NCBI RefSeq assembly: GCF_031179985.1
Contig: NZ_JAPSHJ010000014.1
Location: forward strand, 1-64,000
Reading direction: 5' to 3'
DNA: 64,000 nucleotides
From: Arthrobacter sp.
GTDB lineage: Bacteria; Actinomycetota; Actinomycetes; Actinomycetales; Micrococcaceae
Part shown: piece after piece, positions 1 to 64,000 of the stretch
How the letters are laid out: each line of letters opens with the position of its first letter
Position numbering within the stretch: position 1 is the first letter of the stretch
Notes under the pieces: generated by a model
What the model saw: only the letters and a program-made list of their open reading frames with translations
Told to the model about the DNA's origin: nothing
Database searches by the model: none
Program-made: the position numbers and the translations under genes

Positions 1-78
1 GGTTTCCGCAGCAGGGGCCTCCGCCGCCGAGGGTCCCCTGGCCGAGCGCAGCGAGGTTAGGGAGGCGGTGGGGACGAG
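1..78. other. Window edge, no gene assigned
   Basis: This stretch lies just downstream of the minus-strand AccE gene. On the minus strand it stays open to the window edge, but I see no ATG or GTG with a ribosome binding site. The start of a further gene of the carboxylase operon could lie beyond the edge; a Maf-like protein is common there in relatives. I cannot support a call. Confidence 0.3.
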
Positions 79-330
79 TCAGCCGCGGCTGCGTTTCCAG
101 GCCCCTGGCCCTGGTGTGGGCGCCAGCCGAAGTTGCTGACGCCTGACCCAGCCACGGATGGTGGGCTTCGTCGGTTCGGCTTGTTCTGCGCCACCGAGTG
201 AAAGCACGACGGCGGTCAGCGCCGCGAGCTCCTCGGCTGTGGGATCGCCTCTTGTCACGGAGAAGAGCGGCGGCGCCAGAGGTGTCGCTGTTTCTTCGCC
301 TTCGCTCCCGGCAGGAAGTTCAGTGCTCAC
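79..330 (-). CDS. accE: Acyl-CoA carboxylase epsilon subunit
   Basis: Small 83-residue protein of the actinobacterial acyl-CoA carboxylase epsilon family, which stabilises the alpha-beta complex of acetyl-/propionyl-CoA carboxylases. The family core is visible as [20 protein letters not shown] around residues 23-42, followed by a short basic, Trp-containing tail that ends in KRSRG. The start is a GTG whose bases overlap the stop codon of the beta-subunit gene (GTGA), so the two are very likely translationally coupled. The N-terminus is acidic and low in complexity, as is usual for these subunits. The biotin ligase that would activate the partner biotin carrier subunit lies at 3057-4049. Confidence 0.88.
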
Positions 331-1910
331 AGCGGGATGTTTCCGTGCTTCTTGGCCGGAAGGCTGGCACGCTTGTCCCGCAAGGCCCGGAGCCCCTTAA
401 TGATCTGGACCCTCGTTTCGGACGGCACAATGACGGCGTCGACATAGCCGAGCTGCGCGGCCTGGTATGGGTTCAGAAGTTCTTCCTCATACTGCCTGAT
501 AACTTCTGCCCGCTTGGCTTCAACGTCACCGCCGTCGGCCGCCACCGCCGCGAGGTCGCGGCGGTACAAAATGTTGACGGCGCCCTGCGCTCCCATAACG
601 CCGATCTGCGCCGTGGGCCACGCCAGATTGAGGTCAGCCCCCAGTTTTTTCGAACCCATGACGATGTACGCCCCGCCGTAGGCTTTCCTGGTGATAACGG
701 TGACCTTGGGGACAGTGGCTTCAGCATAGGCGTACAGCAGTTTGGCTCCACGGCGGATGATGCCCTGGAACTCCTGGTCCTTGCCCGGCAGGAAGCCGGG
801 GACGTCCACCAAAGTGATGATGGGAATGTTGAAGGCGTCGCAATGGCGGACAAAGCGCGCGGCTTTCTCAGAAGCGGAGATGTCCAGGGTGCCGGCGAAC
901 TGCATGGGCTGATTGGCCACGATGCCTACGGTGTGCCCTTCGACCCGTCCGTAGCCAATCATGACGTTCGGGGCGTAGAGGGCCTGCATCTCCAGGAAGT
1001 GGGCGTCGTCCACGATCTGTTCAACGACCTTGCGCATGTCGTAGGGCTGGTTCGCGGAATCCGGGATCAGCGTATCCAGCGCGAGGTCGTCGTCGTCGAG
1101 CTCGAGCTCCTGCTGGTGCTCAAGCACAGGGGCCTCAGCGAGGTTGTTCGAGGGCAGGAAGTCGAGCAGTTCGCGGACGAACTCGATGGCATCGGCTTCG
1201 TCAGCAGCAAGGTAAGTGGAGGTTCCGGTGGTGGCGTTGTGCTGGCGTGCGCCCCCCAGGGTTTCCATGTCCACGTCCTCACCGGTGACGGTCTTGATGA
1301 CGTCCGGGCCGGTGATGAACATGTGCGAGGTCTTGTCCACCATGACCACATAGTCAGTGAGCGCGGGGGAGTACGCTGCGCCACCGGCCGATGGGCCCAT
1401 AATGAGGGAAATCTGGGGTACAACGCCGGATGCGTGGACGTTGTTGCGGAAGATATCGGCGAACATCGCCAACGAGGCCACGCCCTCCTGGATCCTCGCC
1501 CCGCCGCCATCGAGGATGCCCACCACAGGGCAGCCATTGCGAAGGGCGAACTCCTGGACCTTGACGATCTTTTCACCGTTGACCTGGCTCAGGGACCCGC
1601 CGTAGACGCTGAAGTCCTGGCTGTACACAGCAACCGGCCGCCCGTCCACCGTACCGTAGCCGGAAACGAGCCCGTCTCCAAGCGGCTTCTTCTTTTCCAT
1701 TCCGAAAGCGGTGGAACGGTGCACGGCGAGGGCGTCGAACTCGACGAACGAGCCTTCGTCGAGCAGGAGATCGATGCGTTCCCGGGCGGTATTCTTGCCG
1801 CGCGCATGCTGCTTTTCGATCGCTTCGGGGCCGGAGGGCTGTTCCGCACGCGCCTGGCGATCGCGGAAATCTGCAATCTTTCCCGCTGTCGTGGTCAGAT
1901 CGTGGCTCAT
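327..1910 (-). CDS. Acyl-CoA carboxylase beta (carboxyltransferase) subunit
   Basis: Carboxyltransferase subunit of an acetyl-/propionyl-CoA carboxylase (AccD/PccB family). It transfers carboxyl from carboxybiotin to acyl-CoA, giving malonyl- or methylmalonyl-CoA for fatty-acid and lipid synthesis. Crotonase-fold carboxyltransferase signatures are present: [14 protein letters not shown] with [16 protein letters not shown] in the N half, and [14 protein letters not shown] with [16 protein letters not shown] in the C half. The length of 527 residues is normal. The ORF track starts at 1979, but I use ATG 1910 ([15 protein letters not shown]) because it has GGAGA about 8 nt upstream and matches the family N-terminus. 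The gene overlaps accE by 4 bases and diverges from the SDR gene. Preference for acetyl- versus propionyl-CoA cannot be read from the sequence with certainty. Confidence 0.93.
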
Positions 1911-2075
1911 CAAGTGTCTCCGGCTCTGTAGCTGATTAGTCGCTGGCTCCCGGGTGCGGAACTTAAGTAGCATCCACACAAAATCCGGGCCCCGCTGGCT
2001 AGTCTAGTAACGTTTTGGACCCGCATGGCTGTAGAAAACCTACAAGGTTCACTGCTCGGGTCGGCTTGGTCGAAC

Positions 2076-2095
2076 ATGTTACTCACCAGTAACAT
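2076..2095. promoter_or_regulatory. Perfect 8+4+8 palindrome, TetR-type operator candidate
   Basis: ATGTTACTCACCAGTAACAT is a perfect inverted repeat with a 4-nt centre, in the 205-bp divergent region between accD and the SDR gene. It sits directly upstream of the SDR's presumed -10 hexamer, at the -35 position, where a bound repressor would block transcription. Size and symmetry fit TetR-family operators. The regulator is not in the window. Confidence 0.6.
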
Positions 2096-2103
2096 ACTTC
2101 GGC

Positions 2104-2109
2104 TAGAGT
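2104..2109 (+). promoter_or_regulatory. -10 hexamer TAGAGT, probable leaderless start of the SDR gene
   Basis: TAGAGT ends 6 nt before ATG 2116, and no Shine-Dalgarno sequence precedes that ATG. Transcription would therefore begin at or next to the start codon. The same CTAGAGTGTT string precedes the DUF3072 gene at 54570. Confidence 0.5.
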
Positions 2110-2115
2110 GTTCTC

Positions 2116-3006
2116 ATGACTTCAAGCAACGTTGCTTCGGGCGCCGCAGCAGAGCCGTACAAGGCCGCCGGTTCCCTTTCCGGCCGAACCATCCTGATGT
2201 CCGGTGGAAGCCGCGGGATCGGTTTGGCCATTGCCCTGCGCGCCGCCAGAGACGGTGCCAACATCGCGCTGATGGCCAAGACAGGGACGCCCCATGCAAA
2301 GCTGGAAGGCACTGTTTTCAGTGCCGCGGATCAGCTGGTGGAAGCCGGTGGCCAAGCGTTGCCCATCGTTGGGGACGTCAGGAACGACGACGACGTCGCG
2401 GGCGCCGTTGATGCCGCCGTCGAGCGGTTCGGCGGGATCGACGCAGTGATCAACAATGCCTCGGCCATTGACCTCTCAAGCACCGACGCCATTGATATGA
2501 AGCGCTACGACCTGATGCAGGACATCAATGTCAGGGGCACGTTCCTGCTGTCCAAGCTGGCCCTTCCGGCGTTGCGCCGCTCCGATAACGGCCACATCCT
2601 GACGCTGTCTCCGCCCTTGAACCTTGATCCGAAATGGGCCGGCATGCACTTGGCGTACACCATGGCCAAGTATGGGATGAGCCTCACCACACTTGGTCTC
2701 GCAGAAGAACTCAAAGCAGACGGTATCAGCGTCAATTCACTGTGGCCGCGGACCCTCATTGATACCGCTGCCATCCGGAACATGCCCGGTGGCAGCCAGT
2801 TGGTCCAGGCGGCCCGTGGTCCCGGAATCGTCGCCGATGCTGCCCATGCGGTGCTGACCGGAAGCAATTCAGTGTCTGGTTCCGCTTCCCGGAGCGGAAA
2901 TTTCTACACAGACGAGGAAGTCCTGATTGCCGCCGGAGTCACGGACTTTTCCCCTTACAGCCTTGGTGCGCCTGAGAACCGGCTTGTTCCTGACATTTTC
3001 CTTTGA
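2116..3006 (+). CDS. HSDL2-like short-chain dehydrogenase/reductase
   Basis: NAD(P)-dependent SDR of 296 residues, close in layout to hydroxysteroid dehydrogenase-like protein 2 (HSDL2). The Rossmann glycine motif reads SGGSRGIGLAIA near residue 30, with the NNAS motif about 85 residues later. Active-site elements are the Ser in LSPPLNL and YTMAK (YxxxK). The stretch GANIALMAKTGTPHAKLEGT and the C-terminus ending VPDIFL match the HSDL2 layout. HSDL2 proteins are linked to lipid metabolism, but the substrate is not established. The position opposite an acyl-CoA carboxylase supports a lipid role. A perfect palindrome and a leaderless-type promoter lie just upstream. Confidence 0.85.
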   Translation: MTSSNVASGAAAEPYKAAGSLSGRTILMSGGSRGIGLAIALRAARDGANIALMAKTGTPHAKLEGTVFSAADQLVEAGGQALPIVGDVRNDDDVAGAVDAAVERFGGIDAVINNASAIDLSSTDAIDMKRYDLMQDINVRGTFLLSKLALPALRRSDNGHILTLSPPLNLDPKWAGMHLAYTMAKYGMSLTTLGLAEELKADGISVNSLWPRTLIDTAAIRNMPGGSQLVQAARGPGIVADAAHAVLTGSNSVSGSASRSGNFYTDEEVLIAAGVTDFSPYSLGAPENRLVPDIFL

Positions 3007-3044
3007 GCCTGGCGCGCGGAGGCGCCGCCGCGGTGGCAACTCGA

Positions 3045-3050
3045 TAGGAT
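3045..3050 (+). promoter_or_regulatory. -10 hexamer TAGGAT before birA
   Basis: TAGGAT ends 6 nt before ATG 3057, with no ribosome binding site between them. The spacing is the same as at the SDR gene, which suggests a leaderless birA transcript. Confidence 0.45.
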
Positions 3051-3056
3051 TCAGCT

Positions 3057-4049
3057 ATGGAAGCCCCCCAGTCGGATAACAGCCAGGAACCCGTTGACTT
3101 TCCAGAGCACGCCGCACGGGAAGCCGAGCGCAAAGGCCTGGACCGGACAGCGCTGGTAAATGAGGATTTCCTGGCCGCCACTGGAATTCCGCGGATCACG
3201 GTGGTGGATTCCACCGGCTCTACGAATGCCGATCTGCTGGAAGCAGTCAGTGCTGACCCGCGGTCCTGGCCAGACCTTTCTGTATTGACGACCGAGCACC
3301 AGACCGCCGCCCGGGGACGGCTTGGCCGCAGCTGGGAAGCCCCGCCGCTGAGCTCAGTGTTGGTCTCAGTGGTCCTCCGGCCTGTGAACGCGGAGGGCCG
3401 TCCGCTGCCCACCCAGAGCTACTCCTGGTTCTCGCTCCTCGGGGCCCTGGCCCTGCGCGAGGCGCTCCTGGAGACGGCCGGCATCCCTGCCGAACTTAAG
3501 TGGCCCAACGACGTCATAGTCCGCGGACGAAAGATCGCCGGGATTTTGGCCCAGCTGGGCCCGATGGGGGATGCGGGCGTGCCTCCTGTTGTTCTGGGAA
3601 CCGGACTCAACGTCACGTTGACCCAGGAGGAGCTTCCCGTTCCCACCGCTACGTCTGTCTTGCTCGAAGAGGCCCAAACCGTAGACCGCACGGTTCTGCT
3701 GAAAGGCTACCTTTCCCGGTTCGCCACCTTGTACCGCAGCTTCTGCAACGCCGACGGCGACCCCGCTGCAGGGATGGCGGGTGGGCCTTCCCTGCACAAG
3801 CGGGTGCAGGGCGTTCTGGTGACGTTAGGAAAGCAGGTGCGCGCTCAACTGCCCGGGGATCACGAGATTATCGGCCATGCCACACGGCTTGACGAGTATG
3901 GATCCCTTCTTGTGGTTGACGCTGCTTCACATGAGCATGTGGTGACCGCCGGCGACGTCGTTCACCTCCGTCCCTGGACTCCGCCAGGGCAAGACGGTTC
4001 GAAAGAGTCAAGCGGTTCGCGGGGCCCGACCGAGAGCGGTTATGCGTAG
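3057..4049 (+). CDS. birA: Biotin--[acetyl-CoA-carboxylase] ligase
   Basis: Makes biotinyl-AMP and transfers biotin to the carrier subunit of acyl-CoA carboxylases. The BPL/LplA catalytic domain starts around residue 40: DSTGSTNADLLE, then the biotin-binding loop ARGRLGRSWEAP and the conserved KWPNDVIVRGRKIAGIL. A small C-terminal SH3-like domain follows (residues about 255-310). There is no N-terminal HTH, so this is a group I enzyme and not a BirA-type repressor, as usual in Actinobacteria. The C-terminal 20 residues are low in complexity. It overlaps the next gene by 8 bases and lies close to the carboxylase subunits it would serve. Confidence 0.92.
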   Translation: MEAPQSDNSQEPVDFPEHAAREAERKGLDRTALVNEDFLAATGIPRITVVDSTGSTNADLLEAVSADPRSWPDLSVLTTEHQTAARGRLGRSWEAPPLSSVLVSVVLRPVNAEGRPLPTQSYSWFSLLGALALREALLETAGIPAELKWPNDVIVRGRKIAGILAQLGPMGDAGVPPVVLGTGLNVTLTQEELPVPTATSVLLEEAQTVDRTVLLKGYLSRFATLYRSFCNADGDPAAGMAGGPSLHKRVQGVLVTLGKQVRAQLPGDHEIIGHATRLDEYGSLLVVDAASHEHVVTAGDVVHLRPWTPPGQDGSKESSGSRGPTESGYA

Positions 4050-4680
4050 ACAGCTGTTGCCGGGTGAACAGGTGATAGTGGTCACGCGGCCTCAGCCCAG
4101 GACTTTGATTATCCCGGCCGCACTCTTCATCGCAGTCCCTGCAGTGGGTGCCTTCGCAATGGCATGGATCGTCAAAGGGGAACCTGCGAGGATGTTTCCA
4201 GTCGTCACGTCCGCTTGGACGTTTTGGCTGGTGGCTGCGTGCATCTTGCTTGTCGCCTGGGTTCTCTGCGGGTACTGCCTTCCGCGCACTCTGCGGTGGC
4301 AGTCAACGCGCTACACACTGACCAGTCAGCGCATAGTTGCCAAGTATGGAATGTTGCGGCGGAGGGAATGGCAGGTGTCCCTTGCCGCTATTCGGCAGGT
4401 CTGGGTGGTTCAGTCGGTACTTCAACGCATATTGCGTTCAGGGAATATATCCTTGGATACCGGGCATCATGATCCAGCGGTGCTGGAGGACGTTCCGGAG
4501 GCGGGGAAGTTCCGTGATTTTGTCCTTGAGGCCATTGACGAACTGCCGCCGGCGTCGGTCCTGGTAGAAGAGGACAGGCCCGGAGACGGGCTCGAGGACG
4601 TGGACAGACGCTGGGAGGGCCGTGAACGACACCGGCCCTGGAGACCGAGAGAAGGTGGAAGAGATGAACGCTGGCAGTGA
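4042..4680 (+). CDS. PH domain-containing membrane protein
   Basis: 212-residue protein with two hydrophobic segments (about residues 22-43 and 55-78) followed by a bacterial PH-like (bPH2/YdbS type) domain. The domain carries the usual YTLTSQRIVAKYGMLRRRE and PLAAIRQV-like strands, here LAAIRQVWVVQSVLQRI. The C-terminal tail is Arg-rich and charged (DRRWEGRERHRPWRPREGG). It overlaps birA by 8 bases and the cyclase gene by 17, so the three genes are one transcription unit. The function of this subfamily is unknown. A membrane-anchored adaptor is likely, and a link to the cyclase encoded next to it is inference. Confidence 0.8.
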   Translation: MRRQLLPGEQVIVVTRPQPRTLIIPAALFIAVPAVGAFAMAWIVKGEPARMFPVVTSAWTFWLVAACILLVAWVLCGYCLPRTLRWQSTRYTLTSQRIVAKYGMLRRREWQVSLAAIRQVWVVQSVLQRILRSGNISLDTGHHDPAVLEDVPEAGKFRDFVLEAIDELPPASVLVEEDRPGDGLEDVDRRWEGRERHRPWRPREGGRDERWQ

Positions 4681-5983
4681 GCACACTGAAGCTGTGCCAT
4701 TGGCATCTGCGCAGACTCAGCCACCCGGAGAGATTCCTGAATCGGCAGAATCACAGGAACGCGGAGAAGCGCGGGAACCGGAGGAATCCATTGAACCGGT
4801 GGTGGAGGCTGCCACCATTGAAGACGCGGTCCTTGAAACGGCCCCTGACTCGCCGTTCGCCAAGCCTGCTCCTGAGCGGGGTCCTCAAATGGGCGTGGAA
4901 CCTCTCCGCGCCCCGCAGGATCCCCCAGCCACAGGCACTTTCTCGGCCGAGCGCCTGGCGGCAAAGGCCTTGGAGGCCCGGCTGCTGGGCGGCGAGCGAA
5001 AGCTACGGCGGCGCGAAGTTGCAGCAGGTGCAGGGCTCTCCTTGCTGTCGGCACGCAAGCTCTGGAGGGCGCTGGGCTTTCCGAATCTCGGCGACGAGGA
5101 CGTCGCCTTTACTGAACGGGACCAGGCTGCCCTCTCCACCGTTGTTGATCTTGTCCGCACCGGAAAGCTGACGGAAGAGGCGGCTATTTCGGTGACGAGG
5201 TCCATCGGTCAGATGACAGACCGCATGGTGGTCTGGCAGATCGAAGCCCTCGTGGAAGACATGGTCCATCAGCAGGGAGTGCCGGACGCCGTCGCTCGCA
5301 AACGCCTGGTCAATGAACTTCCCGCCCTGGTGGACGCCCTCGAGGAAATGCTGGTGTACTCGTGGCGCCGCCAGCTCAACGCCGGCGTTCAAAGGTTGGC
5401 CGTCCGTGCCGAAGCCGGCCTGCAGGCCAGCGAAGAAGGCCGCGAAGGGGATGAAGACGACGCGCCATTGCCCTTGGCCCGTGCCGTCGGCTTTGCCGAC
5501 TTGGTCTCCTATACGAGCCTCTCCCGCCGGATGAACGAAAAAACTCTCGCCCAGCTTGTGCAGCGTTTTGAGAACAAGTGCGCTGAAATCATTTCCGTCG
5601 GTGGTGGCAGGCTCGTGAAGACCGTGGGCGACGAAGTCCTGTACATCGCCGAGACCCCGGCCGCGGGCGCAGAAATCTCCCTGGCGCTTGCGGAAGCTTT
5701 CACCCAGGATGAGATTCTGCCGGAAGCCAGGGTGTCCCTGGTCTGGGGCCGGATACTGTCCCGCTTGGGCGACATTTACGGACCGACTGTGAATCTGGCG
5801 GCACGCCTTACCGCACTGGCGGACCCCGGTACTGTGCTGGTGGATTCCGTGACGGCTGCTGCTTTGGACAGCGACGAACGGTTCGTGCTGGTCCCGCAGC
5901 CTGCGGAGACCGTACGTGGTTTCGGCGAAATCCTTCCGGTACTGCTTTCGAGGGGAAGCGGCCGCGGCCTGGTCCTGGACTAG
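4664..5983 (+). CDS. Class III adenylate cyclase with N-terminal regulatory domain
   Basis: Adenylate cyclase producing cAMP. After about 90 low-complexity Glu/Pro-rich residues comes a helical regulatory domain, here about 95-260, of the type that autoinhibits mycobacterial Rv1264. The catalytic domain begins at VGFADLVSYTSL; its first metal Asp lies in FADLV and the second in KTVGDEVLYI. The Lys in that motif and the Thr in YGPTVNLAARL fit the purine-recognition pair of class IIIb adenylate cyclases, and N and R of VNLAAR are the transition-state residues. ATG 4664 is preferred to the upstream GTG 4622 because GAGAAGG lies about 8 nt before it. The protein appears soluble, with no membrane segment. 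Confidence 0.85.
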   Translation: MNAGSEHTEAVPLASAQTQPPGEIPESAESQERGEAREPEESIEPVVEAATIEDAVLETAPDSPFAKPAPERGPQMGVEPLRAPQDPPATGTFSAERLAAKALEARLLGGERKLRRREVAAGAGLSLLSARKLWRALGFPNLGDEDVAFTERDQAALSTVVDLVRTGKLTEEAAISVTRSIGQMTDRMVVWQIEALVEDMVHQQGVPDAVARKRLVNELPALVDALEEMLVYSWRRQLNAGVQRLAVRAEAGLQASEEGREGDEDDAPLPLARAVGFADLVSYTSLSRRMNEKTLAQLVQRFENKCAEIISVGGGRLVKTVGDEVLYIAETPAAGAEISLALAEAFTQDEILPEARVSLVWGRILSRLGDIYGPTVNLAARLTALADPGTVLVDSVTAAALDSDERFVLVPQPAETVRGFGEILPVLLSRGSGRGLVLD

Positions 5984-6077
5984 GTCTGGTCCTGGGCAAC
6001 GCCGGTCCCTGCCCGGGCTGTCCTATTCATACAATTGATGGTCTTATAGGATGGTCGGATCCGTGCCGTTGTGCTGA

Positions 6078-6130
6078 CCGAAGCGATGTCTGTCAGGCGC
6101 AGGGGAAGTACTCCCCATCGCCGGCTTTGG
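6078..6130 (+). promoter_or_regulatory. Candidate structured leader of the giant surface protein gene
   Basis: The 271-bp gap 5984-6254 has no gene. It holds nested inverted repeats: CCGAAGC (6078) pairs with GCTTTGG (6124) allowing one G-U, GATG with CATC inside, and GGGGA with TCCCC around a 5-nt loop. A separate TCCTAT/ATAGGA pair flanks 6021-6051. From about 6180 the strand becomes T/G-rich. I cannot assign a riboswitch class. Confidence 0.35.
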
Positions 6131-6254
6131 AATGCTTGGGTAGGCTATGGCGGGTAACGGAGAGCCCTGTATCGGGTCCGTCTTGTCTTTTATGGTCTTT
6201 GGTTGATCTTGTGCTGCTTTTGGTGGCTTCTTATTGCGGGGGAATTGTAGAGCT

Positions 6255-9200
6255 GTGACACATCTGTTCGGCAGGTCTGGGTCTCGTCGGCGCCGCAGTG
6301 GGTTTTTTACCGGCACTGTTTTTGCGGTGGCTGGTGCTGCGTTGGTGGTAGGTGCTGTGGTTTACCCGGGATTTAAAACCACTGAGGTGGAGTTGAACGA
6401 CGGCGGCGTATGGGTCGTCAGCAAGTCCCGGAATGCTGTGGGGCGGCTGAATTATCCGTCGCGGGTCCTGGACGGGGCAGTGACGCCGGCAAGCACCACC
6501 TTTGACGTTTTGCAGAGCGCCGGGGATGTCTTTGTCGATGACCCCACGGGTTCCACCCTGAACCAGGTGTCGGCTGCCAACATGCGTCTGGGTGGGGACA
6601 AGCAGCTCCCTGGGTCGGCTGACGTCAGTTTTGGCCGCGGTGTTCTTTCAGTGACTGATCCTGGCAAGGGGACGGTGTGGGCGTTGTCGCCGTCCACAGT
6701 CAACGGTTTTGATGAGGAGTCCAGCGAGCCGGTGGTGGTGGGCTCGCAGGGTTTGGTGTCGGCGGTGGGGGCTGATGACCGGATTTACAGTGCTGATCCG
6801 AAGACTGGCAGGGTTTCGGTGACGTCGGTGGATGCTGAGGGGGTGTCCACGGGGGTTGAGGAGAGCACGTGGGAGGCTCTGAAGGGCGCAGGGGATCTGC
6901 AGTTGGCTGTGGTGGGGGATCAGCCGGTGGTGTTGGATGCTGCACGGGGGAAGCTGTTTTTGCCGGGTGGGCGTGAGTTGGCGTTGGCGGATGCGAAGGA
7001 CGCGAAGCTGCAGCAGAGTGGTCCTGCTGCTGATGCTGTGGCGGTGGCCACTCCGAAGGCGTTGTTGTTGCAGCCGCTGGGCGGTTCGACGGCGAAGACG
7101 GTGACCTTCAATGGTGAGGGTGTGCCGGCTGCTCCTGTGCAGTTGGGTGGTTGTGTGCATGCTGCGTGGTCGGGGGCGAATAAGTATGTTCGTGAGTGCG
7201 CCAATGATGCTGATGACCGCAATATCGATGTTCCCAAGGCCAGTGCGTCGCCGGAGTATGTGTTCCGGGTGAACCGGGATCTGGTGGTTCTTAATGATGT
7301 GAATTCGGGCAATGTGTGGCTGGTGAACCAGAACATGCAGCTGGTGAACAACTGGGACGACGTCGTCCCACCCAAGAATGAATCCGATGAGCAGGACAAG
7401 GACTCAGCGGACAACAACACCATCAACATCCTGCCTGACCGGACCAAGCCGAACCGCCCGCCGGAAACCAAACCGGACGCGTTCGGCGTCAGGCCGGGAC
7501 GCACCACCATCCTGCCAGTGCTGGACAATGATTCAGACCCGGACGGCGACGTCCTCACCGCCGCTGTTGGAGCGTCCGGCCCTAAGACAGGGAACCTGGA
7601 GAGTATTTACGGCGGAACAGCATTCCAGGTCAGTGTTCCGGCCGATGCCAAACCGGGCGTGGAAGCCTTTGACTACAACGCTTCGGACGGGCGGGGACTC
7701 TCCGCGGGTGGAAGCATCACGCTTAACGTTGTGGGTCCGGACGAGAACCGTCCCCCGGTCTTCAAGCGCGGCGAACCTACCACCATGCTGGTGGAACAGG
7801 GGAAAACGGTCAGCCAGAACATCCTGACGGACTGGATGGATCCCGACGGTGATGACCTCGTACTCATGGATGCGAAGGCGGACAACGACCAGGACCAGGT
7901 CAAGGTGCGGCGGGACGGACTCCTGACCTACCAGGACTCAGGAGCTGCCGCAGGCAAGAAAAACGTTACGGTGACCATCTGGGACGGCCGTGCCACAGTT
8001 ACCGGCAAGGTTGTGATCAACGTCCAGCCTCCTGGCGCCCTGGCCCCGGTGGTGAACGCTGACCATGTCACCGCCGTCGTCGGCCAGGACCTGGTGATCG
8101 CGCCGCTGAAGAACGACGTCGACCCCAACGGCGGCGCCCTGAGGCTCGCCCAGGTGGAGGCTTCCGGTCCTGCCGAGCTTGGACCCGTCACTGACGGTGG
8201 CACATTTACTTTCCGCAGCGGGACGCCAGGGCCGGTTTACCTGACGTATATAGCCAGCAACGGTCCCCAAAGCAGCCAGGGCCTGATCCGTGTCGATGTT
8301 GAATCGGGGAAGGACACCGGTAATCCTGTGGCTGTCCACGACGTCGCCCTCATGCCCGTGGGCGGCAGCGTGCTGCTGGACCCGCTCGCGAACGACTCCG
8401 ATCCTTCCGGGGGAGTGCTGGTGCTGCAGTCGGTATCCATGCCCGAAAACTCCACAGCCTCAGTGAGCGTCATCGACCACAGCGTCCTGCGCATCACCGA
8501 CCTTGTGGGCACCAAGGATCCCTTTATTTTCAGTTACACCATGTCCAACGGAAAAAAGTCTGCCACGGGCAGCGTCTCCGTTGTTCCTGTCCCTGCGCCC
8601 GCCGTCGTTGAAGCACCGCAGCCCAAGCCGGACGAAGTGAACGTACGCGTCAACGACGTCGTGACCATCCCCGTACTGGATAACGACACCCACCCGCAGG
8701 GCGAAAAGCTCACAGTTGATCCTGTGTTGCCGCAAGAGGTTCCCGCGGAGGACGGGAAGAGCTTCGTGTCGGAGAATTCCCTTCGGTTCATTGCCGGGAG
8801 CCAGCCAAAGACCGTCCGCGCCATCTACAACGCCGTCGACCCCCAGGGCCAGAAGAGTGCCGCAGCGGTCACCATCCACATCCTGCCCCTTGAAGGGGCA
8901 GAGAACTCACGTCCGCAGCCGCGGAACCTGACGGCGAGGGTGGTTGCTGCCGGTTCAGTTCGGATTCCGGTGCCCCTGGACGGGATAGACCCCGACGGCG
9001 ATTCCGTACAACTTACGGGCATCGACAGTTCGCCCAACATGGGCACGGCCACGGTCGGCAGCAACTTCATCGACTTTACGGCGGCGGGAGACGGCGCGGG
9101 GACCGACACCTTCCGCTACAAAGTGGTGGACCGCCAGGGTGCCGTGAACACCGGCACCGTGACCATCGGTATTGCTCCGCGAGGGGACACCAACCAGAAA

Positions 9201-12200
9201 CCCACGCCTGTGGATGACGAAGTCAAGGTGCGCCCGGGACGCCAGATAGCCGTTGATGCCACCGGCAATGACAGTGATCCCGACGGGGACCTCATCCGCA
9301 TCCTGACCGATGGTATCGAGGCAGATCCCGCACTGCAGGCCACTGTCAGCAAGCAGAGCGGCCGGATCATCCTGCTCGCACCCTCCGCCGAGGGCACAGT
9401 CAATGTCGGTTACACGATTGCAGACGATCGGGATGCGTCGGCGAAAGCCTCCATTAGCGTCTTAGCGGACAACGAGGTACCCCTCAAGGCACCTATCGCC
9501 CGCGATGACCGTGTCACCTCCGCGCAGACGTTGGGCAAGACCGCCGTCGACGTTCCCGTGCTGAAAAACGATGAAGATCCGGACGGTGTCGGGGAAAACC
9601 TGAAAGTCACCGCCCAGGCCGCGACGGCAGCTCCCGGAACCGAAGGCAACATGGTTGTGCAGCTCACCGAGCAGCCACAACTCATTCCCTACGAGGTGGA
9701 GGACGTCGACGGGCAAAAGTCTACGGCCATCATCTGGGTGCCAGGAATTGGCCAGCAGGTTCCCACGCTGTCCAAGGATGAAGTCCTCGAAGTGGTCGCC
9801 GGGCAGTCGGCCACGGTCAACCTGAATGAGTGGGTGAAGGTCCGTGAGGGGCACACGCCACGGCTGACGCAACGTGACCGCGTCAAGCTCATCGGCGCTG
9901 ATGGGAGTGACCCCATCGTCGGTAACAACTCAGAATTGAAATATACGGCCGGGGCGGACTACGTCGGACCGGGTTCCATCAGCTTTGAAGTCACGGACGG
10001 GTCCGGTCCCGACGATCCGGCCGGCCTCAAATCCACGCTCAGCATCCGGACCAAGGTGCTGCCCGACCCCAACCGGAACAACCCGCCAACGTTGCTCGGA
10101 GGGTCCGTGGATGTACCCAAGGGGGATTCCGCCACCACCGACCTGGGCAAACTGACAGCAGATCCGGACCAGGACGATCTCGAAAACATGAAGTACGAGA
10201 TTGTGGGCGGCAACCCCATTGGTTTCAACACCACCATCGACGGCAAGATATTGAAGGTTTCGGGCACTGACGGCGGAGCCATCGGCACTGCTGGAGCCGT
10301 GCAGGTGAAGGCAAAAGACCCAAGGGGTCTGGAAGCCACCGCCACGTTCCAGCTTGCTGTTACGGCGTCCGACCGGCCAAAGCCGGTGGCCAATGACGAT
10401 CTTGAACCCAACGCGGCGGCCGGAAAACCTGTCACCGTAAACGTCTTGGGCAACGACTCCAATCCGTTCCAGGATTCTCCTCTGAAGATCATTTCCGCTC
10501 TGACGGAGACCGGCCAAGGCAGCGCCGTGGCCAACGGCGATTCGGTGACAGTGACGCCTGCCCCAGGGTTTACCGGAACACTGGTGGTGTCCTACACCGT
10601 GGCCGACAAGACGGAGGAACCGTCCCGCAACGCCACTGCGCGGATCCGCTTGACTGTCAAGGACAAACCCGTTGTGCCTACCACACCGCAGGCCCAAAGC
10701 GTCGGCGACCAAACTGCATTGCTGACGTGGCAGGCACCGGCGGACCGCGGCTCACCCATCACCAAATACACGGTGTATGGTGAAGGCGGCTTCCAGCAGG
10801 ACTGCCCTGCAAACTCCTGCACCCTCACCGGGCTGACCAACAACACCAAGTACCATTTCCAGGTGACGGCGACCAACGCCATCGATGAATCCGACAGGTC
10901 CCCGGCGTCGGCTGAAGTCCGTCCGGACGTCAAACCGGACACACCGCTTGCGCCGACGCTGAAGTTCGGAGACAAGGAACTGACGGTGACTTGGGTGCCG
11001 CCGGCGAGCAAGGGTTCACCGGTGAAGTCCTATGACCTGGAAATTTCCCCTGCACCCGCAGGGCAAAACGCCCAAATCCAGAACCTTACCGCGGCCAGCT
11101 ATGTTTGGAAGGGCCTTCAGAACGGCGTGGCCTACAAGCTGCGTGTCCTGGCGCGCAATGATGCCAAGGAACCATCGGAATGGAGCGCCTATTCGGCCGC
11201 CGAAGTACCTGCCGGCGTCCCGGCAACCCCTGCGGCCCCTGCGGCCTCGCAGGCAGGTTCCTTAGGGGCCGAGAGCCAACTGCAGGTCACTTGGACAGCC
11301 CCGGCCAACAATGGTGACGCAGTGTCCTCCTACACCCTCACTACGTGGCACGGGGGAGCTGCCGTGGCCAGTCAGCCTGTGACTTCGGGAACTTCCCAGA
11401 ACGTGAAAGTGGCCAACTCCGAAGCCGACTACACGTTCAGCGTCTCGGCCACCAACAAGGCAGGAACCAGCGGCGACAGCGCTCGTTCCGCACCCATCAG
11501 GGCCGCGGGCAAACCAGGCACCGTGAACAGCGGGACAGTAGCAGCGAACGGCAGATCAGGGCAGTTGGACGTCACATTCACCAGACTGAACGAGTCCCAG
11601 CGCAATGGCTCCCAGGAAACAGAAATCACCTACTCCTATTCCGCAAGCACCGGGCAGTCGGGGCCAATCGCAGCCGGAGGCGGCACGATCACCGGCCTTC
11701 CAAATGGGCGGGACATCACGATCAACATCATTGCCACCTCGACCAAGAACAGTGTCTCGGGTGACGGCAAGAACATCGGGACCGGAAATCCGTACGGACC
11801 TCCGGGTGCTCCGGCGGTCTCCGGGCGGACCTCGGCCAAGGGTGACTCTGCCGTTCACTGGACGTGGAGCCCCCCTAACAACGACAACGGCAGGGCCATT
11901 ACCAAATACGAAGTGAGCTACGAGAACGGCAATTGGACCAGCGTAGGCATGGACCGCAGCTACAGCCGCGACACCGGGGGATGGGATCGGCAGAAGAGAC
12001 TCGAGGTCCGGGCATGCTCGGTTGTTTGTGGCGGGGCTGACGCTGCAAACTCAACTTCCGGCTCGGATCCCACCCCGCCGCCTCCTGCATCCCAGATCCA
12101 AGTGGATGCCTCCAGCGTGCGGACCTGTCCGGGTCAGCCGGGCCGGCCGGACTCCTATCAGGACGGTTCACCGGCTTCCTGTGGTGTCGGCTGGGTCGAG

Positions 12201-12350
12201 CGGTCCTGGGGGAGGCTGACCATCGACTGCACCAAGGACATCTATGGAAACGGAACACCTTGGTACCGGCTCACGGAATCAGCCAAGAGTGGTTGGTACG
12301 TCAAGTCCACAACAGTCGATCTGTATGGTGCGAGGCCCGGCGGATGCTGA
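6255..12350 (+). CDS. Giant membrane-anchored Ig/cadherin-like and fibronectin type III protein
   Basis: Surface protein of 2031 residues, the probable end product of the locus. One N-terminal membrane segment (about 14-38) is followed by a propeller-like region to about 365 (repeats such as [11 protein letters not shown] and [13 protein letters not shown]) and a charged linker. About ten tandem Ig/cadherin-like repeats follow (about 395-1470), marked by DNDSDPDGD-type probable Ca-binding loops. Next are at least four FN3 domains from about 1475 ([69 protein letters not shown]). A Cys-rich, SH3-like cap ends in GGC. I prefer GTG 6255 to the track's TTG 6234 because GGGGGAA lies 10-11 nt upstream. 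Base composition changes sharply at about 7340. It corresponds in context to the fn3 gene of bifidobacterial PFNA clusters. Confidence 0.85.
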
Positions 12351-12461
12351 CGCCGTTCATCCCCACCGCATGACCCGGCGGCAATAAGCCGCAGCTACGC
12401 AGCTACAACGCAATGCCCCCCATACAACGCCCCACCACGATGCAAGGAAAAGGAACTACAC

Positions 12462-13433
12462 ATGACCATGACAACTGAGCAGGCCGCCTGGTTTGCAGGA
12501 ACATTCGAGAAGCTCGTTGCCAACGTCGGCCACGCCGTGCTCGGTAAAGCACACGTTATCCGTTTGACTTTTACGGCCATGCTCGCGGAAGGCCATGTGC
12601 TGTTCGAGGACGCCCCGGGCACTGGTAAGACGTCGCTGGCCCGGGCGTTGGCGGCGACCGTTCAAGGTTCAAACAACCGCATCCAGTTCACCCCGGATCT
12701 CCTGCCTTCGGATGTTACCGGCGTGACCATCTATGACCAGAAGACCCAAAAGTTTGAGTTCCATAAGGGGCCGATCTTCAACAACATCGTCCTCGCCGAC
12801 GAAATCAACCGCGCCTCGCCCAAGACCCAGTCCGCGCTCCTGGAGGTCATGGAGGAGTCCCGCGTGACGGTAGACGGCGTCACGTACGAGGCCGGGCGCC
12901 CGTTCATGGTGATGGCAACCCAGAACCCTATCGAGCAGGCGGGCACCTACCGCCTGCCGGAGGCACAGCTGGACCGGTTCCTCATGAAGACTTCCATCGG
13001 CTACCCTGACCACGCCTCAACTGTCCAGATCCTGGGTGGCAACAACCTTAAGGACCGGTCGAAGGACATTTCGCCGGTGATCACCACCCAGGCGATCGCT
13101 GACATGGCTGACCTGGCCGCCACCACCCACGTGGACACCGCCGTGCTCGAATACATCTCCCGGCTCTGCGAGGAGACCCGCAACGCCCCTGAGACCCGCC
13201 TGGGCGTCTCTGTGCGCGGGGCCTTGGCCATGGTTCGCGCGGCCAAGGTCTGGGCAGCAAGCCAAGGCCGGAATTTCGTTCTTCCGGACGACATCAAGGA
13301 CCTTGCCGGCGTCGTATGGACTCACCGCTTTGTGATGGACCCCGAGGCCGAATTCTCCGGAGCCACCCCCGAGGCAATTCTGGCGCGTGTGCTTGCCGAC
13401 GTGGCAGCTCCGCAGCAGCGCGCCAACGTTTAG
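12462..13433 (+). CDS. MoxR-family AAA+ ATPase
   Basis: MoxR proteins are AAA+ ATPases that act as chaperones in assembling or activating membrane or extracellular complexes, typically with a DUF58 partner. The Walker A motif is EDAPGTGKTSLA (about residues 47-58) and Walker B is IVLADEINRA. Sensor 1 reads ATQNPIEQ and the arginine-finger region is LPEAQLDRF. The length of 323 residues is normal. AAGGAAAAGGA precedes the ATG. It is followed by the DUF58 and transglutaminase-like genes, the classical MoxR/DUF58/TgpA triad, and corresponds to the aaa-atp gene of PFNA clusters. Confidence 0.93.
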   Translation: MTMTTEQAAWFAGTFEKLVANVGHAVLGKAHVIRLTFTAMLAEGHVLFEDAPGTGKTSLARALAATVQGSNNRIQFTPDLLPSDVTGVTIYDQKTQKFEFHKGPIFNNIVLADEINRASPKTQSALLEVMEESRVTVDGVTYEAGRPFMVMATQNPIEQAGTYRLPEAQLDRFLMKTSIGYPDHASTVQILGGNNLKDRSKDISPVITTQAIADMADLAATTHVDTAVLEYISRLCEETRNAPETRLGVSVRGALAMVRAAKVWAASQGRNFVLPDDIKDLAGVVWTHRFVMDPEAEFSGATPEAILARVLADVAAPQQRANV

Positions 13434-13484
13434 CCAGAGTCCTTCCAAAACCATCCCAGTCAGTACGCGACCAAAGGCCTCATT

Positions 13485-14834
13485 ATGTTCCGCAGCACTC
13501 CGTTAAACCGGCTTGCTGAACGCCTCCGGCGGTTCCTTCCCGCCGGGCAGTTGCTGCCCACAAAAAACAGAGGCAACCTCCTCCGTCCCTCCGCAGTCTG
13601 GACGGAAGCCCTCAGCACCGCCCAACTCGCGGTGGAGCCCGTCTGGCGCGTGGTCCGGGCGCAGTGGCTGCGCTTCGTCTGGCCTGTGCTCTCCATCGTC
13701 AGCGTGCTGGGCTGGTCCATTCTGGCTGGGTCCATCCTGCTGTGGGTGGTTGGGCAGTCCTTCGGCTGGCAGGAGGCCAAAGCAGCGGCCATAGCGGCCT
13801 TCGTGCTCTTCGTCATCGCCGTGGGATTTGTCCTTGGCAGGTCATCTTATGGGGTGATCCTGGACCTCACCCGCACCAGGGTGGCTGTTGGCGACAGTGC
13901 GGTAGGAAGCATCGCAGTATCAAACACCTCAGCCCGCCCGCTGTTGCCGGCTGCCCTTGAACTGCCGGTGGGCGCAGCGACCGCCATTTTCCACCTGCCG
14001 CGGATGAAACCCGCCCAGGTTCACGAGGATCTCTTCACTATTCCTACGGCACGGCGTGCGGTCATCGTTGTTGGCCCGGTGCGTTCCGTCCGGGCGGATC
14101 CCCTGCACCTGCTGCGGAGGCAGGTTCTGTGGACAGATCCTGAGGACCTTTATGTCCACCCCCGGACAGTGGCTTTGGCCGGATCGGCTGCCGGCTTTAT
14201 CCGTGACCTCGAAGGAATGCCCACCACTGACCTGTCAAGCGCCGACGTTTCCTTTCACGCGTTGCGCGACTATGTGCCTGGTGACGACAGACGCCATATC
14301 CACTGGAAGACGACGGCGCGGACCAACAAGCTGATGGTCCGCCAGTTCGAGGAGACGCGCCGCGCGCACCTGGCCATCTCCCTGTCCATCAACACGGACG
14401 AGTACGGTTCCGAGCATGAATTCGAGATGGCCATCTCAGTGGCTGCGTCCATTGGGCGCCAAGCCATCAGGGAGCAGCGTGAGCTTGATGTCCTCACCCA
14501 AAAAGGACCGCTCCGTTGCGAGACCGGCCGGAACATGCTTGACGACATGACCAGGATCGTTGGCACCCCCATGCGCAAGACTGCAGTGGACCTCGCCCGG
14601 ACGCTGGCCGACAAAGTCCCCAATGCTTCAGTCGTGTTCTTCATCGTTGGCAGCCAGGTCACCCCTGCCCAGCTGCGATCGGCGGCTGCATCCGTCCCTG
14701 CAGGCGTCCGCAGCCTGGCAGTTCGCCTTCAGCCCGGCGCCGCGCCCTCACGGGCCAACATAGCGGACCTGACTGTTCTCACCTTGGGAGACCTCTCGGA
14801 TCTGGCCATCGTCCTTAGAAAGGCAGCAGCATGA
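13485..14834 (+). CDS. DUF58 domain-containing membrane protein
   Basis: 449-residue partner of MoxR. Two adjoining membrane segments lie at about residues 65-120, followed by a beta-rich region. The DUF58 signature YVPGDDRRHIHWKTTARTNK with LMVRQFEE is at about 260-290, within a von Willebrand A-like C-terminal half. Role in the family: a membrane adaptor working with MoxR; no enzymatic activity is established. The last 4 bases overlap the start of the transglutaminase-like gene (ATGA). Confidence 0.9.
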   Translation: MFRSTPLNRLAERLRRFLPAGQLLPTKNRGNLLRPSAVWTEALSTAQLAVEPVWRVVRAQWLRFVWPVLSIVSVLGWSILAGSILLWVVGQSFGWQEAKAAAIAAFVLFVIAVGFVLGRSSYGVILDLTRTRVAVGDSAVGSIAVSNTSARPLLPAALELPVGAATAIFHLPRMKPAQVHEDLFTIPTARRAVIVVGPVRSVRADPLHLLRRQVLWTDPEDLYVHPRTVALAGSAAGFIRDLEGMPTTDLSSADVSFHALRDYVPGDDRRHIHWKTTARTNKLMVRQFEETRRAHLAISLSINTDEYGSEHEFEMAISVAASIGRQAIREQRELDVLTQKGPLRCETGRNMLDDMTRIVGTPMRKTAVDLARTLADKVPNASVVFFIVGSQVTPAQLRSAAASVPAGVRSLAVRLQPGAAPSRANIADLTVLTLGDLSDLAIVLRKAAA

Positions 14835-17458
14835 GCTCCGCCACGGGACTCCGCCCCCGGCGCCAGCCCGCACCACCCGCCCAAGTGTCCCCGTTCCTGG
14901 ACGGGCGGCCGGTGTGGCACTTCGCTGTCGATGTTGCAGCGCTAACCGTACTCCTGGGTCTGGGCGTGCTGGGCTTCAGCCTCAGTTACGGCGGTGACCC
15001 TTACTACCTTGTGGCCGGATGTGGTGGAATCGGCCTGGGCCTGGGCATAGCAGCCCTCAACGCCCACCTTCGGCTTGGCCTGCTGATCACGGCTGCGATT
15101 GCTTTGGCCGCCTACTTGATCCTCGGTACTGCACTTGCGGTTCCGGGCGCGGCTATTGCCGGGTTCATCCCCACCCTGGATTCTTTGCGGACCCTGCTGC
15201 TGGGCGTGGTCTTTTCCTGGAAGGACATGCTGACAGTAGGTGTGCCGGTTGGCACCGCCGGTGGCGTGCTGATCGTCCCCTTCCTGAGTTCCTTCATCAC
15301 GGCCCTGGCCGCGGCCCTTCTGACCTGGCGCTCGAAGGGGCCATACTGGCCGTTGCTGCCGATCCTGGTGCTCTTTGTCACCGGCATCGCCTTCAGCACC
15401 AATGCAAGCTTCCTCACGGTGGAACGAGGGATCGCCCTGACGGTGGTGGCCATTGCCTGGGCTACCTTCCGGCGTGATGCCCTGCGGCGCAGCGATACCC
15501 GCAAGGTCTCGGTTAACAGCCCGCAGACTGATGCCTCAACCGCCCGCAGGGCACGGACCCGGCGGTTGGCCACGGCGGCGGGTGTCATTGCACTCAGTGT
15601 CGGCATCACGGCCCTGGTCTCGCCCCTGGTCACCGCCAGTGATGACCGCCGCGTCCTCAGGAATACGATCGTTCCGCCCTTCGACCCCAAGGACTACATC
15701 ACCCCGCTGGCCAGCTTCCGGACCTTCGTGAAGGACAAGAAGGACGACAAGCTCTTCGTGGTCAAGGGCCTGCCCAAGGACGGGCGCGTTCGCCTCGCTG
15801 CACTTGATGCGTTCAACGGAACCAACTACAACATCGATCCCAACAGCTCAGGGAACTTCAGCAAGGTCGGTGACGCCAAATCCATCAACACGCTGGCGGA
15901 CACCAACGGCATCGTGCCCACGGTTGACTACACCCTGGAAATCACCGTCGAGGACTACCAGGGCTATTTCGTTCCTGGGGGGCGGAAAACTACGGGCCTG
16001 AGCTTTTCGCAGGCCTCGAGCAATGCAGCCGCAGGGCTGTACTTCAACTCCGGCACCGATACCGCCGTGACCACGAAAGGGCTGTCCAAGGGGGACTCGT
16101 ACAGCATCCAGATAGCGGATCCCGTCAAACTCGAACACGGCCAGCTCACTCAATATGACTTTGCCAAGTTCAGCATGCCTGATGCCGTTGAAGTCCCGCC
16201 CGTGGTGGGATCCCAGGCAAATGACCTTTCTGTCGACGCTCCGACCGCCGTGGACAGGGTCCGCCAGATCGAAGCGCATTTCCAGAAAAAGGGCGCCTTC
16301 AGCAATGGCCTCATCACCGAGGGCCAGTTGCCAAGTGTCTCCGGCCATGGGTCCGCACGGATCAGGAACCTCCTGACAGCAAAGCAGATGCTCGGCGACG
16401 ACGAACAGTACGCCGTGGCCATGTCATTGATGCTCAGGCATCTCGGCATCCCCTCCCGGGTGGTCATGGGGTTCTATCCCGATCCCAAGAGCCCTGAAAA
16501 CGGGGCAGGGGAAGTCAACATCACAGGTAAGGACGTGCACGCCTGGGTTGAGGTCGCTTTCGACCGTGTGGGGTGGGTGGCTTTCGACCCGACTCCGCCT
16601 AAGGACAACGTTCCCATCCCTCCGGATCCGGAGAGCAAGTCCAAACCCAAACCCCAGGTCCTGCAGCCGCCGCCCCCGCCACAGGAGCCGGCTGAGCTGC
16701 CGCCGGACTCCTCCCCGGACGCATTGGATGCAGATCAGAAGAAGAACAATCCCTGGCTCTTCTGGGGACCCATTTTGGCCGCCATCGGTGTGGCCATGAT
16801 CCCGATAGGCATCCTTGCGCTGCCCCTGCTTCTGATTGCGTTGCTGAAGGGCCGGCGTCGAAAGGCCCGGTTCACGGAAGGCGATCCAGCCCGCCGTGTT
16901 GGCGGGGGGTGGAACGAACTCCTGAGCCTTGCAACTGACATGGGTGCAGGAGTGGATCATCGCGCCACCCGGCGGGAATCCGCCGTCGTCCTGGCTGACG
17001 CGTTCCCCGCAACCCAGTCGACTACCACCTTGCTGGCACACCGCGCCGATGCGAGCATCTTCGGCGCGGGGCAACCGAGCGAAGCGGAAGTCCGGGAATA
17101 CTGGACCATCGTGGAAGGATCACTCAAGGACATGACGGGAGCTGTGGGTTTCTGGCGCCGCCAGCAGGCCAGGTTCTCGCCGCGGTCCCTCCTTGCCGAT
17201 GGCAGGACGGCCCTCAGCCTGCGCGGTATGCGGCCGGTCTTGGGTGCGGGGCGCCAGCCTGAAGGAAAGGCCGGGCCTGAAGGAAGGGCTGAGCCCCCAG
17301 TCAAGGCAGAGACCCGTCCGGCCGCTTCTGTACCCTCCCGGGAGGTGCCATCCGCGGTGGCACCCTTCGGCGACGCGCCACGAGGACGCCGCGGACTTCG
17401 CGGCCAGTCCAATCCGGAGGACGACGGCACTGTCAGGAAGAACCGCAACGAGCAATGA
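14831..17458 (+). CDS. Transglutaminase-like (TgpA-type) membrane protein lacking the catalytic cysteine
   Basis: 875 residues: about six N-terminal membrane helices (30-270), an extracellular transglutaminase-like domain, a Pro-rich linker (PQVLQPPPPPQEPAE), one more membrane helix near 640-665 and a cytoplasmic tail. The catalytic His is in DVHAWVEV (about 570) and the Asp in AFDPTPP. At the position where the family has Cys (GxCEQFA), the sequence reads GDDEQYAVAM near residue 520. The thiol nucleophile is therefore missing and the domain may bind or scaffold peptides rather than cross-link or cleave them. It corresponds to tgm of the PFNA cluster and overlaps both neighbours by 4 bases. 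Confidence 0.85.
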   Translation: MSSATGLRPRRQPAPPAQVSPFLDGRPVWHFAVDVAALTVLLGLGVLGFSLSYGGDPYYLVAGCGGIGLGLGIAALNAHLRLGLLITAAIALAAYLILGTALAVPGAAIAGFIPTLDSLRTLLLGVVFSWKDMLTVGVPVGTAGGVLIVPFLSSFITALAAALLTWRSKGPYWPLLPILVLFVTGIAFSTNASFLTVERGIALTVVAIAWATFRRDALRRSDTRKVSVNSPQTDASTARRARTRRLATAAGVIALSVGITALVSPLVTASDDRRVLRNTIVPPFDPKDYITPLASFRTFVKDKKDDKLFVVKGLPKDGRVRLAALDAFNGTNYNIDPNSSGNFSKVGDAKSINTLADTNGIVPTVDYTLEITVEDYQGYFVPGGRKTTGLSFSQASSNAAAGLYFNSGTDTAVTTKGLSKGDSYSIQIADPVKLEHGQLTQYDFAKFSMPDAVEVPPVVGSQANDLSVDAPTAVDRVRQIEAHFQKKGAFSNGLITEGQLPSVSGHGSARIRNLLTAKQMLGDDEQYAVAMSLMLRHLGIPSRVVMGFYPDPKSPENGAGEVNITGKDVHAWVEVAFDRVGWVAFDPTPPKDNVPIPPDPESKSKPKPQVLQPPPPPQEPAELPPDSSPDALDADQKKNNPWLFWGPILAAIGVAMIPIGILALPLLLIALLKGRRRKARFTEGDPARRVGGGWNELLSLATDMGAGVDHRATRRESAVVLADAFPATQSTTTLLAHRADASIFGAGQPSEAEVREYWTIVEGSLKDMTGAVGFWRRQQARFSPRSLLADGRTALSLRGMRPVLGAGRQPEGKAGPEGRAEPPVKAETRPAASVPSREVPSAVAPFGDAPRGRRGLRGQSNPEDDGTVRKNRNEQ

Positions 17459-19065
17459 CACATGACGCAGAGCGCTGCCAGCGCTGCCAGCAGCTGATCC
17501 GCGCCGGAGCCACTTTTTGCACAGCATGTGGCGCCCCGTTGAACAACAGGGCCGCCAGGAGTATCCGCAACGTGAATCATGGTCAGCAGTCACGGGTGGA
17601 GGGGCTGTCCGCGCACCGCCCCTCAATACCCGGTAATATCCCGATAGTGCCCGCTCAACCGGGGCACAACTCCGGCCACGGAAATGGGGGCCTTGGACGA
17701 GGGGGAGAAGCCGCAATGGCAGCACGACTTGAGGTAGTACCCGCAGCTGCCGGTAAACGCCTTGGCGGTGCCGTGCTCGACTGGCTTCCCGCCTTTGCCG
17801 TGCTGGCAGTCAGCTTCACCATCGGTTTCGCCGGTGTGACGCGGACGCTCAGCGGAGGCTTCATCATCTATGACACGTCCACGGTGGTGCTTCTGGGCGG
17901 AATCGGCTCGGCTCTCGCACTCGTGTACGCGCTGGTCCTGATGGCCATCGAAGGCCGCACGGGTAACACGCTCGGAAACCAGATCATGGGCATTCGCAGC
18001 GCCGACAAGGATGGCTACGCACCTGGCACTGGTCCCGTCTTTCTCCGCGGCGTTATTACGGGGGCAGGCATCATCCTTGGCATCCTGGCGGCGATTGTGC
18101 TGGTGGCCCTGAAAGCGTTCGATATAGCGCTCTGGATCGTTGCTCCGCTGTTCCTTCTGGGAAGCGCATGGGCTGTCATCGTGGTCGTCTCCAACACTTG
18201 GGATAAGAACGGCAATCTCCGCGGGTGGCACGATGCCGCTGCGAAGACGCTCGTGTTCGATATCAAGGCGGGCAGGAATCCTGTCACCACCGGCGGTATC
18301 CAGGGCCCTTACAGCTTCGCGCCGCTTGATCTCCCGCCGGTCCAACAGGTTCCGTCCCCGGTTGCCGGCGCTGCCCCAGCGGCACCGCAGGTAATAAACG
18401 CCCAGCAGCTGAACCTGCAGGGCAACCAGGCTTCTGAAGCTCCGGCTCCAGGCGTTGCCGCATTGGACCCGAACAAATGGCAGGCCCCTGCAACACCCCA
18501 GCCCTGGTCGGCCCCGGCTGCCGGGCAGGCTTCACCTCTGGCCCAACTGCCGGCGCAGGCCCAACTGCCGGCGCAGGCCCAGCTGCCGGCGCAGGCCCAG
18601 CCTGCACAGGTAAACCAGCCTGCCGCGCCAGCTCTACAGGCACCGGCATCCCAGCCCTATTTCGCCGTAGCCCATCCCGATGACGACCACGAGCGTACCC
18701 AGCTGAAGGGCGGCGCACAGCTGCCCGCGCCGTTGGCTGTCCTCCGGATCCGGCTCGACGACGGCCGCGACTTCGAGCTCGACCGCACCGTTCTGATCGG
18801 GAGGAATCCCGCTGCCCATTCCGGGGAGCAGGTAGCGCAAATACTGGCCATCCAGGATCCGGGCCGTTCCATTTCCAAAACCCATCTTCATCTCCTTTCG
18901 GACCGTGACGGGATCTGGGTCACTGACCGGAATTCCACCAACGGCAGCGCCGTCACCACCCCCGACGGCGTCCGCACACCGTTGCAGGCAGGCCAGCCGG
19001 CATACGTCAGCCCAGGTTCCACCGTCCACTTCGGTGACCGCACCTTTCACCTAGGACAGGCATGA
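17455..19065 (+). CDS. Zinc-ribbon / RDD membrane / FHA domain protein
   Basis: 536 residues in three parts. The N-terminal zinc ribbon has CQRC...CTAC Cys pairs (about 8-24). An RDD-type membrane domain follows (about 85-260, starting AGKRLGGAVLDWLPAF), and after a Pro/Ala/Gln-rich linker a C-terminal FHA domain (about 425-536). FHA residues for phosphothreonine binding are intact: IGRNP, SISKTH and NSTNGS. It would place a phosphothreonine reader at the inner membrane, probably reading phosphorylation by the kinase at 22047. The linker holds an 18-bp tandem repeat. Four-base overlaps join it to the genes on both sides. Confidence 0.85.
   Translation: MTHDAERCQRCQQLIRAGATFCTACGAPLNNRAARSIRNVNHGQQSRVEGLSAHRPSIPGNIPIVPAQPGHNSGHGNGGLGRGGEAAMAARLEVVPAAAGKRLGGAVLDWLPAFAVLAVSFTIGFAGVTRTLSGGFIIYDTSTVVLLGGIGSALALVYALVLMAIEGRTGNTLGNQIMGIRSADKDGYAPGTGPVFLRGVITGAGIILGILAAIVLVALKAFDIALWIVAPLFLLGSAWAVIVVVSNTWDKNGNLRGWHDAAAKTLVFDIKAGRNPVTTGGIQGPYSFAPLDLPPVQQVPSPVAGAAPAAPQVINAQQLNLQGNQASEAPAPGVAALDPNKWQAPATPQPWSAPAAGQASPLAQLPAQAQLPAQAQLPAQAQPAQVNQPAAPALQAPASQPYFAVAHPDDDHERTQLKGGAQLPAPLAVLRIRLDDGRDFELDRTVLIGRNPAAHSGEQVAQILAIQDPGRSISKTHLHLLSDRDGIWVTDRNSTNGSAVTTPDGVRTPLQAGQPAYVSPGSTVHFGDRTFHLGQA
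18543..18596 (+). repeat. Three-copy 18-bp in-frame tandem repeat in the RDD-FHA gene
   Basis: The unit CCAACTGCCGGCGCAGGC occurs three times head to tail, the third with one change. It encodes AQLPAQ repeats in the linker. Being in frame, copy-number change would lengthen or shorten the linker without a frameshift. Confidence 0.85.
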
Positions 19066-20141
19066 ACACCGAGCCGGACTCCACCACGCCTCCTCAGCAC
19101 GCCGAACACGGACTACAGCTGAGCTGCGGTTACGGAACGGACCGCGGATTGCGGCGGGAACTGAATGAAGATTCGTTCATTGCATCGGATCCGGTGTTTG
19201 CCGTGGCTGATGGGATGGGCGGCCATGAGGCGGGGGAGATCGCCAGCGGCATCTGTGTTCGGGTTTTGGCGGGAATGCCGCAACTGGCCACAGGCGAGCG
19301 TACCGCGACGGCCGCCGTCGTCCAGCAGTACCTGATGACGGCGGATGAGCGCATCCGGGAAGCCACCGGCTCAAGGGCAGGCACTACGCTCACGGGTGCC
19401 GTAGTGGTTGAGCAGATGGGCCTGCCATATTGGCTTGTGATGAACATCGGTGACTCCCGGACATATCGGCTCAGCCAGGGCGGATTCTCACAGGTCACCG
19501 TGGACCACTCCGAAGTCCAGGAACTGGTCGACGCCGGTGAGATCACGCCGGAGCAGGCAACCGTCCACCCTCGGAGGCACGTGGTGACGCGGGCCCTCGG
19601 CACGGGCGACGAAACCGAGGCGGACTACTGGCTCCTTCCCGTTGAAGAGGGCGACCGCATCCTGATCTGTTCGGACGGGCTCAATGCCGAACTCACCGAT
19701 GAGCACATCTTCCGAATCCTCAGTACTGTGGGCCACCCCCAGGATGCAGTTGACGCCCTGATCCAATCCGCACTTCGCAGCGGCGGCCGGGACAACGTCA
19801 CAGTCATCGTGGTTGACGCCAAGAACGTCCTGAACGACGCCGGCGCTGTCACCACAGCACCACGCTCGGTGGTTGCGGCCGAGGAAGAGGACACGCTTCC
19901 GAGGAACCTGATCGACGCCGGAATGGATGACTCGCAGCAGGAAAGTCACGAGGCTGGCGGAGAAAAGGATCCGTCGCCAGGTTCGGGAGCGGATTCGGAG
20001 CCAGATTCAGACGCGGGTTCAGCGGCGGTGCCGGAGACCACGCAAGAGGCGTCCGATACCGACATGGAACAGGCGCCACAGGCCGAAGGCAGCCCTGCCG
20101 CCGTCCAGGAAGACAGGGAGCAAGGTCATGGTCTCCAGTAG
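19062..20141 (+). CDS. prpC: PP2C-family Ser/Thr protein phosphatase
   Basis: Metal-dependent PPM phosphatase of 359 residues, the presumed opponent of the kinase at 22047. Motifs in order: TDRGLRRELNEDSF (motif 1), VADGMGGHEAGE (metal-binding Asp and Gly), GTTLTGAVVV, NIGDSRTYR, ICSDGLNAELTD and GGRDNVTVIVV (last metal Asp). The catalytic domain covers about residues 15-250. The last 100 residues form an acidic, low-complexity tail. No membrane helix is present, so it is cytoplasmic. It starts on the ATGA overlap with the RDD-FHA gene and overlaps the next FHA gene by 14 bases. It corresponds to prpC in PFNA clusters. Confidence 0.92.
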   Translation: MNTEPDSTTPPQHAEHGLQLSCGYGTDRGLRRELNEDSFIASDPVFAVADGMGGHEAGEIASGICVRVLAGMPQLATGERTATAAVVQQYLMTADERIREATGSRAGTTLTGAVVVEQMGLPYWLVMNIGDSRTYRLSQGGFSQVTVDHSEVQELVDAGEITPEQATVHPRRHVVTRALGTGDETEADYWLLPVEEGDRILICSDGLNAELTDEHIFRILSTVGHPQDAVDALIQSALRSGGRDNVTVIVVDAKNVLNDAGAVTTAPRSVVAAEEEDTLPRNLIDAGMDDSQQESHEAGGEKDPSPGSGADSEPDSDAGSAAVPETTQEASDTDMEQAPQAEGSPAAVQEDREQGHGLQ

Positions 20142-22050
20142 TTACAGCCCGGGGAGCTGGATCGGTGTTGTCCGGTCCGGCATGGCCGTATTGCTGCGTC
20201 CGGAGGCCGACCCCGCGCTGGTCCATTCCCTCTGGGGGCTGTTGGGAAATTCCCCCGAGGTCCATGAGGTCCTCCATGCTGTTACCAGTGCTTCCGGCGA
20301 ATCATTGGCTCAGATCCCGTCGTTCGGCATTGTGGACTTCACGCATTCCCTTCGCGTTTTCCTCCGCGGCGATATCGAGCTCACAGCCCACCTGACAGAG
20401 GGCCCTGTTGATCTCAACGGTCGTGATGTCACCACCTGGACTGAACGTCATCTGGCGGATCCACAGTGGTACACAGTGAAGGCTCCTGGCGGGAATGCCG
20501 GAGGCGCCGAGTTGCCGTTGGCCGATGGCGTTGTGCTGTTGCAAGGCCTGCGGATGGACCGTGAAGGGGTTTCTGCTGTGCAGGTTCCGCTGGCCAGGGT
20601 GCCCTCCGCGCTGCTGGCGGAACCCGATGTTCCCGAGCCCCAGCTCGTGGCAAGGCAACTGCCGGAACCGCCGGTCCAGACGCCGCAGGTGCCGGAACGG
20701 CCCGTAGAGGCTGTGCCGGAACTGGTGCCTGCTCCCGCCGTCGTGGTCCTCCCCGAAGACAACGTGCGCGAAGAGAACCTGCCGGAAGAAGACCTGCCGG
20801 AAGAGGACCTTCCCGAAGAGAACCTGCCGCAAGAGGACCTGCCGGAAGCGAACGCGCCGGAAGCAACCGATAAGGAAGCGGTTGATCACGGGGTCTCGCA
20901 GGAGACCGTGATGGGCATCCACGACGACGATGAAGAATATAATGACGACGTCGCCGACTCTGTTGAACCGGTTGAAGAACCTGATTCCGCCGCAGTCCTC
21001 TTTGTGCCCGAGGAGGTCGCGGCCGTCGAAATGACAGGCAGCTACGATCACCTCTGGGAAAAGACAGTGATGCGGAACATCGAGGATGCCGCTGTTCGGG
21101 TAGACCCGGATGCCGACGAGGCTGCCCAAGGGACAAGCGCTGGGCCTGCAGTGACCAGCAAGGAACCAGCAGAAGAGGTCCCTGAAGCAGCGGACCAACC
21201 TTTGGCAGTCTCCTTCCAAGAGCACGTCCAGGAGCCAGCCCAACAGCCTGCTGAGCCATCAGCCGCACCGCTCCAGCAGGGCGGTTTGATCGACTCGGTG
21301 CCTTGGCGCAGCGGTTCCGCGGCCTCCGGCTTGATGCCTCCTTCCTTTAGCGCACCGTCCAATCCCCAGCCGTCCAATCCACTGTTCATTGTGCCTTTCC
21401 GTGGGCAGCCGAACATGCCCGCGTCCGGCAATCGGTCCGAGCAGCCGCTCCCGGTGGTAGCGCCCGTCCTGCCGCTGGTGGACGACAGTGACCATGACGG
21501 TCAGACCATCATGAAAAGTGATCTGGCCGGAATGGCAGCAGCCGGCCAGGCTTCCGTCCCCGGCAACGGTGACGCGAACGGTGGCGGGACAGGGCCCAGG
21601 GTCCTCGCCCGCGTTTGCCCGCTAAACCACGCAAATCCTCCTACTCATTCCGAATGCTCCACGTGCCACCAGCCTCTTCCCGATGATGCAGTCCAGGTTC
21701 CGCGGCCTGCGCTGGGCCGGATGCGGGTGTCCACGGGCGAGCTGATAGATCTGGACCAGTCGATGATTGTGGGGCGGCAGCCTTCTGTTTCCCGTGTTCA
21801 GGGCGGAGTCATGCCCAGGCTCGTCCAGGTGGCCAGCCCGAGCGGAGACATCTCACGTTCCCACGTGGAGGTGAGGCTCGAGGGCTGGCACGTTATGTTA
21901 TGCGATCTGAAGGCCACGAACGGCACAGTCCTGGTCCGCGAGGGGCAATCTCCACGGCGGCTGGCTCAAGGTGAGATGGCCATTCTCCTGGACGGGGACA
22001 TCGCCGAACTCGGTGATGACATTTCCTTACGGTTTGAGGAGATCCGTTGA
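20128..22050 (+). CDS. Zinc-ribbon and FHA domain protein
   Basis: 640 residues. The N-terminal 150 residues (SYSPGSWIGVVRSGMAVLLR onward) form a compact domain I do not recognise. A long acidic low-complexity middle with pentapeptide repeats follows, then a zinc-binding motif VCPLNHANPPTHSECSTC (about 494-512) and a C-terminal FHA domain (about 530-640) with intact VGRQP, ISRSH and KATNGT. The track ORF starts at 19927, but that part reads Arg-rich in the PP2C gene's alternative frame. ATG 20128, preceded by GGGAGCAAGG, is the real start. It corresponds to fha of PFNA clusters and should read phosphothreonine marks. Confidence 0.82.
   Translation: MVSSSYSPGSWIGVVRSGMAVLLRPEADPALVHSLWGLLGNSPEVHEVLHAVTSASGESLAQIPSFGIVDFTHSLRVFLRGDIELTAHLTEGPVDLNGRDVTTWTERHLADPQWYTVKAPGGNAGGAELPLADGVVLLQGLRMDREGVSAVQVPLARVPSALLAEPDVPEPQLVARQLPEPPVQTPQVPERPVEAVPELVPAPAVVVLPEDNVREENLPEEDLPEEDLPEENLPQEDLPEANAPEATDKEAVDHGVSQETVMGIHDDDEEYNDDVADSVEPVEEPDSAAVLFVPEEVAAVEMTGSYDHLWEKTVMRNIEDAAVRVDPDADEAAQGTSAGPAVTSKEPAEEVPEAADQPLAVSFQEHVQEPAQQPAEPSAAPLQQGGLIDSVPWRSGSAASGLMPPSFSAPSNPQPSNPLFIVPFRGQPNMPASGNRSEQPLPVVAPVLPLVDDSDHDGQTIMKSDLAGMAAAGQASVPGNGDANGGGTGPRVLARVCPLNHANPPTHSECSTCHQPLPDDAVQVPRPALGRMRVSTGELIDLDQSMIVGRQPSVSRVQGGVMPRLVQVASPSGDISRSHVEVRLEGWHVMLCDLKATNGTVLVREGQSPRRLAQGEMAILLDGDIAELGDDISLRFEEIR
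20773..20862 (+). repeat. Six-unit 15-bp in-frame repeat (ENLPE/EDLPE)
   Basis: Six consecutive 15-nt units of the form GAGAACCTGCCGGAA encode ENLPE, EDLPE, EDLPE, ENLPQ, EDLPE and ANAPE variants in the acidic middle of the FHA protein. The last unit is the most diverged. Confidence 0.8.
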
Positions 22051-23891
22051 GTTCCAAACGTCCCCCCGCTCCACCACCCCGTATTCCCGGCTTCACCTAC
22101 GTCAGCCTCCTGGGCTCCGGCGGCTTTTCGGATGTGTACCTCTATGAACAGGACAGGCCCCGCCGCAAGGTGGCCGTCAAAGTTCTGCTTTCCGGCCTGA
22201 AAACTGATGGGGCCCGACGACGCTTTGAGTCTGAGGCCAACCTCATGGCTCAGCTGTCCTCGCACCCGTATATCGTGACCATCTTCGAAGCAGAAGTGAC
22301 CGACGACGGCCATTCCTATCTGGCCATGGAGTACTGTTCCAGGCCAAGTCTGGATATCAGGTACCGTCGTCAGCGTTTCAGCGTGGACGAAGTCCTCGCC
22401 GTGGGCATCCAGGTGGCCTCCGCCGTCGAAACCGCCCACCGTGCCGGCATCGCCCACCGGGACATCAAGCCCGCCAACATTCTGGTCACTGATTACAACA
22501 GGCCTGCCCTGACCGACTTCGGCATTTCAGGGACCCTGGGAAGCGACGCCGATGAGGACGCCGGGATGTCCATTCCCTGGTCCCCGCCGGAGCAGTTCCG
22601 GGACGGTCCGGTGGACGGCATCATGGTGGACGTTTGGGCGCTGGGAGCCACGCTGTACACCCTACTGGCCGGGCGGTCTCCCTTTGTCATGCCGGGTGCC
22701 GACAATTCCCAGCGTGAGCTGATTTCGCGTATCTCCAATATGCCGGTTCCACGGCTCGGCCGCGCCGACGTCCCTCAGTCCCTTGAGCTGGCATTGTCGA
22801 CGGCGATGGCCAAGTCCCCGACTTCCCGGTACTCCTCGGCTCACGCCTTTGCTCTTGCACTCCAGCGCATCCAGGCTGAACTGAACCTGTCCGTGACGCC
22901 CTTTGAGGTTTTGGAAGAGCCGCAGCACGACGACGGACACCCGGATGACGGCTTCGAAGAGACACGGGTTCGGAGCGTCGCTTCGATCGACCCCGAGTTG
23001 ACCGGCAGCGCTCCCACGTTCCCCGCACGTACCCGCCCCCTCGCCGGTGAACCGACCCGTCAGCCAGCCGGGCAGCCGATCGGGCCGAAGTCTCAGACGC
23101 CTGCTCCCTCGGTGGCTCCTCCACCTGCTTCCCAGGTACCGGGGCCACAGTTGTTCACGCCCAAACCCGAGGATCGTACGGAGGTTGGATGGCAGGTTCC
23201 CGGCACGGCTTACGCAGCGGGGAACACCACCGAACAGGACGATTCAGCCCAGGCAACTATGCTGCGCGGACCAAGGGCGGTAGCTCCGGCCCGGTCAGCT
23301 GACGGCCTTGGCCCACAGGCTGGCGCTGGCCCACAGGCTGGCGCTGGCCCACAGGCTGCCCCTGGACAGTACGCTGCACATCAGGACGTCCGGGATGATG
23401 ACTTGGCCGCCACGGTCAACCGGCCCCGGGCAATGGGAGCGGCAGATGCCGAGGAAGGTCCCGGGGACACCGGGAAACGGAACCTCTGGCTGGCAATCGC
23501 CGGTGGAACCATTCTGGTTGTGGCGATCATCCTCGGAATAACGTTGTCCCAGACGAGGCCCGAACCGCACGTAGTCGCTACTGAACAGTTCAGCCAGCCA
23601 CCCGCTGATCCCTTGGACGATGGCGTCGTTCCTGATGTCGAGAATTTGACGGCAGTCGATGGAGCACCGGGCAAGGTGATTTTCACGTGGACCAACCCCA
23701 GTCCGAAACCGGGCGATGTCTATAAATGGAACCTTGATGGCGGACCTGTCGAGTCCACGACTGAGACCAGGGCTGAGATTATTGCAAACCCGCCCGGAAA
23801 GTTCACGTGCATCTCGGTGATAGTAGTTCGTCAGGATGGCACTGCTTCGGCTGGACTGACCATGGGCTCACGCCTATGCCATTCACTCTAG
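22047..23891 (+). CDS. Membrane Ser/Thr protein kinase with FN3-like ectodomain
   Basis: 614-residue PknB-type kinase. The complete catalytic set is present: P-loop LGSGGFSDVYLY, VAVKVL lysine, catalytic loop HRDIKPANI (about 137-145), DFG (about 157), SIPWSPPEQF and DVWALG. A Pro/Gln/Gly-rich juxtamembrane linker contains an 18-bp repeat. One membrane helix (LWLAIAGGTILVVAIILGITL, about 478-498) leads to a 110-residue extracellular domain with FN3-like strands (KVIFTWTNPSPKPGDVYKW). The start is TTG in a TTGA overlap with the FHA gene, with GAGGAG 5-6 nt upstream. It corresponds to pkb2 of PFNA clusters and is the likely source of the marks read by the locus FHA domains. Confidence 0.92.
   Translation: MSSKRPPAPPPRIPGFTYVSLLGSGGFSDVYLYEQDRPRRKVAVKVLLSGLKTDGARRRFESEANLMAQLSSHPYIVTIFEAEVTDDGHSYLAMEYCSRPSLDIRYRRQRFSVDEVLAVGIQVASAVETAHRAGIAHRDIKPANILVTDYNRPALTDFGISGTLGSDADEDAGMSIPWSPPEQFRDGPVDGIMVDVWALGATLYTLLAGRSPFVMPGADNSQRELISRISNMPVPRLGRADVPQSLELALSTAMAKSPTSRYSSAHAFALALQRIQAELNLSVTPFEVLEEPQHDDGHPDDGFEETRVRSVASIDPELTGSAPTFPARTRPLAGEPTRQPAGQPIGPKSQTPAPSVAPPPASQVPGPQLFTPKPEDRTEVGWQVPGTAYAAGNTTEQDDSAQATMLRGPRAVAPARSADGLGPQAGAGPQAGAGPQAAPGQYAAHQDVRDDDLAATVNRPRAMGAADAEEGPGDTGKRNLWLAIAGGTILVVAIILGITLSQTRPEPHVVATEQFSQPPADPLDDGVVPDVENLTAVDGAPGKVIFTWTNPSPKPGDVYKWNLDGGPVESTTETRAEIIANPPGKFTCISVIVVRQDGTASAGLTMGSRLCHSL
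23310..23358 (+). repeat. 18-bp in-frame tandem repeat in the kinase linker
   Basis: GGCCCACAGGCTGGCGCT occurs twice in full and once in part (through GGCCCACAGGCTG), encoding GPQAGA repeats between the kinase domain and the membrane helix. Confidence 0.8.
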
Positions 23892-23949
23892 GACCAAGAA
23901 AAGATTACGGAACTGATCCGGGCATTGCCCTACAAGGAGGCACGGAAAT

Positions 23950-24654
23950 ATGGGGGATCTAGCAATAGATTTCTGTGGTGAGTGGCATGAGCCCTCAGAC
24001 GAGGATGTCTTCAGCATCGGCCGCGAGGGTGACCTTGAGGTGGACGACAACCCCTACCTGCATCGGAGATTCCTCCAGATAGCCCATTATGACGGGATCT
24101 GGTGGCTCAGCAACGTCGGCAGCATGCTCTCCGCCACCATCGCGGACGGTTCGGGCGGAATGCAGGCCTGGCTTTCACCGGGGGCCCGGATCCCGCTCGT
24201 CTTCAGCCACACCAACGTGATCTTTACCGCTGGTCCAACGACGTACGAGTTTGCCGTGCACCTGAAGACTCCGTCTTTCCGGCAGGAGGTCCGCGACGAC
24301 GAGAGCGGAGGGGATACCACCATCGGGCCCGTGGTCTTCACAGACTCCCAGAAGGCGCTGATCGTGGCCCTGGCTGAACCGATGCTCCGCCGTGAAGGAA
24401 CAGGCTTCAGCGCCATTCCATCGTCGGCCGCGGCAGCAAAAAAACTGGGCTGGGCCCTGACCAGATTCAACCGAAAGCTGGACAACGTGTGCGACAAACT
24501 GGACCGGGTCGGCGTGGCCGGACTGCGCGGCGGAGGCGGGAAGCTGGCCACCAACAGGCGCGCCCGTCTCGTGGAACACGCCGTGACATCCCATTTGGTA
24601 ACTGTCGATGACCTGTATTTGATCGAAAAGATGAGGGGAGTCGAAGAAGGGTGA
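23950..24654 (+). CDS. Degenerate FHA-like protein with C-terminal helical (HTH-like) domain
   Basis: 234 residues, family not recognised by name. The first 100 residues resemble an FHA beta-sandwich (DVFSIGREGDLEVDDNPYLHRRFLQIAHYDGIWWLSNVGS), but the usual SxxH is replaced by YLHRR and the Asn-Gly turn is absent. Phosphothreonine binding is therefore doubtful. A C-terminal domain (about 120-225) is helical and basic (KKLGWALTRFNRKLDNVCDKL, then GGGGKLATNRRARLVEHAV) and looks like a winged-helix/HTH module. AAGGAGG lies 9 nt before the ATG. The stop overlaps the EssC-type gene (GTGA). It could be a regulator or an adaptor for the ATPase. Confidence 0.6.
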   Translation: MGDLAIDFCGEWHEPSDEDVFSIGREGDLEVDDNPYLHRRFLQIAHYDGIWWLSNVGSMLSATIADGSGGMQAWLSPGARIPLVFSHTNVIFTAGPTTYEFAVHLKTPSFRQEVRDDESGGDTTIGPVVFTDSQKALIVALAEPMLRREGTGFSAIPSSAAAAKKLGWALTRFNRKLDNVCDKLDRVGVAGLRGGGGKLATNRRARLVEHAVTSHLVTVDDLYLIEKMRGVEEG

Positions 24655-27600
24655 GAATCCGACTGACGTTGCGCCGTGACCCGGCCGAAGCGAAGGATCT
24701 GGCCGTTACCGTGGACGGGCTGGCCACGGTGGCTGACATCGCCGTCGAGCTCTGGACCGCAGATCCGGAACGGCGCGGCACTCCGGCACCCCCCAACCTC
24801 ACCCTGAGCATCGACGAAGCCTTTGTGGCCGGCGGCATGACGGGCAACGTCCTCAACAGGACGGACAACCTTTTGGAGTCGGGGCTCCGGCCGGGTTCCG
24901 TGGTTTCGCTGACGCAGGTCAGTGACCAGTTCGCCGTCCCGGGGGCCAACCGGGGACCGGCCGCGGCAACGCTCCGGATCCTGACAGGCCCCGACGTCGG
25001 CCAGGAATTTTCGCTGCCCACCGGAACCAGCTACATCGGCCGGGGCCGGGACGTGGACATCCGGTTGTCGGACCCTATGACGTCGAAGCGGCACGCCCGG
25101 ATTACGGTGGGCGAGACGGTGGAGATCGTGGACACGAACTCCGCCAACGGGCTCATCATGGACGGACTACCCGTCACCCGGGCCACGTTGAACTCTTCAG
25201 ACACCCTGATGCTCGGAGACACCACGGTGGCTGTGGTGTCCCTGTCACGCAACCAGGCGGCAGCACCGACGTCGCCCCTCGTCGATTTCAACCGTTCCCC
25301 CAGGGTGGTGCCGCGCTTCGAAACTCCCAAGCGGATGCTGCCGGCCGGGCCGAAACGTCCGGATAACCACCCTTTTCCGTTCGTCATGCTCATCGCCCCG
25401 TTGATGATGGGCACCGTTCTGTGGATCGTGACCCAGAACGCCATGTCGGCGATGTTTATGGCCATGATGCCGCTGTTCATCGTCGGGCACTATGTGGACC
25501 AAAGGATGCGCAGTAAGCGGGAGCGGAAGGAACAACTGAAGCAGTTCCGTGAATCAATGGCAGCGTTCCGGCGTGACATCACCGAGCTCCAGCACGTTGA
25601 GCGTTCAGTACGCCTTCAGGAGGCGCCGTCCGTCAGCGACACAGTTGACTCCATCTACAAACTCGGCCCGCTCCTCTGGACCCACCGGCCTGAACACGGC
25701 GGCTTCCTGGGGATCCGTTTTGGCCTGGGTACTCTTCCGTCGAGAGTTCCCCTTGAGGAACCGGGCAGCAACGACACCGAGCCGGAGTTCATGCAGGAGA
25801 TCCAGGACTGCATTAAGCAGTTCCAGATCATCGAAGGCGTACCGGTGGTGTCCCAGCTCCGTTCAGCAGGCTCGTTCGGGCTGGCCGGCGCCCGTGGTCT
25901 CGTCGACGACGTCGCGCGGGGAGTAGTCCTCCAGGCCGTCGGTTTGCATTCGCCCGCGGAGGTGGTGGTTACTGCCATCACCTCGGCTCAATCAAAGGAC
26001 CGGTGGGGCTGGCTGCAATGGCTCCCGCACGTCGGATCAGGGCATAGCCCGCTGAACGGGGACCACCTCGCGGCCGGCTCGGCGAGCGGATCCACGCTCC
26101 TGGCCCGCCTTGAAGACCTGATCGAGCAGCGTGAGGCGGCGGCCAAGATCCAGGGTCCGCAGGCCAGGCCAGCCATCGAAGCGGACAAAGAGGAACTTCC
26201 CGGCCCGGTGTTGCCCTCGGTCCTGGTCATTGTCGAGGACGATGCTCCAGTGGACCGTGGACGGCTCACCCGGCTCGTGGAGCGGGGACCGGATTCAGGC
26301 GTGCACGTGATGTGGGTTGCTACCAGCGTCCAGTCCCTGCCTGCAGCCTGCCGGGACTTTATGGTGGTCGACGGCGATCACGGAACCACTACCGGTCAGG
26401 TCCGGCTCGGGCGCCACACATACCCTGTCAGCTGCGAGAGCCTGGACGCTGAGCTCGCCCAGCAGCTTGCACGGATGCTCTCACCCGTCGTTGACGTCGG
26501 TAAACCTGTCGACGACGAATCCGACCTTCCCCGGGCAGTGTCCTATGCGACGCTGATCGGGAAGGACTTCATGGACAACCCGCAGGCAGTGGCGGACCGC
26601 TGGAAGGAAAACAATTCCGTCCGGGCCACGGCCGTCCCCAACCGCAAGGACAACGGCACCCTCCGCGCCCTGGTCGGGTCGAAGGGCATAGAACCTCTGT
26701 ACCTGGACCTGAAAAACGAGGGTCCGCACGCCCTGGTGGGTGGAACCACAGGTGCCGGTAAATCGGAGTTCCTGCAGTCCTGGGTGATGGGCATGGCCGC
26801 CGCCTACAGTCCGGACCGCGTCAGTTTCCTGTTTGTCGACTACAAGGGCGGGGCAGCCTTCGCTGACTGCCTCCACCTCCCTCACACCGTGGGACTGGTT
26901 ACCGACCTGTCGCCGCACCTGGTGCGCCGTGCGTTGACATCCCTGCGGGCGGAGCTGCATTACCGGGAACACCTGCTGAACCGGAAGAAGGCCAAGGATC
27001 TTCTGGGCCTTCAACGCGAAGCTGACCCTGAAGCGCCGCCGTATCTGATCATCATCGTGGACGAGTTCGCGGCCCTCGCCACAGAAGTACCGGAATTCGT
27101 GGACGGGGTAGTGGACGTCGCTGCCAGGGGAAGGTCCCTGGGACTGCACCTGATCCTGGCCACACAGCGGCCGGCAGGCGTCATCAAGGAAAGCCTCCGC
27201 GCCAACACCAACCTCCGTGTCGCACTGCGGATGGCCGATGAGGACGACGCCACAGACATCCTTGGCGTTCCCACTGCCGCCTACTTCGACCCATCCATTC
27301 CCGGGCGAGGTGCCGCCAAGACCGGTCCGGGCCGCATCCAGGGCTTCCAGACCGGGTATGCGGGTGGCTGGACCACGGAAAAGCCACAGCGTCCCCAGAT
27401 CGACATCGTGGAAATGGCCTTCGGCTCAGGGGCAAGCTGGGAGCCTCCTGCACCGGAAAACCCCGTCAAGGAAGAGCCGGCCGGGCCCAATGATATTGCC
27501 CGCATGACCGCGAATATCATCAAGGCCGCTGACGTGCTGGCCATTGAAGCCCCGCGAAAGCCGTGGCTGAACGAGCTCGCCACGACCTACGATTTTTCCA

Positions 27601-29138
27601 AGCTCCCCAATCCCCGGACCGATGAGCGGCTCCTGCTGGGTGTGGCGGATGACCCCGCCCACCAGGACCAACCGACCGTCTTTTATGAGCCGGACCGGGA
27701 TGGCAACATGGCCATCTACGGAACCGGCGGTTCCGGCAAGTCGGCCGCCCTAAGGGGAATCGCCATCGCGGCGGCAGTGACACCCCGGGGTGGACCGGTT
27801 CATGTTTACGGCATTGACTGCGGTTCTTCAGGACTGAAAATGCTCGATGAACTCCCGCACGTCGGCGAGGTGATCAGCGGCGACGACGTCGAGCGGGTAG
27901 GGCGCCTGTTGCGCTGGTTGCGCGATATCGCCGATGACAGATCAGCCCGCTTCGCCGAAGTCCGGGCATCCACCATTGTGGAGTACCGCAAACTCTCAGG
28001 CAGGCCTGACGAAAAGCGGATCTTCGTGCTGGTGGACGGTATGTCGGCCTTCCGCGAGACGTATGAGTTCAGCAGGCTGTCTGCGCTCTGGGACATCTTC
28101 CTGCAGCTCGCCACTGACGGCCGGCCCCTTGGTATCCACCTTGTGGTGGCAGGAGACCGCCCCAACTCGGTACCGGCATCGCTGTTGGCATCCATCCAGC
28201 GGCGGCTTGTCCTGCGGTTGTCCTCTGAGGACGACTACATGTCAGTCGATGTGGCCAAGGACGTACTGAGCAAAACGTCTCCGCCAGGCCGCGGGCTCCT
28301 CGGGAACAACGAAGTTCAACTGGCCGTGCTCGGCGGGAACTCCAACCTCGCCCTCCAGGCAAGGGAAGTGCACAAGCTCGCCCAGGCGATGCTTCGTCAA
28401 GGGGTGGAGAAAGCGCCGCAGATCGAACGGCTGCCGGACCAGGTGGACCTGGACATCCTTCCGGCGGGACGTCCGGACGCGCCGGTGATCGGCGTGGACG
28501 ACGAAACGCTGCAACCAGCCGAAATTCTAGCGAAGGGACCGCTGCTGTTGGCCGGTCCCCCTGGTGCCGGCAGGACCGTGGCCCTGGTAACCATGGCCTA
28601 CGCCCTCCGCCGCTCCAACCCGAACACGGAGCTTATCTATATCGGATCCCGCCGCTCAGCAGTAGCTTCTCTCCGGGTCTGGAACCGCTCCCTCGTGGGA
28701 GTGGACGATGTCCAGGAGGCCCTGGACGATCTGACGGAGTACTCCACGGGCAACCCGGGGAGCCTCGCCATTTTTATCGAAGGCCTTACTGAATTCACGG
28801 ACACCATGGCGGAATCCGGCATCGGGCGCCTCGTGACGGCATCGATCAAGGCGGACCAATGGGTGGTGGGCGAATCCGAAACGTCCACCTGGTCCTCGGC
28901 CTGGTCCCTCGCGCAGCCGTTCAAGTCCGGCCGCCGCGGCCTGCTCATCAATCCGGGAGACATTGAGGGGGACAGCCTGCTCAACACCTCGTTGGGCCGG
29001 ATCAGCACTGAATTCATTCCCGGACGGGGCTACATCGTCGGGAGGGGCAAGGTGCGCAAACTCCAGGTGGCCCTGCCCCCGGAGGACCGTGCCTATGGGG
29101 AGTCAGCCCTCAGCGGGGTCGGTGCGGCCGGCGTCTAA
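24651..29138 (+). CDS. EssC-type FtsK/SpoIIIE secretion ATPase with ubiquitin-like and FHA domains
   Basis: 1495-residue type VII-like secretion motor. Layout: ubiquitin/YukD-like N-terminus (about 1-95), FHA domain (about 105-185) with intact GRGRD, SKRHAR and NSANGL, two membrane helices (about 243-283), then three FtsK/SpoIIIE ATPase modules. Module 1 has a full Walker A (GGTTGAGKSE, about 697-706) and Walker B (LIIIVDEFAAL). Module 2 has GTGGSGKS (about 1022) but Walker B IFVLVDGMSAF. Module 3 has GPPGAGRT, with Arg instead of Lys. This order is like firmicute EssC rather than mycobacterial EccC, which lacks FHA. The start is GTG overlapping the previous stop. No WXG100, EccB, EccD, EccE or mycosin gene is in the window. 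Confidence 0.85.
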   Translation: MRIRLTLRRDPAEAKDLAVTVDGLATVADIAVELWTADPERRGTPAPPNLTLSIDEAFVAGGMTGNVLNRTDNLLESGLRPGSVVSLTQVSDQFAVPGANRGPAAATLRILTGPDVGQEFSLPTGTSYIGRGRDVDIRLSDPMTSKRHARITVGETVEIVDTNSANGLIMDGLPVTRATLNSSDTLMLGDTTVAVVSLSRNQAAAPTSPLVDFNRSPRVVPRFETPKRMLPAGPKRPDNHPFPFVMLIAPLMMGTVLWIVTQNAMSAMFMAMMPLFIVGHYVDQRMRSKRERKEQLKQFRESMAAFRRDITELQHVERSVRLQEAPSVSDTVDSIYKLGPLLWTHRPEHGGFLGIRFGLGTLPSRVPLEEPGSNDTEPEFMQEIQDCIKQFQIIEGVPVVSQLRSAGSFGLAGARGLVDDVARGVVLQAVGLHSPAEVVVTAITSAQSKDRWGWLQWLPHVGSGHSPLNGDHLAAGSASGSTLLARLEDLIEQREAAAKIQGPQARPAIEADKEELPGPVLPSVLVIVEDDAPVDRGRLTRLVERGPDSGVHVMWVATSVQSLPAACRDFMVVDGDHGTTTGQVRLGRHTYPVSCESLDAELAQQLARMLSPVVDVGKPVDDESDLPRAVSYATLIGKDFMDNPQAVADRWKENNSVRATAVPNRKDNGTLRALVGSKGIEPLYLDLKNEGPHALVGGTTGAGKSEFLQSWVMGMAAAYSPDRVSFLFVDYKGGAAFADCLHLPHTVGLVTDLSPHLVRRALTSLRAELHYREHLLNRKKAKDLLGLQREADPEAPPYLIIIVDEFAALATEVPEFVDGVVDVAARGRSLGLHLILATQRPAGVIKESLRANTNLRVALRMADEDDATDILGVPTAAYFDPSIPGRGAAKTGPGRIQGFQTGYAGGWTTEKPQRPQIDIVEMAFGSGASWEPPAPENPVKEEPAGPNDIARMTANIIKAADVLAIEAPRKPWLNELATTYDFSKLPNPRTDERLLLGVADDPAHQDQPTVFYEPDRDGNMAIYGTGGSGKSAALRGIAIAAAVTPRGGPVHVYGIDCGSSGLKMLDELPHVGEVISGDDVERVGRLLRWLRDIADDRSARFAEVRASTIVEYRKLSGRPDEKRIFVLVDGMSAFRETYEFSRLSALWDIFLQLATDGRPLGIHLVVAGDRPNSVPASLLASIQRRLVLRLSSEDDYMSVDVAKDVLSKTSPPGRGLLGNNEVQLAVLGGNSNLALQAREVHKLAQAMLRQGVEKAPQIERLPDQVDLDILPAGRPDAPVIGVDDETLQPAEILAKGPLLLAGPPGAGRTVALVTMAYALRRSNPNTELIYIGSRRSAVASLRVWNRSLVGVDDVQEALDDLTEYSTGNPGSLAIFIEGLTEFTDTMAESGIGRLVTASIKADQWVVGESETSTWSSAWSLAQPFKSGRRGLLINPGDIEGDSLLNTSLGRISTEFIPGRGYIVGRGKVRKLQVALPPEDRAYGESALSGVGAAGV

Positions 29139-29166
29139 GGCAGATCTGGCGGTTGGAGTCCGCTGA

Positions 29167-32465
<3,299 letters not shown>

Positions 32466-32586
32466 GCTTTGAGCCTGGTGCTGGCGGCGGGGCCCGGAGT
32501 CTTGTGCCGCGCCGGGAGTGGGCGTCGGGAGTGATAGTTCAATCACGGAAACGATGCTTTCGCGGTGATATCCCGGAAGCCCCTAT

Positions 32587-32592
32587 TAGCAT
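32587..32592 (+). promoter_or_regulatory. -10 hexamer TAGCAT before the GNAT gene
   Basis: TAGCAT ends 6 nt before GTG 32599 and no ribosome binding site lies between, which supports leaderless translation and the choice of GTG. A GTGAT/ATCAC inverted repeat lies about 40 nt further upstream. Confidence 0.45.
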
Positions 32593-32598
32593 GGCCAC

Positions 32599-33111
32599 GT
32601 GCCTTCGCAGATTCTCATACGCCCCGCTGTCCCCGCAGACTACGATTCCGTAGCGCGCATTACACGGGACTCCTACCTGGCTGCCGGCTACTTCGAAACC
32701 GCCGAGCACCCCTACATGCGGCAGATTCAACAAGTGGATGCCCGGGCCGCGAAAGCTACGGTATGGGTGGCTGAGCGTGCGGGGAAAGTGATTGGCTCGG
32801 TGACGTTGGCCGTGGCTGGCGAACCCTTCGCGGACATTGCCCTGGAGGATGAACTGGAGTTCCGCATGCTGGTGGTGGATCCGGCGGTCCAGCGAAGCGG
32901 GGCAGGCAAAGCCATGGTGGAAGCCATTCTTGACTACGCCGGCTCCCTGGACGGGATCCGAGGAGTCTCACTGACCACCGGCATGACCTGGGAAAGCGCC
33001 CACGGGCTCTATAAGAAGACCGGGTTCCAGAGGGTGCCTGACCGTGACTGGCTCGTCCCGGGCACCGACATAAAGCTGCTCGTTTACCGGCGGGACCTCC
33101 CGGCGACCTAA
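32599..33111 (+). CDS. GNAT family N-acetyltransferase
   Basis: 170-residue acetyl-CoA-dependent acyltransferase. The GNAT fold is visible from ILIRPAVPADYDSVARIT to the core strand ELEFRMLVVDPAVQRSGAG, where the acetyl-CoA pyrophosphate loop QRSGAGKAM is close to the Q/RxxGxG/A consensus. A conserved C-terminal ESAHGLYKKTGFQRV follows. The substrate is unknown. The GTG start is supported by a -10 hexamer at leaderless spacing. It is separate from the ligA unit by a 133-bp gap. Confidence 0.85.
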   Translation: MPSQILIRPAVPADYDSVARITRDSYLAAGYFETAEHPYMRQIQQVDARAAKATVWVAERAGKVIGSVTLAVAGEPFADIALEDELEFRMLVVDPAVQRSGAGKAMVEAILDYAGSLDGIRGVSLTTGMTWESAHGLYKKTGFQRVPDRDWLVPGTDIKLLVYRRDLPAT

Positions 33112-33194
33112 AGTAGTGCCGACTCCATGACCCTGCTGCATTCGGTGACGGCAAAGAGCCGTCCGCCAGGATGCTGCACTGCGAAAGGCACACG

Positions 33195-33578
33195 ATGCGC
33201 AAGACGTTTGGCTCCGGCTCCGCCTGGGAAAAGATCCTTGGTTATTCACGTGCCGTGCAGGTGGACAACACGCTCTACATTTCCGCTACCGCTGCCAGCG
33301 GCGAGGACGGGATTGTGGGCGAGGACTTCTACACGCAGACCAAATTCATCCTCGGGAAGCTGGGCAGGGTACTCGCCGATGCCGGGTTTGAGTTCTCTGA
33401 TGTGGTCCAGTCCAAGCTCTATCTGACGGACATCAGCCAATGGGAAGAGGCGGGCCGCGCCCACGGCGAGGTTTTCGGGGAAATCCGCCCCACCCTGTCA
33501 CTGGTTCACGTGCTGCCGTTCCTTGACCCCAAAATGCTGGTGGAAATCGAACTCGTAGCCCAGAAGAGCGCCAGCTAG
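33195..33578 (+). CDS. RidA/YjgF family protein
   Basis: 127-residue RidA-superfamily protein. RidA enzymes hydrolyse reactive enamine/imine intermediates released by PLP enzymes. The family core VDNTLYISATAAS, then KLGRVLADAGFEFSDVVQSKLYLTD and IRPTLSLVHVLPF, is seen. The Arg typical of the active RidA subfamily (near the end, CVA-R) is not obvious, since the C-terminus reads LVEIELVAQKSAS, although IRPT is kept. I use ATG 33195 with AAAGG upstream rather than 33171. Confidence 0.82.
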   Translation: MRKTFGSGSAWEKILGYSRAVQVDNTLYISATAASGEDGIVGEDFYTQTKFILGKLGRVLADAGFEFSDVVQSKLYLTDISQWEEAGRAHGEVFGEIRPTLSLVHVLPFLDPKMLVEIELVAQKSAS

Positions 33579-33596
33579 CTTCGCACCCATCCCGCG

Positions 33597-33652
33597 CGAA
33601 CTGGCAGGAAATGACCGCAACACCGTGTGCTGAGGGCACGCCTGCCAGTTCG
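33597..33652. terminator. Bidirectional hairpin between ridA-like and response regulator genes
   Basis: CGAACTGGCAGG (33597) and CCTGCCAGTTCG (33641) form a perfect 12-bp stem between convergent genes, with a smaller inner CGTG/CACG pairing. Just after it, GGCTCCGGGAAGCCGGG is repeated directly at 33653 and 33672. Confidence 0.6.
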
Positions 33653-33690
33653 GGCTCCGGGAAGCCGGGCCGGCTCCGGGAAGCCGGGGC

Positions 33691-34380
33691 CTAGTTGTCT
33701 GTTCGTGCCGCCCCGGAGGACGCAGGCGGAAGTCCGTAGCGGTGCTCGGGCCGGCCGGTGGTGCCGTAGCGAAGCTGGATATCGACCGAGCCGTCATCCG
33801 CCAGGGAGGACAGGTACCGTTGCGCAGTGGCGCGCGAGACGCCCACCCTCGCGGCAACCTCCGCGGCCGAATACTGTTCCCCCCGGACCAAGGACTCCAG
33901 GACAGCTGCTTCCGTTGCCGACCGGGGCCGCGCCGAGGGGCTGACCTCACCGGGAACCAGCGCGCGTTTGGCCCGCTCGACAGTCTCTTGATCGACGTTT
34001 CCCGGCTGGGCGAGGATACGGCGGTAGCGGGCATAGGAGCGCAGCTGCTGGGACAAGGACTCCGAAGTGAAAGGCTTGAGCAGATACGCCAGGGCACCGC
34101 GGCGGAAGGCAAGCCGCAACGATCCGGTGTCCGAGGCCGCGCTCAACATCATGGTGTCGACGTCGAGCTGCCGGAGCAGGTCCAGGCCCGACGCGTCGGG
34201 AAGGTACACGTCCAGCAGCACCAGATCCGGGCGCAGGCTGTGGATGGCCTTGAGGGCCTGGGAGGCAGAACCTACGGGAGCCAACGCAAGGAATCCCGGC
34301 ACCGAATCCACGTAGGCAGCATGGAGTTTGGCAACGTGGAAATCGTCATCCACAATCAGCACCCTGAAATCCTCAGACAT
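33691..34380 (-). CDS. CitB/DcuR-type response regulator
   Basis: 229-residue response regulator of the citrate/dicarboxylate (CitB, DpiA, DctR) group. The receiver domain has the acidic pocket IVDDDFH, phosphoacceptor Asp57 in LVLLDVYLPD, and the Lys of LLKPF. A C-terminal HTH domain (RSATEAAVLESLVRGEQYSAAEVAARVGVSRATAQRYLSSL) binds DNA. It overlaps its sensor kinase gene by 8 bases. The divergent CitMHS transporter gene 1.9 kb away is the obvious target. Confidence 0.9.
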   Translation of the reverse strand: MSEDFRVLIVDDDFHVAKLHAAYVDSVPGFLALAPVGSASQALKAIHSLRPDLVLLDVYLPDASGLDLLRQLDVDTMMLSAASDTGSLRLAFRRGALAYLLKPFTSESLSQQLRSYARYRRILAQPGNVDQETVERAKRALVPGEVSPSARPRSATEAAVLESLVRGEQYSAAEVAARVGVSRATAQRYLSSLADDGSVDIQLRYGTTGRPEHRYGLPPASSGAARTDN

Positions 34381-36088
34381 CGTTGTCCCTTCCTGATGAA
34401 ACCGTTATGCCGGTGTCCGTGGTGCCCGGCAAGGTAGCCATGAACACCGCTCCCGGTCCTCCGGCGGTACCCTTCTCAAGGACAGTGACGTCCCCGCCCC
34501 GCCGCCGGGCCAGCTGGCGGGCGAGGGCGAGGCCCAGTCCCTGGCCCCCGGAGGAGCGAGCCGGCGTCGTCGAACTCCCTGCAGTGGTGAACCCCTCCGA
34601 AAACACATCGTCAACGTGGCCAGGGTCCAGTCCGTCCCCGGAATCGGCCACCACAATGTGCAGGGTTCCCCCGTCCTCGCCCGGGGCATCCAGAGCCTCC
34701 ACTTCAACCCAGCGATCGGCAGCCGCACCCGCGACGGCGGCATTGACGGCATTGTCGATGAGGTTGCCAAGCACAGTAGTGACATCCTGGGGATCTGTGA
34801 CATGTCCGCGCACCAGTGTTTCCGGGCCGATGCGCAACGCAACGCCCCGCTCATGGGCTTCCACACCTTTGGCTCCGACAAAAGCCTGAAGATATGGATC
34901 CTGCAGCAATTCAGCCTGGTCCACCGGAAATTTCAAAGGGCCCGTCGCCACCAGCTGCTTCAGATAGTCCTGCGCCTGCCGGAACTGTCCGATGCTCATG
35001 AATCCCGCAAGGGTGTGCATCTGATTCGCGAATTCGTGACGCTGGGCCCTCAACGCCGTGGACATGGTCCCAACAGCGTCGAGTTGGCGCGTCAGATGCT
35101 GCAACTCGGTGCGGTCCCGCAGCATGATGACCCAGCCGAGGTCCTCTTTCCGGTGCAGGGCTTTCCGTGCGCTTGCGACGACCACCCGGGCACCGACAAC
35201 AAGTTCGATTGCATCCCTCTCCTGGCCGTCGGGTTCCGTCAGTGCTTTCAGCTGGGCGGGAAGCGGGGCCCGGGTCCAGGGAGTCCCTGTCAGATCGTCG
35301 CAGTCGAGAAGCCTCTGGGCTGCTGTGTTGAAGACACTGATCCTGCCGTCGCCGGAGATGCCGATAACGCCCTCGTCCACACCCTGAAGGACAGCAACCT
35401 GGTCGTGGACAAGGGTGCTGATTTCCTCCGGTTCCAGTCCCAGCGTGAGCCGCTGCAGGTGGCGTCGCAAAAGGAACGATGCGAACACGCCGGCGAGGAG
35501 GGCTCCGGCCGCCGTCACTGCAATGGGGACAATATCCCGGGCAAGGCTCCGGGAGATGCTCTCCGTGGAATATCCCACGCTTACCTCGCCGACGATGGCC
35601 GGAGAGTCAGGGGCAAAAACGGGCACCTTTGCCCCGGCGGAAGGACCCAGCGTGCCTGTGTTCCGGGTGGTCACTTCCTTGCCCGCGAGCGCATCGGAAG
35701 GATCTGTGCTTACCTTTTCCCCCAGACGGTCGGCGTCAGGGTGGGCCAGTCGGAGTCCAGTCTCGTCGGTGATGACCACAAAGAGTGCCCCGGTGCGGTT
35801 GCGGGCACCTTCCGCCGCAGCCATGAGGGGGCCCTTTATCAGCACTGATGCCGGGGGAGTGCCCTCCTTCTGGCTGATGGACTGCACCTCGGCACGGACA
35901 GAAGGATCCGAAGCTACGGTTCGGGCCAGCGTGAGCGCCTGGTTTTCCGCCTCGCGGCCTAAACGGTCATAGGTGAGCCACGCGTGCATTGCCCCGCTGA
36001 GCAGGACTACGAGCAATACGACGCCAAGCTGCAGGAAGAGGGTCTGTGTCGAAAACCGCAGGGGAAGACGGGTTGTGGAGCGCTTCAT
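34373..36088 (-). CDS. CitA/DcuS-type sensor histidine kinase
   Basis: 571-residue membrane sensor. First membrane helix near residues 18-35, then a periplasmic PDC/PAS-type sensor domain (about 40-175, with TGALFVVITDETGLRLAHPD), a second helix (AVTAAGALLAGVFASFLL), a cytoplasmic PAS domain (VLQGVDEGVIGISGDGRISVFN) and the kinase core. The phosphoacceptor His is in LRAQRHEFANQMHTLAGF, the SPOB_a-type box of this family. The GHKL ATPase shows NLIDNAVNAA, DSGDGL and GQGLGLALARQLA. AGGAGG precedes the ATG. The ligand is expected to be citrate or a similar tricarboxylate because of the neighbouring transporter (inference). Confidence 0.92.
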   Translation of the reverse strand: MKRSTTRLPLRFSTQTLFLQLGVVLLVVLLSGAMHAWLTYDRLGREAENQALTLARTVASDPSVRAEVQSISQKEGTPPASVLIKGPLMAAAEGARNRTGALFVVITDETGLRLAHPDADRLGEKVSTDPSDALAGKEVTTRNTGTLGPSAGAKVPVFAPDSPAIVGEVSVGYSTESISRSLARDIVPIAVTAAGALLAGVFASFLLRRHLQRLTLGLEPEEISTLVHDQVAVLQGVDEGVIGISGDGRISVFNTAAQRLLDCDDLTGTPWTRAPLPAQLKALTEPDGQERDAIELVVGARVVVASARKALHRKEDLGWVIMLRDRTELQHLTRQLDAVGTMSTALRAQRHEFANQMHTLAGFMSIGQFRQAQDYLKQLVATGPLKFPVDQAELLQDPYLQAFVGAKGVEAHERGVALRIGPETLVRGHVTDPQDVTTVLGNLIDNAVNAAVAGAAADRWVEVEALDAPGEDGGTLHIVVADSGDGLDPGHVDDVFSEGFTTAGSSTTPARSSGGQGLGLALARQLARRRGGDVTVLEKGTAGGPGAVFMATLPGTTDTGITVSSGRDNDV

Positions 36089-36171
36089 GATCCTCCTGCC
36101 GATCCCCTCAATCTAACTGACCCTTGCTGAGCGGGCGTTGAATGCATCTGCCACATGGCTGTGAGCTAAAT

Positions 36172-36184
36172 GAGCAAAATGCTC
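36172..36184. promoter_or_regulatory. Small palindrome in the citA-citMHS divergent region
   Basis: GAGCAAAATGCTC is a 5-3-5 inverted repeat in the AT-richer 213-bp gap between the sensor kinase and transporter genes. It is a candidate binding site for the response regulator, by position only. No second clear copy was seen. Confidence 0.35.
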
Positions 36185-36301
36185 CCAATAAGCAGTATGC
36201 CAATCAATTGAGCCAAAGGCACAGCCGTGATCGAGGCCACTATAACGTCTGTATCGCGCATCACACCGTTGTGGTGCTGTTCACAGGAAAAGGAGCCGGC
36301 C

Positions 36302-37789
36302 GTGCTGGTATTACTTGGATTCGCCATGATCGCAGTATTCATGGTGCTGATCATGACGAAGAAGTTGACGCCGGTCCTGGCGCTGATCATTGTTCCCACC
36401 GTATTCGGATTGTTTGCAGGCGCTGGCCTGGGCATCGGCGACATGGTCATGGACTCAATGAAGTCCATGACCTCCACCGCTGCGCTGCTGATGTTCGCCA
36501 TCATCTACTTCGGCCTGATGATTGACGTCGGGCTGTTCGATCCGTTGGTCCGGTTCATCCTGCGCAAGCTCGGCAACGACCCCGCAAAGGTCGTACTGGG
36601 CACGGCGATCCTGGCGGCAGCAGTATCCCTGGACGGCGACGGTTCCACCACATTCATCCTCACCACGGCTGCCATGTTGCCGATCTACCTCCGGCTGAAG
36701 ATGAGCCCCGTGGTCCTGACCTGCGTTGCCGGCCTGGCCAACGGCACCATGAACATCCTTCCATGGGGAGGGCCCACGGCACGCGCCGCCTCCGCGCTGA
36801 AGATCGACGTCAACGACGTCTTCGTTCCGATGATCCCGTCCCTGATCGCAGGCCTGGTTGTAGTCTTCGTGTTCGCCTGGCTGCTGGGCCTTCAGGAGCG
36901 CAACCGGCTTCGGGCAACGGCTCCCGAGGTCTGGGGCGATCTTTCGGATCCGTCCGACGCGTTCGACGGCGGCACCCCGGCCCTGGGCGGTCCGGGTGCG
37001 ACGGGTATATCCGGTAGCGGCCGCAGCGGAGGCAGGAGTGACGCAGCTGCCGGCGGAAGCCCCGCCGTCGGGGGCTCAGCAGTTGCGGTCCTGGACCATC
37101 CTGAATTGCTGGTTGATGACAAGGATTCAGCCATGGCAGACACCGCACTGGACCCCAACCGCAAGACCTTGCGCCCTAAGCTCCAGTGGTTCAACCTTGG
37201 CCTGACTGTTGCCGTCATGGGCATGCTCATCGCTGACCTCGTGCCCCTGCCATACGTCTTTATGGTGGGCTCGGCCATCGCCCTGCTGGTGAACTTCCCC
37301 AGGGTCAAGGACCAGGCCACCCAGCTCATCGCCCACGCGCCGTCGATTGTTGCCGTGGTCAGCATGGTCATGGCCGCCGCTGTACTGACCGGCGTGCTCA
37401 CCGGCACCGGCATGGTCGAGGCCATGTCTGCCTGGCTGGTGAATATCATCCCGTCCCAGATGGGTCCCTTCATGGCCGTGATCACCGGGGTCCTGAGCAT
37501 CCCGATGACGTTCTTCATGAGCAACGACGCGTTCTACTTCGGCGTGCTGCCCGTTCTGGCCGAGACGGCCGGCCACTACGGCATCAGCGCCGCGGACATG
37601 GCGCGCGCCTCCATCACCGGCCAGCCGTTCCACCTGCAGAGCCCGTTGGTTCCCGCTATCCTGCTGCTCGTCTCCCTCGCAAAGGTTGACCTCGGCGACC
37701 ACCACAAAAAGGTGCTGTGGCGCACGGCCGTTATTTCCCTCGTGATGCTCGGGGTGGGAGTCCTTACAGGAGCGATAGGAATCGGCTAA
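36302..37789 (+). CDS. CitMHS family metal-citrate/proton symporter
   Basis: 495-residue inner-membrane transporter that takes up citrate complexed with divalent metal ions. The family core KVVLGTAILAAAVSLDGDGSTTFILTTAAMLP and GLANGTMNILPWGGPTARAASAL is present, with about 11-12 hydrophobic segments and the C-terminal signature SNDAFYFGVLPVLAE and ITGQPFHLQSPLVPAI. A Gly/Ala/Ser-rich cytoplasmic loop (GGTPALGGPGATGISGSGRS) of about 60 residues separates the halves. The start is GTG 36302 with AAAGGAG 7 nt upstream, rather than the track's 36227. It is divergent from its likely two-component regulators. Confidence 0.93.
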   Translation: MLVLLGFAMIAVFMVLIMTKKLTPVLALIIVPTVFGLFAGAGLGIGDMVMDSMKSMTSTAALLMFAIIYFGLMIDVGLFDPLVRFILRKLGNDPAKVVLGTAILAAAVSLDGDGSTTFILTTAAMLPIYLRLKMSPVVLTCVAGLANGTMNILPWGGPTARAASALKIDVNDVFVPMIPSLIAGLVVVFVFAWLLGLQERNRLRATAPEVWGDLSDPSDAFDGGTPALGGPGATGISGSGRSGGRSDAAAGGSPAVGGSAVAVLDHPELLVDDKDSAMADTALDPNRKTLRPKLQWFNLGLTVAVMGMLIADLVPLPYVFMVGSAIALLVNFPRVKDQATQLIAHAPSIVAVVSMVMAAAVLTGVLTGTGMVEAMSAWLVNIIPSQMGPFMAVITGVLSIPMTFFMSNDAFYFGVLPVLAETAGHYGISAADMARASITGQPFHLQSPLVPAILLLVSLAKVDLGDHHKKVLWRTAVISLVMLGVGVLTGAIGIG

Positions 37790-37823
37790 CCTGAAATTGC
37801 CGGCGGCTTGCCGTCTGGCCGGT

Positions 37824-37865
37824 TGTGCCCGTCTCACGCCCGCTGGGGGTCGTCAGGCGGGCACA
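37824..37865 (+). terminator. Overlapping alternative hairpins between citMHS and gatC
   Basis: TGTGCCCG (37824-37831) can pair with CGGGCACA (37858-37865), or GCCCGC (37838) with GCGGGC (37857); the right arms overlap. It ends the citMHS unit. No T-tract is seen. A TAGACT -10-like hexamer for gatC follows at 37877. Confidence 0.35.
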
Positions 37866-37916
37866 CTGTTGCCACGTAGACTATGGGGGAAACCAACTAC
37901 CTTGCAGGGGAGATCC

Positions 37917-38213
37917 ATGGCTGCGATCAACCGTGACGACGTCGCGCATCTTGCGCGGCTGGCGCACATCGAGATGAGTCCTGACGAGCTCGACAGAATG
38001 GCAGGCGAACTCGCCGTCATCGTTGACGCCGTGAAGTCGGTGAGTGAAGCCGCCGGTGATGACGTCCCGGCGACGTCCCATCCCATCCCGCTCACCAACA
38101 TTTTCCGTGAGGACGTCGTGGGGCACACGTTCACCGCAGAAGAGGCATTGTCCGGCGCGCCGGATGCCCATGAGAAGCGGTTCAAGGTTCCGGCAATCCT
38201 GGACGAGGACTGA
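37917..38213 (+). CDS. gatC: Asp-tRNA(Asn)/Glu-tRNA(Gln) amidotransferase subunit C
   Basis: 98-residue GatC, the small subunit that helps fold GatA and bridges it to GatB. The typical start MAAINRDDVAHLARLAHIEMS is followed by PTSHPIPLTN-like text, here ATSHPIPLTNIFREDVV, and a short C-terminus. The ORF track starts upstream at 37797; ATG 37917 has AGGGGAG upstream and the family N-terminus. It is the first gene of gatCAB, 3 nt from gatA. Confidence 0.95.
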   Translation: MAAINRDDVAHLARLAHIEMSPDELDRMAGELAVIVDAVKSVSEAAGDDVPATSHPIPLTNIFREDVVGHTFTAEEALSGAPDAHEKRFKVPAILDED

Positions 38214-38216
38214 GAC

Positions 38217-39797
38217 ATGACTGAATACAACACCACCGGTACAAGTGCCTCCGAGCTCATCCGCAACTCCGCCGCGCAGCTGGCTGAGAAGCTTGCGGCC
38301 CGCGAGGTTTCCGCCGTCGAGGTCACCCAGGCGCACCTGGACCGCATCGCCGCAGTAGACGGCGGCGACAGGGGAGTCCACGCCTTCCTGCACGTCAACA
38401 CCGAAGAAGCGCTGGCCGTTGCCGCCGAGGTGGACAACATCCGCGCCGCCGGCGGAGCCGCAGCAGAAGAGTTGCACGCGCTCGCCGGCGTGCCCATCGC
38501 CGTCAAGGACCTCATCGTCACTGTCGGCCAGCCCACCACGGCGGGCTCCAAAATCCTCGAAGGCTGGCACAGCCCGTATGACGCCACGGTCGTGAAGAAG
38601 CTGCGCGCCGCGAAGATGCCCATCCTGGGCAAAACCAACCTTGACGAGTTCGCGATGGGTTCCTCCACGGAGCACTCCGCCTTCGGACCCACCCGCAACC
38701 CGTGGGACCTGGACCGCATCCCCGGTGGTTCCGGCGGTGGCTCCGCTGCCGCCGTCGCGGCCTTCGAAGCACCCCTGGCCCTCGGCACGGACACCGGTGG
38801 CTCCATCCGCCAGCCCGGCGCCGTGACCGGAACCGTAGGCGTCAAGCCCACGTATGGTGGCGTTTCCCGCTACGGCGCCATCGCCATGGCTTCTTCCCTC
38901 GATCAGATCGGCCCCGTATCACGCACGGTACTGGACTCGGCCTTGCTGCATCAGGTAATCGGCGGGCACGATCCCTTCGACTCCACCTCACTGCCGGATC
39001 CCCTCGCTGACCTTGTTGCCGCTGCGTGCATCGGCAACATCGAGGGCATGAAAATCGGCATTGTCAAGGAACTTCACGGCGAGGGCTACCAGGCCGGCGT
39101 CGAGAACCGTTTCAACGAGTCCCTTGAGCTGCTGAAGCAGGCCGGAGCCGAAATCGTTGAGGTCTCATGCCCCAACTTCAAGTACGCGCTGGGTGCCTAT
39201 TACCTGATCATGCCCTCCGAGGCCTCCTCCAACCTGGCCAAGTTCGACGGCGTCCGGTACGGCCTGCGGGTCCTCCCCGAAGACGCGCCGATGACCATTG
39301 AACGCGTGATGGGAGCCACCCGCGCAGCCGGCTTCGGCGACGAAGTCAAGCGGCGCATCATCCTTGGCACCTACGCCCTGAGCGCCGGCTACTACGACGC
39401 CTACTACGGGTCTGCGCAAAAGGTCCGCACCCTGATCCAGCGTGACTTCGAGGCCGCCTTCGCCAAAGCTGACGTCCTGGTTTCGCCCACGGCACCCACC
39501 ACCGCATTCAAGCTCGGTGAGAAGCTGGACGATCCCCTGGCCATGTACCTCAACGACGTCGCCACCATCCCCGCCAATATGGCGGGTGTACCAGGCCTGT
39601 CCCTTCCCGGCGGACTGGCCGACGAGGACGGGCTCCCCGTGGGCATCCAGCTCCTTGCTCCGGCCCGTGAAGATGCCCGGTTGTACCGCGTTGGTGCAGT
39701 CCTTGAATCATTGCTCGAGGCGAAGTGGGGTGGCCCCATCCTGGCCAGTGCGCCGTCGCTGACTGAGCTTGTCACCACACCCGGAGGTTCACGCTGA
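38217..39797 (+). CDS. gatA: Asp-tRNA(Asn)/Glu-tRNA(Gln) amidotransferase subunit A
   Basis: 526-residue amidase-signature subunit that hydrolyses glutamine and supplies ammonia to GatB. Ser-cisSer-Lys triad: Lys in AVKDLI (about 98), cis-Ser and nucleophile in [48 protein letters not shown] is also conserved. Length is slightly above the usual 485-500 because of an N-terminal extension ([16 protein letters not shown]). Its stop overlaps the gatB start. Confidence 0.96.
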
Positions 39798-41302
39798 TGT
39801 CCGACCCGATCCTGACCTTCGACGAGGCCATGGAGAAGTACGATCCCGTCCTGGGGTTCGAGGTCCACGTGGAGCTCAACACCAAGACCAAGATGTTCTC
39901 CTCGGCGCCCAACGTGTTCGGTGACGAGCCCAACACAAACGTCAACGAGGTGGACCTTGGCATGCCCGGCGTCCTGCCCGTGCTGAACAAAACGGCCGTG
40001 GAATCATCCATTAAGATCGGCCTCGCACTCAACTGCAAGATCGCCGAGTACTGCCGCTTTGCCCGGAAGAACTACTTCTACCCGGACACCCCAAAGAACT
40101 TCCAGACTTCGCAGTACGACGAACCCATTGCGTATGACGGCTACCTGGACATTGAGCTCTCCGACGGAACGGTGTTCCGCGTCGAAATCGAACGGGCGCA
40201 CATGGAGGAGGACGCCGGCAAGCTGACCCACATGGGCGGATCCGCCGGCCGCATCCAAGGTGCCGATTACTCCCTGGTGGACTACAACCGCGCCGGTGTT
40301 CCTCTGGTCGAGATCGTCACCAAACCCATCCAGGGTGCCGGCTCGCGGGCTCCGGAACTGGCCAAGGCCTATGTGGCCGCGGTCCGTGAAATCGTGAAAA
40401 ACCTCGGCGTTTCGGATGCCAGGATGGAACGCGGCAACGTCCGCTGTGACGCCAACGTTTCGCTCCGCCCGCACGGCCGCGAACGCTTCGGCATCCGGTC
40501 CGAGACCAAGAACGTGAACTCCTTGCGCGCCGTCGAACACGCCGTCCGCTACGAGATCCAGCGGCACGCCGCGGTTCTGGACTCGGGCGAGCCCGTGGTC
40601 CAGGAAACCCGCCATTGGCACGAGGACACCCGCACCACCACGTCCGGGCGGGCCAAGTCCGACGCCGACGACTACCGCTACTTCCCGGAGCCTGACCTGG
40701 TTCCCGTCGTGGCTTCCCGCGAATGGGTCGAGGAACTGCGGGCGACTCTGCCCGAGCCCCCGGCCGAGCGGCGCAAGAGGCTGCAGGCCGACTGGGGCTA
40801 TTCGGATCTGGAATTCCGCGATGTCGTCAACGCCGGTGTGATGGACGAGATCGAAGAAACCATTGCCGCTGGCGCCACTGCATCGGTGGCCCGTAAGTGG
40901 TGGATGGGCGAGATCGTCGGGCGCGCCAAGAACGCCGACGTCGATCCCGGCCAGCTGGGTGTTGCGCCTGCCACCATCGTTGAGCTGAACAAGTTGGTTG
41001 AAGACGGCAAGATCAACAACAAGATGGCCACGGAAGTACTCGACGGCGTGCTCGCCGGCGAGGGCACTCCGGCGGAGATCGTGGAGAAGCGCGGCCTCGC
41101 CGTGGTGTCCGACGACGGCCCGCTCCTGGAAGCCATCGACGCGGCCCTCGCCGCGCAGCCCGACGTCGCAAACAAGATCCGCGGCGGCAAGGTGCAGGCC
41201 ATCGGAGCAATTGTTGGCGGAGTCATGAAGGCAACGCGCGGACAAGCCGATGCGGGCCGGGTGCGCGAGCTGATCCTGGAAAAGCTTGGCGTCGAAGCCT
41301 GA
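39797..41302 (+). CDS. gatB: Asp-tRNA(Asn)/Glu-tRNA(Gln) amidotransferase subunit B
   Basis: 501-residue transamidating subunit that activates misacylated Glu-tRNA(Gln) or Asp-tRNA(Asn). The family start [22 protein letters not shown] is present, then [26 protein letters not shown], the [11 protein letters not shown] motif and a C-terminal YqeY-like tail domain (about 350-500). The start ATG shares a base with the gatA TGA stop. The intact gatCAB set suggests that Gln-tRNA, and possibly Asn-tRNA, is made indirectly in this organism. Confidence 0.96.
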
Positions 41303-41322
41303 GTCGAGGCCTGAGGTTTTTT
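41297..41322 (+). terminator. Weak terminator after gatB
   Basis: A short GCCT/AGGC stem overlapping the gatB stop is followed by a run of six T at 41317-41322. The stem is weak; the adjacent long palindrome may also contribute to termination. Confidence 0.35.
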
Positions 41323-41326
41323 CCTT

Positions 41327-41398
41327 CCCAACCGGGTTGCAGTGAACGTTGTTTTGAGCAGTCAAAACAGCAACAACTGCGACCCGGTCGGGTTTGGG
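41327..41398. repeat. Long-stem palindromic element, copy 1
   Basis: A 72-bp element begins CCCAACCGGGTTGCAGTGAA and ends GACCCGGTCGGGTTTGGG. The arms CCGGGTTGCAGT...TGTTTTGA and TCAAAACA...ACTGCGACCCGG pair over about 26 nt with one internal loop. It shares arm sequence and layout with the element at 58835-58900, so the two are members of one dispersed family. Confidence 0.75.
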
Positions 41399-41525
41399 AC
41401 CGGGGAAGTCTGCAGCAGAATTGCCGGATCTGAACTTGTGTCAATCTTGTGCATTCGCCGCTGCTTCCGGTCGTAAACTGCTCACAGGGCGCCGGTGTCC
41501 ACTCGGCGCGGTGGGAGGAAGTGCC

Positions 41526-42164
41526 ATGGTTACTCAGGAGCCCAGGAACATACGTAAAGCTGCCCTCGTGGGCACCATTGCAGTCGCGCTGACCGGAACG
41601 GGAGCAGCTGTCGCATGGTCGGCCGGTGATCCGCCCAACAACGGCCAGTCCCAGTCAGCCACCCCGCCGGGCCATTCTGAGGACAAGGGACAGAAGAACA
41701 GGCCGGACAAGGCCCAGCGAGGTCAGGCCCTGCATAGCGAGACCGTGGTCAAGAACAGCGATGGTTCCTTCCAGACCGAGGTCTCCCAGCGTGGAACGGT
41801 GGAATCAGTCAGCGAGAACTCCGTCACGGTCAAGAGCGAGGACGGGTTCAGCCAGACCTACGCCATCAACGCTGAAACACGGATCACCAAGCTTCCGCCA
41901 CTGGCAGAGGATGGCTCCGCACCCACTGATGAGTCGGGGAAGCGGCTCAAGCCCACCGATGTCAGCGCAGCGGACCTGAAGGCCGGCGACACCGTCCGCG
42001 CCCAGGGGATCAGGGACGGCGACTCGGTTACAGCCGAAAAGATTGTTGCCGGGGTAGCTCCGGACGGACGCGGGAACGGTATGGGCTTCGGCAGGGATCA
42101 CCGGCCAGGCAAGGATCACGCCAAAGGCAATGGCAAGTCCCTGGGCAAAGATCAGGCACCCTAG
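41526..42164 (+). CDS. Secreted or membrane-anchored DUF5666-like protein
   Basis: 212-residue exported protein of unknown function. An N-terminal basic segment and hydrophobic stretch (RKAALVGTIAVALTGTGAAVAWSA) act as a signal peptide or anchor. A disordered Gln/Lys/Pro-rich region follows, then a small beta domain GTVESVSENSVTVKSEDGFSQTYAINAETRITK with SAADLKAGDTVRAQGIRDGDSVTAEKIV, typical of DUF5666. The tail is rich in Gly, His, Asp and Lys. ATG 41526 has GGGAGGAAG upstream, and the track's earlier start has no support. It stands alone, flanked by a palindromic element upstream and a strong hairpin downstream. Confidence 0.75.
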   Translation: MVTQEPRNIRKAALVGTIAVALTGTGAAVAWSAGDPPNNGQSQSATPPGHSEDKGQKNRPDKAQRGQALHSETVVKNSDGSFQTEVSQRGTVESVSENSVTVKSEDGFSQTYAINAETRITKLPPLAEDGSAPTDESGKRLKPTDVSAADLKAGDTVRAQGIRDGDSVTAEKIVAGVAPDGRGNGMGFGRDHRPGKDHAKGNGKSLGKDQAP

Positions 42165-42202
42165 GCGGAACGCCTGAGCCACCAGAGCCGCTCGGGACGC
42201 GC

Positions 42203-42246
42203 AAACGGTCGGAGGACACCCAAATTTAGGTGTCCTCTGACCGTTT
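42203..42246. terminator. Strong bidirectional hairpin between convergent genes
   Basis: AAACGGTC-G-GAGGACACC and GGTGTCCTC-T-GACCGTTT form an 18-bp stem with one mismatch around the loop CAAATTTA. It lies between the convergent DUF5666-like and lysR genes. No T-run follows on either strand. Confidence 0.6.
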
Positions 42247-42272
42247 CGGCGTCCTGATGCCCTTTGCGTGTC

Positions 42273-43196
42273 CTAAACCGGAGACCCGTCCGCGTCAATG
42301 AGTCCGTCCATGATCTTCTGGAGTGCTTCGCAGACCATCATGACCGACGTCCGTTTCAGGTTTTCGGGGCGTGCCAGGATGTCGATCCTCCTCCGGGTGC
42401 TGATGCCCTCCAACGGGCGCAGCACGATACCCGGGTTCAGTGCCGGCCTGGCTGTGTAGCGCGGCAGCAGGCCGATGACACTGCCTGCGGCCACGAGGGC
42501 TGCGACGGTGGAGTAGTCGTTGATGCGGTGCACGATGTTGAGTTCCCGGCTTGATGAGGCAGCGACGGCGGTCAGGACGTCCGCCGGGGAGTAGCCCGCG
42601 CGGCTGGTCACCCAGCGTTCGCGAGCGACATCGGCGGTTGTGAGTGAGCGCAACTGGGCCAGCGGGTGGTTGGCTGGCAGGGCGACGTCGAGCGGTTCCC
42701 GCGCTAGCGGAATCACGGCCACCCTCTCCTCAGGCCATGGCGGGCTGTGGTCCATGCGGTGCGCCAGCACCAGGTCATAGCGCGCGGTCAGCGCCGGAAA
42801 GTCCTGCTGGGCCACGTCTTCGTCGGAGAGTAGCACCTTCGGAGTATCAGGAGCGTCCAGGACCCGGGCAAGCGGGGCGAACAGCACCTGGCCGGCACTG
42901 TGGAAACCGCTCACCGTCACCGGGGAGACGGGAGATACGTGGTAGGCGCCTATCGCCCGCCGGGCTTCGGCCATTGCGCTGACGACGGCGGCTCCCGCAT
43001 CGGCCAGAACCTGCCCGGCGTCGGTGAGGACAAGGTTCCGTCCTTCCTTCCGTGTCAGCGGCACATCCAGGCTTTTCTGCAAAGCCGCCAATTGTTGGGA
43101 CACGGCGGAAGGTGTTACCAGGAGCGTTTCTGCCACGGCTTTGACGCTGCCAAGGGCACCGAGTTCCCGCAGCATCTCCAGCTGGTGAATTTCCAT
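42273..43196 (-). CDS. LysR family transcriptional regulator
   Basis: 307-residue LysR regulator. N-terminal winged HTH: HQLEMLRELGALGSVKAVAETLLVTPSAVSQQLAALQKSLDVPLTRKEGR. A periplasmic-binding-like effector domain fills the rest. The track's TTG start at 43220 is unlikely. ATG 43196 (MEIHQLEM) fits the family and has TACAAT 7 nt upstream, which suggests a leaderless transcript. It diverges from tdh-kbl, so control of threonine/glycine catabolism is the natural guess. The effector cannot be read from the sequence. Confidence 0.88.
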   Translation of the reverse strand: MEIHQLEMLRELGALGSVKAVAETLLVTPSAVSQQLAALQKSLDVPLTRKEGRNLVLTDAGQVLADAGAAVVSAMAEARRAIGAYHVSPVSPVTVSGFHSAGQVLFAPLARVLDAPDTPKVLLSDEDVAQQDFPALTARYDLVLAHRMDHSPPWPEERVAVIPLAREPLDVALPANHPLAQLRSLTTADVARERWVTSRAGYSPADVLTAVAASSSRELNIVHRINDYSTVAALVAAGSVIGLLPRYTARPALNPGIVLRPLEGISTRRRIDILARPENLKRTSVMMVCEALQKIMDGLIDADGSPV

Positions 43197-43226
43197 AAGC
43201 ATGATTGTATGCCTAAGCAAAATCTA

Positions 43227-43237
43227 AATCGTCGATT
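43227..43237. promoter_or_regulatory. Palindrome AATCGTCGATT in the lysR-tdh divergent region
   Basis: An 11-nt perfect palindrome with a single central base lies about 20 nt beyond the proposed lysR -10 and about 90 nt before tdh. It is a candidate LysR-type binding site by position and symmetry. Confidence 0.35.
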
Positions 43238-43329
43238 GAGGAATTGCCGGTTGTGCTAATGCGTTATTGAGGCTCTAATGAAGGAAGTTCAGCCTCGGAG
43301 ACGCAGGCCAGCAAGAGTGGAGGAAGCCA

Positions 43330-44376
43330 ATGAAGGCTCTGTATAAGTCCGGTGCCCATTCCGGGTTTGAACTGGCAGACAGGCCAGAGCCCGAAGCCGG
43401 CCCCGGCGATGTCAAGATCAGGGTAATGACCACGGGAATCTGTGGCACCGACCTCCACATCCAGTCCTGGGATGCCTGGGCGCAAAGCATCATTGAGGCC
43501 CCGCTCATCCCGGGTCACGAGTTCTACGGCGAAGTGGTGGAAACAGGGGACGGCGTCCGGGACGTCAAGGTCGGCGACAGGGTTTCCGGCGAGGGCCACG
43601 TGGTATGCGGGATCTGCCGTAACTGCCGAGCAGGACGGAAGCAGATGTGCATCCATACCGTCAGCGTCGGTGTCCAGCGCGACGGCGCCTTCGCTGAGTA
43701 CGTGGTTATCCCGGAAACGAACGTCTGGGTCCATCACGATCCCTCGGTGACCCCGGAGTTGGGCGCGATCTTCGATCCCTTCGGCAATGCCGTCCACACC
43801 GCCCTCAGCTTCCCGCTCGTCGGTGAAGATGTCCTTATCACCGGGGCCGGTCCCATTGGTTTGATGGCCATCGCCGTCGCCCGGCATGCGGGAGCCAGGA
43901 ACATCGCCATTACTGACGTCTCGGCTCCACGGCTGGAACTGGCCCGCAAACTGGGCGTCGACCTGGCCATTGACGTCTCCAAGATGAGGATCAAGGACGC
44001 GCAGCAGGCGCTTGGCATGCGTGAGGGTTTTGACATCGGCATGGAAATGTCCGGCCATCCCACCGCGCTGCCGGAGATGATAGACAACATGAACCATGGC
44101 GGCCGCATCGCCATGCTTGGCCTTCCCAACCAGTCAATTGATATCGATTGGGGCAAGGTGGTTACCCATATGCTGACCCTCAAAGGCATCTACGGCCGTG
44201 AGATGTTCGAGACCTGGTACGCCATGAGCGCCATGCTGTCCTCAAACCCTGCATTGCATGCCGGCATATCGGCCGTCGTTACCGACACCCTCCCGGCCGC
44301 CGACTGGGAAAAAGGCTTTGAAATCGCCCGTGCCGGCATCGGCGGCAAAGTCGTCCTCAACTGGACCGAAATCTAA
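43330..44376 (+). CDS. tdh: L-threonine 3-dehydrogenase
   Basis: Zinc-dependent medium-chain dehydrogenase oxidising threonine to 2-amino-3-ketobutyrate with NAD. Length 348 residues. The catalytic zinc site is at Cys38 in [11 protein letters not shown] and His/Glu in [10 protein letters not shown]. Structural zinc Cys residues lie in [15 protein letters not shown], and the Rossmann motif is [18 protein letters not shown]. Tdh-specific text includes [22 protein letters not shown] and [23 protein letters not shown] precedes the ATG. The next gene encodes the partner enzyme Kbl. Confidence 0.95.
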
Positions 44377-44384
44377 GGAGCACC

Positions 44385-45593
44385 ATGTATTCAGGCATCA
44401 AGGATCAGCTGCAGGGCGAGCTCGACGAAATCCGCACCGCAGGGCTTTTCAAGACTGAACGGCACATCGATTCCCCGCAGGGCAACCACATCCTGGCAGG
44501 GCAAATCGGTGAAGCAGGAGCAGACGTCCTTAACTTCTGCGCCAACAACTATCTCGGCCTCGCCGACCATCCGGAGATCATCGCAGCGGCGAAGTCCGCC
44601 CTGGACGAGCGGGGCTTCGGCATGGCCAGCGTCCGTTTCATCTGCGGCACGCAGGATGTTCACCTGGCCCTGGAGGAGCGGGTTTCGAGGTTCCTGGGCA
44701 CCGAGGCCACCATCCTGTTCTCCAGTTGCTTCGATGCCAACGGCGGCGTTTTCGAGTCACTGTTCAGCGCCGAGGACGCCATCATTTCCGATGCCCTGAA
44801 CCACGCGTCCATCATCGACGGTATCCGCCTGTGCAAGGCCCAGCGGTTCCGCTATGCCAACCGGGACATGGCAGACCTCGAGGCGAAACTGATTGAGGCA
44901 ACGCAGGGGGAGAAGCCGGCACGAAGGACCATCATCGTCACGGACGGTGTGTTCTCGATGGACGGTTACCTTGCCCCGCTGGAGGCCATCTGCGATCTTG
45001 CCGAGCAGCATGACGCCCTGGTCATGGTGGACGACTCCCATGCTGTGGGCTTTATGGGAGGCACAGGGGCCGGCACCCCTGAGCATGCCGGAGTTTCCTC
45101 CCGCGTGGACATCTACACGGGAACGTTCGGCAAAGCCCTGGGAGGCGCATCCGGCGGCTACGTCTCAGGACGCAGCGAAATTGTGGCGATGCTTCGCCAA
45201 AAGGCGCGCCCCTACCTCTTTTCCAATTCGCTGGCGCCTTCCATCGTCGCAGCGACCCTCAAGGCCCTCGACCTGGTGGAAAATTCCGCGGAGCTGCGGA
45301 GCAAGCTCTTCGCCAATGCCGAATTGTTCCGCAACAGAATGACCGAAGAAGGTTTTGAACTTCTTGAGGGCGAACACGCGATCGTTCCGGTGATGTTCGG
45401 TGACGCAGTGGCAGCTGCCAAGGTGGCAGACCGGATGCTGCAGCACGGAGTCTTCGTGACGGCGTTCAGCTACCCGGTGGTACCCAAGGGCGCAGCGCGG
45501 ATCCGGGTACAGCTTTCGGCAGCGCACAGCACTGACGACGTCGAAGCTTGCGTGAGGGCATTCGTGGAAAGCCGTGAGGCCCTCGCAGCCTGA
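44385..45593 (+). CDS. kbl: Glycine C-acetyltransferase (2-amino-3-ketobutyrate CoA ligase)
   Basis: PLP enzyme of the alpha-oxoamine synthase family that cleaves 2-amino-3-ketobutyrate with CoA to glycine and acetyl-CoA. Length 402 residues. Signatures: [48 protein letters not shown], and the PLP Lys in [16 protein letters not shown] (about 249). AAGGAG lies 5 nt upstream of the ATG and the gene follows tdh by 8 nt, completing the threonine-to-glycine pathway. Confidence 0.96.
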
Positions 45594-45640
45594 GCTGATA
45601 TTGCACTGCGCCAACCGCCACTGTCTGCAAGGATGGAGCA

Positions 45641-46765
45641 ATGTCAGAAAATTATGATGTGGTGATTGTGGGCGGCGGCATCGCCGGGCTGTCACTGGCC
45701 TCGGCCCTTGCCGGAAAATGTGCGGTGGCCCTGGTGGAAGCCGAGCAGACCCTTGCCTATCACACCTCATCGCGCTCGGCCCGGCAGCTGATTCCGAGCT
45801 ACGGCCCGCCTGTCGTGCAGGAGCTGACTGCCCGTACCCTTGAGCTGATCGCGGCAGAGGATGAGGCCAGGCCCGTCAAAGTCCTTACACCACGCAGCTT
45901 CATGCTGATCGGGGATGAGGATACCGTCCGGGCGGAGGCCAGCGGGTCCATGCGCCGGATCAGCCATACGGAGGCGTTGGCGCTTTGCCCTGTCCTTGAA
46001 CCGGATTCGTTCACTGCGGCAGGCCTGGATACAGAGTCCTTCGGCTGCAATGCTCCGGTGCTTTTGGAGCATCACCGGCAGGTGGCGGAGAGTGCGGGCG
46101 TCGACATCATCACGGGAGCAGGGGTTCACTCGGCCCAGCATCTGGGCTCCGGCTGGCAGATCGGCGCCGGTCAGGAGGCGCTGCAGGCCGGTGTGCTGGT
46201 CAACGCCGCAGGCGCCTGGGCCGATGAGCTCGCTGTCATCAGCGGGGTGGAAAAGCTTGGCCTGCAACCGTACCGGCGGACCGCGGCGATTGTCGCCGTC
46301 GAACATTCACTTCCGGAGAACTGCCCCATGGTGGCGGCAGCCGACGAATCCTTCTACTTCCGCCGCGAGGGGGCCGACGTCCTGGTTTCCCCTTCGGAAG
46401 CGGTGCCCAGCGGTCCCGAAGACGCGAAGCCGCACCCCGGAGACGTGGAGGCGCTGATCGCGCGGCTGAACTCAGTGACCACTTTGGGGATCAACGGAGT
46501 CAGGACCGCCTGGACAGGCTTGCGGACGCAAGCGGCCGACGGCCTTCCCATCGTGGGGTTCGACGCCGAGGCCCCCGGATTCTTCTGGCTCGCCGGACAG
46601 GGCGGTTACGGCTTCCAGACCTCCTCGGCGATAGCTGAACTGGCGGCAGAGGAGATCCTTGCCGGACATCAGACTGCCGGACAACAGACTTCCGAGGAAG
46701 GGAAGCGTCCGGCATCCCGTACAGCTGAAGCCCTGGCCGCCACCCGCTGGTCCATCCGGCGCTGA
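45641..46765 (+). CDS. FAD-dependent amino acid oxidase/dehydrogenase (DAO family)
   Basis: 374-residue flavoenzyme with the DAO fold. The N-terminal FAD-binding motif is DVVIVGGGIAGLSLASAL, followed by SSRSARQLIPSYG. The C-terminal ATG-like flavin motif reads FFWLAGQGGYGFQTSSAIAEL. These features resemble D-arginine dehydrogenase and glycine-oxidase relatives. Lying after tdh-kbl, it may oxidise glycine or another amino acid of the same route (inference). The Gln/Thr-rich C-terminal tail is nonconserved in look. GGATGGAG precedes the ATG. Confidence 0.8.
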   Translation: MSENYDVVIVGGGIAGLSLASALAGKCAVALVEAEQTLAYHTSSRSARQLIPSYGPPVVQELTARTLELIAAEDEARPVKVLTPRSFMLIGDEDTVRAEASGSMRRISHTEALALCPVLEPDSFTAAGLDTESFGCNAPVLLEHHRQVAESAGVDIITGAGVHSAQHLGSGWQIGAGQEALQAGVLVNAAGAWADELAVISGVEKLGLQPYRRTAAIVAVEHSLPENCPMVAAADESFYFRREGADVLVSPSEAVPSGPEDAKPHPGDVEALIARLNSVTTLGINGVRTAWTGLRTQAADGLPIVGFDAEAPGFFWLAGQGGYGFQTSSAIAELAAEEILAGHQTAGQQTSEEGKRPASRTAEALAATRWSIRR

Positions 46766-46776
46766 AGAATTGATCC

Positions 46777-47979
46777 ATGAGCACCCTCCTTACGAATATC
46801 GCCGAACTGATGACCCAGGACATGGAGCACCGCGTCCTCAAGAATGCCGCTGTGGTAATCGAAGGGGAACGTATTTCGTGGATCGGCGCAGCCGCAGAGG
46901 CCCCGGCGGCTGACGATGTGGTGGACGCCGGCGGCCGTGCCGTGCTGCCGGGCTGGGTGGACTCCCACACCCACCTGATTTTTGCCGGGGACAGGACTGC
47001 AGAATTTGAGGCCCGCATGGCTGGCGAAAGCTACAGCGCGGGGGGCATAGCGGTGACCACCGGCGCTACCCGGAACACCAGTGACTACGACCTGACGAGG
47101 CTTGCTCTTGGCCGGGTGACAGAGGCGGTCTCGCAGGGGACCACGTACCTGGAAACCAAAACGGGCTACGGACTGGATGTGGACAACGAGGCGCGCAGTG
47201 CCCGCATCGCCGCCACCGCCGTCGACGAGGTGACCTATCTCGGAGCTCACCTGGTGCCGGACGGGATGGATGCCGAAGAGTACACGGACCTCGTTTGCGG
47301 CCCCATGCTGACGGCAGTCCGGCCCTACGTCCGCTGGGCAGACGTCTTCTGTGAACGCGGCGCCTTCAGCGAAGAGCAGTCAAGGCGGGTGCTGAAGGCC
47401 TGCAAGGATGCAGGACTGGGCCTGCGCGTCCACGGCAACCAGCTTGGCGAAGGCCCTGGGGTCCAGCTGGCGGTGGAGTTTGGCGCAGCGAGTGTTGACC
47501 ACGTCAACTACCTGTCACAGGCAGACGTGGACGCGCTCGCCGGCAGCTGGTCCGGGGACACTGGAAACGGACACCGGGGAACGGTGGCCACTTGCCTTCC
47601 CGCCTGCGACCTGTCCACGAGGCAGCCCCTTGCGCCCGGCCGGGAGCTCCTGGACGCCGGAGTCCCGATTGCCCTGGCCTCCAACTGCAACCCGGGAACG
47701 TCCTACACAAGTTCCATGGCCTACTGCGTGACCACTGCAGTCCTGCAGATGCGCCTCAGCGTCCACGAAGCTGTCCGGGCGGCGAGCTACGGCGGCGCCC
47801 TGGCGCTGGGACGGGAGTCGGGGAACGATGTCGACGGCGAACGGGCGGTGGGTTCCATCGCCGTCGGTCACCGGGCAGACCTTCACATGCTCAATGCGCC
47901 CTCGGCGACTCACCTGGCCTACCGCCCGGGAATCCCGCTGACGCATGCCGTCTGGCGTGCCGGCGCACGGGCTAAGTAA
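46777..47979 (+). CDS. hutI: Imidazolonepropionase
   Basis: 400-residue amidohydrolase that opens imidazolone-5-propionate to N-formimino-glutamate, the third step of histidine degradation. The metal site is in WVDSHTHLIFAGDRTAEFEARM (about 57-78), then TGYGLDVDNEARS, GAHLVPDGMDAEEY, a second His in LRVHGNQL and ASNCNPGTSYTSSM. These match HutI rather than a general amidohydrolase. It follows the DAO-type gene by 11 nt and seems part of the tdh-kbl unit. hutH, hutU and hutG are not in the window. Confidence 0.92.
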   Translation: MSTLLTNIAELMTQDMEHRVLKNAAVVIEGERISWIGAAAEAPAADDVVDAGGRAVLPGWVDSHTHLIFAGDRTAEFEARMAGESYSAGGIAVTTGATRNTSDYDLTRLALGRVTEAVSQGTTYLETKTGYGLDVDNEARSARIAATAVDEVTYLGAHLVPDGMDAEEYTDLVCGPMLTAVRPYVRWADVFCERGAFSEEQSRRVLKACKDAGLGLRVHGNQLGEGPGVQLAVEFGAASVDHVNYLSQADVDALAGSWSGDTGNGHRGTVATCLPACDLSTRQPLAPGRELLDAGVPIALASNCNPGTSYTSSMAYCVTTAVLQMRLSVHEAVRAASYGGALALGRESGNDVDGERAVGSIAVGHRADLHMLNAPSATHLAYRPGIPLTHAVWRAGARAK

Positions 47980-48001
47980 AGCCAGACCAGGGGCCAGGCT
48001 T
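47979..48001. terminator. Weak hairpin between hutI and the phosphatase gene
   Basis: AAGCC and GGCTT flank a GC-rich centre just after the hutI stop, between convergent genes. The stem is short, so the call is tentative. Confidence 0.3.
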
Positions 48002-48010
48002 GCAGGCGGG

Positions 48011-48691
48011 CTAGAAGAGCATCGGGGGAGCGTCGAGCACCGTCTCGTCCACCCTGCGCTCCACCCACTGGCTGAAGGGCTTGTCCAACTCGTATTTCCC
48101 GAGCTCGGTGCGGATCAGGGTCCTGACTTCTGCGTTCTCGGGATTGTTGAGGGACTCAAAGTACTCCACCGACCAATGGAACCAGCGCATGCAGAACAGG
48201 CGCATCGTCAGTCCGTGGGTTACCAGCAAGGCGTTCGGCGCGTAGGACGGCTTGGACCAGTGCCGGTACAGGGTTTCCATGAAGGAGGAGATCCGGTCGT
48301 AGACGTCGGAGCCTGATTCACCCTCCCGGAACCTGTAGAAAAAGTGCCCGTAGGCGTTGCGGAGCTCCTTCTGGTCCTCGATCTCCCCGGAAATCTGGAA
48401 GTTGGCCCAGTCCTGCTCCCTTAGCCGGGGCTCCTCAATGACGCGTTCAACGAGGTTCCCCAGGTTCAGCGCCTCGAGGGTCTGATAGGCCCGGAGGTAA
48501 GGGGAGACATAGACGCACACCTGCTGACCGTCCAGCTGACGGCGGACGTCGTCCCCGGCCTTCCTGGCCTGCTCCAATCCCGCAAGCGTGAGGGGAATGC
48601 GGTAATCGGGCACGCGGTTGTAAATCGAGGTATCGGCGTTGGCGGCCGACTGGCCATGCCGGATCATGATGATTTTCCCGGGCGCACTCAT
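48011..48691 (-). CDS. Histidine phosphatase family protein
   Basis: 226-residue phosphoglycerate-mutase-like phosphatase. The RHG motif IIMIRHGQSAAN sits at the N-terminus with the phosphorylated His in RHG. The second catalytic His is in LLVTHGLTMRLF, and YVSPYLRAYQTLE carries conserved Arg residues. The text REQDWANFQ and FYRFREGESGSDVYDRI matches the broad phosphatase branch. I use ATG 48691 (MSAPGKIIMIRHG) with GAGGC upstream. The track's 48889 start adds 66 Cys/Pro-rich residues unlike the family. The substrate is unknown. Confidence 0.88.
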   Translation of the reverse strand: MSAPGKIIMIRHGQSAANADTSIYNRVPDYRIPLTLAGLEQARKAGDDVRRQLDGQQVCVYVSPYLRAYQTLEALNLGNLVERVIEEPRLREQDWANFQISGEIEDQKELRNAYGHFFYRFREGESGSDVYDRISSFMETLYRHWSKPSYAPNALLVTHGLTMRLFCMRWFHWSVEYFESLNNPENAEVRTLIRTELGKYELDKPFSQWVERRVDETVLDAPPMLF

Positions 48692-48771
48692 AAGCCTCAA
48701 GCATAGGGGCAGGTCCGTCTTGTACCGGGCGGGTACAGGAAAGAACCAGCAAATGCATGCAAGATAGGAAC

Positions 48772-49539
48772 ATGCTGGTGCCATCCCGCCGTCGTCTGCG
48801 GATTGAAGTGTTGATTGTCCTGGGCCTCTCCTTGGGCCAGTCCGCCGTTTACTCAGTGGTGCAGCTGCTGGACAAGATGAGCCAGGCACCGCTGGCCCAG
48901 GGCACGTCCACCCTCAACCGTTCCCAAAGTACGCGGGAATACTTCGACCTGACCTACCAGTTGCTGGACATTGCCTTTGCCCTGGTGCCGGTGCTCCTGG
49001 TCTTCTACTTCCTCACCGAACAACGGCCCGCAGGCCTTCGGGGACAGTCAGCGTTCGGCAAGCTCGGCTTCGACCTGGCCCGGCCGGGGAAGGACCTGCT
49101 GCAGGGAGTGGGACTCGCTGCCTTGATCGGCATCCCCTCGCTGGCGCTCTATGCCGTTGGCAGGCAACTGGGCATCACCACCGCCATCATCCCCAGCGCC
49201 CTTGACGCCTACTGGTGGACCGTTCCCGTCCTGGTTCTCTCTGCCATCCGGCACGGAATCGTGGAGGAAGTAATCGTGGTGGGGTACCTGCTCAACCGGC
49301 TCGGGAAGTTCGGCTGGAGCGTGCCGCTGGCCATCTTCACCAGCGCAGTGCTCCGGGGAAGCTACCACCTGTACCAGGGCTTTGGCCCCTTCATCGGCAA
49401 CGCGGTGATGGGAGCTGTGTTCGCCTGGCTTTACACCCGGACGCGAAGGGTGATGCCGCTCGTGATTGCCCACGCCTTGCTGGACACAGTGGCTTTTGTG
49501 GGCTTCAGTTTCTTTGGAAAGGCAATCGGGCTGGGATAG
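48772..49539 (+). CDS. CPBP family intramembrane protease homologue
   Basis: 255-residue membrane protein with about six to seven hydrophobic helices. The CPBP (CAAX protease and bacteriocin-processing, Rce1-like) glutamate pair is in GIVEEVIVVGYLLNRL, with His motifs RGSYHLYQGF and IAHALLDTV. The usual Arg of EExxxR is Val here. ATG 48757 is an alternative start, but ATG 48772 (MLVPSRRRLRIEVL) has CAAGAT 6 nt upstream, the spacing of leaderless genes. It is divergent from the phosphatase gene. The substrate is not known. Confidence 0.8.
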   Translation: MLVPSRRRLRIEVLIVLGLSLGQSAVYSVVQLLDKMSQAPLAQGTSTLNRSQSTREYFDLTYQLLDIAFALVPVLLVFYFLTEQRPAGLRGQSAFGKLGFDLARPGKDLLQGVGLAALIGIPSLALYAVGRQLGITTAIIPSALDAYWWTVPVLVLSAIRHGIVEEVIVVGYLLNRLGKFGWSVPLAIFTSAVLRGSYHLYQGFGPFIGNAVMGAVFAWLYTRTRRVMPLVIAHALLDTVAFVGFSFFGKAIGLG

Positions 49540-49681
49540 GGGCTTAACGGAGTTCGGCCGCCATCAGCCGGTGACGTCATTGGCACCCGCTGTTGGCGGC
49601 CGAAGTATTGCGGGCAGACTTTGCCCAGGGACATGGGGGAGCTGTCTCCAAAGAAAGAGGATGCTCCCCACAGAGGCGGGA

Positions 49682-50320
49682 TCAGATGGTGACTGCTCCG
49701 ACGGGGGTTTCGAACGTGACGGACAGGATCCCCGGCGTTCCGTGCGGGGCCAGCCAGTTTACGGCGACGTCTTCGAGCGGCCGCTCCACCGGCTCGCCCA
49801 GCCATTCGGTGACCCGCTCGGCTGATCCGGCAATGGTGAGGCTGGACATCTTGACGCTGCTTGGGTACGCGTTGGACGGGTGCAGTGACGGGTCACCTTC
49901 CCACTTGAGCATGTAGGGAACCTGGGGATCGGCGATGAGTCCCAGGATGCCGATCTGCTTCCAAACAAGTTCGCGTCCGTCGGGGAATTTACGGTTTCCG
50001 TTGACGGCCGCACGGCCCAGCCGCTCCTCAAACGGTGCCAGGTCGTCTACTTCGACGCACCATCCCATCCAGCCGCCGCCGGCTGCGGAGCGGGCCCGGA
50101 CAGCCTGCCCGAAGGGAGCCTTATCTGATGCCGGGTGGTCAAGGACCTCCACAACTTCAAGGTATTTGTGCCCGGCCAGCGGGATGATCATGTTTCGGGT
50201 TCCAAACCGGGGATGTACCCCGCCCTTTACAGCTTCGACGCCCAAGGCGGACGAAATTCGTTCGGTGGTGGCCGCGAGGCCATCGTTTTCACAGGCGTAA
50301 GAGACGTGATCCATGCGCAT
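49682..50320 (-). CDS. VOC (glyoxalase-like) family protein
   Basis: 212-residue protein resembling the Glyoxalase_3/VOC group. It begins RMDHVSYACENDGLAATTERIS, with HPRFGTRNMIIPLAGHKYLEVVEVLDHP carrying the expected metal-ligand positions in H and E. A second half has WKQIGILGLIADPQVPYMLKWEGD. The function of this group is not established. CAAGAT lies 6 nt before the ATG on its strand, which suggests a leaderless transcript. It diverges from metX. Confidence 0.82.
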   Translation of the reverse strand: MRMDHVSYACENDGLAATTERISSALGVEAVKGGVHPRFGTRNMIIPLAGHKYLEVVEVLDHPASDKAPFGQAVRARSAAGGGWMGWCVEVDDLAPFEERLGRAAVNGNRKFPDGRELVWKQIGILGLIADPQVPYMLKWEGDPSLHPSNAYPSSVKMSSLTIAGSAERVTEWLGEPVERPLEDVAVNWLAPHGTPGILSVTFETPVGAVTI

Positions 50321-50356
50321 AGCTTCATCTTGGCACTTTGTGATGGGCCTCTCAGC

Positions 50357-50370
50357 TTAGGGTCACCTAA
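50357..50370. promoter_or_regulatory. DtxR/IdeR-like box candidate
   Basis: TTAGGGTCACCTAA matches the first 14 nt of the DtxR/IdeR consensus (TTAGGTTAGGCTAACCTAA) at most positions. It lies 7 nt before a TATTAT -10-like hexamer (50377) between the VOC gene and metX. The second half of the 19-nt box is not well kept. Confidence 0.35.
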
Positions 50371-50470
50371 CTGCGCTATTATCCGCGTCGTCCGGCGTGC
50401 ATTGTCCTCCTGAGTCATATTGCTGTCACAATCTTCGCTATTCCGGCACCGTTCTTCGTAGACTTTGAAA

Positions 50471-50585
50471 AGGTCATGAGTGCCAGCGACAGCCCCGGCT
50501 TGCTGGCCGGCAACCCTCCTTCCGCGGTGGGGTGCCCCGGGTGAAGACCTGGCCTGTCGGTCAGCTGACGGCAGGCAAGCGCGTA
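50471..50585 (+). promoter_or_regulatory. SAM-IV type S-adenosylmethionine riboswitch
   Basis: The 5' leader of metX carries the SAM-IV signature: AGGTCATGAGTGCCAGCGAC, then CCCCGGCTTGCTGGCCGGCA with AACCCTCC, the GCGGTGGGGTGCCCCGGGTG segment, and GAAGACCT closing P1 with AGGTC. A downstream CCTGTCGGTCAGCTGACGGCAGG hairpin could serve as the expression platform near the metX ribosome binding site. It would lower metX expression when SAM is plentiful. Confidence 0.88.
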
Positions 50586-50599
50586 GAAAAGGTCCTCTT

Positions 50600-51778
50600 A
50601 TGACGATTGCCGTCAACCGCACCGGCGTACCCGGAATCCAACTGCCCGGAACGCCACTGCCCGCTACGGAACCCGTTGCGAGTCCGAAGAGCGTTCCGGA
50701 TGGGACTGTCCGGTTCCTGACCATCGGCGGCCTCGAACTCGAAGCCGGGGGCCACCTTCCAGACGTCACACTGGCCTACGAGACCTGGGGAACCCTTAAC
50801 AGCGATGGCTCCAACGCTGTCCTGATCCAGCATGCCCTGACCGGAAGCACGCACGTTACCCGCGGTGAGAGCGAGGAGGAAGGCTGGTGGGAGCAACTGG
50901 TAGGTCCGGCAGCCCCCGTTGACACCGACAAGTTCTTCGTCGTCTCCATCAACATCCTCGGTGGCTGTTACGGGTCCACGGGACCATCGACGGCGGCACC
51001 CGATGGCCGTCCCTGGGGCTCACGCTTCCCGCTGGTGACGTTGCGGGACACCACGGCGGCGGAAGCGCGCCTTGCTGACGCCCTGGGCATCGGCAGCTGG
51101 TACGCCGTCCTGGGAGGCTCTCTGGGCGGCGCCAGGGCCCTTGAGTGGGCTGTCAGCCATCCGGCGCGGGTGCAGCGCTGTGGAGTGATCTCCATCGGTG
51201 CGCGCAGCACCGCAGAGCAGATCGCCTTTGCCCAGGCGCAGACCCTGGCCATCCGACAGGACGTCAACTTCAACGGAGGGGACTACTACGGTGGGCCCGG
51301 GCCCGAAGCAGGGCTCGCCCTTGCCCGACGCATCGCCCACATCACCTACCGTTCAGCTGCTGAACTCGACACAAGATTCAGCCGGGATGCCCAGCACGGC
51401 GAAAGCCCGCTGCAGGGGGTGTCACTGGGGGACCGCGGCCGGTACCAGGTGGAAAGCTATCTGGACCACCAAGGCAGCAAGCTGGTAAAGCGTTTTGATG
51501 CCAACAGCTATATCGCCATCACCGAGGCGCTCATGAGCCACGACGTCTGCCGGGGGCGCGGCCCGCTTCAAGTCGCGTTGTCCTCCACGACCGCCGAGTT
51601 CTTTGTGGCGGCGGTAGACACGGACAGGCTGTACTTTCCTGCCCAGTCCCACGAGCTTGCCCAGGCGCTGCCGGGCGACGTTCCCGTCCACGTCATTGAG
51701 GCGCCCATTGGCCATGACGGTTTCCTCACGGAGATCGGGCAGCTCAGCGAAGAGCTGCGCAGGAGCTTCTTTCCGTAG
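50600..51778 (+). CDS. metX: Homoserine O-acetyltransferase
   Basis: Acetylates homoserine using acetyl-CoA in methionine synthesis. Length 392 residues, alpha/beta-hydrolase fold: LAYETWGTLN, HALTGSTHV, the nucleophilic Ser in GGSLGGARALEW (about 173), Asp in DTDRLYFPAQ and His in IGHDGFLTE. GRGPLQVAL in the C-terminal half is also typical. ATG 50600 lies 8 nt after AAAAGG and just behind the SAM-IV riboswitch; the track's longer ORF runs into the riboswitch. O-acetyl versus O-succinyl transfer follows from the MetX family, not from direct evidence. Confidence 0.93.
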   Translation: MTIAVNRTGVPGIQLPGTPLPATEPVASPKSVPDGTVRFLTIGGLELEAGGHLPDVTLAYETWGTLNSDGSNAVLIQHALTGSTHVTRGESEEEGWWEQLVGPAAPVDTDKFFVVSINILGGCYGSTGPSTAAPDGRPWGSRFPLVTLRDTTAAEARLADALGIGSWYAVLGGSLGGARALEWAVSHPARVQRCGVISIGARSTAEQIAFAQAQTLAIRQDVNFNGGDYYGGPGPEAGLALARRIAHITYRSAAELDTRFSRDAQHGESPLQGVSLGDRGRYQVESYLDHQGSKLVKRFDANSYIAITEALMSHDVCRGRGPLQVALSSTTAEFFVAAVDTDRLYFPAQSHELAQALPGDVPVHVIEAPIGHDGFLTEIGQLSEELRRSFFP

Positions 51779-51798
51779 TTAGGCTTCGAGCGCAGAGT

Positions 51799-51861
51799 TT
51801 CTGCATTTTTGCAGAGCCTGTCTGCACTTTTCGCCGTTGAGCCTGCACTGATGTGCGGCCA
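51799..51861. repeat. Three CTGCA repeats with exact 21-bp spacing
   Basis: CTGCATTTTT (51801), CTGCACTTTT (51822) and CTGCACTGAT (51843) start exactly 21 bp apart, two helical turns, in the 180-bp gap before the MHS transporter gene. The first copy also forms TCTGCATTTTTGCAGA, a perfect inverted repeat. They are likely operator sites or, for the first copy, a terminator of metX. Confidence 0.6.
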
Positions 51862-51958
51862 TACTCGATGAATCCGGCGGTTCGTGGTGCAGGTCACCAG
51901 CGTCCGCCTTCGAATGGTTCCACGTGGCGTCGATGTAGACGTTGAAGGAGTTCGCATC

Positions 51959-53341
51959 ATGAGTACGGAAAACTCCGCCGCAAGGCGCGCAGAAGAAACT
52001 GATATCAAAGCTTCAGGGCTCAAGAAAGTTGTCACCGCCTCCATGGCCGGGACTGTGGTGGAGTGGTACGAGTTCTTCCTCTACGCCTCGGCCGCCACCC
52101 TCGTCTTCGGAAAGATGTTCTTCCCGAACTCGGGCACGGAACTGGACGGCATCATCGCAGCCTTCGTCACCTACGCTGTCGGCTTCGTGGCACGCCCCAT
52201 CGGCGGAATTGTCTTTGGCCACTTCGGCGACAAGTTCGGCCGGAAGCAGCTCCTGCAGCTGAGCATCATCCTGGTGGGCGTATCCACCTTCCTGATGGGC
52301 TGCCTGCCCACCTTCGGAGAGATCGGCTACTGGGCGCCGGCGCTGCTCGTGTTCCTTCGCTTCGTCCAGGGTTTCGCTGTGGGCGGGGAATGGGGAGGCG
52401 CAGTGCTTCTCGTCGCAGAGCACAGCCCCAACGCGTCCCGTGGCTTCTGGTCCAGCTGGCCCCAAGCGGCCGTGCCGGTGGGCAACCTGCTCGCCACCGG
52501 TGTGCTTTTCACGCTCTCGGCAGTGCTGTCGTCTGCTGACTTCCTGGGCTGGGGATGGCGCGTAGCGTTCTGGTTGTCCGCGGTGATCGTCGTCGTCGGC
52601 TATTACATCCGCACCAAAGTCAGCGACGCCCCGATCTTCCTCGAAGCGCGTAAAGAAGTAGCCGTCGAAAAAAAGGGCTATGGCGTGGCCGAGGTGTTCC
52701 GCCGCTATCCCCGTAGTGTGTTTACCGCCATGGGCCTGCGCTTTGCGGAAAACATCCTGTACTACCTCGTGGTGACGTTCTCCATCACGTACCTGAAAGT
52801 GGTTGTCCAGACAGACACGTCACGGATCCTGCTCCTGCTCCTGGTTGCCCACTTCGTGCACTTCTGCGCCGTGCCGCTCGTCGGGAAGCTGTCGGACGCC
52901 TTCGGCCGCCGGCCCGTCTACCTGGCTGGAGCGATCCTGGGCGGCACCTGGGGGTTCTTTGCCTTCCCGATGATGGATACTGCGAACGACCTCATCATCC
53001 TTTCGGCGATTACCATCGGCCTGCTCTTCCACGCCCTGATGTACGCCGGACAACCTGCCATCATGGCTGAGATGTTCCCCACGCGGATGCGCTACTCCGG
53101 AGTGTCCCTTGGCTACCAGGTAACCTCCATTGTTGCCGGCTCGCTCGCCCCGATTATCGCAACATCCCTGCTGAACGCCTTCGGTTCCTCCACCCCGGTA
53201 GCCCTGTACCTTATGGGTGCCTGCCTGGTGACGGCGGTGGCCGTACTCGTGCTGAAAGAGACCCGCGGAATCTCCCTTCTCGACGTCGATGCCGCCGACG
53301 CCAGGGGAACAGCGGATCTGCTCGCAACCGGACGAAAGTAG
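51959..53341 (+). CDS. MFS transporter, metabolite:H+ symporter (MHS) family
   Basis: 460-residue 12-helix transporter. MHS signatures: SMAGTVVEWYEFFLYASAATLVFGKMFF in helix 1, RPIGGIVFGHFGDKFGRKQLL, RFVQGFAVGGEWGGAVLLVAEH and SWPQAAVPVGNLLATG. MHS proteins carry organic acids such as shikimate, alpha-ketoglutarate, proline or aromatic acids; the substrate cannot be fixed here. ATG 51959 follows GAAGGAG; the track's 51884 start is unsupported. The alcohol dehydrogenase gene follows by 6 nt, so uptake and oxidation of one substrate is plausible. Confidence 0.9.
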   Translation: MSTENSAARRAEETDIKASGLKKVVTASMAGTVVEWYEFFLYASAATLVFGKMFFPNSGTELDGIIAAFVTYAVGFVARPIGGIVFGHFGDKFGRKQLLQLSIILVGVSTFLMGCLPTFGEIGYWAPALLVFLRFVQGFAVGGEWGGAVLLVAEHSPNASRGFWSSWPQAAVPVGNLLATGVLFTLSAVLSSADFLGWGWRVAFWLSAVIVVVGYYIRTKVSDAPIFLEARKEVAVEKKGYGVAEVFRRYPRSVFTAMGLRFAENILYYLVVTFSITYLKVVVQTDTSRILLLLLVAHFVHFCAVPLVGKLSDAFGRRPVYLAGAILGGTWGFFAFPMMDTANDLIILSAITIGLLFHALMYAGQPAIMAEMFPTRMRYSGVSLGYQVTSIVAGSLAPIIATSLLNAFGSSTPVALYLMGACLVTAVAVLVLKETRGISLLDVDAADARGTADLLATGRK

Positions 53342-53347
53342 CACCCG

Positions 53348-54466
53348 ATGCGCGCGGCCATCCTGTATGCAGCAGTTCCGCCCGGCACCGTTCACACCCA
53401 GGCAAACACCCTGAGAATGGAGGAGCTCGAGCAACCGGAACCCCGCGGCGGCGAGATCGGTGTGGCCATTACGTGCTCGAGCCTTTGCCACTCTGACCTC
53501 TCAGTGGTGGACGGGTCGCGCGTCAGGCCGTTACCTATGGCCCTTGGCCATGAGGCGGTAGGCCGCGTGGCCGCCCTCGGGCCGGGTGTAACAGACGTCG
53601 ACGTCGGGGATCACGTGGTGCTGGTGTTCGTCCCCAGCTGCGGATCGTGCCGCGCCTGCCTGGCGGGACGGCCGGCGCTCTGTCACCGCGCGGCGGAAGT
53701 CAACGGCTCCGGGGACCTTCTGCACGGAGACGCCTTACTGAGGACCGCCTCCGGAGAAAGGATCAACCATCACCTCGGGGTTTCGGCTTTCTCCGAATAT
53801 GCCGTGGTGGCAAGGGAGTCCGCGGTCGTCATCCCCGACGACGTCCCTGACACCGTTGCAGCCATGTTCGGATGCGCGGTACTCACGGGAATGGGGGCTG
53901 TGCTTAACACCGCGGAAGTAACGCCTGGACAGTCGGTCGCCGTCGTCGGGCTGGGTGCAGTTGGCCTGTCAGCAGTAATGGCCGCCCGGTTGGCCGGCGC
54001 CGTGCACATCATCGCCATAGACCCGAACCGCGGAAAGCACCGGTTCGCCAGGGACTGCGGGGCGACAGCAGCCGGCACTCCTGAAGAGGCGGAAGGGCTC
54101 GTTGAGGAGGCGACCGGGGACGGCGTGGACGTGACCGTTGAGGCCGTCGGTTCGGCAGCGGTGATGGCCGCGTCCCTTGGCCTGCTGACCCGAGGAGGGG
54201 CCCTGGTGTCGGTCGGACTGCCGCATCCGTCGGCACAGCTGGCCGTTCCCGCATTGCAGTTCGCCGGGGCAGGGAAACGGCTGCTCGGTTCGTATATGGG
54301 GGATTCGGTCCCGGAACGTGACATCCCCCGCTACCTCGGTTTCTGGCGGGAAGGAAAGCTCCCGGTCGAACTGCTCCACACCGACACCAGACCGCTTGAG
54401 GAGATCAACGAGGGACTGGACGCCCTTGCTGCAGGCACTGTCATCCGGAGGCTCTTCCGGGCTTAG
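53348..54466 (+). CDS. Zinc-dependent alcohol dehydrogenase
   Basis: 372-residue medium-chain dehydrogenase. Catalytic zinc ligands are Cys in TCSSLCHSDLSVV and His in ALGHEAVGRV. Structural zinc Cys residues are in CGSCRACLAGRPALC, and the Rossmann motif is VVGLGAVGLSAVMAARLAGA. The long loop between the zinc lobes (EVNGSGDLLHGDALLRTASGERINHHLGVSAFSEYAVV) is that of class I/III-type alcohol dehydrogenases. It is probably co-transcribed with the MHS transporter. The substrate is unknown. Confidence 0.87.
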   Translation: MRAAILYAAVPPGTVHTQANTLRMEELEQPEPRGGEIGVAITCSSLCHSDLSVVDGSRVRPLPMALGHEAVGRVAALGPGVTDVDVGDHVVLVFVPSCGSCRACLAGRPALCHRAAEVNGSGDLLHGDALLRTASGERINHHLGVSAFSEYAVVARESAVVIPDDVPDTVAAMFGCAVLTGMGAVLNTAEVTPGQSVAVVGLGAVGLSAVMAARLAGAVHIIAIDPNRGKHRFARDCGATAAGTPEEAEGLVEEATGDGVDVTVEAVGSAAVMAASLGLLTRGGALVSVGLPHPSAQLAVPALQFAGAGKRLLGSYMGDSVPERDIPRYLGFWREGKLPVELLHTDTRPLEEINEGLDALAAGTVIRRLFRA

Positions 54467-54557
54467 GCGCGCTGCAGGCGCGTCGCAGAAGGGAGTTGCC
54501 GGACCCGTCTTCAGAGCAGGGCAGCGAGGCCCCCTACACCGGGATTGTTGCTTGTCC

Positions 54558-54563
54558 TAGAGT
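54558..54563 (+). promoter_or_regulatory. -10 hexamer TAGAGT before the DUF3072 gene
   Basis: TAGAGT ends 6 nt before ATG 54570, and CTAGAGTGTT is identical to the string before the SDR gene at 2116. No ribosome binding site is present. Upstream, CGCGC/GCGCG (54468-54482) forms a small hairpin after the alcohol dehydrogenase gene. Confidence 0.5.
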
Positions 54564-54569
54564 GTTTTT

Positions 54570-54833
54570 ATGGACAACGACGACGAGACTCTGGGCAGCG
54601 CTGTTCCGGAACCCGGAGCAGGAATGGACCGCGATCCAGAGGACTGGGTCACGGGTGATGAACCGATGACTGCGGCTCAGCGCAGCTATCTGGACACCTT
54701 GGCGAGGGAGGCCGGCGAAGAGATCCCGGCCAATATCAGCAAGGCAGAGGCCTCAAAGCACATCGACAGGCTGCAGAAGAAGAGCGGCCGGGTTTCGGGC
54801 GGCGACGTTGCCGGCGGCAAGAGGCCAAGGTAG
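54570..54833 (+). CDS. DUF3072 domain-containing protein
   Basis: 87-residue acidic protein with the DUF3072 core DPEDWVTGDEPMTAAQRSYLDTLAREAGEEI and SKAEASKHIDRLQKKSG. Function unknown; the core resembles small helical motifs found in stress-related actinobacterial proteins. It ends one base away from the stop of the convergent SHOCT gene. Confidence 0.82.
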   Translation: MDNDDETLGSAVPEPGAGMDRDPEDWVTGDEPMTAAQRSYLDTLAREAGEEIPANISKAEASKHIDRLQKKSGRVSGGDVAGGKRPR

Positions 54834-54834
54834 C

Positions 54835-55401
54835 TTAGCCCTTCATGATCTCCGCCCGGCGGGCCATGTACTCCTCCATGGCGATCTCACCATTGCTGTA
54901 TTGCTGATCCAGTTCAGCCAGTTTTCGTGCCCGGTATCCTTGGGGGGCCGACGGCGGCGGCGGGGTTTCAGGGGCGGAAGGCTGCTGGGGCTGTTGGCGG
55001 GACAGCCACTCCCGATACTCCGGGCTGTCCTCGAAAGGCACCTGACCAGGCTGACCGGGCTGGCCGGGAGCCTGGTAACCGCCGGGACCCTGATAGCCGC
55101 CCTGACCCTGGTAGCCATTTGGATCCTGATAGCCGTTTGGTCCTTGGAACGGTGGAACCTGAGGCGGTCCATACTGACCTTGGTTGCCGGGCTGGTTGCC
55201 TGGTTGGTCGAAGGCGCCGAAAGCTCCGTAGTAGTCCCGCTGGGTGTAACCGTCCCTGTATTGGTTGTTCTGGTTGTTCAGCGGGCCAGGGTACTGACCG
55301 TTGATGCCCTGATTCTGGTTCCGGCTGCCGGACCTGCGGAACAGGCGGATTGCCACGGGAACCAGGACCCCCAGGATGATAAGCAGGAAAAATGCGTCCA
55401 C
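54835..55401 (-). CDS. SHOCT domain protein with N-terminal membrane anchor
   Basis: 188 residues: an N-terminal membrane helix (FFLLIILGVLVPVAIRLF), then a long low-complexity Gln/Gly/Pro/Tyr/Asn region with NGYQ/GGYQ repeats, and a C-terminal SHOCT motif KLAELDQQYSNGEIAMEEYMARRAEIM. SHOCT is a short oligomerisation/regulatory motif; the function is unknown. The start is GTG 55401 with GAGAGG upstream. The stop lies one base from that of the DUF3072 gene. Confidence 0.78.
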   Translation of the reverse strand: MDAFFLLIILGVLVPVAIRLFRRSGSRNQNQGINGQYPGPLNNQNNQYRDGYTQRDYYGAFGAFDQPGNQPGNQGQYGPPQVPPFQGPNGYQDPNGYQGQGGYQGPGGYQAPGQPGQPGQVPFEDSPEYREWLSRQQPQQPSAPETPPPPSAPQGYRARKLAELDQQYSNGEIAMEEYMARRAEIMKG

Positions 55402-55451
55402 GACGTCACGCCTCTCAGATGTATTCCTTCCAGCTTAACGGCCGGGGAAAG

Positions 55452-56327
55452 CTACGCGTGCCGTGAGTCTTCGGTTGCAAGGGGGCCTTCACCCGAGCCC
55501 AGTGGCATGCCGGGTCCGAACACCGGGCCCGGAGTCGGCCGTTTGGCGGTGATTCCATCACCGGATGAGCGGTTCCGTAGTCGCCGCACAACCCAGGGGA
55601 CAAAGTACTCCCTGGCCCAGACAAGATCGCCGGTCCGTGCCTCGCGCCAGCTGCGGGGAGGCAATGGTTTTGGCGCAAGCGGTTCCAGCGTGTGCTTGAC
55701 GTTGAGTGCATCAAGGACCATGGCCGCTATGGTGTGGTGTCCCAGCGGTGAGAAATGCAGCCGGTCAGCGTCCCACATCTGCGGGTCATGCAGCTGCCGC
55801 AATGACCACATGTCGGCGATGACGGCATCGTGCCTCGCCGCCACCGTGCGGAGATTCTCGTTGTAGATGGCCACCTTGCTGCGGATCCTGCCCAACACCG
55901 AGGATCCTGTGTCCGGGCCGTTGAAAAGCACCACCGTGGCGCCGTCCATGCTGAGGATCTGGACCACTGAATCCAGCTTCTCCGCCAGGGCATCCGGATC
56001 GCCCCCGGGGCGGATGAGATCATTTCCCCCGGCTGAGAGCGTCACCAGGTCCGGCTTCAGAGCCAGGCAGGGGGCAAGTTGCTGATCCACGATCTGTTGA
56101 AGGAGGCGCCCCCGGACGGCCAGATTGGCGTAGGCGAAGTCCTCGTGTCCGCGGCTCAGTTCCTCGGCTACGCGGTCCGCCCAGCCTCGATGCCCGCCGG
56201 GATTGCCCGGTTCGGGATCGCCGATGCCTTCGGTGAACGAGTCGCCCATGGCTACGTAACGGCTCCAGGGATGCGGCTGGATGGGCTCTGGCTGGCTGGA
56301 GGCGGCTTGAATTTGGCTCACCTTCAT
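55452..56327 (-). CDS. SGNH/GDSL-type esterase
   Basis: 291-residue SGNH hydrolase. Block I is VAMGDSFTEGIGD with the catalytic Ser, block III LSAGGNDLIRPGG with the Asn, and block V DRLHFSPLGHHTIA with Asp and His. The extra C-terminal region (WREARTGDLVWAREYFVPWVVRRLRNR) is usual in actinobacterial members. No signal peptide, so cytoplasmic. ATG 56327 has GGAGGGCAGGAT just upstream. The substrate is unknown, lipid or carbohydrate ester in the family. Confidence 0.87.
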   Translation of the reverse strand: MKVSQIQAASSQPEPIQPHPWSRYVAMGDSFTEGIGDPEPGNPGGHRGWADRVAEELSRGHEDFAYANLAVRGRLLQQIVDQQLAPCLALKPDLVTLSAGGNDLIRPGGDPDALAEKLDSVVQILSMDGATVVLFNGPDTGSSVLGRIRSKVAIYNENLRTVAARHDAVIADMWSLRQLHDPQMWDADRLHFSPLGHHTIAAMVLDALNVKHTLEPLAPKPLPPRSWREARTGDLVWAREYFVPWVVRRLRNRSSGDGITAKRPTPGPVFGPGMPLGSGEGPLATEDSRHA

Positions 56328-56397
56328 ATCCTGCCCTCCAGGTCCAAAGGTACGCCACCGTAGGTTGTTACTTATGGGTAACTGTAAGAATGGATCC

Positions 56398-57048
56398 ATG
56401 ACTTCAGCCGATAGCTTTCCCGCCCCTGTTGTTCTCTGGTCCAAGCCCCAAGAGGAGCGGGCCGGCAAGCCGCTCCTTGTTCTGTTGCACGGTTATGGTG
56501 CCAATGAGCAGGACCTGTCGAGCCTGGCGGAGATGCTGCCGGAGGAATTTGTTGTTGCATCCGTCAGGGCTCCGATAGCCATGGGGCCGGGTTTCACGTG
56601 GTTCCCGCTGACCGGATCGGTCGAATACTCACTCGACGCTGTGAAGATTGCCTCCTCCTATGTCCTTGACTGGCTCGACGGCGTCAAGGCCAACCATCCG
56701 TCCGTGACCCTGCTCGGGTTCTCCATGGGCATGGCCATGGCCACCACAATGCTCAGGCAGCGCCCCACGGACTTTGCCGCCATCGTCGGACTTTCAGGTT
56801 TTGTGGTGGATTCCGGCGACGATCCGGACTTCTTTGATCACGAGCTCGACGGCGGTGTGCCGATGTTCTGGGGCCGCGACCAGCAGGATCCGGTCATCAC
56901 GCCGGACAAGATCGAATTCACCATGGGCTGGGTGCGCAAGCACGTAAAGCTCACCAAGGTGCTTTACACCGGAATGTGGCACGGGATCAACCAGCAAGAG
57001 ATCGGCCACGTGTCCGAGTTCCTCACCCATGAGGTCCTGAACAAGTAG
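56398..57048 (+). CDS. Carboxylesterase/phospholipase-type alpha/beta hydrolase
   Basis: 216-residue hydrolase of the YpfH/LYPLA group. HGYGANEQDL forms the oxyanion region, the nucleophilic Ser is in LLGFSMGMAMAT, Asp in GRDQQDPVI, and His in TGMWHGINQQEI. The MTSADSFP start at 56398 is preferred to 56365; AAGAAT lies 6 nt upstream, a possible leaderless arrangement. It is convergent with the YCII gene 8 nt away. Confidence 0.85.
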   Translation: MTSADSFPAPVVLWSKPQEERAGKPLLVLLHGYGANEQDLSSLAEMLPEEFVVASVRAPIAMGPGFTWFPLTGSVEYSLDAVKIASSYVLDWLDGVKANHPSVTLLGFSMGMAMATTMLRQRPTDFAAIVGLSGFVVDSGDDPDFFDHELDGGVPMFWGRDQQDPVITPDKIEFTMGWVRKHVKLTKVLYTGMWHGINQQEIGHVSEFLTHEVLNK

Positions 57049-57056
57049 CCCGACAG

Positions 57057-57395
57057 CTAGCTGTCGGGGTCGTACCCGAACTCGCGGAGCTCCTGTGAGC
57101 AACGACAGGCCACCGCGATCTTCCTCGCCCACTCGACAGCGTCCTCGCGGGTGGGCAGCTCCAAAACGGTGAACCCACCGTTGATTTCGAAGCCCGGATA
57201 GGTCTCGGTGCTCACAGATCCGTCGGGGGAGACCAGCAAGGGATCGACTTCCTCGTTGATCCCGCCGCCGAATATGTAGACGCCCGCGGCCTTCGCCTCC
57301 GCGATCACAGCGTGGGATTCGGCGAAGACAATCGGGAACTCCTCGTCGGTGAGCACCATGGCTTGGCTTGGGAAGGAGATGAGGTATTTGGTCAT
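57057..57395 (-). CDS. YCII-related (YciI-like) domain protein
   Basis: 112-residue protein of the YCII/DGPF fold: MTKYLISFPSQAMVLTDEEF, AGVYIFGGGINEEVDPLLVSPDGSV, and GGFTVLELPTREDAVEWARKIA. Many such proteins sit near ECF sigma factors, but here none is present. Function unknown. ATG 57395 matches the family start; the track's upstream start is unsupported. CACCAT lies 6 nt before the ATG. Confidence 0.8.
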   Translation of the reverse strand: MTKYLISFPSQAMVLTDEEFPIVFAESHAVIAEAKAAGVYIFGGGINEEVDPLLVSPDGSVSTETYPGFEINGGFTVLELPTREDAVEWARKIAVACRCSQELREFGYDPDS

Positions 57396-57464
57396 GACTC
57401 GATGGTGCCCCCGTGGCTGGCGCAATGTCACCAACGTCCGAAGTGAATGCACAAGCGAACGCAG

Positions 57465-57701
57465 CTAAATGTCGGAAGGCGCGATGATCTGGACCGTGTG
57501 TCCGTTAACGGTGACGGTGTCCCCATCGTGGAGCTGGCGGCCCCGCCGGTCGTCGATTTCCCCATTGACCTGCACGAGGCCGTTCTTGATCAGCTCCGTA
57601 GCCTGCACCCCGTCCTCCACCAGGTTGGCAAGCTTCAGCAGCTGGCCGAGGCGGATCATCTGGTCACGGATGGGAATCTCTTCAATCTCCGGGTTGCTCA
57701 T
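57465..57701 (-). CDS. S4 domain RNA-binding protein
   Basis: 78-residue protein that is essentially one S4 domain: IRLGQLLKLANLVEDGVQATELIKNGLVQVNGEIDDRRGRQLHDGDTVTVNG, like YbcJ/YaaA-type S4 proteins. It should bind structured RNA; the exact partner is unknown. I use ATG 57701 (MSNPEIEEIPIRD), with CATTAT 7 nt upstream suggesting leaderless expression. It diverges from the transporter gene with only 33 bp between the starts. Confidence 0.85.
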   Translation of the reverse strand: MSNPEIEEIPIRDQMIRLGQLLKLANLVEDGVQATELIKNGLVQVNGEIDDRRGRQLHDGDTVTVNGHTVQIIAPSDI

Positions 57702-57734
57702 ACAAGCAATAATGCCTGACGTAGGGTGGATCCG

Positions 57735-58748
57735 GTGACTCCCGTTCCCCGCCTTCCCCTTGCCGCAGGACTGCCGTTGGCTGTTGCCGCCGGACTGGCC
57801 ATTCCCCTCCAAGGCCGGATTAACGGGGCACTGGGCACGAAACTGGATGACGGCATTGCAGCAGCGACGGTGAGTTTCACCACAGGACTGGTGCTGATGC
57901 TGGTCATTTGCCTGATCCTGCCCAAGGGAAGGGCCGGCCTCGCACAGATCCTTCCGGCTGTGAAGGAACGCCGCTTTCCACCCATCTATGTCATGGCCGG
58001 AAGTATTGGTGCCCTGTTTGTGTTTGCCCAGTCATTGACCATCGGGCTGCTCGGTGTAGCCCTGTTCACCGTGGCCACGGTAACGGGCCAGACCCTCAGC
58101 GGGCTCCTCGTGGACAGGCTGGGGATCGGGCCGGCAGGAAAGCGGTCCGTCACCGGTATCAGGATCCTGGGCTCCCTGCTCACAATTGCAGCCGTGTGCT
58201 GGGCGGTATCGCCACGGTTTGGGGCACCGACGGCTGCGGCCACAGGCCCGGCAGGGCCGGGTGCAGACGCGGGATTGAGTGAACCAAGCCAACTGCTCCT
58301 ACCCCTGCTGCTCCCTGTACTGGCAGGCTTCTTCATAAGTTTCCAGCAGGCGATGAACGGCACTGCCACCGCCCACTACGGCACGCCCCTGGCTGCCACG
58401 CTGGTTAACTTCATTTCCGGCACCGTGGTGTTGTGGCTGGCATGGCTGGTGAAGCTTGCTGTCCTGGGTGCAGGCAATGCGCTGCCTGCAGAGTGGTGGT
58501 ACTACCTTGGCGGTCCGATGGGGTGCATCTTTATCGGGCTCGGGGCACTGTTGGTCCGCAGCCTCGGAGTGCTGGTGACGGGGCTGGGGATGATCGCCGG
58601 CCAACTCCTGGGGTCCCTTGGGTTGGACGTGGCCTTCCCTACCCCCGGAACGGTGATAGCCCTCCCTGCAGTCCTTGGCACACTCCTTACGCTCGGTGCG
58701 ATTGTCCTGGCCACGCTGCCATGGCCGCGGGGGATACTCAGAAGGTAG
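57735..58748 (+). CDS. DMT-superfamily transporter (YdcZ/DUF606 type)
   Basis: 337-residue membrane protein with about ten hydrophobic helices in two similar halves. Each half begins with a small/aromatic helix and a conserved Q-x-x-x-N-G/N-x turn: IPLQGRINGALGTKL in the first and ISFQQAMNGTATAHYG in the second, the DUF606 (DMT_YdcZ) signature. A low-complexity loop (PTAAATGPAGPGADAG) joins the halves. GTG 57735 is preferred to GTG 57726; TAGGGT lies 7 nt upstream. The substrate is unknown. Confidence 0.82.
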   Translation: MTPVPRLPLAAGLPLAVAAGLAIPLQGRINGALGTKLDDGIAAATVSFTTGLVLMLVICLILPKGRAGLAQILPAVKERRFPPIYVMAGSIGALFVFAQSLTIGLLGVALFTVATVTGQTLSGLLVDRLGIGPAGKRSVTGIRILGSLLTIAAVCWAVSPRFGAPTAAATGPAGPGADAGLSEPSQLLLPLLLPVLAGFFISFQQAMNGTATAHYGTPLAATLVNFISGTVVLWLAWLVKLAVLGAGNALPAEWWYYLGGPMGCIFIGLGALLVRSLGVLVTGLGMIAGQLLGSLGLDVAFPTPGTVIALPAVLGTLLTLGAIVLATLPWPRGILRR

Positions 58749-58834
58749 GTCCCCGGGTCGCCACTGGGCGAGCCATCACGCCGGGAGGCCGGTAGTCTAG
58801 GAAACGCAGCTTTTCTGCACAGCTTTCCCGCGCA

Positions 58835-58900
58835 CCCAACCATGCAGCACTGAATGTCGTTTTGAGGGCTCAGAACAGCATCCACTGCTACTTGGTTGGG
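58835..58900. repeat. Long-stem palindromic element, copy 2
   Basis: A 66-bp element with arms CCCAACCATGCAGCACTGAA...GTTTTGAG and CTCAGAACAGCATCCACTGC...GGTTGGG. About two thirds of the 32 arm positions pair, ending in matched CCCAACC/GGTTGGG. Shared blocks with copy 1 at 41327: CCCAACC, GCA-TGAA-GT-GTTTTGAG, AACAGCA, ACTGC and GG-T-GGG. Confidence 0.75.
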
Positions 58901-58919
58901 GACTGTGAATCATGCACCG

Positions 58920-58942
58920 CCCCGCCTGGCAACCAGCCGGGG
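58920..58942 (+). promoter_or_regulatory. Short GC hairpin in the glyS leader
   Basis: CCCCG-C-CTGG and CCAG-C-CGGGG pair around CAA, 60 nt before the glyS start. The 253-bp gap 58749-59001 otherwise holds the palindromic element and no gene. No T-box sequence is seen, so the regulatory role is open. Confidence 0.35.
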
Positions 58943-59001
58943 ATACGGGGCCAGACCACGCGGACCGCACCCAGCGGCCTGTAGAAATTGGAGTTACCAC
59001 C

Positions 59002-60387
59002 ATGGCAGCAAAATCCGTCCTCGACCAGATCATTTCCCTCGCCAAGCGCCGGGGATTCGTTTTCCAGGCCGGTGAAATCTATGGTGGCTCCCGTTCAGCG
59101 TGGGACTACGGGCCCTTGGGTGCAGAGCTGAAGGAAAACATCAAGCGCCAGTGGTGGCAGTCAGTGGTCCGCGGCCGTGAGGACGTCGTCGGCCTGGACT
59201 CCTCCGTGATCCTGCCCCGCCAGGTATGGGAAGCGTCCGGCCACGTCGACGTATTCTCAGACCCCCTTGTGGAATGCCTCTCCTGCCACAAGCGCTACCG
59301 GGCTGACCACCTCGAAGAAGAGTACGAGGAAAAGAAGGGCCGCCCGGCCGAGAACGGCCTGAAGGACATCGCCTGCGCCAACTGCGGCACACGCGGCCAG
59401 TGGACGGAGCCGCAGGAATTCTCCGGCCTCCTCAAGACCTACCTGGGCCCCGTGGCAAACGAGGAAGGCCTTCACTACCTCCGCCCGGAAACCGCCCAGG
59501 GTATCTTCGTGAACTTCAGCAACGTGCTCACTACTTCGCGCAAGAAGCCGCCGTTTGGCATTGGCCAGATCGGCAAGTCCTTCCGCAACGAGATCACGCC
59601 CGGAAACTTCATCTTCCGTACCCGCGAGTTCGAGCAGATGGAAATGGAATTCTTCGTGGAGCCAGGCACTGACGAGCAGTGGCACCAGTACTGGATGAAG
59701 GAACGCATGTCCTGGTACACCGAGCTGGGTATCCGGGAGGAAAACCTCCGGTTCTTCGAACACCCGCTGGAAAAGCTCAGCCACTACTCCAAGGGCACCA
59801 CGGACATCGAATACCGCTTCGGCTTCCAGGGTTCAGAGTGGGGCGAGCTGGAAGGCATCGCAAACCGCACGGACTTCGATCTCTCCACCCATGCCAAGGC
59901 CTCCGGCCAGGACCTCAGCTACTTCAACCAGGCCACCAACGAGCGCTACACGCCGTACGTGATCGAACCCGCTGCCGGCCTGACCCGCTCCTTTATGGCG
60001 TTCATGATCGACGCCTACACGGAGGACGAGGCCCCCAACGCCAAGGGCGGCGTCGATGTCCGAACAGTGCTCAGGCTCGATCCCCGCCTCGCTCCCGTGA
60101 AGGCTGCCGTTCTTCCGCTGAGCCGCAACGAGGATCTGTCCCCGAAGGCCAAGGACCTTGCGGCCCAGCTGCGCCGGAACTGGAACATCGAGTTCGACGA
60201 CGCCGGCGCCATCGGCCGCCGTTACCGCCGCCAGGATGAGATCGGCACACCGTTCTGCATCACTGTGGACTTCGATACCCTCGAGGACCAGGCAGTCACC
60301 ATCCGTGAACGCGACACCATGAGCCAGGACCGTGTTTCGCTCGACAAGGTGGAGGCCTACCTCGCAGCCCGGCTGGTAGGCGCCTGA
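59002..60387 (+). CDS. glyS: Glycyl-tRNA synthetase (alpha2 type)
   Basis: Class II aminoacyl-tRNA synthetase of 461 residues charging tRNA(Gly). The family start [23 protein letters not shown] with the WDYGPLG motif is followed by a zinc-binding insertion (CLSCHKRY...CANCG), [13 protein letters not shown], motif 2 [25 protein letters not shown] and motif 3 [12 protein letters not shown]. The C-terminal anticodon-binding domain has [10 protein letters not shown] and [15 protein letters not shown] 59002 has TTGGAG upstream and the ORF track's 30-residue extension runs into the leader. Confidence 0.96.
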
Positions 60388-60389
60388 GT

Positions 60390-61367
60390 ATGGCCATTGA
60401 GTACAGGGAATGGCGCGACGGAGACGACCTCGCGCTGCTGGAAATCTGGGGAGACCCCGAAACTGTCCAGGCTGGACAGTTCCGGGGAACGCTCGCGCCG
60501 TCAGGAAATGCTCCGTGGCGCCGCTGCATTGTGGCCGAAGACGTCGTTGACGGCGTCGCCATTCCGGTGGCGGCAGGCGTGGTGCACGAAGCGTCCCTCC
60601 ACCCTGAACGGCTCTGGGCCTACATTGAGGTTGCCCGGGACCACCGGCGGGAGGGCGTAGGCTCCACCCTGCTGACCATGCTGCGGCACGAAGCAAAGGC
60701 GGCGCCGTCGGGCGTTTCCAAACTGCGCTGCAAGGTGGAGCCGGGCACGCCGGGCGCAGCTTTTGCCGCCCAGGCCGGGCTCACTCCGATCCAGCGCTCG
60801 CAGCTGATAGTGGTGGAACCGGCAGCCCTGAAGCTCCCGGTGTTCGGGGACGGTTCAGAGGAAGCAGCGTCGGAACGGGTGGAGGACCTGGCCACTGGTT
60901 CCGTGGAGCTCAGCGACGTGGTCGGCCGATATTACACAGCTGTCCACGACTGGGACAGCCCGGGGGACCTCGCCGTTTCTACCGTCCAGCGGCTTTTCCT
61001 GGATGACCTTAGCGGAGCGCACGGTGCCATTGTGCTGAGGGCTCCCAAGGCCAGCGCCTTCGGGGCCGGCGTACCTGCGAGCAGGAAAGGCAAGCTGCTG
61101 GCCTTCGCCATCAGTTATGCGCAGGGCACCGCAGAACCCGGGCAGCCTGCGCAGCCGTCCGACGTCTTTCTGGGCCATGATCCGCAGCTTGCTCCGGATG
61201 AGGCACAGGCGGCAGTTCGTGACTTGTTGGCCCTTATTGCCTACCAGTACCCGGTCCTGCTGGAACTGGATGACTCAATGACTGCCCTGCGCGCCGTCGT
61301 CGAACCCCTGTTGGAATCGGGCAAGGCCCGCCGGCAGGGCGTCGAGACTTTCGTCGTCTCGGACTGA
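60390..61367 (+). CDS. GNAT family N-acetyltransferase
   Basis: 325 residues. A GNAT domain covers about residues 3-145, with the acetyl-CoA loop ARDHRREGVGSTLLTML, then a second region (about 170-325) that may be a degenerate GNAT repeat or an unrelated domain. The start lies 2 nt after the glyS stop, so the two are co-transcribed. The substrate is unknown. Confidence 0.8.
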   Translation: MAIEYREWRDGDDLALLEIWGDPETVQAGQFRGTLAPSGNAPWRRCIVAEDVVDGVAIPVAAGVVHEASLHPERLWAYIEVARDHRREGVGSTLLTMLRHEAKAAPSGVSKLRCKVEPGTPGAAFAAQAGLTPIQRSQLIVVEPAALKLPVFGDGSEEAASERVEDLATGSVELSDVVGRYYTAVHDWDSPGDLAVSTVQRLFLDDLSGAHGAIVLRAPKASAFGAGVPASRKGKLLAFAISYAQGTAEPGQPAQPSDVFLGHDPQLAPDEAQAAVRDLLALIAYQYPVLLELDDSMTALRAVVEPLLESGKARRQGVETFVVSD

Positions 61368-61426
61368 TCGGTTCCGGGGGGCCACTGCACCTCACGTAGA
61401 GTTGAAGATATGAGGTCGAACTGCTG

Positions 61427-62968
61427 ATGGGATCAGGACACTCGCACGGCCACACAGAGCATTCAGAGCTGACGCCGGAAGCCATCGCTTCCAGGCGGCG
61501 GGCGAACTGGCTCCTTGCGGCAGTCCTCGTTCCCCTGACCCTGCTCACGCTGGCCGCCATGGTGATGATGTGGCCCTCCGGCAGCAAGGAGGGGTTGACC
61601 CTCGCCAGCCCTTACACAGCTGCCCCCGGAGTCACGTTTGATACCGGCAAAATCCAGCGGGTGGTGGTGGAATCCTGCACTCAGGCCCCCGCCAGCAGCG
61701 GACAAGAGAACAGCGGACAGCAGGGCACAGGGGAGCAGAGCGGCGCTCAGCCGTCCCAGCAAGGATCCGACTGCACCTTTGCCTACACCGAGCCTGATAA
61801 AGGCGGGAATCCCGTCAAGGTGGTCATCAACCCCGACGTCGTGAAGTCCCACGGCGTCAAGGTGGGTGACAATATCCGCTACCTCAACCTCTCCAACGCC
61901 CAGGGCGCCTCGTCCTCGCAGGGTGCACCGGCCTACATCTTCGTTGACTTCGTCCGCACCCTGCCCATCATCCTGCTTGCGATCCTCTACGCGGTGGTCG
62001 TAGTGGCGGTGGCACGCTGGCGGGGGCTCCGGGCCCTGGTGGGACTCGTTGGAGCCTACGCCGTTCTTGTCGCTTTTATGCTCCCGGGGCTGGTCGAGGG
62101 CAAGCCGCCGCTCCTTTTGGCGCTGGTTGGTTCCACGGTGATTATGATCGGGGTGCTGTACTTTGCCCACGGTTTCTCGGCCAGGACATCGACGGCACTG
62201 TTGGGCACCATCTTCGGACTGGTGATCACCGCGCTGTTGGCGGCCTGGGCCACTGATGCCGCCAACCTCGCCGGAGTGGGCAGTCACGATGCCGCCACCC
62301 TGAGCAATGTTTCGGCCAACATCTCCATCTCCGGAATCATCCTTTGCGGGCTCATTATCTCCGGACTGGGCGTGCTCAACGACGTCACCATCACCCAGTC
62401 CTCGGCTGTCTGGGAGCTCTACGAACTGGCACCGGAGACCAGTGCGCGCAAACTCTTCTCCTCGGCCATGCGGATCGGCCGGGATCACATCGCCTCCACC
62501 GTGTACACCATCGCCTTCGCCTATGCGGGCGCGGCCCTGCCAACCCTCATCATCGTAATGCTCTACAACAGGCCCCTGGGCGAAGCGCTCACCAGCGCCG
62601 AGCTCTCCGAGGAAGTCATCAGGACTCTCGTCGGCTCCGTCGGCCTGGTGCTGGCCATCCCGGTCACGACTCTTATCGCCGTCCTCGTTGTTAAAGCCAC
62701 CGGGATAAGGGCAGCGGGCGTTACGGACGCAGGCATCCTGCCAGCTTCACGGGCGGGCTCCCCGGCCATAGAGCCCGACGACGTCGAGGACACCGGCGCG
62801 CTGGCAGCGGCTGCAGCGGTGGCCCGCGGCGATACGACACGAAACTCTGGAGAGACAGCAGCACCTGGCACGGCAGTGCCTGGAACAGCATCACCACCTG
62901 GTACACCGCGGGACGCCGGTGCAACAGAGGGAACCCGGAGGGGTAGGCGGGCGGCCGAACGGCCCTGA
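61427..62968 (+). CDS. YibE/F family membrane protein
   Basis: 513-residue YibE/F-like protein. The N-terminus is His-rich (GHSHGHTEHSE), a first helix is at about 28-50, and an extracellular Gln/Ser/Gly-rich part follows. Then come about seven helices with the family features FVDFVRTLPIILLAILYAVVVV, GSTVIMIGVLYFAHGFSARTSTALLGT, SGIILCGLIISGLGVLNDVTITQ and AYAGAALPTLIIVML. The tail is Ala/Thr/Pro-rich. The function of the family is unknown; some members lie near metal or transport genes, and the N-terminal His residues could bind metal (inference). Confidence 0.88.
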   Translation: MGSGHSHGHTEHSELTPEAIASRRRANWLLAAVLVPLTLLTLAAMVMMWPSGSKEGLTLASPYTAAPGVTFDTGKIQRVVVESCTQAPASSGQENSGQQGTGEQSGAQPSQQGSDCTFAYTEPDKGGNPVKVVINPDVVKSHGVKVGDNIRYLNLSNAQGASSSQGAPAYIFVDFVRTLPIILLAILYAVVVVAVARWRGLRALVGLVGAYAVLVAFMLPGLVEGKPPLLLALVGSTVIMIGVLYFAHGFSARTSTALLGTIFGLVITALLAAWATDAANLAGVGSHDAATLSNVSANISISGIILCGLIISGLGVLNDVTITQSSAVWELYELAPETSARKLFSSAMRIGRDHIASTVYTIAFAYAGAALPTLIIVMLYNRPLGEALTSAELSEEVIRTLVGSVGLVLAIPVTTLIAVLVVKATGIRAAGVTDAGILPASRAGSPAIEPDDVEDTGALAAAAAVARGDTTRNSGETAAPGTAVPGTASPPGTPRDAGATEGTRRGRRAAERP

Positions 62969-63054
62969 CCGGGCAGCATTCCGCTCCCCAAAGTTTTCTT
63001 CTGCCAGGTGCACACGCTGCAGCCCGATTTGCCCCGCTTTGAGACAATGGACGG

Positions 63055-64000
63055 GTGACTGTTGTAGCAACGCCTCCCGCCCCCAAGCTGGAACTCCCTC
63101 CGCTGAAACTTGGCCCCATCACGGTGGACACCCCCGTGGTGCTGGCCCCCATGGCCGGAATCACCAACACCGCGTTCCGCCGGCTCTGCCGTGAATACGG
63201 CGGCGGGCTGTACGTAGCGGAGATGGTCACTTCCCGCGCCCTCGTGGAGCGTACTCCGGAATCGCTGCGCATCATCTCCCACGACGACGATGAGAAAGTC
63301 CGTTCCGTTCAGCTCTACGGCGTGGACCCCGTAACCGTGGGGCAGGCAGTGCGGATGCTCGTCGAAGAAGACCGCGCTGACCACATCGACCTGAACTTCG
63401 GCTGCCCTGTGCCCAAGGTGACCCGGCGCGGCGGGGGAGCAGCCCTGCCCTGGAAAATCGACCTGTTCACCTCGATCGTCCAGACAGCTGTGCGCGAAGC
63501 CTCCAAGGGCGATGTTCCCTTGACCATCAAGATGCGCAAAGGCATAGACGAGGACCACCTGACGTACCTCGACGCCGGCCGGATTGCCCGCGATTCAGGT
63601 GTCGCCGCCGTCGCTCTTCACGGCCGTACCGCGGCCCAGTTCTATTCGGGGCAGGCCGACTGGTCAGCAATTGCCCGCCTGCGCGAGGCGCTGCCGGACA
63701 TTCCGGTCCTGGGTAACGGCGATATCTGGTCCGCCGAAGATGCGGTCCGCATGGTCCGCGAGACCGGAGTGGACGGTGTGGTGATCGGCCGGGGCTGCCA
63801 GGGCCGGCCGTGGCTCTTCGGGGACCTCATGGCTGCCTTCGAGGGCAGCGACGAACGCCACAAGCCAGGCCTGCGTCAGGTGGCCGAAGGCGTCTATCGG
63901 CACGCGGAACTGATGATCGAGACGTTCGACGACGAATACAAGGCGCTCCGGGAAATCCGCAAGCACATGGCCTGGTACTTCAAGGGCTACGTCGTGGGCA
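63055..64000 (+). CDS. dusB: tRNA-dihydrouridine synthase DusB (partial, runs off the window)
   Basis: Flavin enzyme that reduces uridine to dihydrouridine in the D-loop of tRNA. Absent from the ORF track because it has no stop before the window end. From GTG 63055 the frame reads VTVVATPPAPKLELPPLKLG, then VVLAPMAGITNTAFRRLCRE, catalytic Cys in LNFGCPVPKVTRRGGGAAL, TIKMRKGIDEDHLTYLDAG, ALHGRTAAQFYSGQADW and GNGDIWSAEDA, typical of Dus/DusB. At least 315 residues are in the window; the C-terminal helical RNA-binding part is missing. GACAAT 6 nt before the GTG suggests a leaderless start. Confidence 0.92.
   Translation, partial: MTVVATPPAPKLELPPLKLGPITVDTPVVLAPMAGITNTAFRRLCREYGGGLYVAEMVTSRALVERTPESLRIISHDDDEKVRSVQLYGVDPVTVGQAVRMLVEEDRADHIDLNFGCPVPKVTRRGGGAALPWKIDLFTSIVQTAVREASKGDVPLTIKMRKGIDEDHLTYLDAGRIARDSGVAAVALHGRTAAQFYSGQADWSAIARLREALPDIPVLGNGDIWSAEDAVRMVRETGVDGVVIGRGCQGRPWLFGDLMAAFEGSDERHKPGLRQVAEGVYRHAELMIETFDDEYKALREIRKHMAWYFKGYVVG

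What the first reader, a model, noticed from the sequence alone, without database searches (positions are those of the whole stretch)
6180..7380. Sharp composition and codon-use break inside the giant gene
From about 6180 to 7340 the coding strand is rich in G and T (many GGT, GCT, GTG, TTG codons). After about 7350 it turns C-rich with NNC codons like the rest of the locus. The break coincides with the end of the propeller-like domain and the start of the linker before the Ig/cadherin repeats. The front segment, with its leader, may have been exchanged by recombination.
Basis: seen in the sequence. Interest (0 to 1): 0.6.

Follow-up and report, generated by a model that had tools for sequence, protein, structure and literature searches.

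The report
Gene conversion driving one-strand G/T bias
The front of a giant surface-protein gene of soil Arthrobacter is swamped with G and T on one DNA strand because twin neighbouring copies of the gene keep overwriting each other there, and this copying is lopsided, possibly because these bacteria's unusual mismatch-repair enzyme sees only G/T mispairs.

Summary
The break is real: third-position G/T (K3) is 0.78 before and 0.45 after codon 380 (window 7347, interval 7323-7356; z=13 against the gene's own codon use). It is not a foreign front. In 42 Arthrobacter/Pseudarthrobacter/Paenarthrobacter genomes the giant gene is a tandem pair ~6.3 kb apart. The two fronts are often 100% identical for ~1-1.2 kb while the rest is ~60% identical. 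K3 tracks A/B identity: ~0.43 below 80% identity, 0.86 at 100%. In the most converted fronts 82% of Leu codons are TTG (tails of homogenised pairs 4%). Pairs that do not exchange (Paenarthrobacter) show no bias, and species that lost one copy decay back to normal codons; the window is one of these. In a closed relative (G031) the strongest G/T-extreme run of the 2 Mb read was a 3x780-bp array in a gene on the opposite strand; there the non-coding strand is G/T-rich. So the favoured strand follows the replication fork, not the coding strand (two loci, one arm). Best reading: concerted evolution with a strand-asymmetric conversion drive, most simply explained by NucS, which repairs only G-G, G-T and T-T mismatches. 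The bias-conversion link is strong; the NucS step is inference.

The parts
6059..6103 (.). junction left by loss of tandem copy A: upstream side matches the region before copy A of the nearest relative, downstream side matches the region before copy B
   Evidence: blastn to A. rhizosphaerae L175: window 2674-6059 = L175 1-3399 (before A); window 6103-11515 = L175 9682-15096 (B)
6181..7347 (+). G/T-rich front; in relatives this is the tract kept identical between the tandem copies (leader, membrane anchor, propeller-like domain)
   Evidence: K3 0.78 vs 0.45; tandem-identity tracts of 1.0-1.2 kb in relatives, 100% identical in G049
6234..12350 (+). giant membrane-anchored Ig/cadherin/fn3 protein gene, 2038 aa, copy B of the tandem pair
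   Evidence: ORF; Pfam Big_9, Cadherin_4/5, fn3; tail groups with copy B of G049 in the tree
6303..6376 (+). probable N-terminal membrane anchor ([24 protein letters not shown])
   Evidence: hydrophobic stretch in the translation; inference
6420..7400 (+). beta-propeller-like domain (modelled stretch)
   Evidence: AlphaFold model mean pLDDT 62, all-beta; best PDB match 1l0q YVTN propeller, E 5e-8 but TM only 0.49
7323..7356 (+). composition break
   Evidence: change-point fit, best at 7347
7357..12350 (+). linker plus Ig/cadherin and fn3 repeats, normal codon use, not homogenised between copies (~60% nt identity A vs B in relatives)
12462..13433 (+). MoxR-type AAA ATPase
   Evidence: Pfam AAA_3
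13485..14834 (+). DUF58 protein
   Evidence: Pfam PF01882
14831..17458 (+). transglutaminase-like protein
   Evidence: Pfam Transglut_core
22047..23891 (+). serine/threonine protein kinase of the same cluster
   Evidence: Pfam Pkinase

Best explanation
The G/T-rich front is the trace of long-running gene conversion between two tandem copies of the giant gene. SHOWN: in relatives the fronts of copies A and B are homogenised within each genome while the tails are not, and excess G/T on the coding strand occurs where and in proportion to how the copies are homogenised; it decays after a copy is lost, as in the window. SHOWN at two loci of one closed genome: the G/T-rich strand is the one running 5'->3' with the replication fork, whichever strand is coding. 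INFERRED: the conversion is directional. A single strand from one copy anneals to the lagging-strand template of the other. If the pairing puts G or T opposite G or T, NucS sees it and restores the template; if it puts A or C opposite A or C, NucS is blind and the new base passes.
For: Tandem pairs ~6.3 kb apart in most congeners that carry the gene. A/B fronts near 100% identical over ~330 codons, tails ~60%; K3 0.88 in identical windows vs 0.42 in diverged ones, rho 0.80; 42 pairs, rho 0.83, K3 rising 0.40/0.43/0.44/0.67/0.77/0.81/0.86 with identity class. Within genes, only homogenised segments are G/T-rich in G020, G027, G016. Front tree groups A+B by species, tail tree separates A from B. 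Codon reversal: Leu TTG 82% in the six most converted fronts vs 4% in homogenised-pair tails; NNY ends in T 85% vs 14%. Polarised third-position changes: lineages with two copies A/C->G/T 0.25-0.55 per site and reverse 0.015-0.09 (slowly converting G057 excepted); single-copy lineages reverse 0.11-0.38. G/T excess also at codon positions 1+2 outside Leu/Arg: 0.543 vs 0.488/0.519. Independent locus: 3x780-bp array (99.9%) in a minus-strand gene of G031, coding K3 0.05-0.23 inside vs ~0.4 outside, change at the array edge; dnaA position puts it and the giant gene on the arm replicated in the + direction. NucS in 12/12, MutS in 0/12. NucS repairs only G-G, G-T, T-T in vivo (PMC11551767) and inhibits homeologous recombination (PMC5290159); oligonucleotides recombine mainly with the lagging-strand template in mycobacteria (PMC11551744).
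Against: Nothing here tests NucS directly; every genome examined has it, so there is no contrast. Only one genome with a head-on array was seen and no left-arm array. One 98%-identical 111-bp array in G031 (1049413-1050005) shows no bias (K 0.50; K3 0.38). Dispersed IS copies follow element orientation. Within-genome correlation in partially homogenised pairs is positive in 11 of 14 but p=0.07. Polarisation is by parsimony, and convergent gain of G/T can mislead it.
Confidence: 0.6

Rival explanations
1. Selection for recombination: G/T-rich (TGG-like) DNA is preferred by RecA, so the front is kept G/T-rich because frequent A/B exchange is useful.
For: RecA is most stable on TGG repeats and TG-rich DNA (PMC3763553); G/T-rich, Chi-like sequence can also be fork-oriented (own knowledge); bias appears only where exchange occurs.
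Against: Would need selection on nearly every synonymous site, at two unrelated loci, and also moves amino-acid-changing positions. Decay after copy loss fits both models.
Confidence: 0.17
2. Strand-asymmetric mutation: repeated exposure of the lagging-strand template as single-stranded DNA in the repeat raises C->T and A->G deamination there.
For: Right strand; NNY ends in T 85%, NNR in G 97.5%.
Against: Transitions alone would push four-fold C to T, but four-fold sites go to G (0.70) more than T (0.23) from C 0.50, G 0.35, T 0.08, i.e. G+C is largely kept while the strand flips.
Confidence: 0.1
3. The front came by horizontal exchange from an organism with G/T-rich codons.
For: Sharp break and separate phylogeny.
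Against: Fronts of A and B group by host species, the closest front is in the nearest relative by tail as well, and the bias varies with A/B identity and decays in single-copy lineages.
Confidence: 0.02
4. Translation-related codon choice in the 5' part of the gene (ramp, slow folding of the propeller, mRNA structure).
For: The bias is in the 5' part and ends at a domain boundary.
Against: The same domain has normal codons in Paenarthrobacter and in several single-copy species; in a minus-strand gene the coding strand is biased the opposite way.
Confidence: 0.02

Closest known systems
Concerted evolution of duplicated genes by gene conversion in prokaryotes (tuf, mtrA, rRNA operons; PMC6053082, PMC4632066, PMC8022953)
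   Same: paralogous copies within a genome are more alike than orthologues between species, over part of the gene
   Different: strong one-strand G/T bias of the converted tract; the words GC content, biased, strand and mismatch do not occur in PMC6053082
GC-biased gene conversion
   Same: recombination drives base composition of the exchanged tract
   Different: axis is G+T versus A+C on one strand, not G+C versus A+T; third-position G+C does not rise, and the strand appears to depend on fork direction
NucS/EndoMS mismatch repair of Actinobacteria (PMC11551767, PMC5290159)
   Same: its G-G/G-T/T-T specificity would give exactly a G/T-versus-A/C asymmetry
   Different: a composition drive has not been described for it in the papers found; a preprint on M. 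tuberculosis paralogues suggests reduced NucS repair in recombination and a T>C excess (PMC13061034)
PFNA gene cluster of bifidobacteria (pkb2, fn3, aaa-atp, duf58, tgm; PMC8430577)
   Same: giant fn3-bearing protein, MoxR ATPase, DUF58 and transglutaminase side by side, plus serine/threonine kinase, phosphatase and FHA genes
   Different: kinase is last, not first; giant gene usually in tandem pair; propeller-like front and long Ig/cadherin stretch

Membership tests
Concerted evolution by gene conversion | paralogues within a genome more similar than orthologues between species | tested here: met
   front tree groups A with B by species in Arthrobacter/Pseudarthrobacter, tail tree does not
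Concerted evolution by gene conversion | non-reciprocal transfer limited to a tract, both copies kept | tested here: met
   1.0-1.2 kb identical tracts, both copies open, tails ~60% identical
Biased gene conversion | one class of base favoured in exchanging tracts and released when exchange stops | tested here: met
   K3 versus A/B identity; polarised changes in two-copy versus single-copy lineages
Biased gene conversion | transmission advantage of the favoured base measured in individual conversion events | not testable with these tools
   needs marked strains
GC-biased gene conversion | rise of G+C in the exchanged tract | tested here: not met
   third-position G+C is about 0.73 in homogenised fronts and 0.86 in their tails
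NucS-driven process | NucS present, MutS absent | tested here: met
   12/12 and 0/12
NucS-driven process | bias lost without NucS | not testable with these tools
   all genomes checked have NucS, so no contrast was available
NucS-driven process | favoured strand is the lagging-strand template on both arms | tested here: inconclusive
   two loci on one arm of G031 agree; left arm could not be fetched
PFNA cluster | core genes kinase, fn3, MoxR ATPase, DUF58, transglutaminase | tested here: met
   Pfam matches
PFNA cluster | fixed order beginning with the kinase | tested here: not met
   kinase at 22047-23891, after the other core genes

The most novel reading that the evidence does not exclude
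Bacteria that use NucS instead of MutS carry a general, replication-oriented form of biased gene conversion that pushes any long-lived tandem duplicate toward G/T on the lagging-strand template, up to ~97% of third positions in its strongest stretches, leaving a readable record of which sequences exchange and which way the fork passes.
Probability: 0.4. Interest if true: 0.9.

Novelty: new variant of a known kind. Interest (0 to 1): 0.75.

Why it matters
Biased gene conversion is known mainly as a G+C bias. A G/T-versus-A/C, strand-specific version would be a new axis, strong enough to invert codon preference. It would give a genomic footprint for NucS action during recombination, whose role there is unsettled (PMC13061034 suggests it is reduced). 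It would also warn that strand-composition and codon outliers in Actinobacteria may mark gene conversion rather than horizontal transfer.

Tried and rejected
Horizontal donor: rejected by trees and by dependence on A/B identity. Amino-acid composition: rejected by recoding. Codon optimisation or 5' ramp: rejected by the mirror-image minus-strand array. Pure deamination: does not give the observed G excess at four-fold sites. Collapse of the pair in the window's assembly: the junction lies upstream of the shared tract, and the own-genome search found only one other, distant copy. E. coli yeeJ as a MutS control: its repeats are not homogenised, so uninformative. rRNA spacers: G/T-rich in G031 (0.66) and not in E. 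coli (0.49-0.52), but confounded by RNA function. Most A/C-rich run in G031 (112701-113650): a Thr/Pro repeat, explained by amino acids, coding K3 0.52.

Full report
OBSERVATION. The front of the giant gene (window 6234-12350) is G/T-rich on its coding strand. A change-point fit puts the break at 7347 (7323-7356), K3 (G or T at third position) 0.78 before and 0.45 after; recoding the same amino acids with the tail's codons gives 0.461 +/- 0.024. The run starts near 6180, before the start codon.

THE PROTEIN AND LOCUS. A short hydrophobic anchor, a propeller-like domain (AlphaFold mean pLDDT 62; best fold match the YVTN propeller of an archaeal surface-layer protein, E 5e-8, TM 0.49; no sequence match in PDB), then Big_9/cadherin and fn3 repeats. 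Downstream are MoxR, DUF58, transglutaminase, FHA, phosphatase and kinase genes, a relative of the PFNA cluster of bifidobacteria. Relatives retrieved by name are Arthrobacter, Pseudarthrobacter and Paenarthrobacter.

TANDEM PAIRS. Of 61 genomes searched, 48 carry the front, and many carry two copies about 6.3 kb apart. Some draft assemblies have contig ends or fragments at the front (G014, G024, G037, G046), as expected of a near-identical repeat; this is inference. In 28 pairs the copies are typically 97-100% identical over codons ~60-380 and ~60% identical after it, with several partly homogenised pairs; Paenarthrobacter-type pairs are mostly 50-80% identical in the front. Front trees group A with B within species; tail trees separate A from B.

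BIAS FOLLOWS HOMOGENISATION. Over 42 pairs mean K3 rises from 0.40-0.44 in windows under 80% identical to 0.67, 0.77, 0.81 and 0.86 at 80-90, 90-95, 95-99 and 100%. In G020, G027 and G016 only the homogenised segments are strongly biased. Over all 14 partially homogenised pairs the within-gene correlation is positive in 11 but not significant (p=0.07). In the six most converted fronts Leu is TTG in 82% and NNY ends in T in 85%; tails of homogenised pairs have 4% and 14%. Positions 1 and 2, Leu and Arg excluded, also shift (0.543 vs 0.488 in non-exchanging pairs and 0.519 in low-K single-copy species). These comparisons are not corrected for phylogeny.

DIRECTION AND DECAY. Polarised by sister and outgroup, lineages with two copies gain G/T at 0.25-0.55 per A/C site and lose it at 0.015-0.09; G057, a slowly converting pair, loses it at 0.23. 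Single-copy lineages lose it at 0.11-0.38. The window's gene is copy B. Copy A is gone, with the junction at 6059-6103, and the front is decaying: 35 changes from G/T to A/C against 4 in the other direction since the split from G049 (A. rhizosphaerae). Not all single-copy genomes are low: some keep K3 of 0.8-0.9, as a recent loss or a collapsed draft assembly would give.

STRAND. In 2 Mb of the closed genome G031 the strongest G/T-extreme run (450-base windows) is a 3x780-bp array at 733935-736286; one Thr/Pro repeat (112701-113650) is more extreme in the opposite sense. The array lies in a minus-strand gene: coding K3 is 0.05-0.23 inside and about 0.4 outside, so the plus strand is the G/T-rich one. 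dnaA at 3,543,086 puts both this array and the giant pair on the arm copied in the plus direction, if the terminus lies opposite. In 16 genomes with dnaA located on the same replicon, the giant gene is co-directional with the fork, so the giant gene alone cannot separate transcription from replication; the array can, but it is a single case. A 111-bp array on the same arm shows no bias.

MECHANISM (inference). NucS is present and MutS absent in all 12 genomes checked. NucS repairs G-G, G-T and T-T (PMC11551767), restrains homeologous recombination (PMC5290159), and in mycobacteria oligonucleotides recombine mainly with the lagging-strand template (PMC11551744). If single strands from one copy anneal to the lagging-strand template of the other, an A/C template base meeting a strand that carries G/T information gives an A/C-to-A/C mispair that NucS does not see, while the reverse gives a G/T-to-G/T mispair that is repaired to the template. 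The net drift is toward G/T on the lagging-strand template, which is the strand observed. RecA preference for TG-rich DNA (PMC3763553) and single-strand deamination are the main rivals. The second does not explain the high G at four-fold sites.

NOVELTY. Concerted evolution and biased gene conversion are known. Literature searches of the held library returned no paper recognised as describing a G/T strand-biased conversion drive or linking NucS to one; most subscription journals are not held, and only a few papers were read.

Noticed in passing
G031 contig C1:1049413-1050005: Five-copy 111-bp array in an Arg/Gly-rich reading frame just after an rRNA operon, 98% identical, with no G/T bias: an exception to the pattern or a young array.
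   Followed up: partly
G031 rRNA operons (around 277535 and 548731): rRNA leaders and 16S-23S spacers are G/T-rich (0.66-0.69), unlike E. coli rrnB (0.47-0.52).
   Followed up: partly
genome G000, contigs C34 and C107: Two full-length dnaA matches in the window's assembly (contamination estimate 3.3%), so it may mix two related strains.
   Followed up: no
L052 (G058), about 3250-10800: Copy A of the pair is split into two open frames (369 and 1695 aa): a decaying copy.
   Followed up: no
window 24651-29138: FtsK/SpoIIIE-FHA protein of 1495 aa resembling a type VII secretion ATPase, shortly after the kinase of the cluster.
   Followed up: no
L002 (G000 contig C17:126849-132758): Distant single paralogue of the giant gene (47% identity) with normal codon use in the front.
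   Followed up: partly

Follow-up and report, generated by a model that had tools for sequence, protein, structure and literature searches.

A probable type VII secretion system in Arthrobacter with a motor ATPase carrying fused ubiquitin-like and FHA domains

We report here on a motor ATPase from Arthrobacter sp. that is very probably the membrane-bound motor of a type VII secretion system, complete but with its genes scattered over the genome, one that would be controlled by phosphorylation and would export proteins headed by a WXG100 domain. The motor is encoded in a stretch of 64,000 nucleotides (hereafter the window), and its proposed clients lie on other contigs of the same genome. What we observe is gene content, conservation, co-occurrence and domain motifs. 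A WXG100 protein tracks the motor through the family and a tree places the motor apart from T7SSa, T7SSb, T7SSd and T7SSe; we are therefore dealing with a type VII variant for which we found no description, and not with a motor that lacks clients.

A conserved motor with an unusual N-terminus

The motor ORF represents a real conserved protein, since full-length orthologues occur both within the genus (82–88% identity in seven congeners) and beyond it (about 64–70% in other genera of the family); the closest named record, from Arthrobacter sp. StoSoilB13, is 82% identical. The EssC model TIGR03928 scores 540 bits on the motor, which falls below that model's cut-off of 778 bits, and EccCa and EccCb score 344 and 288. 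Searched against the PDB sequences, the motor finds EccC (1e-63) and YukB (8e-58) of the T7SS as its best matches. The first-pass annotation, made from the sequence alone, had proposed the order ubiquitin-like domain, FHA domain, two helices and three ATPase modules, and profiles, fold model and motif scan bear this order out (Table 1). Of the two helices, one is supported by the hydropathy scan and the second, below the threshold, is likely. The Walker A motifs read GGTTGAGKS in module 1, YGTGGSGKS in module 2 and AGPPGAGRT in module 3, the last with R in place of K.

Because a fold search with residues 1–200 gave FHA alone among the matches listed, residues 1–95 were modelled separately. They adopt a strand-strand-helix-strand-strand-strand arrangement (pLDDT 83) that matches ubiquitin folds, including TmoB, UBX, ubiquitin variants and NEDD8 (TM-score about 0.5–0.66, best E 6e-4), so that structure prediction of the N-terminus, a check suggested in the first-pass annotation, indeed returns a ubiquitin fold. 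In the FHA domain, residues R131, S145, R147, H148 and N166 are kept in at least 90% of 41 relatives and, judged by its sequence, the domain is competent to bind phosphothreonine. An FHA domain had been considered unusual for an actinobacterial motor; this stands in comparison with the EccC of T7SSa but not for the phylum at large, where related FHA motors are matched in 40 of 397 genomes (E ≤ 1e-76).

Table 1. Features of the motor and its operon; positions are those of the window unless given as residues
Feature	Position	Strand	Evidence or remark
Giant surface protein of 2038 aa with one N-terminal membrane segment and repeats of bacterial Ig/cadherin-like and FN3 type	6234..12350	+	
MoxR AAA ATPase	12462..13433	+	AAA_3 5e-63
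DUF58 protein, predicted membrane segments	13485..14834	+	
Membrane transglutaminase-like protein, 875 aa	14831..17458	+	
Zinc-ribbon, RDD membrane domain and C-terminal FHA	17455..19065	+	
PP2C phosphatase	19062..20141	+	Stp1-type 6e-61
Acidic-linker protein with C-terminal FHA	19927..22050	+	
Ser/Thr kinase, intact HRDIKPAN and DFG motifs, membrane segment 482-500, short extracytoplasmic part	22047..23891	+	
234-aa protein, FHA-like N-terminal pattern	23950..24654	+	overlaps motor start by 4 bp
Type VII motor ATPase, 1495 aa, GTG start	24651..29138	+	ORF, domain profiles, fold model, motif scan
Motor ubiquitin-like domain	about residues 1-92		fold model
Motor FHA domain	about residues 104-197		profile matches at residues 109-196: Yop-YscD_cpl 6.1e-14, FHA 5.6e-11
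Motor membrane segment	about residues 242-285		hydropathy scan, 242-260 above threshold
Motor FtsK/SpoIIIE-type modules, three	Walker A at residues 697, 1023, 1301		FtsK_SpoIIIE 7.1e-54
Motor-ligA gap, 148 bp	29139..29286		relatives G006 and G124 (split over two contigs) hold the WXG100 gene there

The surrounding operon and its bifidobacterial counterpart

The motor gene is the tenth and final gene of an operon that runs, in the order of Table 1, from the giant Ig/cadherin/FN3 protein through MoxR, DUF58, transglutaminase, the zinc-ribbon-RDD-FHA protein, PP2C, the FHA protein, kinase and the 234-aa protein; several of these genes overlap by a few bases. The next gene is ligA, and a scan for a terminator 3′ of the motor gene found none. 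The ORF of the acidic-linker protein starts within the PP2C gene, so its true start probably lies near 20130. The 234-aa protein has no Pfam match and is kept beside the motor in relatives. The operon order is the same in a congener (locus L064) and in a second genus (L066), and most of the operon is recognised in a third (L065); another locus of the family (L054) has the transglutaminase and MoxR near the motor. In other classes of the phylum, one locus (L127) combines the motor with transglutaminase, DUF58, MoxR, giant protein, a homologue of the 234-aa protein, kinase and FHA protein, and five more (L130, L131, L137, L139, L142) hold subsets of the operon genes near it.

A similar gene set is known from bifidobacteria as the PFNA operon (pkb2, fn3, aaa-atp, duf58, tgm), which has so far been studied for genes that sense immune signals, without a role in secretion (PMC8430577). 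We reached a Bifidobacterium locus through the Collinsella motor; a 16S probe pattern for Bifidobacterium matched none of 395 genomes. The PFNA proteins of Bifidobacterium sp. ESL0784 match those of the window (TGase 4e-56, DUF58 4e-65, MoxR 4e-110, FN3 2e-171, kinase 1e-74), the giant protein being the homologue of FN3. Each of the five core genes thus has a homologue in the window operon, where fn3, MoxR, DUF58 and TGase also follow one another in the same order. PFNA, on the other hand, has neither a type VII motor nor WXG100, and its kinase gene precedes fn3 whereas that of the window lies near the end. The sole strong motor match in this strain belongs to a separate T7SSd locus; the kinase-FN3-MoxR-DUF58-TGase set is therefore able to work without a motor of the window type. 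We found no paper that links PFNA, or MoxR, DUF58 and transglutaminase, with type VII secretion in the part of the literature that was searched. Bifidobacteria may have lost a motor, or the gene set may have been recruited to a motor elsewhere. For the PFNA genes, the possibility arises that they originated within a secretion machine.

WXG100 proteins that track the motor

A search of the window gave no WXG100 gene, in agreement with the first-pass annotation, and neither EccD nor EssB was seen there. The annotation had offered two explanations: that the substrates lie elsewhere, or that the motor serves a client of another kind. The former is supported by the genome-wide search that it had recommended. 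In the source assembly (113 contigs, 95.8% complete), a profile search clearly recognises WXG100 genes in two places, one on contig C70 and one on C58. The C58 protein scores 26 bits against a Pfam cut-off of 27.3, and its gene sits between copA-like and EamA-like genes. In a sample of 151 genomes of the family, counting as motor orthologues those of about 62% identity or more, a C58-type WXG100 accompanies the motor in each of the 30 genomes that have it and occurs in one of the 121 others (Fisher p 8e-31, shared descent ignored). Furthermore, 15 of the 30 have it directly downstream of the motor, on the same strand and within less than 250 bp, which speaks against a client other than WXG100; adjacency was taken from coordinates, with a check of the sequence for G124, G006 and G053. 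The one exception, G146, carries a C58-type WXG100 domain on its contig C1 yet no motor beyond FtsK, possibly through a recent loss.

Among the relatives, G006 keeps the order motor-WXG100-ligA intact, and in the congener G124 the pairs motor-WXG100 and WXG100-ligA stand on two different contigs; from these arrangements, the WXG100 gene probably once stood between motor and ligA. The corresponding 148-bp gap of the window holds no readable remnant of it. The two WXG100 copies of G124 (L116:5535-5795 after the motor, L144:101-361 before ligA) are identical, as if a rearrangement had run through the gene.

The WXG100 on C70, although the best Pfam match, was rejected as the partner because it occurs in 139 of the 151 family genomes, with or without the motor. 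This orphan gene (G000:C70:23997-24281; L007:9494-9817, minus strand) adjoins a two-component sensor and lies near groEL.

A search with the C58-type WXG100 also matches the N-termini of at least four longer ORFs in the source genome, and every match of this query, short or long, falls within the same 31 of the 151 genomes. The protein on C89 joins a WXG100 head to a Peptidase_C2 domain (1.2e-17) with the motifs GDCWLLA, NHAY and NPWG, making it a calpain-like protease. The protein on C40 has a WXG100-like head, the motif GHSWG and a match to alpha/beta hydrolases that is weak (E 0.02, under the Pfam cut-off), and by these sequence features it is likely to be an alpha/beta hydrolase. Those on C45 and C47 combine WXG100-like heads with glycine-rich tails and are possibly membrane-active. 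By their heads, all of these larger proteins would be exported. Concrete candidate effectors, including the WXG100-calpain protein, can be named in a harmless soil genus.

Relation to the described type VII systems

In general terms the system conforms to type VII secretion, with an EccC/EssC-type membrane ATPase of tandem modules and a WXG100 protein tied to it. Its position among the types was examined with an unrooted tree of the module 1–2 region (73 rows), which covers T7SSa, T7SSb, T7SSd and T7SSe; T7SSc and T7SSf-j are absent from it, the T7SSb rows are two sequences from plasmids, and the T7SSe label of the Bacillota rows was drawn from neighbourhoods in two loci and the published description. 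A split at 100/98 leaves T7SSa EccC, T7SSb EssC, T7SSd and T7SSe on one side and, on the other, the window motor together with other actinobacterial motors that have ubiquitin-like (Ubl) and FHA domains. The comparison with EccC and EssC that the first-pass annotation had called for thus sets the motor apart from both and, on its sequence, the motor belongs to a large actinobacterial Ubl-FHA group outside T7SSa, T7SSb, T7SSd and T7SSe. This widespread group widens the spectrum of type VII systems known so far.

With the EccC of T7SSa (ESX), the motor shares three modules, a place in the membrane and WXG100 clients. It differs in carrying an FHA and a ubiquitin-like domain at its N-terminus and in its separate branch, and no EccD was found genome-wide by profile search. 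EccB likewise gave no match genome-wide, in a search whose control also matched nothing anywhere. The EssC of T7SSb in Bacillota resembles the motor in its N-terminal FHA and in having a ubiquitin-like partner. In the window motor, however, the ubiquitin-like domain is fused rather than separate, the FHA domain keeps the phosphothreonine motif and the branch is another one; a genome-wide profile search, with a control that worked, found no YukC/EssB.

The closest likeness in parts is to T7SSd (TsdA, C, D, H and I), described by Garrett, Higginson and Palmer in 2024 from Olsenella and Bifidobacterium, which combines a kinase, a WXG100 protein and a large protein with Ig-like character with an FHA motor whose motif is phosphothreonine-competent (PMC11217815). 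By parts list, the window system likewise has an FHA-bearing EssC-type motor, a membrane Ser/Thr kinase, WXG100 and a giant Ig-like protein that may be analogous to TsdI, again in an actinobacterium. That the system simply is T7SSd is nevertheless very unlikely. The tree parts the two motors at 100/98; T7SSd motors (Collinsella, Bifidobacterium) open with an EssC-like and not a ubiquitin-like stretch; and the 2024 survey reports no ubiquitin-like protein for T7SSd and mentions neither MoxR nor transglutaminase (PMC11217815). The window locus, on the other hand, adds MoxR, DUF58, transglutaminase, PP2C and further FHA proteins, its giant protein lacks a predicted C-terminal membrane helix, and in the source strain the WXG100 gene is unlinked to the motor. 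The system thus resembles T7SSd in its parts, yet differs from it in motor phylogeny and in the ubiquitin-like component that T7SSd lacks, and a filing as T7SSd was rejected in view of the tree and the N-terminal domain.

We consider the chances evenly balanced that this is a further actinobacterial type VII subtype outside a-j. It would be marked by a motor into which a ubiquitin-like subunit and an active reader of phosphothreonine are built and which is switched by kinase and PP2C, and by an envelope module of Ig/FN3 protein, MoxR, DUF58 and transglutaminase, of which PFNA would be the form after motor loss or before recruitment.

A model for export and its alternatives

We infer export and client recognition as follows. 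The motor would recognise WXG100-headed proteins, namely the one on C58 and no fewer than four of larger size, and drive them across the membrane, and its fused ubiquitin-like domain would take the role of EsaB/YukD. The FHA domain may bind a threonine that is phosphorylated by the operon kinase and reset by the operon PP2C, a tie suggested by gene placement; if it reads a phosphothreonine set in this way, assembly or firing of the motor would be under phosphorylation control, as we propose. The giant Ig/FN3 protein may be the part that spans the envelope or contacts the target, and the transglutaminase and the MoxR-DUF58 pair may mature or anchor it, the transglutaminase being linked to the motor by gene placement. 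The system is likely to be used in competition with other bacteria.

Two other readings have to be weighed. Given that the window has no WXG100 gene and that the motor's operon opens with the gene of the giant protein, the motor might export a product of its own locus, such as this giant protein, instead of WXG100 proteins. We regard this as unlikely: a hydrophobic segment of its own at the N-terminus would suit the giant protein to Sec, Bifidobacterium has the FN3 protein without a window-type motor, and it is the WXG100 gene that tracks the motor and follows it in half of the relatives. The FtsK_SpoIIIE domain of module 1 would also suit a DNA translocase of the FtsK/SpoIIIE kind. This is highly improbable, as FtsK models reach 51 bits on the motor, ten-fold under the T7SS models, and FtsK itself is matched at 3e-14 in the PDB search; the three tandem modules and the linkage to WXG100 also argue against it, and the genome has an FtsK-like gene elsewhere, on contig C93.

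Related motors

The source genome encodes a second FHA motor whose N-terminus is similar (G000:C29:3-3056; L014, minus strand); it is cut by the contig end and stands beside glycosyltransferase genes. Sister motors, 43% identical, occur in L047-L049, and in L047 and L048 an RDD-FHA gene and a nearby protein of 450 residues with a possible WXG-like head stand in place of the ten-gene operon. Finally, the Curtobacterium plasmid pTCL (L240:3012-11843) carries a WXG100 gene together with a related motor with FtsK/SpoIIIE domains, a compact plasmid-borne system.
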